NCBI GenBank assembly: GCA_022833215.1
Contig: JAIPUZ010000081.1
Location: 1 to 43,387, forward strand
DNA: 43,387 bases
DNA from: Mesorhizobium sp.
Lineage (GTDB): Bacteria; Pseudomonadota; Alphaproteobacteria; Rhizobiales; Rhizobiaceae
Reading direction: 5' to 3'
The position numbers and the translations under genes are program-made. Under the pieces are notes generated by a model, which worked only from the letters and a program-made list of their open reading frames with translations, had not been told where the DNA came from and did no database searches. Shown piece by piece: positions 1 through 43,387 of the stretch; positions within the stretch are counted from its first letter, which is position 1; every line of letters starts with the position of its first letter.

Positions 1-393
<393 letters not shown>

Positions 394-396
394 TCC

Positions 397-591
397 ATGT
401 CGGATCGGGACCTGCGGCTGGAGGACGCGGTCAACGAAACCTGCCCATGGTCGGGCAAGCCGATTTCGGCGGATTCGCTGACCGTCTACAAAGGTCGTAC
501 GGTTGGTTTCTGTAATCCCGGCTGCCGGGACAAGTTCGCAGCGGCGGTCTCTCATTTCGAGGCGTCGCTGCCCGAGGCACCAGAGGCATAG
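397..591 (+). CDS. small cysteine-rich YHS/TRASH-like protein between atpD and atpC
   Basis: A 64-residue ORF starts 4 nt after the atpD stop and ends 6 nt before the atpC ATG, so it is almost certainly co-transcribed with the ATP synthase genes. The pattern CPWSGKPI...YKGRTVGFCNPGCRDKF, with three cysteines and an aromatic-rich core, resembles the YHS/TRASH treble-clef metal-binding fold, in which a conserved N-terminal cysteine and a later CxxxC co-ordinate metal. It has no signal peptide or membrane segment. Function is unknown. Placement inside the atp operon suggests a house-keeping role rather than transfer. The coding call is strong because of spacing and codon use; the fold assignment is from motif only. 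Confidence 0.8.
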   Translation: MSDRDLRLEDAVNETCPWSGKPISADSLTVYKGRTVGFCNPGCRDKFAAAVSHFEASLPEAPEA

Positions 592-596
592 GCATC

Positions 597-1004
597 ATGG
601 CTGAAGCTTTTCAATTCGAACTGGTCTCGCCGGAGCGGCTGCTCGTCTCCGAGAAGATCGAATCGGTCGTCATTCCGGCAACGGAAGGCGAGATGACGGT
701 GATGGCGAACCATGCGCCGGTCATGACCACGATCAAGCCGGGCGTCGTCACCGTTAAGACAGCCTCCGGACAGCAGGAGCGCTATGTGGTGTTCGGCGGT
801 TTCGCCGACATCCTGCCGGCCGGCTGCACGCTGCTTGCCGAGTCGGCCGTTGCCGTGAAGGATCTCGACCGGGACGACATCGCCCGCCGCGTTCAGGACG
901 CCAGGGAAGATGTCACCGACGCCCGGGACGATGCCGCGCGCACGCGGGCGGAGCAATATCTGGCACAGCTCACCACGCTGCAAAGCGCTCTTCAGGCGGC
1001 CTGA
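597..1004 (+). CDS. atpC: F1F0 ATP synthase subunit epsilon
   Basis: The 135-residue product starts MAEAFQFELVSPERLL and contains TEGEMTVMANHAPVMTTIKPG, the typical N-terminal beta-sandwich of epsilon that docks on the rotor. The C-terminal ~45 residues form the alanine-rich helical region (DARDDAARTRAEQYLAQL), which in other bacteria acts as an inhibitory clamp. Length matches the alphaproteobacterial family. It closes the atp operon and is followed within 25 nt by a strong rho-independent terminator. Part of the cytoplasmic F1 central stalk. Confidence 0.97.
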   Translation: MAEAFQFELVSPERLLVSEKIESVVIPATEGEMTVMANHAPVMTTIKPGVVTVKTASGQQERYVVFGGFADILPAGCTLLAESAVAVKDLDRDDIARRVQDAREDVTDARDDAARTRAEQYLAQLTTLQSALQAA

Positions 1005-1027
1005 TCCGCCTCGAAAGATTGTCGAAG

Positions 1028-1051
1028 AAGCCGGGCTTGCCCGGCTTTTTT
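1028..1051 (+). terminator. rho-independent terminator of the atp operon
   Basis: AAGCCGGGC and GCCCGGCTT form a perfect stem around a very short loop, followed directly by a run of six T. It lies 24 nt after the atpC stop, where the operon should end. Confidence 0.9.
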
Positions 1052-1087
1052 GTTGACCTGAAACCGGTCCGGAGAGAACAGAAAGAA

Positions 1088-1111
1088 CCCGCGCCTCGGG
1101 CGAGACGCGGG
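1088..1111. other. strong GC hairpin in the atpC - FAD oxidoreductase gap
   Basis: CCCGCG pairs with CGCGGG at the ends, and CTCG with CGAG inside, separated by one mismatch. On the minus strand the hairpin is followed by GGTTCTTTC, so it could be a weak terminator for the minus-strand gene that ends at 1362. Nothing else coding is seen between 1005 and 1361; the rest of that gap holds the atp terminator and the palindromic repeat at 1250-1290. Confidence 0.45.
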
Positions 1112-1249
1112 CTGTTGCCTGGGTGCTTGCGCACCGCGGTACGGGATACGCGTGCCGCAGGGTTGCGAGAATGGTGGTCAGTTGTGAACATAGGCTTAAT
1201 TGCCAGCCTGCGCCCTGCCGGTAGGGCCATGTAAAATCCGGGGTTCAAA

Positions 1250-1290
1250 GCATGTCATCCGAAAGCGGGAACCGGTTTCGGGCGACATGC
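1250..1290. repeat. rhizobial REP-like palindromic intergenic element
   Basis: A 41-bp imperfect palindrome: outer arms GCATGTC/GACATGC and inner arms CCGAAA/TTTCGG around a GC-rich centre. Elements of this design (GCATG...CCGAAA...TTTCGG...CATGC) are scattered between genes in Mesorhizobium-type genomes. I recognise the pattern from memory. Only one copy was noticed in this window, so its repetitive nature cannot be shown here. Confidence 0.6.
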
Positions 1291-1361
1291 GTAAAAACAA
1301 GAACCTGAAGCGCAAGGAGCGATTCTGAAAGATCGCGACACGCTTCAAGGGCCCGGCCGGC

Positions 1362-2648
1362 TCAGATCCGGTCGCGCAGCGCGTACCAGTTGAGCGCGAG
1401 AAACAGGAGCGGGGCTCGCAGTTTCCGGCCGCCGGGAAAGGCGGGAACCCTCAGCTCCTCGAAAAGTTTCAGCTTTTCGCGATTGCCGGCCACGGTGTCG
1501 GCATAGAGCTTGCCGACGAAGTTGGACAACATCACGCCATGGCCGGAATAGCCGCCGGCCGAGATGACGTTGGGCATCACCTCGCGCACGAAAGGCTGCC
1601 TCGGTATCGTTATCCCGACATAGCCGCCCCAGCCATGGGTGATCTCGACGTCCTTCAGGTCGGGATATATCTCGGCGATCTGCCTGCGAATGTGAATGTG
1701 GATATCGCCGGGGTCGGCAACGGCATAGATCTCGCGTCCGCCGAACAACAGCCGCCCGTCTTTCGATTTGCGGAAGTAGCGCACCACGAAGCGCGAATCG
1801 TCGACCGATTCGCCGCCGGGAATGACCGGGCTGCCGGCCCCCAGCGGAACGGTCGCACCGATGAAGGAGCCGATCGGCATGATGTGCGCCGCGCTCACCG
1901 GCTCCAGCTGGCCGCCATAGGCATTGGTGGCGATCAGGCACTTGTCGGCGGTAACGGTCCCGAAAGGGGTCGTTACCCGCACTTTGCCGCCATTGGAGGC
2001 AATTGCGGTGGCCGGGGTGTTCTCGTAAAGATGCGCGCCGGACGCGGCTGCCACGCGCGCGGTGCCGATAACCAGCCTGAGCGGATGGATGTGGCCTGTG
2101 CCTGTGTCGCGCACGCCGCCGAAGAAGCGCTGTGAGCCGACGCGTTCGGCCGTCTCCTTTGCGTCCATGAAGGAAATATGCGGATAGCCGAAGCGTTCGG
2201 CCATGATCCCGGCATGTGCCTTGTAGCTGTCGACGTAGCGACTTTTATGCGCCACGGAGAGCTGGCCGGGCATGTATTCGATGTCGATGCCATGGGTTCT
2301 GGAAAATTCCAGCAGATGCGCCTTGGCTTCCTCGGCGACGTCGAACAGCGCCTTGGCGCGGGTGAAGCCGTATTCGGCTTCCATCTCCTCCGGCCATGCG
2401 CGCTGGCCGGTGTTGAGCTGGCCGCCATTGCGACCGGAAGCGCCGTCTCCGAAGCGATGCGATTCCATGAGCACCACATCCGCGCCGGCTTCGGCCAGAT
2501 GCACAGCGGCGGAAAGCCCCGTGAAGCCGCCGCCGACAATCACGACATCGCAGGAACGGTCTCCGTCGAGTTGCGGATAGCCCGGACGCTCGCCGGCGGT
2601 GTCTTCATACCAGGAGCGGCCGGGGGAAATGGGTGACTGATAGGGCAT
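1362..2648 (-). CDS. FAD-dependent oxidoreductase, gamma-glutamylputrescine oxidase-like
   Basis: The 428-residue product begins MPYQSPISPGRSWYEDT and carries the Rossmann FAD motif VVIVGGGFTGLSAAVHLAEAG near residue 30, followed by the GASGRNGGQLNTGQ segment seen in DAO-family amine oxidases such as PuuB and OrdL. The C-terminal GYSGHGVMLSNFVGK is the second FAD-contacting motif. The likely reaction is oxidative deamination of a gamma-glutamylated amine with H2O2 release. A longer in-frame opening exists upstream; I chose the ATG at 2648 because family members begin with this PYQSPISPG-type sequence, though an ATG at 2696 is possible. It lies about 75 nt downstream of the glutamine synthetase-like gene on the same strand and probably uses that enzyme's product. 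The substrate (putrescine or another amine) is inference. Confidence 0.85.
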   Translation of the reverse strand: MPYQSPISPGRSWYEDTAGERPGYPQLDGDRSCDVVIVGGGFTGLSAAVHLAEAGADVVLMESHRFGDGASGRNGGQLNTGQRAWPEEMEAEYGFTRAKALFDVAEEAKAHLLEFSRTHGIDIEYMPGQLSVAHKSRYVDSYKAHAGIMAERFGYPHISFMDAKETAERVGSQRFFGGVRDTGTGHIHPLRLVIGTARVAAASGAHLYENTPATAIASNGGKVRVTTPFGTVTADKCLIATNAYGGQLEPVSAAHIMPIGSFIGATVPLGAGSPVIPGGESVDDSRFVVRYFRKSKDGRLLFGGREIYAVADPGDIHIHIRRQIAEIYPDLKDVEITHGWGGYVGITIPRQPFVREVMPNVISAGGYSGHGVMLSNFVGKLYADTVAGNREKLKLFEELRVPAFPGGRKLRAPLLFLALNWYALRDRI

Positions 2649-2722
2649 GGCTTGCTTCGGGTGGGTATGGGGGACGTCGCGAGACGGGGCCGGCATCGTC
2701 CGGCCCCGTCCTGCTCTGCGTC

Positions 2723-4144
2723 TCAAACATTCAACAGCAGATACTCCCGCTCCCAGGGGCTGATGACCTCCATGAAGGTCTCGAATTCGGCCCGCTTGAT
2801 CGCGGCATAGGTGGTGGCGAAGGTCTTGCCCAGAATGGCGGCCAGCTCCTCGTCCTGCTCGAACAGATCGACGGCTTCCAGCAACCCGCGCGGCAGGTCG
2901 ATCTCGTCCTCGTTGGCGGTATTGACCACCGGCGGCTCTGCCTGCAGCCGGCTGCTCAGCCCGATCAGGCCGCAGGCGAGCGACGCGGCAAGCGCCAGAT
3001 AGGGATTGGCGTCGGAGGAGGGAATCCTGTTCTCGACACGCCGCGCCGCGGGATCCGAGCGCGGCACGCGGAAAGCGGTGGTGCGATTGTCGTAGCCCCA
3101 CTTGTTGTTGACCGGAGCGGAAGCCGCCTGCGTGAGGCGGCGATAGGAGTTCACGTAAGGCGCGAGCATCACCAGTGCGTTCGGTACATGCTGCTGCATG
3201 CCGCCGATGAAATGGAAGAAGGCTTCGGTCTCGGAGCCGTCCTCTCCGGTGAAGATATTGCGGCCGGTCTTTTTCTCGATGATCGACTGATGGATATGCA
3301 TGGCCGAGCCAGGTTGACCCTGAATGGGCTTGGCCATGAAGGTTGCGTAGATGTTGTGTTTCAGCGCGGCTTCACGAATGGTGCGCTTGAACATGAACAC
3401 CTGATCCGCCAGTTCGACCGGGTCGCCGTGGCGCAGGTTGATTTCGAGCTGTCCGGCGCCTTCCTCGTGAATCAGCGTATCGATCTCGAGACCCTGGCTC
3501 TCCGAAAAATGATAGATATCATCGATCAGTTCGTCGAACTCGTTGACGCCCGCAATCGAATATCCGGCTCCGCCGCCGATGGCACGGCCGGAGCGGCCGA
3601 CCGGCGGAGTGAGCGGATAGTCGGGGTCGGGGTTCTTGTGAACGAGGTAGAACTCGATCTCCGGCGCGACCACGGGTCTCAGGCCAATCCTGTCGTAGGC
3701 GGCGACGACGTTCTTGAGCACGTTGCGTGGCGTGAACTCGACCGTGCGCCCGTCCTGATGAACGAGGTCGCAGATCACCGCCGCCGTCGGATCGTCCTCC
3801 CACGGCACCACGGTCAGGGTCGAGAGATCGGGCACCAGCTTCAGGTCGCCGTCGTCCTCGGGATAGACGAACCCGTTGCCGTCTTCAGGATAGCCGCCGG
3901 ATATGGTGGCCATGAAAACGGCCGAAGGCAGCGCCAGCGACGTATTGGAAGTGAACTTGCTGGACGGCATCATCTTGCCGCGTGCGACGCCGGCCTGATC
4001 CGGCGTGATGCATTCTATGTCTTCGATGCCGCGCCACTCGAGCCAGGCGCTGGCTTCCTTCCAGTTTTTCACCCCGCGCAGATTTTTTACGAAAGCAAGG
4101 GGGCGGGCGCGTTTCGAGCGAACTTCCTTCTTGACGGGAGGCAT
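2723..4144 (-). CDS. glutamine synthetase family protein, gamma-glutamylpolyamine synthetase-like (PuuA-like)
   Basis: A 473-residue GlnA-superfamily enzyme. The active-site motifs are visible in order: APEIEFYLV (metal-binding glutamates), EEGAGQLEINL, PIQGQPGSAMHIHQS (catalytic-site histidine) and NNKWGYDNRTTAFRVPRSDP (arginine cluster and substrate pocket). Length matches E. coli PuuA (~472) and not the 469-residue GlnA type with its adenylylation tyrosine motif. The expected reaction is ATP-dependent ligation of glutamate to an amine such as putrescine. An ATG at 4142-4144 is preferred over the TTG directly before it. The partner oxidase lies downstream on the same strand, so the pair probably forms a polyamine or amine catabolic operon. 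The exact amine is not readable from sequence. Confidence 0.85.
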   Translation of the reverse strand: MPPVKKEVRSKRARPLAFVKNLRGVKNWKEASAWLEWRGIEDIECITPDQAGVARGKMMPSSKFTSNTSLALPSAVFMATISGGYPEDGNGFVYPEDDGDLKLVPDLSTLTVVPWEDDPTAAVICDLVHQDGRTVEFTPRNVLKNVVAAYDRIGLRPVVAPEIEFYLVHKNPDPDYPLTPPVGRSGRAIGGGAGYSIAGVNEFDELIDDIYHFSESQGLEIDTLIHEEGAGQLEINLRHGDPVELADQVFMFKRTIREAALKHNIYATFMAKPIQGQPGSAMHIHQSIIEKKTGRNIFTGEDGSETEAFFHFIGGMQQHVPNALVMLAPYVNSYRRLTQAASAPVNNKWGYDNRTTAFRVPRSDPAARRVENRIPSSDANPYLALAASLACGLIGLSSRLQAEPPVVNTANEDEIDLPRGLLEAVDLFEQDEELAAILGKTFATTYAAIKRAEFETFMEVISPWEREYLLLNV

Positions 4145-4446
4145 CAATCACCAAATTGAACAATATCGCGCAAGTATGCCGTTTCGCGGCGCAGAAGGAA
4201 AGGGGGGCGGTCCTGCCGCGCGCCATGGTCTGCACATTACAGCCGCTTTGCGACACCAATGTCGCGAACCGGGAGCCGTCTGGCGGGTCCCCAGCCTAAA
4301 TTCGCTTGTAGCAGGTGGCTGCCTGCCTAATTATCGGGATATTTCCCGGTGCGGCGTGTTCCGCAGCATGTCGACAGATGCAGGTTTGCCGTGCCGTCCG
4401 ATTTTTTCCCTGGCCTGCCGTTTAGAAACTTTCCGTCGAGGCCGGC
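4145..4446. other. divergent intergenic region (glnA-like / hydantoinase genes)
   Basis: About 300 bp between two divergently transcribed genes. It should hold promoters for both. AT-rich stretches lie near 4148-4170, close to the minus-strand start, and GAGG precedes the plus-strand ATG at 4447. No ORF with convincing codon use, no RNA gene and no clear operator were found. Confidence 0.5.
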
Positions 4447-6459
4447 ATGACCGCTTCCCCCGCAGATGCGCTGTGTCTGGGTATCGATACCGGCGGCACC
4501 TATACCGATGCCGTGCTGTGGTCGGAGGCGACGGGTATTGTGGCCAAGGCGAAATCGCTTACCACACGCCACGATCTTGCCGAAGGCATTGCCGGTGCGG
4601 CCGATGCGGTGCTGGCCGGGGCGGGGGCTGGTCATGGCGCGGTCAGGCTGGTGTCGATGTCGACCACGCTTGCCACAAACGCATTGGTGGAGGGGCAGGG
4701 TGGACGCGTGGCGCTGGTGATGGTCGGCTTCGGTCCGGAGGATCTCGGCCGTGACGGACTTTCCGGAGCGCTCGGCACCGATCCGGTGATCTTCTGTCCC
4801 GGCGGCCATGATGTTCATGGCAATGCCGCCGAGCTGTCGCTGGAGGTGCTGGAAGCGGCACTGCCTGAACTGGATAAGTCGGTGACGGGTGTGGCGGTGG
4901 CGGCCTATTTCGCGGTGCGCAATCCCGCCCATGAGATTGCCGTGCGCGATCTCGTGCGCGCACGCACCCGGCTGCCGGTCACCTGCTCGCACGAACTGAC
5001 ATCGAAACTTGGCGGACCGCGCCGCGCGCTGACCACGCTGCTCAATGCGCGCCTCATATCCATGATCGACCGGCTGATCGGAGCCACCGAAGGTTTCCTT
5101 CGCCATCGCGGCATCGAAGCGCCGCTGATGGTGGTGCGCGGCGACGGCGCGCTGGTGACGGCGGCTTTCGCCCGCACGCGCCCCATTGAAACCATTCTGT
5201 CCGGCCCTGCCGCCAGCCTCGTGGGCGCCCGCCACCTGACCGGGCTCGACGATGCCGTCGTTTCCGACATCGGAGGCACCACCACGGATATTGCGGTTCT
5301 CGATCGTGGCCGGCTCAGGCTCGACCCGGAAGGTGCGACGGTTGGAGGCATGCGCACCATGGTCGAGGCTGTCGCCATGCGTACTTTCGGCCTTGGCGGC
5401 GATTCGGAGGTGGCGCTGCACGACCATTCTCTTTCGACGCGGATCGAGCTCGGCCCGCGCAGGCTGGTGCCGTTGTCGCTGGCGGCCATGCATCATGCAG
5501 AAACAATCGAAAAGGCGCTTTCGCGGCAATTGCTCAGCCCCACCGCCAGCCGTCTGGATGGACGTTTCGCCATGCGCACGGGTATGCCTGAAGGCGTGGC
5601 TTCGGGGCTGTCGGTGACCGAGACGCGGCTTTACATGCAAATCGGGGACGTGCCGGAAGCGCTCGACCGTCTGCTGGTCTCGACGTCGCAGATCGCCACG
5701 CTCAACCGGCTGGTGGCGCGGGGACTGGTCCATATCGCAGGCTTCACGCCGTCGGACGCGGCCCATGTGCTTGGCCGGCAGGGCAACTGGAACCCGGCTG
5801 CGGCACGGCTGGGCGCGCAACTGATGGCACGTCGGCGCAACGCCATGGGCCAGCCGGCGGCGGAAACCGCCGAAGCCTTCAGCGAGCTGGTTCTGGCCGC
5901 CGTTACCCGCAGGTCCGCGGAGATGATGTTCGAGACGGTCTTCGCGGCCGACGGGCTGGAAGAGGACGCACCGGTCTCGCACGCTCTGGTTCAGCGGGCG
6001 CTGGACCGCAATGGCGGGATGGCGCGTTTCTCGATCTCGCTGGATCGTCCGGTGATCGGCCTTGGCGCCTCGGCCCATCTCCACTACGCCAGCCTGCCGC
6101 CGCTGATCGGCAACGCGTGCAAGATTGCACCCGATGCCGATGTCGCCAATGCGCTGGGCGCGGTGGTAGGACAGGTGCGCGTCTCGGCCGAGGCGCGCGT
6201 CAGCCAGCCGGAGCCCGGCGTTTATCGCATCAATGCCGGCGAATGGCTGGAAGATTTCGGGACGGAGGACGAGGCGATGGCGGCAGCCGAACAGGCGGCC
6301 CGCGCCATGGCGGGCGAACTGGCCGGACGGGCCGGCACGGACCATGCCCGCATCGAGGTGAGCCGCGACATCAGGGATGCGGTGATCGAGGGCGAGCGCA
6401 GCCTGGTCGAAGCCTTCATCGTGGCTACCGCCGCCGGGCGTCCGCGGATGGCAAGCTGA
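4447..6459 (+). CDS. hydantoinase/oxoprolinase family protein (HyuA-like)
   Basis: The 670-residue protein has the ASKHA-type nucleotide-binding motif GIDTGGTYTDAVL at residues 12-24 and a second phosphate-binding region SDIGGTTTDIAVLDRG around residue 280, as in ATP-dependent hydantoinases, 5-oxoprolinase and acetone carboxylase beta-like subunits. LSGPAASLVGARHL just before the second motif is also typical. Such proteins usually pair with a HyuB subunit; none is adjacent here. A short GAGG precedes the ATG. It is divergent from the glutamine synthetase-like gene and convergent with yacG. ATP-dependent ring-opening of a lactam or hydantoin is the family role; the substrate is unknown. Confidence 0.85.
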   Translation: MTASPADALCLGIDTGGTYTDAVLWSEATGIVAKAKSLTTRHDLAEGIAGAADAVLAGAGAGHGAVRLVSMSTTLATNALVEGQGGRVALVMVGFGPEDLGRDGLSGALGTDPVIFCPGGHDVHGNAAELSLEVLEAALPELDKSVTGVAVAAYFAVRNPAHEIAVRDLVRARTRLPVTCSHELTSKLGGPRRALTTLLNARLISMIDRLIGATEGFLRHRGIEAPLMVVRGDGALVTAAFARTRPIETILSGPAASLVGARHLTGLDDAVVSDIGGTTTDIAVLDRGRLRLDPEGATVGGMRTMVEAVAMRTFGLGGDSEVALHDHSLSTRIELGPRRLVPLSLAAMHHAETIEKALSRQLLSPTASRLDGRFAMRTGMPEGVASGLSVTETRLYMQIGDVPEALDRLLVSTSQIATLNRLVARGLVHIAGFTPSDAAHVLGRQGNWNPAAARLGAQLMARRRNAMGQPAAETAEAFSELVLAAVTRRSAEMMFETVFAADGLEEDAPVSHALVQRALDRNGGMARFSISLDRPVIGLGASAHLHYASLPPLIGNACKIAPDADVANALGAVVGQVRVSAEARVSQPEPGVYRINAGEWLEDFGTEDEAMAAAEQAARAMAGELAGRAGTDHARIEVSRDIRDAVIEGERSLVEAFIVATAAGRPRMAS

Positions 6460-6462
6460 CAA

Positions 6463-6678
6463 TCAGTCCGGGATCGGGATGTCCGGCAGGTCCGGGGCAT
6501 CCTCCTCGTCATCGCGTACCGGGATGACATAGGCACCCTTCAGCCAGCGATTGAGGTCGATGTCCTTGCAGCGCTTGGAGCAGAAGGGATAGGTGTCGCG
6601 TGCCGAGGGCCTGCCGCATTCGGGGCAGGGACGCCTGGGCCGCAGGGGCGTTACCTGCGCCTTGCCTTCGCCGGTCAT
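6463..6678 (-). CDS. yacG: DNA gyrase inhibitor YacG / zinc-binding protein
   Basis: A 71-residue protein with the YacG zinc site [20 protein letters not shown] (CxxC then CxxxC) followed by [13 protein letters not shown], the conserved helix of the family; the C-terminal tail is acidic. YacG binds zinc and in E. coli inhibits GyrB. The start ATG at 6678 overlaps the maf stop (ATGA), so the two are translationally coupled. The longer upstream opening in this frame is out-of-frame maf sequence and was excluded. Confidence 0.93.
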
Positions 6679-7310
6679 GACAGGCCCGTTGCCGGCCATC
6701 CGGCGCGGGTGTCGAAGCCTTCGCCGGAAAGCAGCGCCACCGTTTCGTAAAGCGGCAGCCCGACGACGCTGGTGTAGGAGCCGACCAGCTTGACCACGAA
6801 GGACCCGGCCAGGCCCTGCACGGCATATGCGCCGGCCTTGCCGCGCCATTCGCCGGAGGCGACGTAGCGGTCGATGTCCTCGCGCGACAGGCGGCGGAAG
6901 CGCAGGCGCGTCTCGACCAGACGCTGGCGCAGCTTGCCGGACGGCGTGGCGAGGCAGACACCGGAATAGACCCGGTGCGAGCGGCCCGACAGCAATTGCA
7001 GGCAGTAGACGGCGTCGTCGATGGTTTCGGCCTTGGGCAGGATGCGGCGGCCGACGGCCACCACCGTGTCGGCGGCGAGCACGAAGGCAGGCTGCGCATC
7101 CGGTTCCGATTTCAGGGACGCCAGCGCCTTTTCAGCCTTTTCTTTCGACAAACGCCTGGCGAGGGAGCGGGGGTGCTCAGCGCGCTGCGGCGTCTCGTCG
7201 ATGTCGGTCGGCAGGATTCGGCCGGGCTCGATGCCCGCCTGTTGCAGGAGCTGAATCCTGCGCGGCGAAGCCGAGGCAAGCACCAGCGTCTGCGGTTTGC
7301 TTCCAGCCAT
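6675..7310 (-). CDS. maf: Maf-like nucleoside triphosphate pyrophosphatase
   Basis: A 211-residue Maf/YhdE/YceF family enzyme. The N-terminal signature [10 protein letters not shown] (residues 9-18), then AADTVV and the [21 protein letters not shown] stretch, are diagnostic. Family members hydrolyse dTTP, UTP or modified pyrimidine nucleotides to monophosphates and influence septum formation. It sits between infA (21 nt upstream on the same strand) and yacG (4-bp overlap), the usual rhizobial order. Confidence 0.94.
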
Positions 7311-7331
7311 GCCCGCCTGCCCGAACGACGC

Positions 7332-7550
7332 TTACTTGAAACGGTAGGTGATGCGGCCCTTGGTCAGGTCGTAGGGGGTCATCTCGACCAGGACCTTGTC
7401 GCCGGTCAGCACGCGGATGCGGTTCTTGCGCATGCGGCCGGCCGTGTGGGCAATGATTTCGTGATCGTTTTCGAGCTTCACCCGGAACATGGCGTTCGGC
7501 AGCAATTCCGTCACCACGCCCGGAAACTCGAGGACTTCTTCCTTCGGCAT
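7332..7550 (-). CDS. infA: translation initiation factor IF-1
   Basis: A 72-residue S1-like OB-fold protein, [19 protein letters not shown]..., ending in [16 protein letters not shown], almost identical to the IF-1 consensus. It binds the A site of the 30S subunit during initiation. AAGG lies 7-10 nt before the ATG. The in-frame extension upstream of this ATG has no family similarity and was discarded. First gene of the infA-maf-yacG group. Confidence 0.97.
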
Positions 7551-7975
7551 ACGATACCTTTTCTCGGGTGATGATCCGGGGCAACCCCCGGAATTTGCGC
7601 GGAACCTATATGATAAAGCCGGCTTTGTGAACACGCTAATCCACACAGGCCGCAAATGCGGGATCATACCGCGATCGCCGCCCTGAAAGCGTCATCCGTT
7701 CGCCTGCCGCGTTCCTTTGGACATGTGCCCAGGGGCATTTCAACGTACTCTGGCAGGGCGCGCGAAAACGATCAACAACTTCCAGCGGAATTCTTGCTGT
7801 CACCACTTGAACGGGCAAGCCAACGGGCCGATTGTGCGCCGATCTGGCGAGGGTTGCCAGAGTCGTCGTGACCGCAACCGACGGATGGGCAGGAGGGGTC
7901 CGGCCCGCAAAGGTTTCGGTTCGACAGCAAACTCAAACGTCGCCTTCATTCCCATCAGGAGAGGGAGGAGCATAA
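7551..7975. other. divergent intergenic region infA / NCS2 permease
   Basis: 425 bp between divergent genes. The half near 7600 should carry the infA promoter (AT-rich around 7607-7620). The permease leader is long, ~290 bp. I looked for a purine or xanthine riboswitch because such permeases are sometimes controlled that way, and could not build a convincing structure by eye. GGAGAGGGAGGAG at 7958-7970 is the ribosome binding site for the GTG start at 7976. No ORF with convincing codon use is present. Confidence 0.45.
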
Positions 7976-9271
7976 GTGCTCGAATCATTTTTCAAGATCA
8001 AGGAAGAGGGGTCGTCGGTCCGTACGGAAGTGATCGCCGGCGTCACCACCTTCCTGACGATGTCCTATATCATCTTCGTCAATCCGGAGATTCTGTCGAC
8101 CACCGGCATGGACCGCAATGCCGTGTTCGTCGCGACCTGTCTGGCGGCCGCGCTGGGCTCCGCCATCATGGCCCTGCTGCCGCGCTGGCCGATCGGCATG
8201 GCGCCCGGCATGGGCCTCAACGCCTTCTTCGCCTTTACCGTCGTCGGCGCCATGGGGTTCACCTGGCAGCAGGCGCTGGGCGCGGTCTTCATTTCCGGCA
8301 TCATCTTCCTGATCCTGACGCTGACCGGGGTGCGGGCCTGGCTCATCTCGGGTATCCCGAGGTCGATGCGCAGCGCCATTGCCGCCGGTATCGGCCTGTT
8401 CCTGGCCATCATCGCGCTTACCAGTTCCAAGATCGTGGTCGCCAATCCCGCCACGCTGGTCGGTCTCGGCGATCTGACGCAGACCGGTCCGCTGCTGGCG
8501 ATCGCAGGTTTCTTCATCATCGCGGCGCTCGACGCGCTTAAAATTCGCGGCGCGATCCTGATCGGCATCCTGATCATCACCGTGCTGTCGATGATCCTCG
8601 GTGTCAGCCAGTTCGGCGGGATCGTGTCGATGCCGCCTTCCGTTGCGCCGACATTCCTGCAACTCGACGTCGTGGGTGCGCTTCATGCGGGCCTGTTCCA
8701 CGTCATCCTCGTTCTGGTTCTGGTGGAAGTGTTCGACGCCACCGGCACGCTGATCGGCGTGGCCAAGCGCGCCGGGCTCATGCCGGAGGGCAAGCCGAAC
8801 CGCCTCGGCAAGGCGCTGCTGGCTGACAGCACGGCCATCGTCGCCGGTTCGGTCCTCGGCACCTCCAGCACCACCGCCTATGTCGAAAGCGCTTCCGGCG
8901 TGCAGGCCGGCGGCCGCACGGGCCTCACGGCGCTGGTGGTCGCGGTGCTCTTCCTCGCAGCCCTGTTCTTCGCGCCGCTTGCAGGCTCCGTGCCTGTCTA
9001 TGCGACGGCTCCGGCGCTGCTCTATGTCGCGTGCCTGATGATGCGCGAACTGCTGGACGTGGAATGGGACGAGATCACCGAGGCAGCGCCCGCCGCGCTG
9101 ACCGCGCTGATGATGCCGTTCACCTATTCGATCGCCAACGGTCTTGCCTTCGGCTTCATCTCCTACGCAGTGCTGAAGACGCTGACCGGTCGTTTCAGGG
9201 AGGTCCACCCGGCCACCTGGCTGGTTGCGATCCTGTTCGTCATCCGCTTCGTGATGGTGGGTGGCGAATAG
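7976..9271 (+). CDS. NCS2 family purine/nucleobase permease (AzgA/GhxP type)
   Basis: A 431-residue membrane protein with ~12-14 hydrophobic segments. It begins MLESFFKIKEEGSSVRTEVIAGVTTFLTM; the family signatures PGMGLNAFF (residues ~79-87), VEVFDATGTLIG and GTSSTTAYVESASG (around residue 305) mark the AzgA-like branch of NCS2 that imports adenine, guanine or hypoxanthine by proton symport. It starts at GTG 7976, chosen for the strong AGGGAGGAG 5 nt upstream. The stop is followed by a long hairpin and a bidirectional terminator. The precise base transported cannot be read from sequence. Confidence 0.9.
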   Translation: MLESFFKIKEEGSSVRTEVIAGVTTFLTMSYIIFVNPEILSTTGMDRNAVFVATCLAAALGSAIMALLPRWPIGMAPGMGLNAFFAFTVVGAMGFTWQQALGAVFISGIIFLILTLTGVRAWLISGIPRSMRSAIAAGIGLFLAIIALTSSKIVVANPATLVGLGDLTQTGPLLAIAGFFIIAALDALKIRGAILIGILIITVLSMILGVSQFGGIVSMPPSVAPTFLQLDVVGALHAGLFHVILVLVLVEVFDATGTLIGVAKRAGLMPEGKPNRLGKALLADSTAIVAGSVLGTSSTTAYVESASGVQAGGRTGLTALVVAVLFLAALFFAPLAGSVPVYATAPALLYVACLMMRELLDVEWDEITEAAPAALTALMMPFTYSIANGLAFGFISYAVLKTLTGRFREVHPATWLVAILFVIRFVMVGGE

Positions 9272-9332
9272 GGAGGTTGGAGTGCCGGACCGGAATGTGG
9301 TTTTCGGTCTTTCCGATGCCCTAACAATGATT

Positions 9333-9370
9333 CAGATCGCCGTGCGTCCGGATAGACGCACGGCGATCTG
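9333..9370. repeat. perfect 16-bp inverted repeat downstream of the permease gene
   Basis: CAGATCGCCGTGCGTC and its exact reverse complement are separated by six nucleotides (CGGATA). No T run follows, so it is not a classical terminator by itself. It lies 61 nt after the permease stop and 17 nt before the terminator hairpin; it may stabilise the 3' end of the message. Confidence 0.85.
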
Positions 9371-9381
9371 ACCGGCCTGAA

Positions 9382-9419
9382 GAAAAAGAGGCCCGGAGTT
9401 TTCCGGGCCTTCTTTTTTT
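9382..9419. terminator. bidirectional rho-independent terminator
   Basis: GGCCCGG and CCGGGCC enclose a short AGTTTT loop. The stem is flanked by AAAAAGA on the left and TTCTTTTTTT on the right, giving a T-rich tail on both strands. It separates the convergent permease (+) and phosphatase (-) genes. Confidence 0.9.
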
Positions 9420-9423
9420 GGCT

Positions 9424-9837
9424 TCATGGATTGTCCGGGTCAGTGAATCGTTTCGCGATGCGTTCCTTCAGATGGTCGCGCACCTCCCGATAGGCGGTCA
9501 GACGCTGTTCGCGGGTGCCTGTGATGGAAGTGGGGTCGAAGGTCGGCCAGTATTCAACGTCCACGGCCATGGTGCGCGTGAACTCCATGGCCGTGTGATG
9601 AGCCTGCGGCGAGAGTGTGATGATGAGGTCGAAATAGGCGTCATCGATGTCGTCCACCGCTCGCGGCTCGCGGTCGCCGAGCGACAGGCCCTCTTCCTCC
9701 AGCACGACATCGACGAAGGGATCGCGCTCTCCGGCATGGACACCGGCGGAGGAAATGAAGATGTCGGAAGGCAGCATCCTGCGCGCCAGCATTTCCGCCA
9801 TTGGCGAGCGCACCGCATTCATGCCGCACATGAACAT
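9424..9837 (-). CDS. low molecular weight protein-tyrosine phosphatase family protein
   Basis: The product shows the phosphatase P-loop C-x5-R as CGMNAVRS (Cys4 to Arg10 in the 137-residue version), PMAEMLARR, SSAGVHAGE and the DPF...D general-acid region. It may dephosphorylate proteins or act as an arsenate reductase-like enzyme. The ATG at 9837 sits only three codons before the catalytic Cys and cuts off the first beta-strand. In-frame codons upstream encode KPRSV, matching the usual start of the family, but no ATG, GTG or TTG is present. A CTG at 9870, right after the UPF0262 stop and preceded by GAGG, would give a full 148-residue protein. I list the ATG form and suspect the CTG form. 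Confidence 0.8.
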   Translation of the reverse strand: MFMCGMNAVRSPMAEMLARRMLPSDIFISSAGVHAGERDPFVDVVLEEEGLSLGDREPRAVDDIDDAYFDLIITLSPQAHHTAMEFTRTMAVDVEYWPTFDPTSITGTREQRLTAYREVRDHLKERIAKRFTDPDNP

Positions 9838-9871
9838 GACAGAGCGCGGTTTGTAAGGTTCCCCGTTCAGG

Positions 9872-10357
9872 TCAGCCTCGCCAGTGCAGCACGCAAACGA
9901 GGGTGAAGAGGCGGCGCGCGGTGTCGAAATCGATGTCGATCTTGCCGCCGAGACGGTCTTTCAGCGTTTGCGAGCCTTCGTTGTGCAAGCCGCGCCGGCC
10001 CATGTCGATCGCCTCGATATGGCTGGGGGAGGCGGAGCGTATGGCATCGTAATAGCTCTCGCAGATCATGTAGTAGTCCTTGACGATGCGCCGGAACGGC
10101 GTCAGCGACAGGATGTGCGTGACCACGTCGGACCCGTCCTCGCGGGCGATGGCAAAGACCAGCCGCGAATCCACCAGCGACAGCTTCAGCCGATATGGCC
10201 CCCCGGCACCGTCATTGACCGGGCGAAAGCTGTTTTCCTCGATCAGATCGAAGATCGCAACGGCGCGCTCATGCTCGACGTCCGGCGTCGAACGGCCGAT
10301 CGTCTCGTCAAGCTCGACGTCGACCAGTCTGTCGCGCTGGGGATCGAACTCCGTCAT
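9872..10357 (-). CDS. UPF0262 family protein
   Basis: A 161-residue protein of the alphaproteobacterial UPF0262 family, recognised by the central [19 protein letters not shown] and [18 protein letters not shown], and by [18 protein letters not shown] near residue 27. No membrane segment or known catalytic motif; function unknown. It starts 4 nt after the hisD stop on the same strand and keeps the conserved hisD - UPF0262 - phosphatase order, so it is probably part of one operon. Confidence 0.92.
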
Positions 10358-10361
10358 AGCG

Positions 10362-11654
10362 CTACATATTCAGCCTGATGGCGACGGAACGGGCATGTGC
10401 GTCCAGACCTTCCGCCCTGGCCAGCGCGATGGCGGCAGGCCCCAGCGCGCGCAGCTGTTCCGCCCCGAGCCTGAGGATGGAGGTGCGCTTGACGAAATCG
10501 AGCACGGAGAGACCGGACGAGAAACGGGCCGAACGCGCGGTCGGCAGCACATGGTTGCAGCCGCCGACGTAGTCGCCGATCACCTCCGGCGTGTGGCGTC
10601 CCATGAAGACCGATCCGGCGTTGCGGATGCGCCCGAGCAGGGCCTCGGCATCGTCCACCGCCAGCTCGAGATGCTCGGCCGCGATGCGGTCGATAAGCGG
10701 TATCGCCTCCCCGAAACTCCCCACAAGGATGACGGCACCGAAGTCGCGCCAGCTCTGCGCGGCGGTTTCGGAGCGCGAAAGGTTGCGCAACTGACGTTCC
10801 ACGGCCTCTTCCACGGCCTTGCCGAAGGCGGCGTCGTCGGTCATCAGGATCGACTGGGCGGAGGCATCGTGTTCCGCCTGTGCCAGAAGGTCGGCGGCCA
10901 CCCAGTCCGGATCGTTGGAACCGTCGGCGACCACCAGCACCTCGGAGGGGCCGGCGATCATGTCGATGCCGACCGTGCCGAACACATGACGCTTGGCTGC
11001 GGCGACATAGGCATTGCCGGGTCCGACGATCTTGGCCACCGGGTGGATCGTTTGCGTGCCATAGGCAAGGGCTGCAATCGCCTGCGCACCGCCGATGCGG
11101 TAGATTTCCGAGATGCCGGCAAGATCGGCGGCCACCAGAACCAGCGGATTGATGGTTCCACCCGACGCCGGCACCACCATGACGATGCGCCCGACGCCCG
11201 CCACGACGGCGGGCATGGCGTTCATCAGCACGGAGCTCGGATAGCTGGCGGTGCCGCCCGGCACATAGAGGCCGACCGATTCCACCGCCGTCCAGCGCGA
11301 GCCGAGCTCGACGCCGATGGCGTCGGTGTAGCGGTCGTCCTGCGGCATCTGGCGCTGGTGATGTGAGCGGATGCGGTCCCGCGCCAGCTTCAGGGCCTCG
11401 ACGGTGGCGGGGTCGGCCTGCGTGTAGGCCGCGTCGATATCGCCACGCGAAACGGCGATGCCGAGCGTTTCGAGGTCGGCGCGGTCGAAGCGCCTTGTGT
11501 AGTCGATAAGTGCGGTGTCGCCTTCGGCACGCACGTGGGCGATGATGTCGCGCACCACGGCCTCGACATCCGCCGATACTTCACGCTTGGTCGACAGGAA
11601 TGCGGCAAAGCGCTGCTCGAAATCCGCGTCGGACTGTCGGAGTGTGATGGCCAT
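10362..11654 (-). CDS. hisD: histidinol dehydrogenase
   Basis: A 430-residue zinc enzyme for the last two steps of histidine synthesis (L-histidinol to histidine with 2 NAD). Visible signatures are [63 protein letters not shown] with the zinc-binding region [11 protein letters not shown], and the late HLELAVDD. Length matches the family. It lies 6 nt downstream of the DUF2948 gene and 4 nt upstream of the UPF0262 gene, a tight transcription unit. Confidence 0.97.
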
Positions 11655-11660
11655 GCAAAA

Positions 11661-12095
11661 TCAGATCCTGTGTGCGGGACGGGAAGAGGCCTGCCAGGCG
11701 CCCCCGGTGTCGGTCAGGCGCGCTTCCACGCATTCGACATCGAGCATGATGGCGCCGCCGCCGGAGAAGATGAGTTCTATGATCCCGGCGGGCTTTTCCG
11801 TGGGCACATAGCTTACGGCAAGCAGGGAGAGCACCTCGTCGGGCTTGTCGCGCGCGATTCCGGCGGTCCTGGCGCCGAGCACCCGGTCGAAATGCAGCAC
11901 GCTTTGCCGGCGTTCGTTGTTCTTGCGCAGGAAGCCGGGCTTCCTCTCCCAGGCAAAACGGTTCATGGCCAGCACGAAACGCCGTGCGCCCGGCAGATAC
12001 TGCAGATCGCGCACCTTCATCACCGCGTCCTGCACATGCGCGGAAATGACGTTGAGATCCTGCTCGTCGAGCGCGAAGAGCCTGAGTTGATCCAT
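11661..12095 (-). CDS. DUF2948 family protein
   Basis: A 144-residue soluble protein beginning MDQLRLFALDEQDLNVISAHVQDA, with RFVLAMNRFAWE and the late IELIFSGGGAIMLDVECVEA, which together define DUF2948 in alphaproteobacteria. Function is unknown. It lies between murA (91 nt upstream) and hisD (6 nt downstream), the standard rhizobial position, implying co-transcription with hisD. Confidence 0.9.
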   Translation of the reverse strand: MDQLRLFALDEQDLNVISAHVQDAVMKVRDLQYLPGARRFVLAMNRFAWERKPGFLRKNNERRQSVLHFDRVLGARTAGIARDKPDEVLSLLAVSYVPTEKPAGIIELIFSGGGAIMLDVECVEARLTDTGGAWQASSRPAHRI

Positions 12096-12186
12096 GCCGT
12101 TTTCGCACCTGCGAAGGGTTGTCGTGAACCCTTTTGTTAGGCTGTCTTGCGAGCCTGTGCAACCGCGATGGGGGCCGGCGCGGCTC

Positions 12187-13476
12187 TCAACCCGAAATGC
12201 GCTCTATGGTCGCGCCGCAACCGGAGAGCTTTTCCTCCAGCCGCTCGAAACCACGGTCGAGGTGGTAGACGCGGTTGACGATGGTTTCGCCCTCGGCGGC
12301 AAGTCCGGCGATCACCAGCGACACGGAAGCGCGCAGGTCCGTCGCCATAACCGGCGCGCCTTTCAGCTTCGCCACGCCGTCGACGATGGCCGTCTGGCCC
12401 GACAGGGTGATGTGGGCGCCGAGCCGGGCGAGTTCCTGCACATGCATGAAGCGGTTCTCGAAGATCGTCTCGGTGATGTGTGAGCGGCCTTCAGCCATGG
12501 TCATCAGGCCCATGAACTGTGCCTGAAGATCGGTCGGGAAGCCGGGGAAAGGCTCGGTGGTGATGTCCACTGGCCGGATGCCTGCGCCGTTGCGATAGAC
12601 GCGGATGCCTTCATTGGTCGTGGTGATTTCCGCGCCGGTGCGGGCAATCGTGTCGAGCGCGGTTTCCAGAAGGTCGGCGCGCGCGCCTTCCAGAAGAACG
12701 TCGCCGCCGGTCATGGCCACGGCCATGGCATAGGTGCCGGTCTCGATCCGGTCGGGAATGACGCGCACATTCGCGCCATGCAGTTCGTCCACGCCCTCGA
12801 TGGTGACGGTCGCGGTGCCGGCGCCGGAAATCTTCGCGCCCATGGCGTTGAGGCACTCGGCAAGGTTGACGACTTCCGGCTCGCAGGCGGCGTTTTCGAG
12901 CACGGTCTCGCCGCGGGCGAGGGAGGCGGCCATCATCAGCACGTGGGTGGCGCCGACGGAAACCTTGGGGAAGTGGTAGCGGTTGCCGCGCAGTCCTTTG
13001 CCCGCTCTGGCCAGCACATAGCCCGCCTCGACGTCGATGTCGGCGCCCAGCGCCTGCAAGCCGTCGATGAACAGGTCGACCGGCCGCGTGCCGATGGCGC
13101 AGCCTCCCGGCAGCGAGACCTTCGCCTCACCCATGCGGGCCAGAAGCGGGCCGACGACCCAGAACGAGGCGCGCATCTTCGAAACCAGATCGTAGGGCGC
13201 GGTGGTGTCGACGATGTTTGCGGCCGTGAAGTTGATGGTGCGCGAATAGCCTTCGGTCTGGCTGGGGCGGCGACCGTTGACGGAATAGTCGACGCCATGA
13301 TTGCCGAGAATACGGATGAGCTGTTCCACATCGGCAAGATGCGGCACGTTCTCCAGGGTCAGCGTCTCGCGCGTCAGCAGCGAGGCGATCATCAGGGGCA
13401 GGGCGGCGTTCTTGGCGCCGGAAATGGGGATGTTGCCTGAGAGCCGGTTGCCCCCGACGATCCTGATGCGATCCAT
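12187..13476 (-). CDS. murA: UDP-N-acetylglucosamine 1-carboxyvinyltransferase
   Basis: A 429-residue enzyme for the first committed step of peptidoglycan synthesis, transferring enolpyruvate from PEP to UDP-GlcNAc. N-terminal [17 protein letters not shown] and the catalytic loop [16 protein letters not shown] are clear; the loop keeps the reactive cysteine (equivalent of E. coli Cys115), so the fosfomycin target is intact. YPVTD-like [13 protein letters not shown] and the [15 protein letters not shown] segment also fit. Start ATG at 13476; length is standard. Confidence 0.97.
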
Positions 13477-13636
13477 GAAGATGCCTCTCCCCGGCGAAAT
13501 GCCGGTCTGGGATATGCCGCGCCTTTAGCCGGTAAAGCCGGCGTGCTTCAATCGGTTGAAGCGGTCCGTCTAAACCATAGGCGGCCGCTGTTCAAGAAAA
13601 TGCGCAGACGCGATGGGCGCGCAAAAAAACTGGCGG

Positions 13637-13813
13637 TCAGCTTTCCGGCTTGGTTTTCGCAGCTCCGATGCCCTGCGGGCGCTGGTCGGCCTCGCCGGCG
13701 CGTCTCGCGCGGGTCTGGGCCTTGCGCTTCATGAGGTTGGCCCGCAACGCCTCGGCCAGACGTGCCTTGCGCAAATCCTCGCTGCTGGATGCGGTTCCCT
13801 TCCGGTCCTTCAT
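13637..13813 (-). CDS. small basic conserved hypothetical protein upstream of murA
   Basis: A 58-residue highly charged protein, MKDRKGTASSSEDLRKARLAEALRANLMKRKAQTRARRAGE... No membrane segment, cysteines or known motif. Small Lys/Arg-rich proteins of this kind sit upstream of murA in many rhizobia. The frame stays open upstream into sequence overlapping the tRNA region, so I selected the ATG at 13813 by analogy. Function unknown; a nucleic-acid-binding role is only a guess from its charge. Confidence 0.65.
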   Translation of the reverse strand: MKDRKGTASSSEDLRKARLAEALRANLMKRKAQTRARRAGEADQRPQGIGAAKTKPES

Positions 13814-13945
13814 GCATGCTTTCCCGACGGCTGGATGCAGCCTCATGAATATGGCAAGGGCGTGTCCGAAACAACGTCTTTGCACATGCTGTTTATGGCC
13901 TTGCACTCGGCCAAACGATGTGGCAGAAGACCGCCGCATCCGGTC

Positions 13946-14020
<75 letters not shown>

Positions 14021-14256
14021 TTCTCCCCTTGAGATTATTGGGTTTTCTGGATTTTCTGATATCCAGAAAGGACTAGCACGCTGCTAGCACGTGTTTGCCC
14101 TGTTTCATGTTTTTCAATAACTTAGGAATACACCGGCGCGTGCTGGTAGCACGGACCTAGCACTACCTTGGCATATTTTTAGCGCCCGAGGATTTTCTTG
14201 ATTCCCAAGACGGGTTTTCGATGATTCATAGGAGGTCGGCTTGTGGAGGGGCCGGC
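14021..14256. other. AT-richer junction with four TAGCAC repeats (candidate attachment region)
   Basis: Directly after the tRNA the base composition drops. CTAGCACG (14073), CTAGCACG (14084), GTAGCACG (14146) and CTAGCACT (14157) occur within 92 bp, and TTTCTGGAT/ATCCAGAAA forms a 9-bp hairpin at 14044-14069. No ORF is convincing. Short direct repeats next to a tRNA 3' end resemble arm-type integrase sites, but no integrase gene is visible, so this is a suggestion only. Confidence 0.4.
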
Positions 14257-14653
14257 ATGGACAGGAACTGGCAAGCTGATCTGGAGCACTGGCTACGCCG
14301 TTTTCGGCCGCGCTGCGACACAAGACGCGAGCACGGATGTGCCCGGCCTATGTCGCGGGGCTGATCGGCCCTGGGGATCGCAAGAGCATCCAGCCGATGG
14401 CGGCACGTACCGACACCGTGAGCTAAGACCAGTTGCATCATTTCATCGGCGGCGGCGTGTGGGATGTAGTCCCTCTCGAAGCAGCGCTTCTCGTCGAAGC
14501 CGACAAATTGGTTGGCAGCGACAGCGCCTGGTTGATCATCGACGATACCGCATTGCCGAAGAAGGGGCGTCACTCGGTTGGCATTGCGCCACAATACGCC
14601 TCCGATCTTGGTAAGACTGCGAACTGCCAGTCTCTGGTCTCGGTGACACTGGC
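14257..14653 (+). pseudogene. IS701-type transposase remnant (N-terminal, frameshifted, truncated)
   Basis: ATG at 14257 opens MDRNWQADLEHWL, then the frame is lost near 14290; continuing in the shifted frame gives RMCPAYVAGLIGPGDRKSIQP, an in-frame TAA at 14424-14426 where the family has a Tyr-Asp-Gln stretch, then DQLHHFIGGGVWD, the DDTALPKKGRHSVG catalytic-aspartate motif and YASDLGKTANCQSLVS. This is the N-terminal third of a DDE transposase of the IS701 group. Homology stops at about 14653, where IS3-type sequence begins in another frame. It cannot encode an active enzyme. Confidence 0.8.
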
Positions 14654-14890
14654 ATCACGCTCGACTTCTCGCGACCGGGAAAGCCAACGGACAATGCCTT
14701 CATCGAAGCCTTCAACGGCCGCTTCCGGGCAGAATGCCTGAACGCGCACTGGTTCCTGACGCTTGCGGATGCGGCCGAAAAGTTGGAGGATTGGTGCAGA
14801 TACGACAACGAGGTGCGCCCACATGGCGCGATAGGCCATAAGGTGCCGATCTCGTTGATCAATCCCGATGGTGCCACCAGCCCGCCATAG
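14654..14890 (+). pseudogene. IS3-family transposase OrfB remnant (C-terminal end)
   Basis: In the frame ending at TAG 14888-14890 the sequence reads ITLDFSRPGKPTDNAFIEAF, then FRAECLNAHWFLTLADA and VRPHGAIGHKVPISLINP, the C-terminal part of the IS407-group integrase core including the catalytic glutamate region (NAFIEAFNGRFRAEC). It has no start and is fused without spacer to the IS701 remnant. About 50 nt after the stop probably include the IS right end before receptor sequence begins. Confidence 0.82.
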
Positions 14891-14950
14891 TGAAGCAGCC
14901 GGAAAACTCCACCTTCCGCCGGTCCAAAGAATGGTATCGGATCAGTCACG

Positions 14951-15223
14951 GAGAAATTCCGCATCGGCGGCGATCTTCGCTATACCGGCAATTATTACTC
15001 CAATGACACGAACGATCCTGCCCTGCGGGTCGGGTCCTATGTCATCGCCAATATGAACGTGTCCTACCGGCCGGGCGAGAACTACGAGATATTCGGCTAT
15101 GCCAACAACATCTTCGACAACCGCGTGCCGACCTCCAAATCCTTTGACAGAATGCTCGGCAAATATTCCGCGGCCATGGCCACGCCGCGTGAGTTCGGCT
15201 TTGGCGTGAAGGTGCGGTTCTAG
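14951..15223 (+). pseudogene. TonB-dependent receptor, last ~90 codons only
   Basis: The frame gives EKFRIGGDLRYTGNYYSND, then VGSYVIANMNVSYRPGENYEIFGYANNIFDN and finally FGFGVKVRF followed by TAG. Alternating beta-strands, the NNIFD motif and the terminal aromatic residue are those of the last strands of an outer-membrane TonB-dependent receptor barrel. The rest of the gene (~600 codons) is missing upstream, replaced by IS debris. The ligand cannot be inferred. 15224-15310 between this stop and the MarR gene holds only a short hairpin-like GCGGCCATGG/CCATGGCCGCG pair, which could end transcription. Confidence 0.8.
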
Positions 15224-15310
15224 AGCAACTGCTTCCCCGAGCGCAGATTGCATCCGCGGCCATGGTTGAAGCCCATGGCCGCGCATCGGAGGGCGGCTTC
15301 GTGCCGCCTG

Positions 15311-15745
15311 CTATTTCGGGGGTGTATCGCGCGCGATCAGACGGGTCAGGGCGCGTTGAAGCCCTTCGGCATCGGGGCCGAGTTCGGCTGTCAGTTGCGT
15401 CTGGAAATCCTGCGCAATGGGGCCGAGGCGTCGCATCAGGTCCCGGCCCTTGCGCGTCAGCGCAAGCGCAATCAGCCGGCGGTCGCTTTCATGGCCGGAT
15501 TTCCGCACCAGCCCCTCCTGTTCGAGCCGCGAAGCCGCGCGGCTGACGATGGATTTCTCCAGATTCACCCGAACGGTGATGTCGCGCACGCTGACCGGCT
15601 CCGATTTGTGCAGATGGGCGAGCACCCGCCATTCCGGAACCGTCAAGCCGGCCTCGGCTCCATAAAGCGCGGCGAACCGGCGGCTGACCTGCGCTGCGGC
15701 GACCGACAGGCGGTAAGGCAGGAACTGGTCCAGATCAAAGGACAT
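15311..15745 (-). CDS. MarR family transcriptional regulator (likely hmg regulator)
   Basis: A 144-residue winged-helix protein, MSFDLDQFLPYRLSVAAAQVSRRF, with TVPEWRVLAHL, RDITVRVNLEKSIVSRAASRLEQEGLVRK as the helix-turn-helix plus wing and the DRRLIALALTRKG wing end: the MarR signature. The start at 15745 is fixed by AAAGGAG 7 nt upstream; an in-frame opening further upstream runs through the operators and is not coding. It is divergent from hmgA and very likely represses it (and itself) through the palindromes at 15781-15868, with homogentisate or a related aromatic acid as possible inducer. The ligand is inference. Confidence 0.92.
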   Translation of the reverse strand: MSFDLDQFLPYRLSVAAAQVSRRFAALYGAEAGLTVPEWRVLAHLHKSEPVSVRDITVRVNLEKSIVSRAASRLEQEGLVRKSGHESDRRLIALALTRKGRDLMRRLGPIAQDFQTQLTAELGPDAEGLQRALTRLIARDTPPK

Positions 15746-15780
15746 CGGGTGTCTCCTTTGCCGCCAAAACAGCAGAATTC

Positions 15781-15868
15781 CGTTGCAAAGGCAACGAAGC
15801 GGCTCTGCGATCTGCCGGAAGCTTGACTCGTTGCTTATGCAACAACATATTCGTTGCATAAGCAACGA
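15781..15868. promoter_or_regulatory. three palindromic MarR operators GTTGC-N4-GCAAC
   Basis: GTTGCAAAGGCAAC (15782-15795), GTTGCTTATGCAAC (15830-15843) and GTTGCATAAGCAAC (15853-15866) share arms GTTGC/GCAAC around a 4-nt centre. The last two also form one perfect 16-bp inverted repeat with a 9-nt spacer. Centre spacing is 48 and 23 bp. They fill the gap between the divergent marR and hmgA starts, the expected site for a dimeric MarR repressor. Confidence 0.85.
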
Positions 15869-15892
15869 TTGTCATTTTGCGGAGGAGCAGGG

Positions 15893-17278
15893 ATGACGAC
15901 GCATGATATGCTTTCCGGCATGACACGGGCTGCGACCGCCACCGGCACCCATGAAGGCTATATGCCGGGTTTCGGCAACGACTTCGAAACCGAAGCGCTG
16001 CCGGGCGCGCTGCCACAGGGGCAGAACAGCCCCCAGAAATGCAACTACGGGCTTTATGCCGAGCAGCTTTCGGGCACCGCGTTCACTGCTCCGCGCGGCC
16101 AGAACGAGCGGACCTGGTGCTATCGCATCCGTCCGTCGGTGAATCACACCGGCCGCTTCAGCCCGATCGACGTGCCCTACTGGAAGACCGCCCCGGACGT
16201 CGCGGCGCATGACCCGCGCGGGGGCAACATCACGAGCCTCGGCCAGTATCGCTGGGATCCGATACCGCTTCCCGGCCCCGGGGAGAACCTGACGTGGATA
16301 ACCGGCATGCGCACCATCACCACGGCGGGCGATGTCAACATTCAGGTCGGCATGGCAAGCCATGTCTATCTGGTCACCCGTTCGATGCAGGATGAATACT
16401 TCTTCTCGGCCGACAGCGAGCTTCTGATCGTGCCGCAGGAGGGGCGGCTGCGCTTCTGTACGGAACTCGGCGTCATCGACCTCGAACCGAAGGAGGTCGC
16501 AATCATTCCGCGCGGCCTCGTCTACCGCGTCGAGGTGCTGGAAGGGTCCTGCCGGGGTTTCGTCTGCGAGAACTACGGCCAGAAATTCGACCTGCCGAAC
16601 CGCGGGCCGATCGGGGCCAACTGCCTGGCGAACCCGCGCGATTTCAAAATCCCCGTCGCGGCCTTCGAGGATCGCGAGGTGCGCTCGCGCGTGGTCATCA
16701 AGTGGTGCGGTCAGTTCCACGAGACATGGATAGGTCATTCGCCGCTGGATGTGGTGGCCTGGCACGGCAACTATTGCGCCTGCAAATACGACCTGCGCAC
16801 ATATGCCCCGGTGGGCGCGGTCCTTTTCGACCATCCCGATCCCTCGATCTTCACCGTTCTGACCGCGCCCTCGGGGCAGGAGGGGACAGCGAATATCGAC
16901 TTCGTGCTGTTCCGCGAGCGCTGGATGGTGGCCGAGCACAGCTTCCGCCCGCCCTGGTATCACAAGAACGTCATGTCCGAGCTGATGGGCAACATCTACG
17001 GCGTCTACGATGCCAAGCCGCAGGGCTTCGCTCCCGGGGGCATCAGCCTGCACAACTGCATGCTTCCCCACGGCCCCGACCGCGGCGCTTTCGAACATGC
17101 CTCGAACGCAGAGCTGAAGCCCGAAAAGCTGGACGATACCATGTCCTTCATGTTCGAGACCCGTTTTCCCCAGCATCTGACCGAATTCGCTGCCCGCGAA
17201 GCGCCGATGCAACCGGAATATATCGAAGTCTGGCAGAACCTCGGGAAGAAGTTCGACGGCACGCCAGGCGTGAAGTGA
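15893..17278 (+). CDS. hmgA: homogentisate 1,2-dioxygenase
   Basis: A 461-residue non-haem iron dioxygenase that opens the ring of homogentisate to maleylacetoacetate in tyrosine/phenylalanine catabolism. Typical landmarks are [19 protein letters not shown] near the N terminus, [16 protein letters not shown], and the iron-site region [15 protein letters not shown] with its conserved His and Glu. ATG 15893 follows GGAGGAG closely; an earlier in-frame ATG at 15854 overlaps the operators and was rejected. The usual downstream partners (fumarylacetoacetase, maleylacetoacetate isomerase) are absent: the next gene is an unrelated transporter on the other strand, so the pathway has been cut off here or is completed elsewhere. 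Confidence 0.96.
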
Positions 17279-17614
17279 GGCGAAGCCGGGAGTTTTTCCC
17301 TGTGGTCCGGCTGGAGGCAGGTGTAATCGCAGGAACACGTCCGGGCCCTCGCACGGCGTGTCGGGATGGCGGATGACGCAATCCGCATCGTGGAATCCAG
17401 AAGCACCTGCTGCGGACAATCGGTAGCTGCGAAAGAATGGAAGCTGGCGTTCCCGGTTTTATACCGAAGTGGCGGAGCGGACGGGACCGGGGGCGAACGT
17501 TCTCCAGTTGCGCGGTGACTTTGCCTGGCCCTCGAAGGGCTTGAGCGAGAAAAGCCAGCGAGGAAAACGCCCGGCCCGCCAATCTCCATACTGGCGAGCA
17601 TGGGCTGGCTATTC
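17279..17614. other. non-coding junction between hmgA and the sulfide island
   Basis: 336 bp between convergent genes. No ORF with a plausible product, no tRNA and no strong terminator with a T run were seen; GGGAGTTTTTCCC shortly after the hmgA stop is a weak hairpin. It probably contains the left boundary of the sulfur gene block, but no inverted or direct repeat marks it. Confidence 0.4.
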
Positions 17615-19351
17615 CTACTCGGCGGCTCTGTTCAGGTGTTCCTCGCTTGCCAACGCGGTCCAGGCGTCGAATTGCGACAGGAAGACCCGGCCGGTGAGCT
17701 CGCTCAGGAAATGCGAGGTCTCGAGCCGGTCCATCACCGGGCCCTTGACCTCGGAAAGGTGCAGCCGCACGCCCATGTCCTTGAGCCGCCGGTTGATCGC
17801 CTCGAGGCTTTCCAGCGCCGAGAAATCCACCTCGTTCACGGCCGAGAACATCAGCACCACGTCGGTGATGCCGCAACCCTCGGTCACGCGGCTCTGGATC
17901 AGGTCCTCGAGGAAGCGGGCGTTTACGAAATAGAGGCTCTCGTCCACCCGCAGGGTCAGGAGGTGCGGCCGGGTGTCCACCTTGTGCCGCCGCACGTTGC
18001 GGAAATGCTGGGTGCCGGGCACCAGCCCCACCTCGGCCACGTGCGGGCGCGAGGTCTTGTAGAGGTGCAGAAGGACCGAGATCGCCACGCCGCTGGCCAC
18101 GCCGGTTTCCACGCCCATCAGCAGGGTCAGGACGATCGTCGCCGCGACGGCGGTGAAATCGGCCCTGGAATAGCCCCAGGTCTTCTGCAGGATCGACAGG
18201 TCCACGAGGCTGAGCACCGCGACGATGATCGTGGCCGCCAGCGTCGCGGTCGGCAGGTAATGGACCAGCGGCGTCAGGAACAGCGAGGCGAAGAGCAGCC
18301 CCAGCGCGGTGAAGGCGCCGGCGGCCGGGGTCTCGGCGCCCGCGTCGAAATTGACGACCGAGCGCGCGAAGCCACCCGTGACCGGGTAACCCCCGGTGAA
18401 GGCGGCCCCGAGATTGGCCGCGCCCAGCCCGATCAGTTCCTGGTCGGGGTCGATCCGCTGGCGCTTCTTCGCGGCGAGCGTCTGTGCGACCGAGATCGAT
18501 TCGACGAAACCGATGATCGAGATCAGGATCGCCGGCACCAAAAGCGCGCCCAGAAGGTTCGGCGCGAAGGCGGGCAGCGTCAGCGGCGGCAGGCCCTGCG
18601 GCACCTCGCCCACGATCCTGACACCCCGCGCGTCGAGCCCCAAGGCCCAGACCGCCAGCGTCGTCACAACCACGGCGGCCACCGGGCCGGCCTTGGTCAG
18701 AACGTCCGCCATCAGCGGCGACAGACCCATGCGCCGCAGCGCCGGCTTGAGGTTCTTGCGCACCCAGAACAGGAAGGCGGTCGCGGCCACGCCGATCACG
18801 AGGGTGATCCAGTTCACCTGGTCCAGATGCGCGAAGATCGAGCCCAGCATCTGCGGCAGGGTGTGCCCGTGGGCCGAGACCCCAAGAATGTGCTTGAGCT
18901 GGCTGGTGGCGATCAGGATGCCAGAGGCGGTGATGAAACCCGCGATCACCGGGTGCGACAGGAAGTTCGCAAGGAACCCCAGCCGGAACACGCCCAGGAG
19001 AACGAGGAACCCGCCCGACAGGAAGGCCAGCGTCAGGGCGGCCACCGCGTAGCCCGCCGTGCCCTGATCGGCCACCTGCCCCACGGCGCTGGCGGTCAGG
19101 AGCGAGACCACGGCCACCGGCCCCACCGCCAGCGCCCGGCTGGTGCCGAAGATCGCATAGAGGATGATCGGCGCGATCGAGGCGTAGATCCCGGCCTGCG
19201 CCGGAAGCCCGGCAAGAAGCGCGTAGGCCAGAGATTGCGGGATCAGCATGATCGTCACGATCACCGCGGCGATCATGTCGTTGGAAAAGGCGGTCCGGTC
19301 ATAGGTGCGACCCCAGTCGAGGATCGGCAGATAGCGGCGGAGCGTGGTCAT
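17615..19351 (-). CDS. SulP family anion transporter with STAS domain
   Basis: A 578-residue protein. About 11-14 hydrophobic segments occupy residues 20-430, including MIAAVIVTIMLIPQSLAYALLAGLP, the SulP signature region, and VESISVAQTLAAKKRQRIDPDQELIGLGAAN. A soluble STAS domain follows (DIVLMFSAVNEVDFSALESLEAI-like, residues ~455-560). SulP proteins move sulfate, bicarbonate or other anions across the inner membrane. It is the last gene of the minus-strand sulfur operon, 131 nt after the SQR fusion. Sulfate or sulfite export of the oxidation products would fit the context, but direction and substrate are inference. Confidence 0.9.
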   Translation of the reverse strand: MTTLRRYLPILDWGRTYDRTAFSNDMIAAVIVTIMLIPQSLAYALLAGLPAQAGIYASIAPIILYAIFGTSRALAVGPVAVVSLLTASAVGQVADQGTAGYAVAALTLAFLSGGFLVLLGVFRLGFLANFLSHPVIAGFITASGILIATSQLKHILGVSAHGHTLPQMLGSIFAHLDQVNWITLVIGVAATAFLFWVRKNLKPALRRMGLSPLMADVLTKAGPVAAVVVTTLAVWALGLDARGVRIVGEVPQGLPPLTLPAFAPNLLGALLVPAILISIIGFVESISVAQTLAAKKRQRIDPDQELIGLGAANLGAAFTGGYPVTGGFARSVVNFDAGAETPAAGAFTALGLLFASLFLTPLVHYLPTATLAATIIVAVLSLVDLSILQKTWGYSRADFTAVAATIVLTLLMGVETGVASGVAISVLLHLYKTSRPHVAEVGLVPGTQHFRNVRRHKVDTRPHLLTLRVDESLYFVNARFLEDLIQSRVTEGCGITDVVLMFSAVNEVDFSALESLEAINRRLKDMGVRLHLSEVKGPVMDRLETSHFLSELTGRVFLSQFDAWTALASEEHLNRAAE

Positions 19352-19482
19352 CGTCTTGGTCCTGGAAATGGGACGATCAGAGCGGGTTCACCCTGATCGT
19401 CCGGTCGTGGCCCGACAGGGAGGTGCCGAGACCGTCGGTTCGCAGCGGCCGGGACGGTCGCCGGATGCTGGAGCGGAGCCGG

Positions 19483-21165
19483 CTATTCCGCCGCCCCGAC
19501 CTTGATCGGCTCGGGTTGCGCCAGCCATTCGCGGCCCTTCAGCATCGCCTTCCAGTAGATCGGCGGCAGCATCCTCTCCTTCAGGAACCAGGCCGCGCGC
19601 GAGGGCTTGGTGCCATCCAGCAGGATCTTCGGGAAGGACGGCTTCAGCACCCCGCCATAGCCGAATTCGGCCAGCACGATCTTGCCGCGCTCCACCGTCA
19701 GCGGGCAGGAGCCGTAGCCGTCGTAAGCGGCAACCGGGCTGCGCCCCTCGATATCGGCCACAATGTTGTCGGCCACCGTCGGCGCCTGCTTGCGCGCGGC
19801 GGCGGCAGTCTTGGCATTGGGCGCGTTCATCACGTCGCCAAGTGACCAGATGTTCTCGTAGGTCTTGTGGCGCAGGGTGGCCTGGTCGACGTCCACCCAA
19901 CCGGCGGCATCGGCCAGTGGCGAGACGCGGATGAAATCGGGCGCGACCTGCGGCGGGCAGACGTGGATCATGTCGAAATCGACCGTCACCTCGGCCGGCT
20001 CGGTGTCCGGCCTGGCCACCTTGAAGGTCACCTTCTTCGCCGCGCCGTCGATGGCCACGAGGTTGTGGAAAAAGTTCAGCGTCGCGTCGTATTTCTCAAC
20101 GTATTTCATCAGTGCCGGGACATACTCCTTGACTCCGAAGAGCACGCCACCGGCGTTCATGAACTGGATGTCGATATTCTTCAGCACGCCGCGGCGATGC
20201 CAGGCGTCGCCCGACAGATACATCGCCTTCTGCGGGGCGCCCGCGCATTTGATCGGCATCGGCGGCTGGGTAAAGAGCGCCCGGCCCGCCCTCATCTCCC
20301 GAACCAGTTGCCAGGTGTAGGGCGCGAGATCGAAGCGGTAGTTCGAGGTCACGCCATTGCGCCCGAGCGTTTCGGGCAGGCCCTCGACGGCGTCCCAGTC
20401 CAGCTTGAGCCCCGGCGCGACGACCAGCCGGTCGTATTTGACCACCCGGCATCCGTCGAGGATCACGGCGTCGTTCTTCGGCTCGAAGGCGGCCACGGCA
20501 GCCTTGATCCATTTCACGCCGGCCGGGATCAGCGAGGCCATCGTGCGGGCGGTCTCGTCCGGCTCGAACACGCCGGCGCCGACCAGCGTCCAGCCGGGCT
20601 GGTAGTAGTGCACGTCGGCCGGGTCGATTATGGCGACCGACAGGTCCGACTTGCGGCGCAACAGGCTGGCGGCGGTGGCGATACCCCCGGCCCCGCCGCC
20701 GACGATGACCACGTCGAACTTCGCGTCGCCCGTGTCCGTCGGCGTCCTGCCGCCATTGGCGATGCGCCGCGCCACGCCGGACATGTCGTAACCGGCGGCC
20801 TTGGTGGCGGCGAGGATTTCGGGCAGCGGGCGCTTCTTCGCCTCGTGCAGCGACCAGAGCGTGGCCGAGCGCGTGCCGGTGCGGCAATAGCCGAGGACCG
20901 GCCGCGGCAGGTCCTTGAGCGCCGCGCCGAAGGCCTCGACATCCTCGTCACGCACCATGCCCGACTGAACTGGCACATAGGCCACTTCCAGTCCTGCCTT
21001 CTTCGCCGCCGTTTCGATCTCTTCGAAGGTCGGCTGGTCGGGGCCCTCGCCGTCTGGACGGTTGCAGATGATGGCCTTGAACCCCGTCTCCTTGATGGCG
21101 TCGATCTCGTCCGGCGTGATCTGCGGAGTGACCGAGAATTTGTCCGTAATCTTCTTGATGTCCAT
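19483..21165 (-). CDS. bifunctional DUF442 (phosphatase/rhodanese-like) - sulfide:quinone oxidoreductase fusion
   Basis: A 560-residue two-domain protein. Residues 1-~125 are a DUF442 (beta-lactamase hydrolase-like) domain with the loop YCRTGTRS (Cys94). Residues ~150-560 are a flavoprotein of the sulfide:quinone oxidoreductase type related to mitochondrial SQOR: FAD motif DVVIVGGGAGGIATAASL, the PIKCAGAPQKAMYL motif with redox Cys307, PLADAAGWVDVD and the C-terminal DGYGSCPLTVERGKIVLAE. It should oxidise H2S to sulfane sulfur and reduce the quinone pool at the inner membrane; the N-terminal domain may accept the persulfide. The second SQOR cysteine, in a GDC context, is Val445 here (SLGDVMN), while Cys403 occurs in HVCPPQ. 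The start ATG at 21165 has GAGGAG upstream; an in-frame opening beyond it was excluded. Confidence 0.9.
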   Translation of the reverse strand: MDIKKITDKFSVTPQITPDEIDAIKETGFKAIICNRPDGEGPDQPTFEEIETAAKKAGLEVAYVPVQSGMVRDEDVEAFGAALKDLPRPVLGYCRTGTRSATLWSLHEAKKRPLPEILAATKAAGYDMSGVARRIANGGRTPTDTGDAKFDVVIVGGGAGGIATAASLLRRKSDLSVAIIDPADVHYYQPGWTLVGAGVFEPDETARTMASLIPAGVKWIKAAVAAFEPKNDAVILDGCRVVKYDRLVVAPGLKLDWDAVEGLPETLGRNGVTSNYRFDLAPYTWQLVREMRAGRALFTQPPMPIKCAGAPQKAMYLSGDAWHRRGVLKNIDIQFMNAGGVLFGVKEYVPALMKYVEKYDATLNFFHNLVAIDGAAKKVTFKVARPDTEPAEVTVDFDMIHVCPPQVAPDFIRVSPLADAAGWVDVDQATLRHKTYENIWSLGDVMNAPNAKTAAAARKQAPTVADNIVADIEGRSPVAAYDGYGSCPLTVERGKIVLAEFGYGGVLKPSFPKILLDGTKPSRAAWFLKERMLPPIYWKAMLKGREWLAQPEPIKVGAAE

Positions 21166-21179
21166 TGCTCGCGTACTCC

Positions 21180-22085
21180 TCAGAACTTGTTTGCCGGAAT
21201 CTTGAAGTAGCTGTGGCCGTCGCCCTCTGGCTCGGGCAGCCGACCACCGCGAAGGTTGACCTGGAGCGCCGCGAGCATCCGGTCGGGCAGCGGCAGGGTC
21301 TTGTCGCGTTCTTTCCGGAGGCGGACGTATTCGTCCTTCGGTCGCCCACCGCCGACATGAATGTTGTTGGCCTTCTGCTCGCCCACGGTGCTTTCCCATG
21401 CCGGCTCGTCGCGATCCTTCGTGCCGTAGTCATGGCCAATGAAGATGCGGTAGTCGTCAGGGTGGTCGAGGATCGCCATGATGCTGTCGTAAAGCTGGCC
21501 GGCATCGCCGCCGGGGAAATCGGCCCGCGCCGTGCCGGCATCGGGCTGCATCAGCGTGTCATGGGCAAATATCGCGTCGCCCACGACATAGGTGATCGAG
21601 CCCAGCGTATGGCCCGGCGACAGCATCACCTTGACGTCGAGGTTGCCGATCCTGAGGCGGTCGCCATCGGCAAAGAGCCGGTCGAAGTCGGGGTCGACGG
21701 GGAAGGCGTCCGGCATGTTGTAGATCTTGCGCCAGAGCGCAGCGATCTCCCGCGCCTTCTCGCCGATCGCCATCGGCGCGCCCGTTCTCTCCTTCAGCCA
21801 GGCCGCCGCCATGAAGTGATCGGCGTGGGGGTGCGTATCGAGGATCCATTCCAGTTCGAGCCCCTCCCGCTCGACGTAGTCCAGCGCCCACTGGGCATGG
21901 TCGAACGCGGTGGAGAACGATCGCGGATCGAACTGCTGGACGATGTCGATGAGCGCGCATTTCTTCGTCTCTTCGTCGACGCAGATATACTGGCAGCTAC
22001 CGGTATCGGGCTCGTAAAAGCCGACGACGCGCGGGCTGCCGGCGCCGCGCGAAGGTGACACCCTGCTGATGATATCCTGGGACAC
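21180..22085 (-). CDS. MBL-fold metallo-hydrolase, ETHE1-like persulfide dioxygenase
   Basis: About 301 residues from the GTG at 22085, which is preceded by GGAGG; an ATG at 22115, directly after the bacterioferritin stop, would add ten residues. The metal motif is THPHADH (His85, His87, Asp89, His90), followed by SPGHTLGSITY, FAHDTLMQPDAG and GHDYG, the ETHE1/Blh subgroup pattern with PDAGTARADFPGGDAGQLYDSI. The end VNLRGG...KIPANKF is shared with the second metallo-hydrolase of this operon. Likely role: iron-dependent oxidation of glutathione persulfide to sulfite and glutathione, downstream of SQR. It lies 14 nt upstream of the SQR fusion gene. Confidence 0.85.
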   Translation of the reverse strand: MSQDIISRVSPSRGAGSPRVVGFYEPDTGSCQYICVDEETKKCALIDIVQQFDPRSFSTAFDHAQWALDYVEREGLELEWILDTHPHADHFMAAAWLKERTGAPMAIGEKAREIAALWRKIYNMPDAFPVDPDFDRLFADGDRLRIGNLDVKVMLSPGHTLGSITYVVGDAIFAHDTLMQPDAGTARADFPGGDAGQLYDSIMAILDHPDDYRIFIGHDYGTKDRDEPAWESTVGEQKANNIHVGGGRPKDEYVRLRKERDKTLPLPDRMLAALQVNLRGGRLPEPEGDGHSYFKIPANKF

Positions 22086-22115
22086 TCCTCTGTTCCTCCG
22101 ATGTTTCTTGCGCAT

Positions 22116-22606
22116 TCAGCCTTCGGCGCCGGAAGCGCCGAGGAAGCGGACAGCATAGACGGCTTCTCCGAGCCTTTCGATCAGGTCGAGCTGGGTCTCG
22201 AGCCAGGCCTTGTGGCCTTCCTCGTCGAGCACAATCTGCTCAAAGAGCAGCCGCGAACCGATGTCACCTTCGGCGCCGGCTTCCTTCGCCGCCTTTGTAT
22301 ATTTGTATAGAAGCGGATCGCGTTCTCTTCGTCCTTCAGATCGGCCTCGAACATCTCGCGCAACGATGTCGCGCGCACCGGTGCCTTCTCGAAGGCGACC
22401 TCGGGCTCGCCGCCGAGGAAGAGGATGCGGTCGAGGAAACGGTCCGAATGTTCCGTCTCTTCGGCCTGCTCCTGCCGCATCATCTCGGCCAGGCCCGGCA
22501 GCCCCCAGTCGTCCAGAACCTGCGCGTGCAACTGATACTGATGAGTGGCCGTGATCTCCATCTGGAGCGCGGTGTTCAGGTTCCGAATGGTCTGCTTCTG
22601 TTCCAT
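22116..22606 (-). pseudogene. bacterioferritin, disrupted by an 8-bp tandem duplication
   Basis: The N-terminal part, MEQKQTIRNLNTALQMEITATHQYQLHAQ... through EADLKDEENAIRFYT, is a ferritin-like four-helix protein with iron ligands EITATHQYQLH and EQAEETEHSDRF. After codon ~102 the frame goes wrong because TATACAAA occurs twice in tandem (22294-22309 on the plus strand). Removing one copy restores KAAKEAGAEGDIGSRLLFEQ, then VLDEEGHKAWLETQLDLIE..., ending at TGA 22116 with a normal ~160 residues. As read, translation would instead end at 22181 with a basic 141-residue nonsense tail and lose the C-terminal helices that hold ligands DEEGH. Either a true mutation, a phase-variable site or a base-calling problem. 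Confidence 0.88.
22294..22309. repeat. 8-bp tandem duplication (TTTGTATA x2) inside the bacterioferritin gene
   Basis: Two exact adjacent copies of TTTGTATA (TATACAAA on the coding strand). The unit length is not a multiple of three, so it shifts the reading frame; deletion of one unit gives an uninterrupted ferritin. Confidence 0.95.
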
Positions 22607-22646
22607 TTTCCTTCCTCCTGTCGGTCGTCTCGGGTAGCCGCGGGGC

Positions 22647-23594
22647 TCAGAGCTTGTTGACCGGCACCTTGAGCATCTTGTCGCCGTGCTGGTCGGTCGG
22701 GATGTGGCCGGCGCGGATGTTCACCTGGATCGACGGGATGATAAGCGTGGGCATCTTCAGCGTCTTGTCGCGCTCGGTGCGGATGCGGATGAACTCCTCG
22801 CGGGTCTTGCCGCCGCCCACGTGGATGTTGTTCGCCTTTTCCTCGGCGACGGTGGTCTCCCACTTCACCTCGCGCCCGCCGGGCATGTAGTCGTGGCACA
22901 TGAAGAGCCGCATCTCGCCGGGCAGGCTGAGCACCTTCTGGATGCTGTCATAAAGCGTGCCGGCATCGCCGCCGGGGAAGTCGGCCCGCGCCGAGCCGCC
23001 GTCGGGCATGAAGAGCGTGTCGCCCACGAAGGCCGCATCGCCGATGACATGGGTCATGCAGGCGGGCGTGTGGCCCGGCGTGTGCATGGCAAAGGCCGTC
23101 ATGTTGCCGATCTTGTAGGTCATGCCGTCGGTGAACAGCGCATCGAACTGCGAGCCGTCGCGCTGGAACTCGGTGCCCTCGTTGAAGATCTTGCCGAAGA
23201 CCTCCTGCACGATCTTGATGTTCTCGCCGATGCCGATCTTGCCGCCCAGCTTTTCCTGGATGTAGGGCGCGGCCGAGAGATGGTCGGCATGGGCGTGGGT
23301 CTCGATGATCCACTCGAGCTTCAGGCCCTGGCGCTCGATCTCGGAGATCAGCATGTCGGCATGCTCGAAGGTGATCCGGCCGGCGGCATAGTCGATGTCC
23401 ATCACGCTGTCGATGATGGCGGCCGCGTTCGAGGTCGGGTCCTTGACGATGTAGCTGATCGTCGCCGTGGCCTCGTCGTAGAAGCCCTGAATCTCGGGCT
23501 TCACGCTCATGTCCACCGGGTAATCGGCGATCGGCGTGGCGATGGCGTCGGCCATCTTTTGATCGTGGGCTTGAATCTGGTCTTGCTTGGTCAT
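22647..23594 (-). CDS. MBL-fold metallo-hydrolase, ETHE1/Blh-like persulfide dioxygenase
   Basis: A 315-residue paralogue of the metallo-hydrolase at 21180-22085. The metal motif THAHADH lies at residues 99-105; TPGHTPACMTHV, VGDTLFMPDGGSARADFPGGDAG and CHDYMPGG follow, and the end is VNIRAG...KVPVNKL. The start ATG at 23594 has AAAGGAG upstream; the in-frame opening further upstream overlaps the DUF6691 gene and is not coding. Probably also oxidises low-molecular-weight persulfides, perhaps with a different partner or substrate. It lies 28 nt after the DUF6691 gene and 40 nt before the bacterioferritin gene. Confidence 0.85.
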   Translation of the reverse strand: MTKQDQIQAHDQKMADAIATPIADYPVDMSVKPEIQGFYDEATATISYIVKDPTSNAAAIIDSVMDIDYAAGRITFEHADMLISEIERQGLKLEWIIETHAHADHLSAAPYIQEKLGGKIGIGENIKIVQEVFGKIFNEGTEFQRDGSQFDALFTDGMTYKIGNMTAFAMHTPGHTPACMTHVIGDAAFVGDTLFMPDGGSARADFPGGDAGTLYDSIQKVLSLPGEMRLFMCHDYMPGGREVKWETTVAEEKANNIHVGGGKTREEFIRIRTERDKTLKMPTLIIPSIQVNIRAGHIPTDQHGDKMLKVPVNKL

Positions 23595-23622
23595 GTCGTG
23601 AACTCCTTTGTACTGGTCCGCG

Positions 23623-24063
23623 TCAAGCCGAGGCCGACCGCGGCAGGATGGATTGCCCCTTGAGAATGCGGGCCAGAGCAAGGCCCAGGCCGACGGCGCC
23701 CAGGAACAGCGCCACCTCCCAGCGGCCCATGCCAAGGGCCGGGATGGCCGCGCCCGGGCAGAACCCGGCGATGCCCCAGCCGATGCCGAACAGGGCCGAG
23801 CCACCGACAAGGCGCGCGTCGATCACGTTCGAATTGGGCACCTGGAAGCGGTCCTCGAACAGCGGCGTCGCGCGCCGCCAGACCAGCCGGTAGCCGATGA
23901 AGGTGACGGCGACGGCGCCGCCCATGACGAAGGCGAGGCTCAGGTCCCAGGTGCCGGCGATGTCGAAGAAATTCAGCACCTTGGCCGGGTTCATCATGCC
24001 CGAAATCGCGATCCCGAGACCGAAGACTAGGCCCGTGGCCCATGCGTAGATCAGTTTCATCAT
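23623..24063 (-). CDS. DUF6691 family membrane protein (YeeE/YedE half, PmpB-like)
   Basis: A 146-residue membrane protein with about four hydrophobic segments; N-terminal KLIYAWATGLVFGLGIAISGMMNPAKVLNF-type sequence and a late GWGIAGFCPGAAIPALGMG with Cys102. Together with the gene just upstream it forms the two-part version of YeeE, a thiosulfate/sulfur-compound transporter family. ATG 24063 (a second ATG follows) lies 1 nt after the upstream stop. Role in moving thiosulfate or persulfide-related sulfur is inferred from family and operon. Confidence 0.85.
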   Translation of the reverse strand: MMKLIYAWATGLVFGLGIAISGMMNPAKVLNFFDIAGTWDLSLAFVMGGAVAVTFIGYRLVWRRATPLFEDRFQVPNSNVIDARLVGGSALFGIGWGIAGFCPGAAIPALGMGRWEVALFLGAVGLGLALARILKGQSILPRSASA

Positions 24064-24064
24064 G

Positions 24065-24496
24065 TCAGGCTCCGATGACGTGGCGGATGACGAAGACGGT
24101 GATGGCGGCCGTGGCCATGAAGGTGGGCACCGCGACGAGCGAGCGCAGCGAGAGGCGCGAGAGCCCGCAGACCCCGTGGCCCGAGGTGCAGCCCGAGCCG
24201 AAGCTGGCGCCAAGCCCTACGATCACGCCTCCAATGGCGATTATCAGCGGGCTGACGGGCACGTCCAGCGCCGGCCAGGCGCCGGTGGCCAGGAAGATCA
24301 AGCCGGGTGCCATGACCATGCCCAGCACCAGCGTGGCGCGCCAGGCGAATTCCGGACAGCGCTCGGGAAAGATCAGCCCCGACAGGATGCCGGTCGCACC
24401 GAAGATGCGGCCCAGGCCCAGCATCAGCAGCACGGCGGCGAGCCCGATCAAGAGGCCGCCCCCGAAAGAGGCAAAGGGAGTGAAAGCCGTTTCCAT
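24065..24496 (-). CDS. YeeE/YedE family transporter (PmpA-like)
   Basis: A 143-residue membrane protein with four to five hydrophobic segments. The signature GSGCTSGHGVCGLSR (Cys103 and Cys110) is the conserved cysteine segment through which YeeE-type channels pass thiosulfate. It pairs with the DUF6691 gene starting 1 nt downstream. The ATG lies 1 nt after the stop of the DUF2892 gene, so translation is coupled. Confidence 0.88.
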   Translation of the reverse strand: METAFTPFASFGGGLLIGLAAVLLMLGLGRIFGATGILSGLIFPERCPEFAWRATLVLGMVMAPGLIFLATGAWPALDVPVSPLIIAIGGVIVGLGASFGSGCTSGHGVCGLSRLSLRSLVAVPTFMATAAITVFVIRHVIGA

Positions 24497-24497
24497 C

Positions 24498-24713
24498 TCA
24501 GCACTCCCGGCAGGTCTTGAGGCCGATCAGCCGATAGAGCGGGCAGAAGCGGAACGCCGCTGTCGCCAGCATCACCAGCCCGACCGCGCCTGCGCCCCAC
24601 TTCCAGACTGCGGCTTCCATCAGCTGCAGGCCGCCGAAGAAGGCGAGGTAGAGCAGCACCAGCCCGAGCGCCGCGCGCACCACCCGGTCAAGGGTTCCGA
24701 CATTGGTGTTCAT
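24498..24713 (-). CDS. DUF2892 (YgaP-type transmembrane) protein, first gene of the sulfur operon
   Basis: 71 residues: MNTNVGTLDRVVRAALGLVL..., two transmembrane segments (~residues 12-29 and 36-56) and the end FRFCPLYRLIGLKTCREC with three cysteines. This matches the inner-membrane domain that in E. coli YgaP is fused to a rhodanese. GGAGG is 5 nt before the ATG at 24713; the longer in-frame ATG at 24731 would put that Shine-Dalgarno inside the gene. The palindrome at 24770-24782 lies 57 nt upstream. Confidence 0.85.
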   Translation of the reverse strand: MNTNVGTLDRVVRAALGLVLLYLAFFGGLQLMEAAVWKWGAGAVGLVMLATAAFRFCPLYRLIGLKTCREC

Positions 24714-24769
24714 GGTGTCCTCCGATTTCAAAGCTGGAGGACAGATAGAAGTTTGATCAGCGCTCTACA

Positions 24770-24782
24770 GTGACAATGTCAC
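24770..24782. promoter_or_regulatory. palindromic operator GTGACAATGTCAC upstream of the sulfur operon
   Basis: A perfect 13-bp palindrome with arms GTGAC/GTCAC around AAT, 57 nt upstream of the DUF2892 start. The same arms occur at 26022-26034. The TGAC/GTCA core resembles half-sites of Crp/Fnr-type regulators, and such a regulator is encoded next door, but the 3-nt centre is one shorter than in classical Fnr/Dnr boxes. Confidence 0.7.
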
Positions 24783-24837
24783 CCAACGGCGATTTTCTCG
24801 ATGGACCGCTTCGACGGCCCCTTGAAACGGGCCCGTC

Positions 24838-25503
24838 TCAGCGGCTTGCCGCCAGCCTTCTCAGCCCCGCCTTGTCTGTCAGCGTGATGCGCCCACGAGA
24901 TTGTTCGACCAGGCCGCGTTTATGGAAATCGTTCAGGATGCGCGAGATCACCTCGCGCGCGGTCCCAAGCTCCTTGGCCAGATCATGATGGGTGGCAGAG
25001 ATTTCCTTGAAGTCTCCGGCAAGGGCCAGAAGCCGTTCCGCCAGCCGCACGTCCATCCGGCCGAAGGCAACATCGTCGATGACGCGCAGAAGGTCGATCA
25101 GCCGCCGGGAATAGGCGGCAAAGACGAAGCTGCGAAAATCGGGTTCCTCGCCGGCCAGTTGGTCGAACGCCGTGCGCGGCAGATTGACGACGGTGACATC
25201 TGTCTCTGCGATCCCCTCGGCGTTGTAGGCTTCCTCGGCCAACATGCAGGCGGTGGTCAGCACGCAGCTTTCGCCTGCCTCCACCCGGTAGAGCACGATC
25301 TCCCGCCCCCGGTCCGAGCTTTGCGAGACGCGGATCGTGCCGTCATGCAGGAACAACAGGCCATCGGGCACCTTGGCCGGACCGAAGACCAGCGCCCCCT
25401 CGGGATAATGCCGCACCCGAGCCACCTGCAACAGCCGGTCGCGCACCCTGCGGGGCAGTTTCCGCGTGCCGGTGAAACGCTCCGTCCAGTCGCCAACGCT
25501 CAT
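24838..25503 (-). CDS. Crp/Fnr family transcriptional regulator, candidate persulfide/redox sensor
   Basis: A 221-residue protein with an N-terminal cNMP-binding-like beta barrel and a C-terminal winged helix (HHDLAKELGTAREVISRILNDFHKRGLV). It has exactly two cysteines, Cys80 and Cys86, in GESCVLTTACML, and lacks the N-terminal Fnr iron-sulfur cysteines and the Crp cAMP-binding arginine context. This Crp/Fnr subgroup often accompanies sulfur genes, and a thiol switch between the two cysteines is a plausible signal input (inference). It overlaps the Rrf2 gene stop by 4 bp (ATGA). The operator at 24770-24782 lies between its stop and the operon it probably controls. Confidence 0.88.
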   Translation of the reverse strand: MSVGDWTERFTGTRKLPRRVRDRLLQVARVRHYPEGALVFGPAKVPDGLLFLHDGTIRVSQSSDRGREIVLYRVEAGESCVLTTACMLAEEAYNAEGIAETDVTVVNLPRTAFDQLAGEEPDFRSFVFAAYSRRLIDLLRVIDDVAFGRMDVRLAERLLALAGDFKEISATHHDLAKELGTAREVISRILNDFHKRGLVEQSRGRITLTDKAGLRRLAASR

Positions 25504-25970
25504 TTCGCTCTCCGCACCGGCGCCACAATCCCGGCCTCCAGGGGCGCAATGCGCGCCAGCAGGTCGTTCCGGTTGGCGGCGATCTCGTCCAAAGTGAGAT
25601 CGTCAAGCTCCGCCATGAAGGCACGGGTCGCTTCCTGAAGGGCACGGGACAGGCGGCATATGCCGATCAGGGGGCAGGTGTTCCGGTCAGGGTTGAAGGA
25701 TTCCACCAGGTCGAGCGGCCCCTCCGTGAGCCGGACCACATCACCGATCACGATCTCCTCGGCGGGCCGGGCAAGGGTGAAGCCGCCGCCGCGGCCCCGG
25801 ATCGTCCGAAGGTAACCGGCCCGCCCCAACTCGTGCACGATCTTGACGATGTGCGGCCGGGCCAGACCGTGCACCCGCACGACATCGTCAACACGCACGC
25901 GGTCCGGCGCCTTGAGGGCGACAAGCTGAAGAGTTCGCAGGGCGTAGTTGGTGTAGGCCGTGAGCTTCAT
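25500..25970 (-). CDS. Rrf2 family transcriptional regulator, NsrR-like with two cysteines
   Basis: A 156-residue protein: MKLTAYTNYALRTLQLVAL, the winged helix ARPHIVKIVHELGRAGYLRTIRGRGGGFTLARP and the dimer/cluster region NTCPLIGICRLSRAL. Only Cys99 and Cys105 are present; the third cysteine common in NsrR (usually in a VECF-type context) is Ser91 here. Known relatives sense nitric oxide or iron-sulfur status with a cluster, so a two-cysteine form may bind a cluster differently or sense thiols. It heads a two-gene unit with the Crp/Fnr gene and is divergent from the peroxiredoxin gene across the second operator. Confidence 0.9.
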   Translation of the reverse strand: MKLTAYTNYALRTLQLVALKAPDRVRVDDVVRVHGLARPHIVKIVHELGRAGYLRTIRGRGGGFTLARPAEEIVIGDVVRLTEGPLDLVESFNPDRNTCPLIGICRLSRALQEATRAFMAELDDLTLDEIAANRNDLLARIAPLEAGIVAPVRRAK

Positions 25971-26021
25971 GAGCTTCGGGATAGTATTGTTCCATTTTCA
26001 GTACAACTTTTTTCGAATTGA

Positions 26022-26034
26022 GTGACTTTGTCAC
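26022..26034. promoter_or_regulatory. palindromic operator GTGACTTTGTCAC between rrf2 and peroxiredoxin genes
   Basis: A perfect 13-bp palindrome with the same GTGAC/GTCAC arms as the site at 24770-24782, followed by an extra GTCAC half-site (26036-26040). It lies 52 nt upstream of the Rrf2 start and 71 nt upstream of the peroxiredoxin ATG, so it may act on both divergent promoters. Confidence 0.7.
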
Positions 26035-26104
26035 TGTCACGACCCGGCGACAGGCCATATCTGGGGGCGCGAACCATGACAGTTTCCTAAGGAGGACAGG
26101 TCGA

Positions 26105-26737
26105 ATGAGTCTGCACATCGGCGATATCGCCCCCGATTTCGAAGCCGACACCACCAAGGGCCAAATCCGGTTCCACGACTGGGCCGGCGATTCCTGGGTG
26201 TTCCTCTTCAGCCATCCGGCCGATTTCACGCCCGTCTGCACCACCGAGATGGGCCGCACCGCGCAACTGGCCGAGGCGTTTGCCAAGCGCAACGTCAAGC
26301 CGCTGGGGCTGTCGACCGACACGGTCGAGGAGCACGTGAAATGGATCGAGGACGTCAACGACACCCAGAACACGGTGCTCGACTTCCCCATCGTCGCCGA
26401 CCCGGAGCTGAAGGTGGCGAAGCTCTACGACATGATCCACCCGGGCGAAAGCACGACCGAGGCGGTGCGCACGGTCTTCATCATCGACCCGGACAAGAAG
26501 ATCCGCCTGACCATGACCTATCCGATGAGCGTCGGGCGCAACTTTGACGAGATCCTGCGGGTGATCGACGCACTTCAAACGGCGGATGCCAACAAGGTGG
26601 CGCTTCCCGCCGACTGGCGTCCGGGTGGCGAGGCGATCATCCCGCCCTCGATCCCGAACGAGAAGGCGAAGGATCTGTTCCCGCAGGGCTGGGAGGAAGT
26701 GCGACCCTACCTGCGCAAGGTCAAGCTGAGCGCATAG
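26105..26737 (+). CDS. 1-Cys peroxiredoxin (Prx6 type)
   Basis: A 210-residue thiol peroxidase. HPADFTPVCTTEMG holds the peroxidatic Cys45, the only cysteine in the protein, so it is a true 1-Cys enzyme that must be recycled by an external thiol. The C-terminal domain with GGEAIIPPSIPNEKAKDLFPQGW is typical of Prx6. ATG 26105 follows AAGGAGGACAGG; an in-frame ATG at 26018 would translate the operator and was rejected. It removes H2O2 or organic peroxides and, given its neighbours, could also handle persulfide-related oxidants (inference). Confidence 0.93.
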   Translation: MSLHIGDIAPDFEADTTKGQIRFHDWAGDSWVFLFSHPADFTPVCTTEMGRTAQLAEAFAKRNVKPLGLSTDTVEEHVKWIEDVNDTQNTVLDFPIVADPELKVAKLYDMIHPGESTTEAVRTVFIIDPDKKIRLTMTYPMSVGRNFDEILRVIDALQTADANKVALPADWRPGGEAIIPPSIPNEKAKDLFPQGWEEVRPYLRKVKLSA

Positions 26738-26810
26738 CCATGCGAACGTCCGGTCGGCGGTTCCGGCCGCCGCCCGGATCGGATGATGACACGCTGAATG
26801 GCACACGACG

Positions 26811-27080
26811 ATGTCGGTCTCGGAAACCCTTCCCGATCAACCTCCCAATGCCCGTTCGGACTGGCGTTGGCATCTTGGCGTCGTCGCCTTCGGCGTGGCC
26901 TGGTGGGTGGTCTACCACCAGCTGATCCCATTTTCGGAATGGATCACGTCGCTGGTCCCGGTGGATCGCCACAGCCACACCGGCGAAGCGATCGCCTTTT
27001 CTCGCCCGATCTGCTCGCATGCGCGGTCAGCCGGAGGCTTGGCGCGGACCCCGTCGCGGACAGTGTCTGGGCTTGGCTGA
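26811..27080 (+). pseudogene. truncated permease (COG0701/DUF318-like), N-terminal end only
   Basis: The ORF starts MSVSETLPDQPPNARSDWRW, then one membrane segment GVVAFGVAWWVVYHQLIPF and VDRHSHTGEAIAF, which matches the beginning of a ~350-residue multi-spanning permease of the COG0701 group. After codon 63 (~27000) similarity ends and the frame runs into unrelated sequence until TGA at 27078-27080. In another frame 27001-27181 shows codon use typical of a real gene end (SPDLLACAVSRRLGADPVAD... to RPDWPSRNFKE, stop 27179-27181), which I do not recognise. So a deletion seems to have fused two broken genes. Confidence 0.6.
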
Positions 27081-27184
27081 ACGGGCAGGTGCGGTGCGGC
27101 GCGAAGCACTTCGATTTCGCAAGGATCGGGCCGACGACCGGAATCCGCCCGGACTGGCCATCTCGGAATTTCAAGGAGTGAACA

Positions 27185-28594
27185 ATGCTGGATGGACTGA
27201 CTGCCGAGACGCTGGCGCGATTGCAATTCGCGTTCACGGTCTCGTTTCACATCATCTTCCCGGCCTTCTCGATCGGGCTGGCGAGCTATCTCGCGGTGCT
27301 GAACGCTCTATGGCTGAAAACCCGGGATGAGACCTATCTCAACCTGTTCAACTACTGGAAGAAGATCTTCGCCGTCGCCTTCGGCATGGGTGTGGTCTCG
27401 GGCATCGTGATGTCCTACCAGTTCGGCACCAACTGGTCGGTGTTTTCCGACAAGGCCGGGCCGATCGTCGGGCCGCTCATGGCTTATGAGGTGCTGTCGG
27501 CCTTCTTCCTCGAGGCGGGCTTTCTGGGCATCATGCTGTTCGGCCGCGAGCGTGTCGGCGAGGGCCTGCACATGTTCGCGACTGCGATGGTGGCGGTCGG
27601 CACGCTGATGTCGGCCACCTGGATCCTGGCGGTGAACAGCTGGATGCAGACACCGCAGGGCTATGCCCTGGCCGAGAACGGCCAGTTCGTGCCCGAGGAC
27701 TGGCTGGCGATCATCTTCAACCCGTCCTTCCCCTATAGGCTGGTGCATATGGTGCTGGCGGCCTACCTGACCGTGGCCTTCGTCGTGGCCGCCGTCAGTG
27801 CCTTGCACCTCTTGCGGGATCGGACCGACAAGGAGTCGCGCAAGGCCTTTTCAATGGCCATGTGGATGGCGCTGCTGGTCACGCCGATCCAGATCGTGGC
27901 GGGCGACATGCACGGGATCAACACGCTGGAGCATCAGCCGGTGAAGGTCGCCGCGATGGAGGGCCATTTCGACAGCCACGGCGACAACCAGCCGCTGGCC
28001 CTGTTCGGCATACCGAACGAGCAGGAGGGCCGGCTGGACTACGCCATCGAGGTTCCCTATCTCGGCTCGCTCATCCTGACGCACACCCTGCACGAGCAGA
28101 TCGCGGGCCTGAATGAGTTTCCAAAGGACGAATGGCCGCCGGTGGCGATCGTCTTCTTCAGCTTCCGGATCATGGTGGCCATCGGTTTTGCGATGCTGGG
28201 TCTGGGGCTATGGGGGGCCTGGGCGCGGTGGCGCGGCAAGCTCTATGATGCGCCGTGGCTGCATCGCGCGGCCGTCCTGATGGGTCCTGCCGGCTTCATC
28301 GCGGTTCTCGCGGGCTGGATCACGACCGAGGTTGGGCGCCAGCCCTACACCGTCTATGGCCTGCTGCGCACGGCTGACAGCCTCGCGCCGGTGGATGCGC
28401 CGGCGGTGGCGGCCTCGCTCATGGCCTTCGTGGTCGTCTACTTCTTCATCTTCGGCGCCGGGACCTTCTACATCCTGCGCATGATGAACAAGCGGCCTGC
28501 AACGCCGAGGCTCGGCCTGCGCGACGGCCCGATCCGGACGGCCGGCATTACGCCAGCGCCGCAGGTCGAGCCCGACTTCATCCCCGGTGAATGA
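27185..28594 (+). CDS. cydA: cytochrome bd-type quinol oxidase subunit I (cyanide-insensitive type)
   Basis: A 469-residue integral membrane protein with ~9 transmembrane segments. FTVSFHIIFPAFSIG contains the haem-ligand His22; AYEVLSAFFLEAGFLGIMLFG carries the conserved acidic pair of the proton path; GRQPYTVYGLLRTADS is the C-terminal signature. The region between helices 6 and 7 is short (short Q loop), as in CioA of Pseudomonas. The complex oxidises ubiquinol and reduces O2 without haem-copper chemistry, so it resists cyanide and sulfide. Followed 12 nt later by cydB. Next to SQR/persulfide genes it would let quinol made from sulfide be re-oxidised in the presence of H2S. Confidence 0.95.
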   Translation: MLDGLTAETLARLQFAFTVSFHIIFPAFSIGLASYLAVLNALWLKTRDETYLNLFNYWKKIFAVAFGMGVVSGIVMSYQFGTNWSVFSDKAGPIVGPLMAYEVLSAFFLEAGFLGIMLFGRERVGEGLHMFATAMVAVGTLMSATWILAVNSWMQTPQGYALAENGQFVPEDWLAIIFNPSFPYRLVHMVLAAYLTVAFVVAAVSALHLLRDRTDKESRKAFSMAMWMALLVTPIQIVAGDMHGINTLEHQPVKVAAMEGHFDSHGDNQPLALFGIPNEQEGRLDYAIEVPYLGSLILTHTLHEQIAGLNEFPKDEWPPVAIVFFSFRIMVAIGFAMLGLGLWGAWARWRGKLYDAPWLHRAAVLMGPAGFIAVLAGWITTEVGRQPYTVYGLLRTADSLAPVDAPAVAASLMAFVVVYFFIFGAGTFYILRMMNKRPATPRLGLRDGPIRTAGITPAPQVEPDFIPGE

Positions 28595-28606
28595 GGAGAG
28601 ACAGCA

Positions 28607-29611
28607 ATGCTCTTCGATCTTGCCTTCATCTGGGCCGGTCTCATCGCCTTCGCGGTGTTGGTCTATGTCATCCTCGACGGCTTCGACCTGGGGATCGGGA
28701 TCCTGTTCCCGTTCGGGCGGTCCGAGAAGGAACGCGACCTGATGATGAACTCGGTCGCGCCCGTGTGGGACGGCAACGAAACCTGGCTCATCCTGGGGGG
28801 AGGCGGTTTGTTCGCCGTCTTCCCGCTGGCCTATGCCGTGGTCATGCCGGCGCTTTACATGCCGATCATCCTGATGCTGCTGGCGCTGATCTTCCGGGGC
28901 GTGTCCTTCGAATACCGCTGGCGGACGAGACGCTGGAAAGGTGTCTGGGACATGGCCTTCTTCGGCGGGTCCTTCGTCGCCGCGTTCTGTCAGGGCATCG
29001 CCCTCGGCGCCCTGGTTCAGGGCATCGAGGTCGAAGGTCGCGCCTATGCAGGCGGCTGGTTCGACTGGCTGACGCCTTTCTCGGTGCTGACCGGCTTCGC
29101 AGTCGCGGTCGGCTACGCGCTGCTCGGTGCGACCTGGCTGGTCCTGAAGACCGAGGGAGAGCTTCACATCCGGATGCGTCGCTTCGCCTGGTATCTGGGC
29201 GCCGCAACGCTCGGCCTGATCGGATTGGTCAGCCTCATCACGCCATTTCTCGAGCCGGTCTACTTCGAGCGCTGGTTCAACCTGCCCGGCAGCCTGTGGT
29301 CGATGGTCGTGCCGCTGCTGATGCTTGGCCTTGCCTGGTCGTTCTTCACCGGACTTAACGACGGCAAGGATCTGCAGCCGTTCCTATCGGCACTGGGCTT
29401 CTTCATCGTCAGCTTCATCGGGATCGGCATCAGCTTCTACCCGATGATGGTTCCGCCGTCGCTGACGATCTGGGAGGCGGCGGCGCCGGACGCGAGCCTT
29501 GCCTTCGCGCTGGTCGGAGCCGTGATCCTGGTGCCGATCATCCTGGCCTATACCGCCTACGCCTACTGGGTGTTCCGCGGAAAGCTGGACCCGTCGGAGG
29601 GGTATCATTGA
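28607..29611 (+). CDS. cydB: cytochrome bd-type quinol oxidase subunit II
   Basis: A 334-residue membrane protein with ~8 transmembrane segments; N-terminal FAVLVYVILDGFDLGIGILFP and the WDGNETWLILGGGGLFAVFPLAY motif are diagnostic of CydB/CioB. It forms the heterodimer with CydA in the inner membrane. The stop overlaps the ATG of a tiny DUF2474-like ORF (TGATG), so the three genes are translationally coupled. Confidence 0.95.
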   Translation: MLFDLAFIWAGLIAFAVLVYVILDGFDLGIGILFPFGRSEKERDLMMNSVAPVWDGNETWLILGGGGLFAVFPLAYAVVMPALYMPIILMLLALIFRGVSFEYRWRTRRWKGVWDMAFFGGSFVAAFCQGIALGALVQGIEVEGRAYAGGWFDWLTPFSVLTGFAVAVGYALLGATWLVLKTEGELHIRMRRFAWYLGAATLGLIGLVSLITPFLEPVYFERWFNLPGSLWSMVVPLLMLGLAWSFFTGLNDGKDLQPFLSALGFFIVSFIGIGISFYPMMVPPSLTIWEAAAPDASLAFALVGAVILVPIILAYTAYAYWVFRGKLDPSEGYH

Positions 29612-29721
29612 TGACCCGGTCCCCGATTTGGAAACCCCTCGTCTGGTTCGCCCTGATCTACGGGGCGAGCCTTGCCGCGCTGGGAGTCGTGGCCCTGGCA
29701 ATCCGCGCCGTGATCGGGTGA
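29611..29721 (+). CDS. DUF2474-like small membrane subunit of the bd oxidase (CydX-like role)
   Basis: 36 residues: MTRSPIWKPLVWFALIYGAS... followed by a single transmembrane helix ending LAIRAVIG. The W-K-P...W-F...Y-G-A-S pattern is that of DUF2474 peptides encoded after cioAB. The ATG overlaps the cydB stop. Such peptides stabilise the oxidase. It is the last gene before the prophage. Confidence 0.8.
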   Translation: MTRSPIWKPLVWFALIYGASLAALGVVALAIRAVIG

Positions 29722-29749
29722 TGCGCCGGCGCTGCTGGGTCTCGAACAC

Positions 29750-29806
29750 TCACTCTGCCTCCTTCGGCATCTGGACAAAGTCATGCTCGGATCCTTGAGG
29801 TGTCAT
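29750..29806 (-). CDS. possible tiny phage peptide at the end of the late operon
   Basis: 18 codons, MTPQGSEHDFVQMPKEAE, with GAGG 6 nt upstream of the ATG. It is the last opening on the minus strand before the convergent cyd genes. Too short to judge by codon use; listed because it has a ribosome site and follows another small ORF by 7 nt. Confidence 0.25.
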   Translation of the reverse strand: MTPQGSEHDFVQMPKEAE

Positions 29807-29813
29807 GGCGGCC

Positions 29814-29972
29814 TCAGTCTGTCGGGGTGAACGCGGAGGCATAGATCGCAATGTGCCCGGCGCCGCCGGCGAAGCCGCCGTTGGCGGTTAGGACAGTGGG
29901 CATATGGGCCCACAAAGCTCCGGGCCAAATGATGACGAGGTTGGAGGCGGCTGCAGTGCATCGGATAATCAG
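29814..29972 (-). CDS. possible small phage ORF without a normal start codon
   Basis: An open frame with phage-like codon use reads TLIIRCTAAASNLVIIWPG..., HMPTVLTANGGFAGGAG and ends AFTPTD. AGGAG of the upstream overlap lies 3 nt before a CTG (29970-29972) and 6 nt before an ATT; no ATG, GTG or TTG is available until the internal ATG of MPTVL, which would give only 29 residues. Either a rare start codon or a start lost by mutation. Confidence 0.35.
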   Translation of the reverse strand: MIIRCTAAASNLVIIWPGALWAHMPTVLTANGGFAGGAGHIAIYASAFTPTD

Positions 29973-29978
29973 TGTCTC

Positions 29979-30167
29979 CTAGGCGAAGGTAAGACCGATC
30001 ACGGCGCCGTTCACCGAAAGTAGAGTGGCAACGATGCTCAGTTCGACGAGCTCGAGCGCGGATAGATACCGAAGCCGAGAAACCCGACTTCCGGCGCGGC
30101 CCTCGAACGCCGCTGGATGTTGGTTCGTCCGGCGGACGAACCTGTCCTCCGGGCGTTTCGGTGCCAA
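29979..30167 (-). CDS. small phage protein with C-terminal membrane segment
   Basis: 62 residues from a TTG start (30165-30167) preceded by GGGAGG at a 6-nt distance and only 12 nt after the DUF2793 stop. The N-terminal half is basic (KRPEDRFVRRTNQ); the C-terminal half ELVELSIVATLLSVNGAVIG is hydrophobic, one membrane helix. No family recognised. Could be a small membrane or lysis accessory protein; the coding call rests on spacing and ribosome site. Confidence 0.5.
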   Translation of the reverse strand: MAPKRPEDRFVRRTNQHPAAFEGRAGSRVSRLRYLSALELVELSIVATLLSVNGAVIGLTFA

Positions 30168-30179
30168 GGCGTGCCTCCC

Positions 30180-31256
30180 TCAGCCGATCTTCGTGCCCCA
30201 GAAGGACGTATGGTCGGCGGCGAAATACCCGTCAGCCACACGAAAGGTGCCCTGAAGTTCCACCGTGTCGCCCGGAGCAAGCAGCACCATGGTCTGTAGC
30301 CAGAGCGTCGTCGCCTCGGAGGCGTGCGCGCCGGATATCTCGCCGAATGATCCTCGGATTTCCGTCGAGCCGTTCAGCACCAGCCGCCCGCGCATGCGCG
30401 CCGTGGTGCTGGAATTGACCTTGTAGAGCAGCGTGGCGCCGAAGAGGTAGGTGCCGGCAACCGGTGCGACGAAGCGATTGTTGCCGGCATCGAATGCGCC
30501 CTGATCGTTATAGTCGGTGTTGTTGATGCCGATCTTCGTCCAGGTGTCGACAGCGACATAATTGTCGTAGTTCGTATACGCCTTGAAGCGCGGCAGCCGA
30601 GGCTGATCGACGATCCCGCTCGTGTTGTCGACAATGAAACCGTCGAAGAAGGCGCTGCCGTCAGCGGACACAGCGAGCCGGAACAGGTCCGACCCGAAGA
30701 GGCCGACGAGCGCTTTGGTGACATAGCCAGTCTGGAAGACATAGCCGAGGTCGCCGCCGGCAGCTTCCTTGTTCATCGTATAGAAGAGATCTCCGGTCCC
30801 ACCCTCGCCAGCGGTCTTCGCAGTCCAGAGCGCGGCATTGAGCTTGGCCGAGAACGGATTGGCCGCATTGGCGGTCGTTCCGATACCGAGCAGCGCCATG
30901 TTCTGCAACTCGCCGGGCGTCGTGCCGACCCAGACGGAGCCGTCGTAGACCAGCAGCAACCCTTCGTCCTCCACCCACGCCCGCCAGCCGGTTCGCGGCG
31001 GAAGGCGAAGCCAGGCACCGTCGGTCCAGAGCGCGACGTTCAGATCCCAGCCCGCCCACGCCGCGGTGGCGCCAGAGCCGACGATGTAGCGGTCGCCGTC
31101 GGTGGGGCTGCCGGGCGGCGCCGTCAGATCCCGATCGAGGACGGAGAGCTGGACGAGTCCGTCGAGCAGCCGCAGCGCCTCGTTGTGGGTGACATGCTTC
31201 TGTGCCTGCGCCGCCAGGATGTAGGGCAGAAGCAGATGGGTGGTGGCATCGGACAT
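30180..31256 (-). CDS. DUF2793 tail protein with C1q-like C-terminal domain
   Basis: 358 residues. The N terminus, HLLLPYILAAQAQKHVTHNEALRLLDGL, with PGSPTDGDRYIVG, is the DUF2793 domain found in tail/fibre proteins of alphaproteobacterial phages and GTAs. The last ~130 residues differ: FVAPVAGTYLFGATLLYKV and the final VELQGTFRVADGYF...SFWGTKIG have the strand pattern and Gly-x-Tyr-x-Phe motif of the C1q/TNF jelly roll, which in viruses forms trimeric receptor-binding tips. It lies 8 nt downstream of the megatron gene at the distal end of the tail operon, as expected for a receptor-binding fibre. Confidence 0.85.
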   Translation of the reverse strand: MSDATTHLLLPYILAAQAQKHVTHNEALRLLDGLVQLSVLDRDLTAPPGSPTDGDRYIVGSGATAAWAGWDLNVALWTDGAWLRLPPRTGWRAWVEDEGLLLVYDGSVWVGTTPGELQNMALLGIGTTANAANPFSAKLNAALWTAKTAGEGGTGDLFYTMNKEAAGGDLGYVFQTGYVTKALVGLFGSDLFRLAVSADGSAFFDGFIVDNTSGIVDQPRLPRFKAYTNYDNYVAVDTWTKIGINNTDYNDQGAFDAGNNRFVAPVAGTYLFGATLLYKVNSSTTARMRGRLVLNGSTEIRGSFGEISGAHASEATTLWLQTMVLLAPGDTVELQGTFRVADGYFAADHTSFWGTKIG

Positions 31257-31264
31257 GGGCGTTC

Positions 31265-34200
31265 TCAGAATGTCAGTGTGACGGTCTTGGGCATGCCCCG
31301 CCCGATCAGGGCGGAGAGCTGGAAGATGCGGACGGTCAGCGTGTCGCCAGACCCGAGCGGCGCGCCCCAGTCTGCGGACTGCTGGGCGGCGGTGTAGACC
31401 ACGCTGGTGCTGGCGGCGACCAAGGTTCGCTTGACGGCCGGGCCGTCGAGGATCTCGACCTCATAGGCTTCGACCTCCTCGGCGAGCGGCACCTCGCCGG
31501 CGCCCCAGTTGTCGGCCGAGAGGGATCGCGAACGGCGCGTCCAGTGGATCGTGAGATCGCCCGGCGTCTGGGGCTTTCGCCATGGCTGCTCGACATGAGC
31601 GACCGAGAACGGCCGGAGCCCCACGCCCTCGGGCGTGAAGCTCGTGGCAACATAGGTCTCATCGCTGACCGGTCGGCTTGCCGGGCCGATGCGCCAGTTC
31701 CAGGGAAGCCCGAGATCGGCTTCGGCGATCGGCAGCGATGCGAGGCTCTCGTCCAGCACCACCACCCGCGCGCCAGCGGGCGCCGGATTGCCCATGGCGC
31801 CTTCCGTTCCGCGCTGCCCGCGCAAGAGTCGGGTCAGACGATACTGGCCGGGCGCTAGCAACTCGGCCGCACCCGCCTGCACGATTTCCCAGATGCCTGG
31901 TGCGCTCTCGACGGCGAGTGCATTGGCGCCGCCGAACAGCGCCAGATCGGTGACGCTCTCCAGCGTGCCCGAAAGCAGGTCTACCACCAGCACGTTGCCG
32001 AGATCGAAGCGTGAGGTCGGTCCCGGCCAGAAATCCGAAACCAGGACGCCGATCCGTGCCCGACCGCCGAAGGTGGTCAGCAGTTCGAAGCCATCGGACG
32101 AGCCGCTGCGGAACACCGCCATCTCGCCGGGCCATGGAACGGCATGGGCTGCGACGAAGGGACGATGCGCAGGCTGATCCTCACTCAGTTGCGGCAGGTC
32201 CATCAATATCGCGTCGGGCGCTCCGAACACGACCGGGCGCGTCAGCGAGGCGGCACGCGGATCGCCCGGCGGCAGATCGTAGGTCGCGCGGTCCTGGCGG
32301 ATCGCCTCCACTCTGCGCGCCTCGGCATCTGCGACGGAGACGAGACGGAACTCGATCTCCCGCCCGTCATGGGCGAGCCGGATCACGTCGGCGGGATCGA
32401 GAGCCAGCCGCGAGGGTGGAAGGCGGAAGGCTGCGCTTTCGCGCCCGGTCCAGGCCTCGAGTAGCGCACGACGGCAGCGGCGTTCCGCCTCTTCGGGCGG
32501 CACCGCCATCGGAAAGCTCTCCGATGTGATCCGCGTCGTGTCGACCGTGATGCGCTGCGCCTCGACTAGCGCGGTGTCGTAATCCTCGTCGGCGCGGGCG
32601 ATCTGCCACTTCAGCGCCTGCGGCAGCTCGGTTTCCTGGCTGCGGATCAGTTCTAGCACGTCACCCTCGCGGGTAGCTACGAGGTGATCGGGGTCGATGG
32701 TCAAGACCGACGCCCGGCCACGCATCACGAAACGAATGATCCCTTCGGTCTCCACGGCGTCGAAACCAAAATGCCGCGACAGCGTGGTGATGGAGGCGCG
32801 TGGGCTTTCCAGTGCGCCGATGACATATCCCTCGACCGCGCCCCAGAGCCCGGAGACATCAATCCGATCCTCGGGCATGCCTGCCCGCAGGCAGAGGTGC
32901 CGCACGAGGGCGGCCAGCGAGACCGCGCCAAGGCGTCCGGTCAGCCAGTGGCCGAGCCGCCAGTTCGGACCGTCGGTCCAGACGCCGGTCAGTTCCGGGA
33001 AGAACGGATAGGGCCGTGCATCCCAGGTCCAGGCGGCGCATTCCGGGACATGAACCATCCGGTCGCCATAGACTGAGGACACCGGATTGTTCGCAGCCTC
33101 GCCCCACCAGAGATAGCTCGCCTCGAGATAGGCGCGCTGGATCGCATCGTCGCGCCAGCCCCGCGAGAAATGTGGCGTGAAGCTCTCGGAGGACTTCGGA
33201 TCGAAGAAGACGTTGGGCTGGTTGGTGCCACGATCGATGGCGGGGCAGCCGAGTTCGGTGAACCGGATCGGCTTCGACTGCGGGACCCATGCCGTCGGCG
33301 TCGCGCTCTCCACCCCGCCCGGGCGGTTGTAATGCTGGTTCGACCACCAGGCGCGCAGATCCTTGTAGCGGAAGACCCACGGCTTTCCCACTGCACCATC
33401 GGTGATCGGCGTTCGCACCTGAGCCGACCGATCGGCGGCGCTGGCGTAGAACCAGTCGAAGCCTTCGCCACCCGCGATGTTCGCCTGCAGATACGCCCGA
33501 TCGTAGATCGCGGGCCAGCTATCGGCGGCGTCGAGATGGTCGAACCCGTCCCGCCAGTCCGACAGCGGCATGTAGTTGTCGATCCCGACGAAATCGATCT
33601 CCGGATCGGCCCAGAGCGGATCGAGGTGGAAGAACACGTCGCCGCTGCCATCGCTCGGCTGGTGCCCGAAATATTCCGACCAGTCGGCAGCGTAGCCAAT
33701 CTTCGTTCCAGTGCCCAGAATGGACCGGACATCAGCTGCCAGATCCCGATAGGCCTGCACGGCCGGATAGGTGGATACGCCCGAGCGGATGGTGGTGAGC
33801 CCCGGCATTTCCGAGCCGATCAGGAAGGCGTCCACACCGCCTGCGGCGGCGCAGAGATGGGCATAGTGCAGCACCATCCGCCGCAGGCCCCAATCGCCCG
33901 ATGGGCCGGTCCAGACGACCGATTGGCCCGAGACGCTGAAATTCGCTGGCGTCGCCGTACCGAAAAGCGCCGAAACCTGTGCCGCGCCGGCGGCGGTCTT
34001 GTCGACCGATCCCACATAATCCGCTGCGGGGGAACAGGTGATCCGCCCCCGCCAGGGGAATGCGGGCTGGCCGGTCTCGGCAGCATTGTCGGAATACGGG
34101 TTCGGCAGCGCGTTGCCGGGCGGCACGTCCATGAGAATGAACGGATAGAAGGTGACGCGCAGCCCGCGCGCCTTCATCTCCCGGATGGCCTGCACGACGG

Positions 34201-35230
34201 CGAAGTCGGACGGCGTGCCGCCATAGACCGGGCGATCCTGATCGTCGCGGCTGACGAGGAAGGCATTGGCGCGGCTGACGCCGTTGACCGACCAAGACAG
34301 AGGCGTGGTCGACTTGGCGGACACCTCGACGCCGGGCCGCACCTTGCAGGATCCCGCGCGCAGATCGTCGCCGAACCAGGCGACGACGAGGCTCACGCTC
34401 TCGACCGCCGGGACCATGGCCTGCAGCCGGTCGAGCGCCACCACGATGTCGGTGGCATCCGGCAGCGCGTTCAGGTTTTCGGGTTGTGTCGCACCGCCTG
34501 CGGATTTGCGGATGGCCTGCGTGGCATAGGTGAACTCACCCGAGGCCGGGATCATAGTGACGGCGCGGGTCAGTCCTTCGGCCGTGTCGGGATCGGCGAG
34601 CGGCCGGAACACCTCGAAGGAAAGCTGCGGCAGGCGGTTGCCGTAGCTGGAGAGCGGCAGTTCCTCGAAGACGACATAGGCCGTGCCGCGATAGGCGGGC
34701 GTGCTCAAAGCTCCCATCTTCGTGGCCATGAAGGGATCGGCGGTCTGCATCTCGTCGCCCGGATACCAGCGCCAGGTGACGCCCGAGAGGTCCATCGGTT
34801 TGCCGTCGGCCCAGATGCGGCCGATACCGGTGATCGGCCCCTCACAGAGTGCGACCGCGAAGCTCGCATAGTAGAGATATTCCGTGGTCCTGACCTTGCC
34901 GCCTCCGCCACCCTTGCCGCCGCCCTGCGTGGTGGTCTTGGTTTCCTCGCGGAAATCGGTCGCCCAGATGATGTTGCCGCCCATGCGCATGCGCCCATAG
35001 AGCCGCGGGATGACGGCGCCCTCCGTCGAGGAGGTGATGCGCAGCGTGTCGAGACGCGCGCCCTCGATACGCTGGGTGGGCGCGAGCGACGAAATGATCC
35101 AGCTGTCGACGACCGAACCGATGCTGGAGCCGATGAAGCCGCCGATGGTCGCGGCGCTGACACCGAGGATCGCACCGCCGATGGAACCGCCGATGGCGGC
35201 GCCGGCGACGCCGAGCACGAGAGTGGCCAC
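31265..35230 (-). CDS. baseplate multidomain 'megatron' tail-tip protein (GTA gp15-like)
   Basis: A 1321-residue protein. Residues 1-~60 are a glycine-rich hydrophobic start (GAAIGGSIGGAILGVSAATIGGFI); residues ~400-780 contain the GTA TIM-barrel-like domain with FHLDPLWADPEIDFVGIDNYMPLSDWRD and KPIRFTELGCPAIDRGTNQPN; then comes the phage-tail domain 3-like region; and the end carries beta-sandwich material (DLTIHWTRRSRSL...). It matches gene 15 of the Rhodobacter gene transfer agent, the large protein at the tail tip that contacts and may digest the cell envelope. It starts 2 nt after the peptidase gene stop. Confidence 0.92.
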   Translation of the reverse strand: MATLVLGVAGAAIGGSIGGAILGVSAATIGGFIGSSIGSVVDSWIISSLAPTQRIEGARLDTLRITSSTEGAVIPRLYGRMRMGGNIIWATDFREETKTTTQGGGKGGGGGKVRTTEYLYYASFAVALCEGPITGIGRIWADGKPMDLSGVTWRWYPGDEMQTADPFMATKMGALSTPAYRGTAYVVFEELPLSSYGNRLPQLSFEVFRPLADPDTAEGLTRAVTMIPASGEFTYATQAIRKSAGGATQPENLNALPDATDIVVALDRLQAMVPAVESVSLVVAWFGDDLRAGSCKVRPGVEVSAKSTTPLSWSVNGVSRANAFLVSRDDQDRPVYGGTPSDFAVVQAIREMKARGLRVTFYPFILMDVPPGNALPNPYSDNAAETGQPAFPWRGRITCSPAADYVGSVDKTAAGAAQVSALFGTATPANFSVSGQSVVWTGPSGDWGLRRMVLHYAHLCAAAGGVDAFLIGSEMPGLTTIRSGVSTYPAVQAYRDLAADVRSILGTGTKIGYAADWSEYFGHQPSDGSGDVFFHLDPLWADPEIDFVGIDNYMPLSDWRDGFDHLDAADSWPAIYDRAYLQANIAGGEGFDWFYASAADRSAQVRTPITDGAVGKPWVFRYKDLRAWWSNQHYNRPGGVESATPTAWVPQSKPIRFTELGCPAIDRGTNQPNVFFDPKSSESFTPHFSRGWRDDAIQRAYLEASYLWWGEAANNPVSSVYGDRMVHVPECAAWTWDARPYPFFPELTGVWTDGPNWRLGHWLTGRLGAVSLAALVRHLCLRAGMPEDRIDVSGLWGAVEGYVIGALESPRASITTLSRHFGFDAVETEGIIRFVMRGRASVLTIDPDHLVATREGDVLELIRSQETELPQALKWQIARADEDYDTALVEAQRITVDTTRITSESFPMAVPPEEAERRCRRALLEAWTGRESAAFRLPPSRLALDPADVIRLAHDGREIEFRLVSVADAEARRVEAIRQDRATYDLPPGDPRAASLTRPVVFGAPDAILMDLPQLSEDQPAHRPFVAAHAVPWPGEMAVFRSGSSDGFELLTTFGGRARIGVLVSDFWPGPTSRFDLGNVLVVDLLSGTLESVTDLALFGGANALAVESAPGIWEIVQAGAAELLAPGQYRLTRLLRGQRGTEGAMGNPAPAGARVVVLDESLASLPIAEADLGLPWNWRIGPASRPVSDETYVATSFTPEGVGLRPFSVAHVEQPWRKPQTPGDLTIHWTRRSRSLSADNWGAGEVPLAEEVEAYEVEILDGPAVKRTLVAASTSVVYTAAQQSADWGAPLGSGDTLTVRIFQLSALIGRGMPKTVTLTF

Positions 35231-35232
35231 TG

Positions 35233-35709
35233 TCAGGACTTCCTTTTGCGCCGCGCCTGCTTGCGTACGGAGGCGGACGGACGGGGAAACAGGAAAGCGA
35301 AGGCGATGCGCCGCCGCCAGACGGAGGAGAGCGGCTCCTCGATGACGCCGAGCCGCTCATAGGCGTGGATGAAGCTGCCGGGGTCGGAGATGATCCCGAC
35401 ATGCTTGGCGATGGCGCGGGGCTTCATGCGGAAGAGGACCAGCGCGCCGGCTTCGGCCGCCGCGGGGTCCACTTCGATCATCATGCGCCGTACGCCTTCG
35501 GCCAGCACCTCGCGCGGGCCGATCTCGCCCCAGTCCCGACTGTAGGGCGGGATCGGGAACGGCTCGGGGCCGACCACCTCGCGCCAGACGCCACGGGCGA
35601 GGCCGAGGCAGTCGCAGCCCACGCCGCGCAGGCTGGCCTGGTCGTGATAGGGCGTGCCGAGCCAGGACCGCGCCGCCGCGATCACCCGCTCCGGATCGGC
35701 GGCTCTCAC
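35233..35709 (-). CDS. NlpC/P60 family tail peptidase (GTA gp14-like)
   Basis: 158 residues. WLGTPYHDQASLRGVGCDCLGLARG holds the catalytic cysteine (Cys34 in the DCLG context), AKHVGI the His103 and IHAYERLGV a further His115. This is the papain-like fold that cleaves peptidoglycan peptide bonds and sits in the tail hub for cell-wall penetration. The start ATG overlaps the DUF2163 stop by 4 nt. Confidence 0.93.
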   Translation of the reverse strand: MRAADPERVIAAARSWLGTPYHDQASLRGVGCDCLGLARGVWREVVGPEPFPIPPYSRDWGEIGPREVLAEGVRRMMIEVDPAAAEAGALVLFRMKPRAIAKHVGIISDPGSFIHAYERLGVIEEPLSSVWRRRIAFAFLFPRPSASVRKQARRKRKS

Positions 35710-36590
35710 AGCACGCTCCCGTCGTGCCCGCCGTCCTTCGTCGCGTAACGGAGAACGGCATCTTGGCCGGGGATATGCGGGAAGCCCCGGAAACTTGCGA
35801 CATTGGCGAACTTCGTGCCACAGGTCTCAATGCGCTTGTCGCAGCCCGCGCGGACGATAAGACCATCTCCCCCGGCGATGGGCCTCACTGGCGCTTCGAG
35901 CAGCGTCAGCACGGCGATGCCGTCGGTCAGGTCATGCGCGACGATCTCTGCACGCCGCCCGGCATTGGCGCCGCTGGTCCATTCGACCGTACCGAAGGTG
36001 AACCAGCCGGCGGCAAAGCCACCGAGGCCGGACGCCGTGAACGTCCGGTCACGCAGGAGGTCGATGACGGCGCCCGTTCCCCTGAAGGCCGATGCGTCCA
36101 GATCGACGCCGCAACGTCCGTCACCGAGCGCCGCGTCGCAAGTGGCCTGAAACGTCCGTCCGACCGTTTGTCCGAGGACATGTGCGAGCGAACGAACTTC
36201 TGCCACGAAGGCAAGCCGTCCCCGCCGGATCTGGCCGATCGCCCCGCGGCGCATCAGCACACGCTGCGCCGGATCGCTCCAGTTCACCCGCCAGACCTCG
36301 ACCTCGGCATTGTCCCAGCGACCGTCGAGGATGTCGGTCTCGGTGATCCGGTCGGAGGTCAGCACGCCCTCGGCGTCCTGCGCATCGACGGAGAGATCGG
36401 ATCCCGAGCGGACCTCCGATGCCGTCAGCCCGCTCTCCGGCTCGAAATCGGTGTTGTCGAAGCTGAGCGTCCGGTCGTGGTCGGTGAAGCCAAAGGTTGC
36501 GCCATCCGCGCGCACGATCCGCCAGCACCAAGCGAGCGTCGTCGTGCCTTCGTCGAGATGGGCCTGAAACGCGGGCGAGAGAGACTTCAC
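35706..36590 (-). CDS. DUF2163 tail-tip (hub) protein (GTA gp13-like)
   Basis: 294 residues with FGFTDHDRTLSFDNTDFEPESGLTASEV, CDAALGDGRCGVDL and C-terminal CDKRIETCGTKFANVASFRG, then FPHIPGQD, the conserved cysteine-containing end of DUF2163. In GTAs this protein carries an iron-sulfur cluster held by four cysteines; here the four cysteines (in CDAALGDGRC and CDKRIETC) are present. It overlaps neighbours on both sides by 4 nt. Confidence 0.93.
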   Translation of the reverse strand: MKSLSPAFQAHLDEGTTTLAWCWRIVRADGATFGFTDHDRTLSFDNTDFEPESGLTASEVRSGSDLSVDAQDAEGVLTSDRITETDILDGRWDNAEVEVWRVNWSDPAQRVLMRRGAIGQIRRGRLAFVAEVRSLAHVLGQTVGRTFQATCDAALGDGRCGVDLDASAFRGTGAVIDLLRDRTFTASGLGGFAAGWFTFGTVEWTSGANAGRRAEIVAHDLTDGIAVLTLLEAPVRPIAGGDGLIVRAGCDKRIETCGTKFANVASFRGFPHIPGQDAVLRYATKDGGHDGSVL

Positions 36591-36796
36591 TTCCGCCCCC
36601 AGCCGCGCAGGAGCGCCACGGATGCCAGAAGCGAAGACACCACGCCACCAGTCGCACCGGTCAGGGCATAGAGATTGAAGGGCCGGATATCGAGGGTGCC
36701 GGTGGCGAGGTCGAAATCCGCCAGCCCGGCCATGGCGAGGCCGGAAGCGGCAAGGCAGGCCAGATAGACGAGGCCGCGGGCAAGGTTCCAGTTCAT
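36587..36796 (-). CDS. small phage membrane protein (possible lysis accessory)
   Basis: 69 residues with two hydrophobic segments (~residues 8-27 and 45-64) and a basic end LLRGWGRK. Overlaps the endolysin stop and the DUF2163 start by 4 nt each. Located directly after the endolysin, where second holins, antiholins or spanin-like proteins occur; no specific family is recognised. Confidence 0.65.
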   Translation of the reverse strand: MNWNLARGLVYLACLAASGLAMAGLADFDLATGTLDIRPFNLYALTGATGGVVSSLLASVALLRGWGRK

Positions 36797-37467
36797 GGAC
36801 GTCCTCTGATCAGAGTGGCGAGGAATGCAGTGAGGCGAGACAGCAGCGTGGGCGCAGCGGGCACGGCCGGGACCGGCATGGGGTCAGCGGCCGTCGGAAC
36901 CGGCGTCGCCTCCGGGCGCAGCAGCGCCAGCGCCTCGGCCTCGGTCAGCCGCCGGATGGGTCGCAAGAAATCCACTCGGCCATTGCGGTCGACCGCCCAG
37001 ATCGGAATGGTCCCGGTGGGGTAACGTCCATGGCGGAAGAGGTCGCGCTCGGCCTCGCGCCGGGGGCGGATCGCGGCGGGCTTGAGCCAACCCATGAAGG
37101 CTTCGGCCGCCGCTGCGCGGTTGCCCGCGTTCAGGTGTCTCGTCAGCGCAGCTCTCGCGATGCCGCCGGTGTTGTAGTGGAAACTGACCAGCGCATCGAA
37201 TTCGTGCGGCTCGAGCGGCACGATCACGGCCCGTCGCACCGCTGCCTCGTAGGCCGCCAGATCGGCCCGGAATACCTTGAACGCCTCGCGGACGCCGGCC
37301 TCGAGATCGGCAGGCATGCCACGGGGCATCCTGGACGGATCGGGCGGTCCGGCTGCGGCCGTGTGGCCGATGCCGAAGGTCCAGACCTGTTTCACATCGA
37401 GATAGGGTCCGGGCACGAGTCCTTCGTGCCGGACGAGGGCCAGAAGGCCCCGGTCGGTCATGCGCAT
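36793..37467 (-). CDS. phage endolysin, GH24 lysozyme
   Basis: 224 residues. The T4-lysozyme triad pattern is clear: Glu15 in LVRHEGLVPGPY, Asp24 and Thr30 before FGIGHT; FDALVSFHYNTG is the second GH24 motif. The C-terminal 40 residues are proline/alanine-rich and end in a hydrophobic helix, LLSRLTAFLATLIRG, perhaps for membrane association. It hydrolyses peptidoglycan glycan strands for host lysis. Lies between two small membrane-protein genes. Confidence 0.92.
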   Translation of the reverse strand: MRMTDRGLLALVRHEGLVPGPYLDVKQVWTFGIGHTAAAGPPDPSRMPRGMPADLEAGVREAFKVFRADLAAYEAAVRRAVIVPLEPHEFDALVSFHYNTGGIARAALTRHLNAGNRAAAAEAFMGWLKPAAIRPRREAERDLFRHGRYPTGTIPIWAVDRNGRVDFLRPIRRLTEAEALALLRPEATPVPTAADPMPVPAVPAAPTLLSRLTAFLATLIRGRP

Positions 37468-37471
37468 GGGA

Positions 37472-37603
37472 TCACCCCAGAAGCGAGAGGGTCAGAATGA
37501 GAACTGCGACGGCGAGGCCGATGCGCAGGCGGTGGGCGAAAGCCTGACGCGGGGCGATGGGGTCGCAGCGAATGAAGCGCGCGAGGCGGAGAAGCTCATG
37601 CAT
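37472..37603 (-). CDS. small single-pass phage membrane protein
   Basis: 43 residues, MHELLRLARFIRCDPIAPRQ..., ending in the helix GLAVAVLILTLSLLG. The ATG overlaps the end of the holin-like gene (GATGCATGA), and the stop is 4 nt from the endolysin start. Probably a lysis-cassette accessory; family not recognised. Confidence 0.6.
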   Translation of the reverse strand: MHELLRLARFIRCDPIAPRQAFAHRLRIGLAVAVLILTLSLLG

Positions 37604-37946
37604 CGCCGTCGCCTTTCTTCGCCCCACGTAGCCGGGCGAGGACGAGTTCGATGAAGGCGGGGCCGAAGACGCCAACGAGATAGGCCGCCGAACCTGCTGC
37701 GCCCCCGGCCGGGATCGCCTCGGGCGGCAGGCCCAGCCAGCTGGTGACGAGCGCCATGGAAAGGCTGCCCATTCCAGCCGCGATCAACCCGCCGAGCAGG
37801 ATGTGCCGCAGCGCATCGCGCAGGCGCATCCTCGTGGTCAGTGCGTTGGTCGCCCCGCCGAGCGCACCCCAGGCGGCCAGGATCACCGCCGTCGATGTTG
37901 CGAGTTCCTTCAGCACCGCGGCGAGGAACCCGGTCTCGTCGTTCAT
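37596..37946 (-). CDS. holin-like phage membrane protein
   Basis: 116 residues with three to four hydrophobic stretches (STAVILAAWGALGG, HILLGGLIAAGMGSLSMALV, AAYLVGVFGPAFIELVLA) and a charged tail RLRGAKKGDGDA: typical size and topology of a class I holin, which opens the inner membrane for the endolysin encoded two genes downstream. Overlaps the DUF2460 stop (ATGA). Function is inferred from topology and place. Confidence 0.65.
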   Translation of the reverse strand: MNDETGFLAAVLKELATSTAVILAAWGALGGATNALTTRMRLRDALRHILLGGLIAAGMGSLSMALVTSWLGLPPEAIPAGGAAGSAAYLVGVFGPAFIELVLARLRGAKKGDGDA

Positions 37947-38569
37947 CTGCGGATCTCCAGCAGCGGGATGGAAGTGATCGAGCCGAGGCGTTCGAGATCG
38001 AGGGTGACGTCGAGCGCATCGGTGTCGAAGCGGACGGGCACGTCGAACGCGAAGCCCGCCGTGACGGCGACGCCTGCACCGGGTGCGGAGCCGAAGGTGA
38101 TGAGGCCGGTCGTGGTATCGACCGACCAGCCCGACATCTGTTCGATGCCCGCCAGCGCGACACGCACGCTGCCCGTGACCGGCTTGGCGATGCTGCGTGT
38201 CCAGGACTGCGCGCCGGAGGTGTAGCACTTAACCAGCTGGAACTGCGTCGTCGTGCCGTCGCCGGTGCCGATCTGCTGGTCGGTTGCGCTCGGCACCTGC
38301 GATGGCAGGCAGGACTTGAAGTCGGCCCAGTCCTTGAAGCGGAAGCCGTGAAGGCGGCCGTTTCGCGCCTCGAAGAAGGCGACCACTGCCGCGAGATCGT
38401 CGGCACGACGGATGCCATAGGCTACGTCATAGCGGCGGCGCGAGTTCGCCCAGCTGGCATTGCGTTCCTCGTCGCCCGAGGCCAGTTCCACGATCTGGGT
38501 GCGCCGCTCCGGTCCGCCGCGCGCACCACGGCTGATGTCGTCCGGGAACCGGACCTCGTGGAAAGCCAT
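37943..38569 (-). CDS. DUF2460 distal tail protein (GTA gp12-like)
   Basis: 208 residues starting MAFHEVRFPDDISRGARGGPE, with the ELASGDEERNASWANSRRRYDVAYGIR signature of DUF2460 and FFEARNGRLHGFRFKDWADF. It forms the distal tail ring in GTA-type tails. The ATG overlaps the tape measure stop (TAATG). The same frame stays open upstream through the tape measure gene, but that is a shadow. Confidence 0.93.
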   Translation of the reverse strand: MAFHEVRFPDDISRGARGGPERRTQIVELASGDEERNASWANSRRRYDVAYGIRRADDLAAVVAFFEARNGRLHGFRFKDWADFKSCLPSQVPSATDQQIGTGDGTTTQFQLVKCYTSGAQSWTRSIAKPVTGSVRVALAGIEQMSGWSVDTTTGLITFGSAPGAGVAVTAGFAFDVPVRFDTDALDVTLDLERLGSITSIPLLEIRR

Positions 38570-40719
38570 TACATCCCCCTCCGCCCCAGCGAAACGGCCC
38601 GGGCGATGTCCGCCGCGATCTGCGTGCGGGACTGCCGGAAGCTCTCGGCATCGCGGGCATTGATCGTGACGTTGACGGTCTGCGCGGCGGTGGTGTCGTA
38701 ACCCGCTGCCTCTCGCCGCGAGAGTACCCGCTCGCCACGTTGCAGGATCGCAGGCACTTCGTCGGGCCTGAGCCCCGCCCAGCCCCCGGAATGCATGCGC
38801 GGGGCATTGACGAAGGCGTGCGCGGGCACGATGCGGCCCGGTCCCGCAGAACCGACCATGCCGCCGGCGTGCAGGATGTTGGCGAAGATCCCGCCGCCGA
38901 GATTGCCCAAAACACCGGAAAGCACGCCTGCCAGCGGGCCGAGGATGAAACGCCGGGCTGCGAGCTTCGCCAGATCGGCGATCAGCGAGGTGACCAGGTC
39001 GCCGAACTTCAGCTTGCCGGTCTTCACGAACTCGCCGATCGCGTTCTCGGCGCTGCGGAACGCTCCGACCAGGGCGTTGCCGATGTCGCCGCCGATCTCT
39101 CGCGCCTTCGTGGCATAGTCGGCCAGGGTCTGGCTCACTGCCGCCCATCCGGTCGCGGCAGCCTCGGCCCCAGCCTTCGTCTGCTCGCCGGCACTGCGCC
39201 CGGCGGCTCCGGCACGACCGGCAGCGGTCGTGGCATCGTTCAGAGCTGCCGTCACCCGGTCCGCCGATGTGGCGGCCTCGTCCAGCGGGTTCTCGGCGTC
39301 CCCGCCGCTCAGTGCATCGCGCAGCGCCTGCATAGCCGCGCCCACACCATCGAAGGCTCCGGCCCTGGTCTCGGCCGCGCGCCGGCGGTAGCGGTCGGCC
39401 ATCGCGCCGGCATTGCTGGCGGCGTGATCGAGCATCGAGGCATAAGACTGCGCCTCGAACCAGTCGATCCGCGCGTCGGCACCGATCGTCTCCGCCACCG
39501 CGTTGAAGGTCGGTCCGATAGTGCCGAGGAAATCGGCCCATCTGTTCGACAGGAAGGCCATCAGCCGCAGCCAGATCGCCTCGATATCGGCGCGCAGGGC
39601 GCGGAAGTCGTCCACGAAGGAGCCGAGCGTGGCCTTGATCCCGTCCCAGACGGCGCGCGCCACGTTGCCCATCAGCTCGAGTGCCGCGCCGAAACCGCCC
39701 GCGCCCTTCACGAGCTGGCCGAACCAGTAGATCAGCTCGCCCGCACCGACGATCAGCGCGCCGATCCCGGTGCGGATGATCGCCCCGCGCAGCACGGTGA
39801 GCGCGCTCGACAGGCTGAAAGTGGCGACACGGGCGGCGACGAACGCCGCGACCCAGCGTCCGGCCATGAAGGCCGCGAAGGCGATGCCGATGGCTGCGAG
39901 CCTCTCGAGGTTGTCGGCAAGAAGGATCAGCCCTTCGGCCACCGTCGAGGTAGCGCCCGCCATCTGATCCCAGGTCCCGACCAGTTGCAGGGCGGCGTTG
40001 CCGATCAGCGTGAAGGCATCGCCGATGGTCGCCGGCATGCTGTCGGCTTCCTCGCGCAGCAGCTCGAGATTGCCGATCAGCGCCGTGCGGATGACATCGC
40101 CGGTGATGGCGCCCTGCTGACCGAGGGTGCGCAGGCCCGAGACGGTGGTGCCGAGCTCGGACGCCAGCAGCTCCGCGAGCCGTCCGCCACTCTGGATCAC
40201 GGTATTGAGGTTGTCTCCGCTGAGCGTGCCGAGGGCCATGGCCTTCGACAGCGCGTTCTGCACCGAGGCCGCGCGCTCGGCCCGCGCGCCCGAGACGACC
40301 ATGGCGTTGTTCAGCGCCTCGGTGAAATCCAGCGACTCCACCGTCGTCAGCCCCAGTTCGCGCAGGGCCGTGGCGTTGGCGAGCCAGGACTCCGTGGTCT
40401 GCCCGAGGCTCGAATAGGTCCGTCGCGCCATGGCGGCGAGCCGGTCCATGACGGCTGCGCCCGCTTCATGCGAGCCGGTGGCCAGATCGACCCGCGAGCG
40501 CAGGTCGGTCCAGGTATCGGCATAGGCGACGAGCTGGCGGGTGCTGATCGCCGCACCAAGAATGCCCACGACCCGGCGCACCACCGCGCCGGTAATGTCC
40601 GCCTGCCGCTCGATCCGCTTGAAACTGCTCTCGCCCGCGTCGCCGATCCCCTGAAACTCGGCCTTCACCTGCCGGCCGCCCTCGGCGACGAGGCGGACGG
40701 AGACGCGTTTCTGGCTCAT
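38569..40719 (-). CDS. phage tail tape measure protein
   Basis: A 716-residue protein, MSQKRVSVRLVAEGGRQVKAEFQGIGDAG, with the tape-measure domain region ALRELGLTTVESLDFTEALNNAMVVSG and a central hydrophobic segment IGIAFAAFMAGRWVAAFVAA. Alanine-rich coiled-coil stretches (~420-520) and a C-terminal glycine-rich part GLRPDEVPAILQRGERVLSRREAAG follow. It sets tail length and is ejected with the DNA. It lies between DUF2460 and, across the toxin-antitoxin insertion, the chaperone genes. Confidence 0.92.
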   Translation of the reverse strand: MSQKRVSVRLVAEGGRQVKAEFQGIGDAGESSFKRIERQADITGAVVRRVVGILGAAISTRQLVAYADTWTDLRSRVDLATGSHEAGAAVMDRLAAMARRTYSSLGQTTESWLANATALRELGLTTVESLDFTEALNNAMVVSGARAERAASVQNALSKAMALGTLSGDNLNTVIQSGGRLAELLASELGTTVSGLRTLGQQGAITGDVIRTALIGNLELLREEADSMPATIGDAFTLIGNAALQLVGTWDQMAGATSTVAEGLILLADNLERLAAIGIAFAAFMAGRWVAAFVAARVATFSLSSALTVLRGAIIRTGIGALIVGAGELIYWFGQLVKGAGGFGAALELMGNVARAVWDGIKATLGSFVDDFRALRADIEAIWLRLMAFLSNRWADFLGTIGPTFNAVAETIGADARIDWFEAQSYASMLDHAASNAGAMADRYRRRAAETRAGAFDGVGAAMQALRDALSGGDAENPLDEAATSADRVTAALNDATTAAGRAGAAGRSAGEQTKAGAEAAATGWAAVSQTLADYATKAREIGGDIGNALVGAFRSAENAIGEFVKTGKLKFGDLVTSLIADLAKLAARRFILGPLAGVLSGVLGNLGGGIFANILHAGGMVGSAGPGRIVPAHAFVNAPRMHSGGWAGLRPDEVPAILQRGERVLSRREAAGYDTTAAQTVNVTINARDAESFRQSRTQIAADIARAVSLGRRGM

Positions 40720-40791
40720 CTGTCGGGGAGTCCTTGAAAACGGCGAGCGTTTGTCTTACGTTTTGCGCATCGATAAACCGAAAGTAGGAAC

Positions 40792-41004
40792 ATGTCCGAG
40801 ACCGCCACCCTGTCCTCGAAGTTCCAGATCTCGATCCCCAAGGCGATCCGCGCGGCCCAGCACTGGGAAGCCGGGCTGACCTTCGCTTTCATCCCCAAGG
40901 GAACCGGCGTGCTGCTCGTGCCGGTGCCGAAGCGCGAGGCGCTGGCCGGGATCGCGAAAGGTGCGCCCGCGACCGATTACCGGGACCGGTCGGATCGCGT
41001 CTGA
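40792..41004 (+). CDS. vapB: AbrB/MazE-type antitoxin (VapB)
   Basis: 70 residues: MSETATLSSKFQISIPKAIRAA is the swapped-hairpin AbrB DNA-binding fold (SSK.QI.IPK.IR), followed by a toxin-binding tail. The stop overlaps the ATG of vapC (TGATG), the usual arrangement. AGTAGGA precedes the ATG. It lies on the opposite strand from all surrounding phage genes, with its own ~70-bp promoter gap. The protein should neutralise VapC and repress the pair. Confidence 0.88.
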   Translation: MSETATLSSKFQISIPKAIRAAQHWEAGLTFAFIPKGTGVLLVPVPKREALAGIAKGAPATDYRDRSDRV

Positions 41005-41384
41005 TGCGTCTCGTCGACACGTCCGCCTGGATCGAATGGCTGCGCGGCTCGCCGACCGGCGATGCCGTGGCTGCGCATCTGCCCGAGCAATCCGACTGGC
41101 TGGTGCCGACCATGGTGCAGCTCGAACTGGCGAAATGGCTCACCCGCGAGGTGGGCGAGGACAAGGCCGATCAGGTGATCGCCTTCACGCAACTCTGCCA
41201 CGTCGTGCCGCTCGACACCGAGATCGCGCTGGCGGCGGCCGAGGCCTGCCTTGTGCACAAGCTCGCCACGGCCGACGCCATCGTCTTCGCCACCGCTCGC
41301 GCGCAGGACGCCACCTTGATCACCTGCGATGCGCATTTCGACGGGCTGCCGGGTGTGACGCTGATCGAGAAGATCAAGCCCTGA
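41004..41384 (+). CDS. vapC: PIN-domain RNase toxin VapC
   Basis: 126 residues with the acidic PIN active site: Asp5 (LVDTSAWIEW), Glu41 (QLELAKW), Asp91 (ATADAIVFATA) and Asp109 (ITCDAHFDGLPGV). VapC toxins cut tRNA or rRNA when the antitoxin is lost. Its 3' end overlaps the convergent stop of the tail chaperone extension by 11 bp. Probably a phage-borne accessory pair that stabilises the prophage or excludes other phages (inference). Confidence 0.92.
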   Translation: MRLVDTSAWIEWLRGSPTGDAVAAHLPEQSDWLVPTMVQLELAKWLTREVGEDKADQVIAFTQLCHVVPLDTEIALAAAEACLVHKLATADAIVFATARAQDATLITCDAHFDGLPGVTLIEKIKP

Positions 41385-41727
41385 AATCCGGCCTTTCGTG
41401 GCTGGTCATCTGTTCGTTGAGCTTGCGGACCATCACCGCCTCGATCTCGGGCAGGCATTCGGCAGCGATCAGCGGATCGATGCCAAGCGCCTGCGCCATC
41501 GCGAGAGCGGCCGTCATGTCCCAACCGAGCACCATGGTCCCGCCCATGCCGGTCGCGATGCGAAGCTGCCCGGTCAGGCGCTGTGCCAGATCCCAGACCT
41601 GCCAACCTTCCGGAGTTTCCGGATGGTTCACCCGCGCCGGGCAGTCCGGGCACGGGCCTTGGCAGGCCGCGCAGTAGCTTTCGCCCCCGCCGAAGTGCCA
41701 GTCTGCGAGGGCGCGGAGGCGTTTTTT
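41374..41727 (-). CDS. DUF1799-type C-terminal extension of the tail assembly chaperone (-1 frame)
   Basis: An open frame in -1 relative to the chaperone. It has no usable start of its own at the 5' side, reading KKRLRALADWHFGGGESYCAACQGPCPDC and later GWDMTAALAMAQALGIDPLIAAECLPEI. The second part matches DUF1799, the 'T' part of lambda G/GT-type chaperones. It is probably made only as a fusion: 115 residues of the upstream ORF plus 115 from this frame give ~230 residues after slippage at 41721-41727. The CxxC...CxxC segment looks like a small zinc site. The longer opening upstream of the slip site is a shadow. Confidence 0.8.
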   Translation of the reverse strand, partial: KKRLRALADWHFGGGESYCAACQGPCPDCPARVNHPETPEGWQVWDLAQRLTGQLRIATGMGGTMVLGWDMTAALAMAQALGIDPLIAAECLPEIEAVMVRKLNEQMTSHERPDFRA

Positions 41728-42065
41728 TCCGCATCCAGCATCAGATGTGGCGCGAGGCAGCGGGTCTGGAAGACCTCGAACACCGGCCAGATGTCCAGAA
41801 GCGCGTCGATCCCTTCGGGACTGACGGGAACGGGATTGCCGTCGGCATCGCCGACACCTTCCCAGCCTGTGACCACGCGGCGGGCGACCGCCTTGGCCAT
41901 GACCAGTGCCTGCTCCTCCTTGCTCGCCCCTTCGGGCAGTGCCTCGACAACTGGGTCGTTGCGTGCGGCGACCATGATCGCGGTGGTGACGGGCAGGACA
42001 TGCAGGCGCAGGCCAGCTCCGAGATCGAGCCATTTCGGCGCGCTGGAAAGGTCGAGACGGATCAT
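41628..42065 (-). CDS. phage tail assembly chaperone (G-type product)
   Basis: 145 residues: MIRLDLSSAPKWLDLGAGLRLHVLPVTTAIMVAARND, a central GADVAKAVARRVVTGWEGV-like helix and an Ala/Lys/Arg-rich end. It starts 2 nt after the tail tube stop and precedes the tape measure (apart from the inserted toxin-antitoxin pair), the standard place for the chaperone that holds the tape measure during tail assembly. A canonical slippery heptamer at codons 114-115 leads to a longer fused form. Confidence 0.85.
   Translation of the reverse strand: MIRLDLSSAPKWLDLGAGLRLHVLPVTTAIMVAARNDPVVEALPEGASKEEQALVMAKAVARRVVTGWEGVGDADGNPVPVSPEGIDALLDIWPVFEVFQTRCLAPHLMLDAEKNASAPSQTGTSAGAKATARPAKARARTARRG
41721..41727 (-). 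promoter_or_regulatory. slippery heptamer A AAA AAC for programmed -1 frameshift
   Basis: On the minus strand GCG GAA AAA AAC contains A AAA AAC in the zero frame of the chaperone gene, the canonical -1 slip site. After a -1 shift, reading continues CGC CTC CGC into the DUF1799 frame, which stays open for 115 codons. Tail chaperone genes of many phages use this device. Confidence 0.82.
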
Positions 42066-42067
42066 GG

Positions 42068-43012
42068 TCAGTAGCTTTCGATGTCGTTGACGAGAACGGC
42101 GGTACACATCCGCCCCAACACTGCGTCGCGCGCGGCCTGCCAGTCGAAGCTGGCTTGCACGCCCTGCGGGCCGGAAATCTCGATCCGCGGGCGCGGCAGA
42201 TAGACGGCGTGGACGGTGAAGGTGAAGCTCTGGCCCGAGGTCAGGCCGTAGGCGAATTCCAGTTCGCAGGGCGTGCCGCTGATCGCCTGACTGACGAGCG
42301 TGCTGTCTGCGAAGCGCACCTCGGTGCGTCCGGTGAGCGCGGCGATCGAGGGATCTGCGCCGTCGATCATGCCGTCGGCGCGGATGGTCTCGATCCGGTC
42401 GAGATTGTTGGCATAGGTGATCTCGGTCGAGATCACGTTGCCGAGCGCTGTGCCGTTGCGTTTGATCGAGCCGTTGAAATGCCCGAAACGGATAAGGTCG
42501 AGTTCGGCCGGCGTTCCTGCGCCGCTGCTCGTGGCGACCGTCTCGCCCTGCGCCACCAGCCGCGCGGTGGCAGTGAGCAGGCCCGACCGCTGCATCTGCC
42601 AGCTGAGCTGGTCCAGCACCACGCCGGAATACATGGCATAGCGCGGCACCTCGGGCATGGCGGTCTCGATCGCCATGCTGGGCAGCGTCCAGCTGCCAGA
42701 CTGGAACGTATGGGTATATGGACCGGGCGAGCTTCCGGTCGTGGACGGCGCGCCGAAGGCGGCTTTCAGCCAGAAGCCGAAGGCCTCGGCGTCGATCGGC
42801 ACCACCACATCGCCATCGGCGGTCACCGCGTCCTTGATGGGTGCCAGCGGATCGCGGCCATAGCCCAGAAGCTCCGAGTTCAGGAGCGGCTGTTCTGCCC
42901 CGAGCGTGGCGCTGGCAAAGGGCATCCTCGTGTAGCCGCTGCCGGGCGGCGTGCCATAGGTCGTCTCGAACGCGAGCGCCATCCGCGCCCGCGCCCCTTG
43001 GGCGCGTGCCAT
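42068..43012 (-). CDS. phage tail tube (major tail) protein
   Basis: 314 residues, MARAQGARARMALAFETTYGTPPGSGYTRMPF, with WQMQRSGLLTATARLVAQGE and ITYANNLDRIETIRADGMIDGADPSIAALTG, the pattern of the alphaproteobacterial Phage_tube family. Repeating units of this protein build the flexible tail. Starts 23 nt after the upstream tail-completion gene. Confidence 0.9.
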   Translation of the reverse strand: MARAQGARARMALAFETTYGTPPGSGYTRMPFASATLGAEQPLLNSELLGYGRDPLAPIKDAVTADGDVVVPIDAEAFGFWLKAAFGAPSTTGSSPGPYTHTFQSGSWTLPSMAIETAMPEVPRYAMYSGVVLDQLSWQMQRSGLLTATARLVAQGETVATSSGAGTPAELDLIRFGHFNGSIKRNGTALGNVISTEITYANNLDRIETIRADGMIDGADPSIAALTGRTEVRFADSTLVSQAISGTPCELEFAYGLTSGQSFTFTVHAVYLPRPRIEISGPQGVQASFDWQAARDAVLGRMCTAVLVNDIESY

Positions 43013-43035
43013 GTCGGTCTCCTTGTCGAAGGGGT

Positions 43036-43387
43036 TCAGCCGAGCGGGTCGGCCGTGGAATAATGCAGCACCACCGGAATGACGGCCGCCTTCAGGCTGG
43101 CCGCGCCGTCCACCGGCAGATCGACGGGCTGCGGGGCCTCTGCCTCGACCCAGTCGCAGAGACCGCCGAGCGTGCGGTCCGCGGCGAGCGCCGCGCCGAT
43201 GCTGGCGCAGAGCGTGTCGAAACCCGTGTCCCGGCTCGCGCCCTGCACCACGGCTTCGATCTCTGCACGGTGCTGGTAGTGATAGCGCAGGGGTGACAGC
43301 GTCACCTCGGGCTCGCCAGGTTCGCCGTCGCGCAGGATCAGCAGCCCGGCTGCCGGCACACGTTCGGGCAGCACCTCGCCGCGGAGG
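43036..43387 (-). CDS. tail completion/terminator-like protein ('acyl-CoA transferase' annotation), 5' end outside window
   Basis: The frame is open to the right edge, so the N terminus is missing. The visible part ...GEVLPERVPAAGLLILRDGEPGEPEVTLSPLRYHYQHRAEIE and DRTLGGLCDWVEAEAPQPVDLP, ending HYSTADPLG, is a conserved GTA/siphovirus tail protein often mislabelled acyl-CoA transferase; by position it caps the tail tube. A GTG at 43372-43374 could start it but would remove conserved residues. Confidence 0.82.
   Translation of the reverse strand, partial: LRGEVLPERVPAAGLLILRDGEPGEPEVTLSPLRYHYQHRAEIEAVVQGASRDTGFDTLCASIGAALAADRTLGGLCDWVEAEAPQPVDLPVDGAASLKAAVIPVVLHYSTADPLG

Follow-up and report, generated by a model that had tools for sequence, protein, structure and literature searches.

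A probable sulfide/persulfide defence regulon in which a CIO-type bd oxidase and sulfide oxidation genes share a predicted Crp/Fnr operator

SQR feeds quinone just as sulfide blocks the haem-copper oxidases, and bd-type oxidases form a class known to resist sulfide; coordination between the two has usually been inferred from separate stress responses. In E. coli, sulfide-resistant respiration is carried out by cytochrome bd (Forte 2016, as cited in an excerpt of PMC8148161), and the same excerpt names CstR, SqrR/BigR, FisR and CsoR as sulfide regulators, and for E. coli also SoxRS and OxyR. In A. baumannii, sulfide induces cydAB, SQR/PDO and bacterioferritin. In that bacterium, SQR/PDO are controlled by FisR and yeeE-yedE-pdo2 by BigR in separate operons, cydAB and bfrB are given as further induced genes, and exposure to sulfide leads to persulfidation of a Crp-like regulator that is described as resembling E. 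coli Crp and as having an unknown effect (excerpt of PMC7315123). The bigR-blh operon of Agrobacterium and Xylella combines DUF442 and ETHE1-type dioxygenase activities in a sulfide defence that protects aerobic respiration (excerpt of PMC5823870). In Alishewanella sp. WH16-1, the bd oxidase of the cydE-cydAB locus has a linked regulator and contributes to sulfide resistance; this regulator is a GbsR-type repressor, sulfate is the inducer, and a sulfide-oxidation operon is not mentioned in the abstract (PMC6096048).

The block described here lies in a window of 43,387 nucleotides, the whole stretch of DNA that was analysed, and is probably a horizontally acquired sulfide/persulfide defence regulon whose CIO-type oxidase would be co-regulated with the oxidation pathway. 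Pfam and NCBIfam scans of the window ORFs (Table 1) recovered all gene families that an earlier note on this DNA had named, close to where it had placed them. The note had overlooked, however, a frameshifted bacterioferritin gene: its reading frame breaks, the second half lies in another frame (three-frame reading), and the ORF scores 67.7 bits against TIGR00754 (bfr), under the cut-off of 125.55. SulP was matched in 76 of 80 loci from relatives, drawn as the 80 best of at least 588 confirmed matches. The block was also said to sit between IS debris and a prophage, which is correct for the prophage side, whereas hmgA separates it from the IS debris.

Table 1. Features of the block and its neighbourhood, with positions in the window.
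Feature	Position	Strand	Match or remark
DDE_5 transposase fragment	14433..14741		
hmgA	15854..17278		Between DDE_5 fragment and block
SulP-family anion permease with STAS domain	17615..19351	-	Pfam Sulfate_transp 4.6e-107, STAS
DUF442 sulfurtransferase-like domain fused to type II (human SQOR-like) SQR	19483..21165	-	TIGR01244, SQR
Blh/ETHE1-type persulfide dioxygenase 2	21180..22058	-	NF040641, 423.7 bits, dioxygenase half
Bacterioferritin, N-terminal part	22181..22606	-	Ferritin 1.2e-22
Blh/ETHE1-type persulfide dioxygenase 1	22647..23594	-	NF040641, 371.3 bits, dioxygenase half
DUF6691 YeeE-like membrane protein	23623..24063	-	PF20398 1.9e-39 (longer ORF scanned, to 24213)
YeeE/Sulf_transp half-transporter	24065..24496	-	PF04143 1.6e-07
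DUF2892/YgaP-like transmembrane protein, sulfur operon gene 1	24498..24713	-	PF11127 1e-23
Predicted Rrf2 operator, sulfur side	24731..24753	-	13/18 match, 16 bp after Crp site
Predicted Crp/Fnr operator, sulfur promoter	24770..24782	.	GTGACAATGTCAC
Crp/Fnr regulator	24838..25503	-	C80-X5-C86 in cyclic-nucleotide cassette region
Rrf2 regulator, NsrR/RirA-like	25500..25970	-	Two cysteines
Predicted Rrf2 operator, rrf2/cio side	25987..26009	-	Weak, 12/18
Predicted Crp/Fnr operator, between rrf2 and prx	26022..26034	.	GTGACTTTGTCAC
1-Cys-type peroxiredoxin	26105..26737	+	AhpC-TSA, 1-cysPrx_C, NF009668
CioA, bd oxidase subunit I	27185..28594	+	Short Q loop; PF01654 5.4e-169
CioB, bd oxidase subunit II	28607..29611	+	PF02322 1.1e-103
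DUF2474 small subunit-like peptide	29611..29718	+	PF10617 30.3 bits, cut-off 26.6 (scan from 29608)
Prophage tail module	from 30180		Right neighbour of block

Acquisition of the block from Rhodobacteraceae-type bacteria is indicated by the SQR phylogeny and by a break in synteny at tRNA-Thr, which upholds the acquisition proposed earlier. Besides being foreign, the island is a mosaic. A search for direct repeats marking the island ends revealed no copy of the tRNA end among the 20 largest of at least 60 families. Contamination was ruled out by murA on the same contig, which is the sole copy in the genome and shows 87-88% identity to six drawn same-genus genomes; the contig therefore belongs to the genome.

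Judged by its sequence, the SQR fusion is a type II (human SQOR-like) enzyme, for which sulfide-dependent quinone reduction is predicted. It matches human SQOR with E=6.6e-96, and its C94, C307 and C487 are invariant in 12 of 12 aligned sequences. The catalytic cysteines of a type II SQR are represented by C307 and C487, which align with human SQOR cysteines that we take to be C201 and C379 (by position count). Dioxygenase 2 matches PDB 4ysk, presumably a persulfide dioxygenase (entry name: beta-lactamase domain protein), with E=2.8e-70 and human ETHE1 (4chl) with E=1.6e-13. Both metallo-beta-lactamase-fold proteins carry the metal motif THxHADH of the ETHE1/Blh family in their translations (THAHADH and THPHADH), and the best NCBIfam match of each is the dioxygenase half of Blh. 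Neither qualifies as bifunctional Blh, as they reach 424 and 371 bits against a curated cut-off of 625 (NF040641), and DUF442 is carried by the SQR chain rather than a dioxygenase chain.

In our model, SQR would transfer electrons from H2S to quinone and produce sulfane sulfur, which the DUF442 domain and the two dioxygenases would convert into sulfite/thiosulfate, while the YeeE, DUF6691 and DUF2892 proteins and the SulP permease would transport sulfur species across the membrane. The quinol would be reoxidised by CioAB, a member of the sulfide-resisting oxidase class, permitting respiration under sulfide, and peroxide and iron would be handled by Prx (and once Bfr). The same genes could be read as serving energy gain instead of defence, i.e., sulfide-dependent lithoheterotrophy from SQR via quinone to CioAB, because SQR and a quinol oxidase form a complete short electron path and both dioxygenases and the permease are present. 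We consider this unlikely, as the scanned ORFs of the block include no match to a Sox or Dsr family, and peroxiredoxin and bacterioferritin are more in keeping with a stress response. Defence and energy gain are compatible with each other.

The bd oxidase is classified from its sequence as cyanide-insensitive (CIO-type). About 60 residues are skipped at the Q loop in the alignment with E. coli CydA, a DUF2474 partner is encoded, and GRQP is retained together with the His, Met and Glu positions that correspond to the haem ligands. The earlier note had made its proposal depend in part on whether cioAB also accompanies the sulfur operon in other genomes, and such co-occurrence was found. In a genome-contig sample that favours close relatives, since the 80 best of at least 588 confirmed matches were taken, a bd oxidase is close by in 14 of the 67 loci having at least 7 kb upstream. 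The same holds for 5 of 13 family genomes carrying the fusion and for 3 of 19 loci in a class-wide draw around the regulator, which may overlap the genome-contig sample. The binomial probabilities of 1.2e-7 (5/13) and 6e-15 (14/67) assume a 1% chance per locus and ignore relatedness. Overall, the fused SQR has a bd oxidase no further than about 10 kb away in 18 of 77 testable loci, with 12 changes on an SQR tree that was built without L044, L045, L046, L050, L051 and L087 (the last on the same contig as L033). The linkage recurs in varied arrangements and with non-orthologous bd oxidases. However, 59 of the 77 loci have no bd oxidase nearby, and of the 69 places in the family with a CioA of 63% identity or more, at least 7 are known to be linked; calling the unit “self-contained,” as was done before, is therefore too strong. 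An independent-pairs test of rrf2 against cio found on average four of five pairs in agreement and none opposed, too few for significance.

Both halves of the block share the palindrome GTGAC-N3-GTCAC, a predicted Crp/Fnr operator, which stands before the sulfur operon and before the rrf2/prx-cioAB promoter. Its GTGA-N5-TCAC spacing is one base under the classical CRP spacing. Five exact copies exist in the 4.55-Mb genome and two of them are located in the block; the others (window position 43293, C96 and C106) probably arose by chance, as their cores are G+C-rich and overlap long open frames. Within 1.91 Mb of loci, 50 exact sites were counted (L033 and L087, one record, contributing twice) against a shuffle mean of 2.35. 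Of the 43 SQR loci that bear crp, 41 have the palindrome no more than 300 bp after that gene; allowing one mismatch, it lies beside crp or DUF2892 in 18 of the 19 class-wide loci (12 exact). It follows crp in 27 loci without flanking cio or rrf2 (>60% identity). Upstream of rrf2, all 10 loci of the first set that have both crp and cio carry the site, as do none of three with crp but no cio and none of three with cio but no crp; L191, where crp, rrf2 and cio are all present and the site is absent, turns 10/10 into 10/11. Rrf2 was dismissed as the reader of this palindrome, since the 27 crp loci carry the site without rrf2 above 60% identity and since it is missing before rrf2 in L034, L098 and L102, where crp was not found.

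The window shares the palindrome with nine other divergent loci. Elsewhere the site stands before canonical cydAB in L082, cydAB-sqr in L145, prx in L190 and, with one mismatch, cioA in L192. In L080, an exact site lies before an rrf2-like match (36% identity) in a flank without cio. At up to one mismatch, the palindrome occurs in 0 of 20 upstream regions of control cioA genes, picked by coordinates as distant from an SQR fusion. It is missing by cioA in eight linked loci, within 600 bp in L034, L040, L041, L045, L046 and L084 and in the intergenic region in L191 and L194, as well as before cydA in L146. The presence of the operator in both halves suggests common control. Alternatively, cioAB and the sulfur operon might merely co-travel as chance neighbours in a mobile island, which would agree with its foreign, mosaic nature, with the 59 unlinked loci and with the eight linked loci devoid of the site by cioA. 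This explanation is disfavoured and, in our judgment, very improbable, because the linkage recurs in varied arrangements with non-orthologous oxidases and because the operator is shared among divergent loci but absent at the 20 control cioA genes away from the fusion.

The local Crp/Fnr protein is the probable binding partner of the operator. Its recognition helix AREV(I/V)SR is conserved in 47 of 47 sequences, and C80 and C86 are found in 46 and 45 of 46 aligned sequences, respectively. This C-X5-C pair is likely a reactive-sulfur sensor. The structure model has a mean pLDDT of 81, and residues 83-92, including the second cysteine, fall below 50, too low for reading the cysteine geometry; Foldseek yielded, among the matches listed, general Crp/Fnr folds. 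The second regulator, Rrf2, has two cysteines, whereas the 15 others of 16 aligned sequences have three, and it thus departs from the three-cysteine pattern of Fe-S Rrf2 proteins (NsrR/RirA/IscR). The earlier description of two cysteine-bearing regulators was borne out. No ArsR (BigR/SqrR) or CsoR (CstR) repressor was matched among 20 scanned ORFs, and with Crp/Fnr and Rrf2 as regulators the block is not a bigR/cst-type sulfide operon. Ordinary FNR control was dismissed, as none of 13 matches to the FNR/FixK box TTGAT-N4-ATCAA (up to two mismatches) falls in the window's three promoter regions.

CIO-type oxidases take their name from cyanide resistance, and the best equivalog matches of the window Rrf2 are NsrR and RirA, both below cut-off. 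Together with the Fe-S-like cysteine triplet of the 15 other Rrf2 proteins, this would fit nitric oxide, cyanide or low oxygen as the common signal, with the sulfur genes being auxiliary to an NO/cyanide-resistant bd oxidase. Such a signal appears doubtful, however: the 27 loci in which the Crp site follows crp without rrf2 (>60% identity) or cio in the flank point to sulfur as the core regulon, the promoter regions are free of FNR/FixK boxes with up to two mismatches, and the block's scanned ORFs gave no match to a flavohaemoglobin, NO reductase or cyanide-degrading family.

In rrf2-bearing loci, the Crp palindrome is accompanied by an Rrf2-like site 16 bp downstream. The mean match to its consensus is 14.2/18 in 13 rrf2 loci and 9.4/18 in 31 loci without rrf2 (p=2.5e-7, relatedness ignored), a comparison that is not fully independent, as the consensus was drawn by eye from both promoter sets. 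By cioA, a Rrf2-like site scores 17/18 in L034, 14/18 in L191 and 13/18 in L194. Some loci without rrf2, namely L044 (14/18) and L066 (13/18), match the consensus as well as rrf2 loci do. The window sites are among the weakest, with the rrf2/cio-side score at the 99th percentile of its own shuffles, and the window Rrf2 has lost a conserved cysteine. In the sulfide defence model, the local Crp/Fnr would bind its palindrome around position -41 of the sulfur promoter and in the middle of the divergent rrf2/prx-cioAB promoter and activate both (class II activation), with sulfide as the presumed inducer. Rrf2, wherever its own site is intact, would repress through that palindrome, which covers the -10 region. 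A wider proposal, which we regard as evenly balanced, is that an undescribed Crp/Fnr branch, with its C-X5-C pair in place of the cyclic-nucleotide cassette, acts as an activator that senses reactive sulfur and reads GTGAC-N3-GTCAC, has captured bd oxidases (CioAB and canonical CydAB) apparently more than once and forms an AND gate with the repressor Rrf2, coupling the oxidation of sulfide to a terminal oxidase that sulfide does not stop.

No description of the Crp/Fnr-operator-cioAB arrangement was found in the open-licence literature searched, and the family of the candidate sulfur sensor lies outside the sulfide regulators named in the excerpt of PMC8148161. The block has the DUF442 and ETHE1-type dioxygenase parts of bigR-blh (excerpt of PMC5823870), but it is SQR and not the dioxygenase that carries DUF442, Crp/Fnr and Rrf2 take the place of the repressor BigR, and a bd oxidase is linked. 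With the E. coli system the block shares a bd oxidase, here as the predicted sulfide-insensitive terminal oxidase; the excerpt (PMC8148161) describes no linkage to an SQR pathway, and the oxidase of the block is CIO-type with a short Q loop and DUF2474. The parts resemble those of the A. baumannii response (SQR, PDO, YeeE, cydAB and ferritin; excerpt of PMC7315123), but here they all sit in a single block, where one operator recurs and the Crp/Fnr is of another type. Carriers of the orthologous block that can be cultured include Aliiroseovarius lamellibrachiae DSM 104669 (L054) and Lentibacter algarum (L063). With one predicted operator ahead of both halves, this compact and mobile block opens the coupling to direct testing in marine Rhodobacteraceae that grow in culture.

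Every gene named in the earlier note, which had read the block as a sulfide detoxification island coupled to a sulfide-resistant bd oxidase, was found. The minus strand encodes, in order, Rrf2, Crp/Fnr, DUF2892, YeeE, DUF6691, dioxygenase 1, bacterioferritin, dioxygenase 2, a DUF442-SQR fusion and SulP, and the plus strand peroxiredoxin (prx), a short ORF, CioA, CioB and DUF2474. The SQR half of the fusion matches human SQOR (E=6.6e-96), and two of its cysteines, which align with the catalytic pair of the human enzyme, are conserved without exception in the 12 fused proteins compared; dioxygenase 2 matches PDB 4ysk and human ETHE1. Compared with E. coli CydA, the CioA of the window is without the long insert in the Q loop, and a second, longer CydA homologue was found in the source genome. 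The frame change in the bacterioferritin ORF reflects either a broken gene or an assembly error; a bacterioferritin match also adjoins dioxygenase 1 in the related loci L033, L044, L080 and L115. The ORF between prx and cioA may be the remnant of a longer gene.

Coordinates of features in the window and, where indicated, in other loci
Feature	Position	Strand	Remark
tRNA-Thr	13946-14020		
MarR-hmgA segment	~15330-17280		
Bacterioferritin ORF	22181-22606	-	frame change mid-gene
Predicted Crp site, exact	24770		
rrf2	25500-25970	-	
Predicted Crp site, exact	26022		
Short ORF separating prx from cioA, membrane-protein-like	26811-27080	+	Pfam scan: no match
Prophage tail module	30180-43387	-	GTA-like tail protein (1321 aa), tape measure, lysozyme-like genes; runs off contig
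Second CydA homologue, source genome	G000:C116 6892-8388		L001, L052; 548-residue open frame
CioAB beside sulfur operon	L046 8509-12349		
cydAB and non-fused SQR	L145 6668-10984		same strand
cydAB and non-fused SQR	L146 8804-13234		same strand

In a quick tree, the SQR of the window nests in a Paracoccaceae/Roseobacteraceae group (SH-aLRT 98), with the best identity, 84%, to Aliiroseovarius lamellibrachiae, to whose CioA that of the window is 88% identical. The source genome comprises 131 contigs (4.55 Mb); the single-copy murA on the window contig shows 87-88% identity to six same-genus genomes, and in none of the four such genomes compared does DNA similarity continue past the 3' end of tRNA-Thr, making this the likely integration point. 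To its right follow a DDE_5 fragment, hmgA, the sulfur/Cio block and the prophage tail module, and the MarR-hmgA segment, which matches Paracoccus plasmids at ~80% DNA identity, is also foreign. The SQR grouping, the end of synteny and the foreign neighbors therefore uphold the earlier proposal that the block was acquired, and the foreign segment exceeds the interval (17615-29721) assigned to it. In the SQR set, L089 and L091 carry identical proteins under record titles of Pimelobacter (Actinomycetota) and Maritimibacter, a probable mis-binning of one MAG.

The linkage of cioAB with the sulfur operon, which the earlier note had proposed to look for in related genomes, recurs. A fused SQR at ≥57% identity was identified in 13 of 199 family genomes (the source genome included in both counts; the fused SQR of G180 is interrupted), and in five of these 13 CioA lies within 10 kb of it. 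In two further genomes, G058 and G054, CioAB adjoins a sulfur operon, but no intact fused SQR is present. L046 retains CioAB beside a sulfur operon whose SQR domain appears internally deleted. In a wider contig sample, made up of the best 80 of at least 588 matches that were confirmed, a CioA/CydA homologue occurs in the retrieved flank of 14 loci, all within the 67 having at least 7 kb upstream; 11 of the 14 exhibit the orthologous, Rrf2-divergent layout, the others being L084, with CioAB directly before SQR, and L068 and L082, with distant CydAB. In a tree built from 91 SQR sequences, linkage holds for 18 of the 77 rows that could be assessed, and its distribution requires 12 changes, each a gain or a loss. 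In L145 and L146, further family loci, cydAB is followed by a non-fused SQR. Because only some of the 69 CioA places at ≥63% identity are known to be linked to sulfur genes (at least seven, with two G192 pieces uncounted and neighborhoods read in part), CioAB is considered to be recruited to these genes rather than dedicated to them.

In relatives, the palindrome GTGAC-N3-GTCAC (extended, TTCAGTGACANTGTCACTGAA), a predicted Crp site, recurs in the spacers that separate rrf2 from prx or from cioA. Across 99 sources, comprising the window, 18 loci from the family and the 80 loci of the wider contig sample (with L033 and L087 representing a single record), 50 exact sites were counted in 1.91 Mb, where mononucleotide shuffles averaged 2.35, and the window contains five sites at ≤1 mismatch vs. 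1.03 expected from dinucleotide shuffles. Two of the five exact sites in the source genome lie in the block, 1.25 kb apart. As eleven other genomes show 4-12 exact sites each vs. 0-4 for a reversed control pattern, the palindrome is enriched, not unique.

Among the best 80 matches of the wider sample, 43 loci have crp upstream of SQR and in the same orientation; in 41 of them a site (≤1 mismatch) follows crp at a distance of ≤300 bp. A zone ten times wider was searched in the remaining 37 loci, and 11 of these have a site. Of 385 genomes in a class-wide draw, 20, among them the source genome, encode this Crp type at a threshold of E 1e-60. In 18 of the 19 other loci (exception, L198) a site with ≤1 mismatch, exact in 12, lies beside crp or DUF2892, and CioAB is nearby in three of the 19. 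For the 16 rrf2 loci of the first set, a site upstream of rrf2 was found in 10 of 10 with crp and cio, in none of three with crp without cio, and in none of three with cio without crp. Two exceptions exist: the class-wide locus L191 has crp, rrf2 and cio with no site by cioA, giving 10 of 11, and L080 carries an exact site before a distant rrf2 match (36%) without cio. Of 20 cioA genes located apart from any SQR fusion, none has a site at ≤1 mismatch, and the site by cioA is also absent in eight linked loci (L034, L040, L041, L045, L046, L084, L191, L194). A site is located 122-134 bp before the first matched bd oxidase residue in L082 (exact), L145 (exact, 131 bp before the cydA match) and L192 (one mismatch), that of L082 within a stop-free stretch which may be an extension of the bd oxidase gene. 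No Crp site precedes the cydA match of L146; in L190, one precedes prx.

A second site, a 23-bp inverted repeat (AASTTATAT-N5-ATATAASTT) predicted to be an Rrf2 operator, starts 16 bp after the Crp site of the sulfur promoter in all 13 rrf2 loci scored (11-16 of 18). Its mean score there is 14.2 vs. 9.4 in 31 loci without rrf2, some of which score equally high (L044, 14; L066, 13). In 10 of 16 loci, the repeat is also present upstream of rrf2, at a distance of 16-17 bp. By cioA it is found in L034 (17), L191 (14) and L194 (13), where the Crp site is absent, and cioAB may therefore be tied in through Rrf2 alone in some loci. The copies in the window are weak, scoring 12 (the 99th percentile of shuffles) and 13, and are among the most degenerate in the set, and its Rrf2 carries a serine in place of the first of three conserved cysteines; the other 15 proteins in the alignment of 16 retain this residue. 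Judged from these sequences, Rrf2 control may be decaying here.

The recognition helix AREV(I/V)SR is present in all 47 aligned Crp/Fnr proteins, and C80 and C86 were found in 46 of 46 and 45 of 46, respectively. This cysteine pair is located in GESCVLTTACML, at the position of the phosphate-binding cassette of CRP proteins. In both window promoters, a -10-like element, identified by eye, lies downstream of the Crp site; the distance between them would place the Crp site near -41, where class II activators bind. In the mechanism proposed, the Crp/Fnr protein would act as an activator sensing reactive sulfur and the quinone circuit would run from SQR to CioAB; the identity of the inducer is the weakest step.

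A cioAB-sulfur linkage with a common operator and a Crp/Fnr-Rrf2 pair was not found in the open-licence literature searched; the individual parts are already known. The portions consulted of two sources name BigR, SqrR, CstR, FisR and CsoR as sulfide regulators, with no Crp/Fnr protein among them (PMC5823870, PMC8148161). In A. baumannii, according to the portion consulted of a further source, a Crp-like protein closely resembling that of E. coli undergoes persulfidation, reportedly with unknown effect, SQR/PDO and yeeE-pdo2 form separate operons under FisR and BigR, and sulfide induces cydAB together with SQR/PDO and bacterioferritin (PMC7315123).
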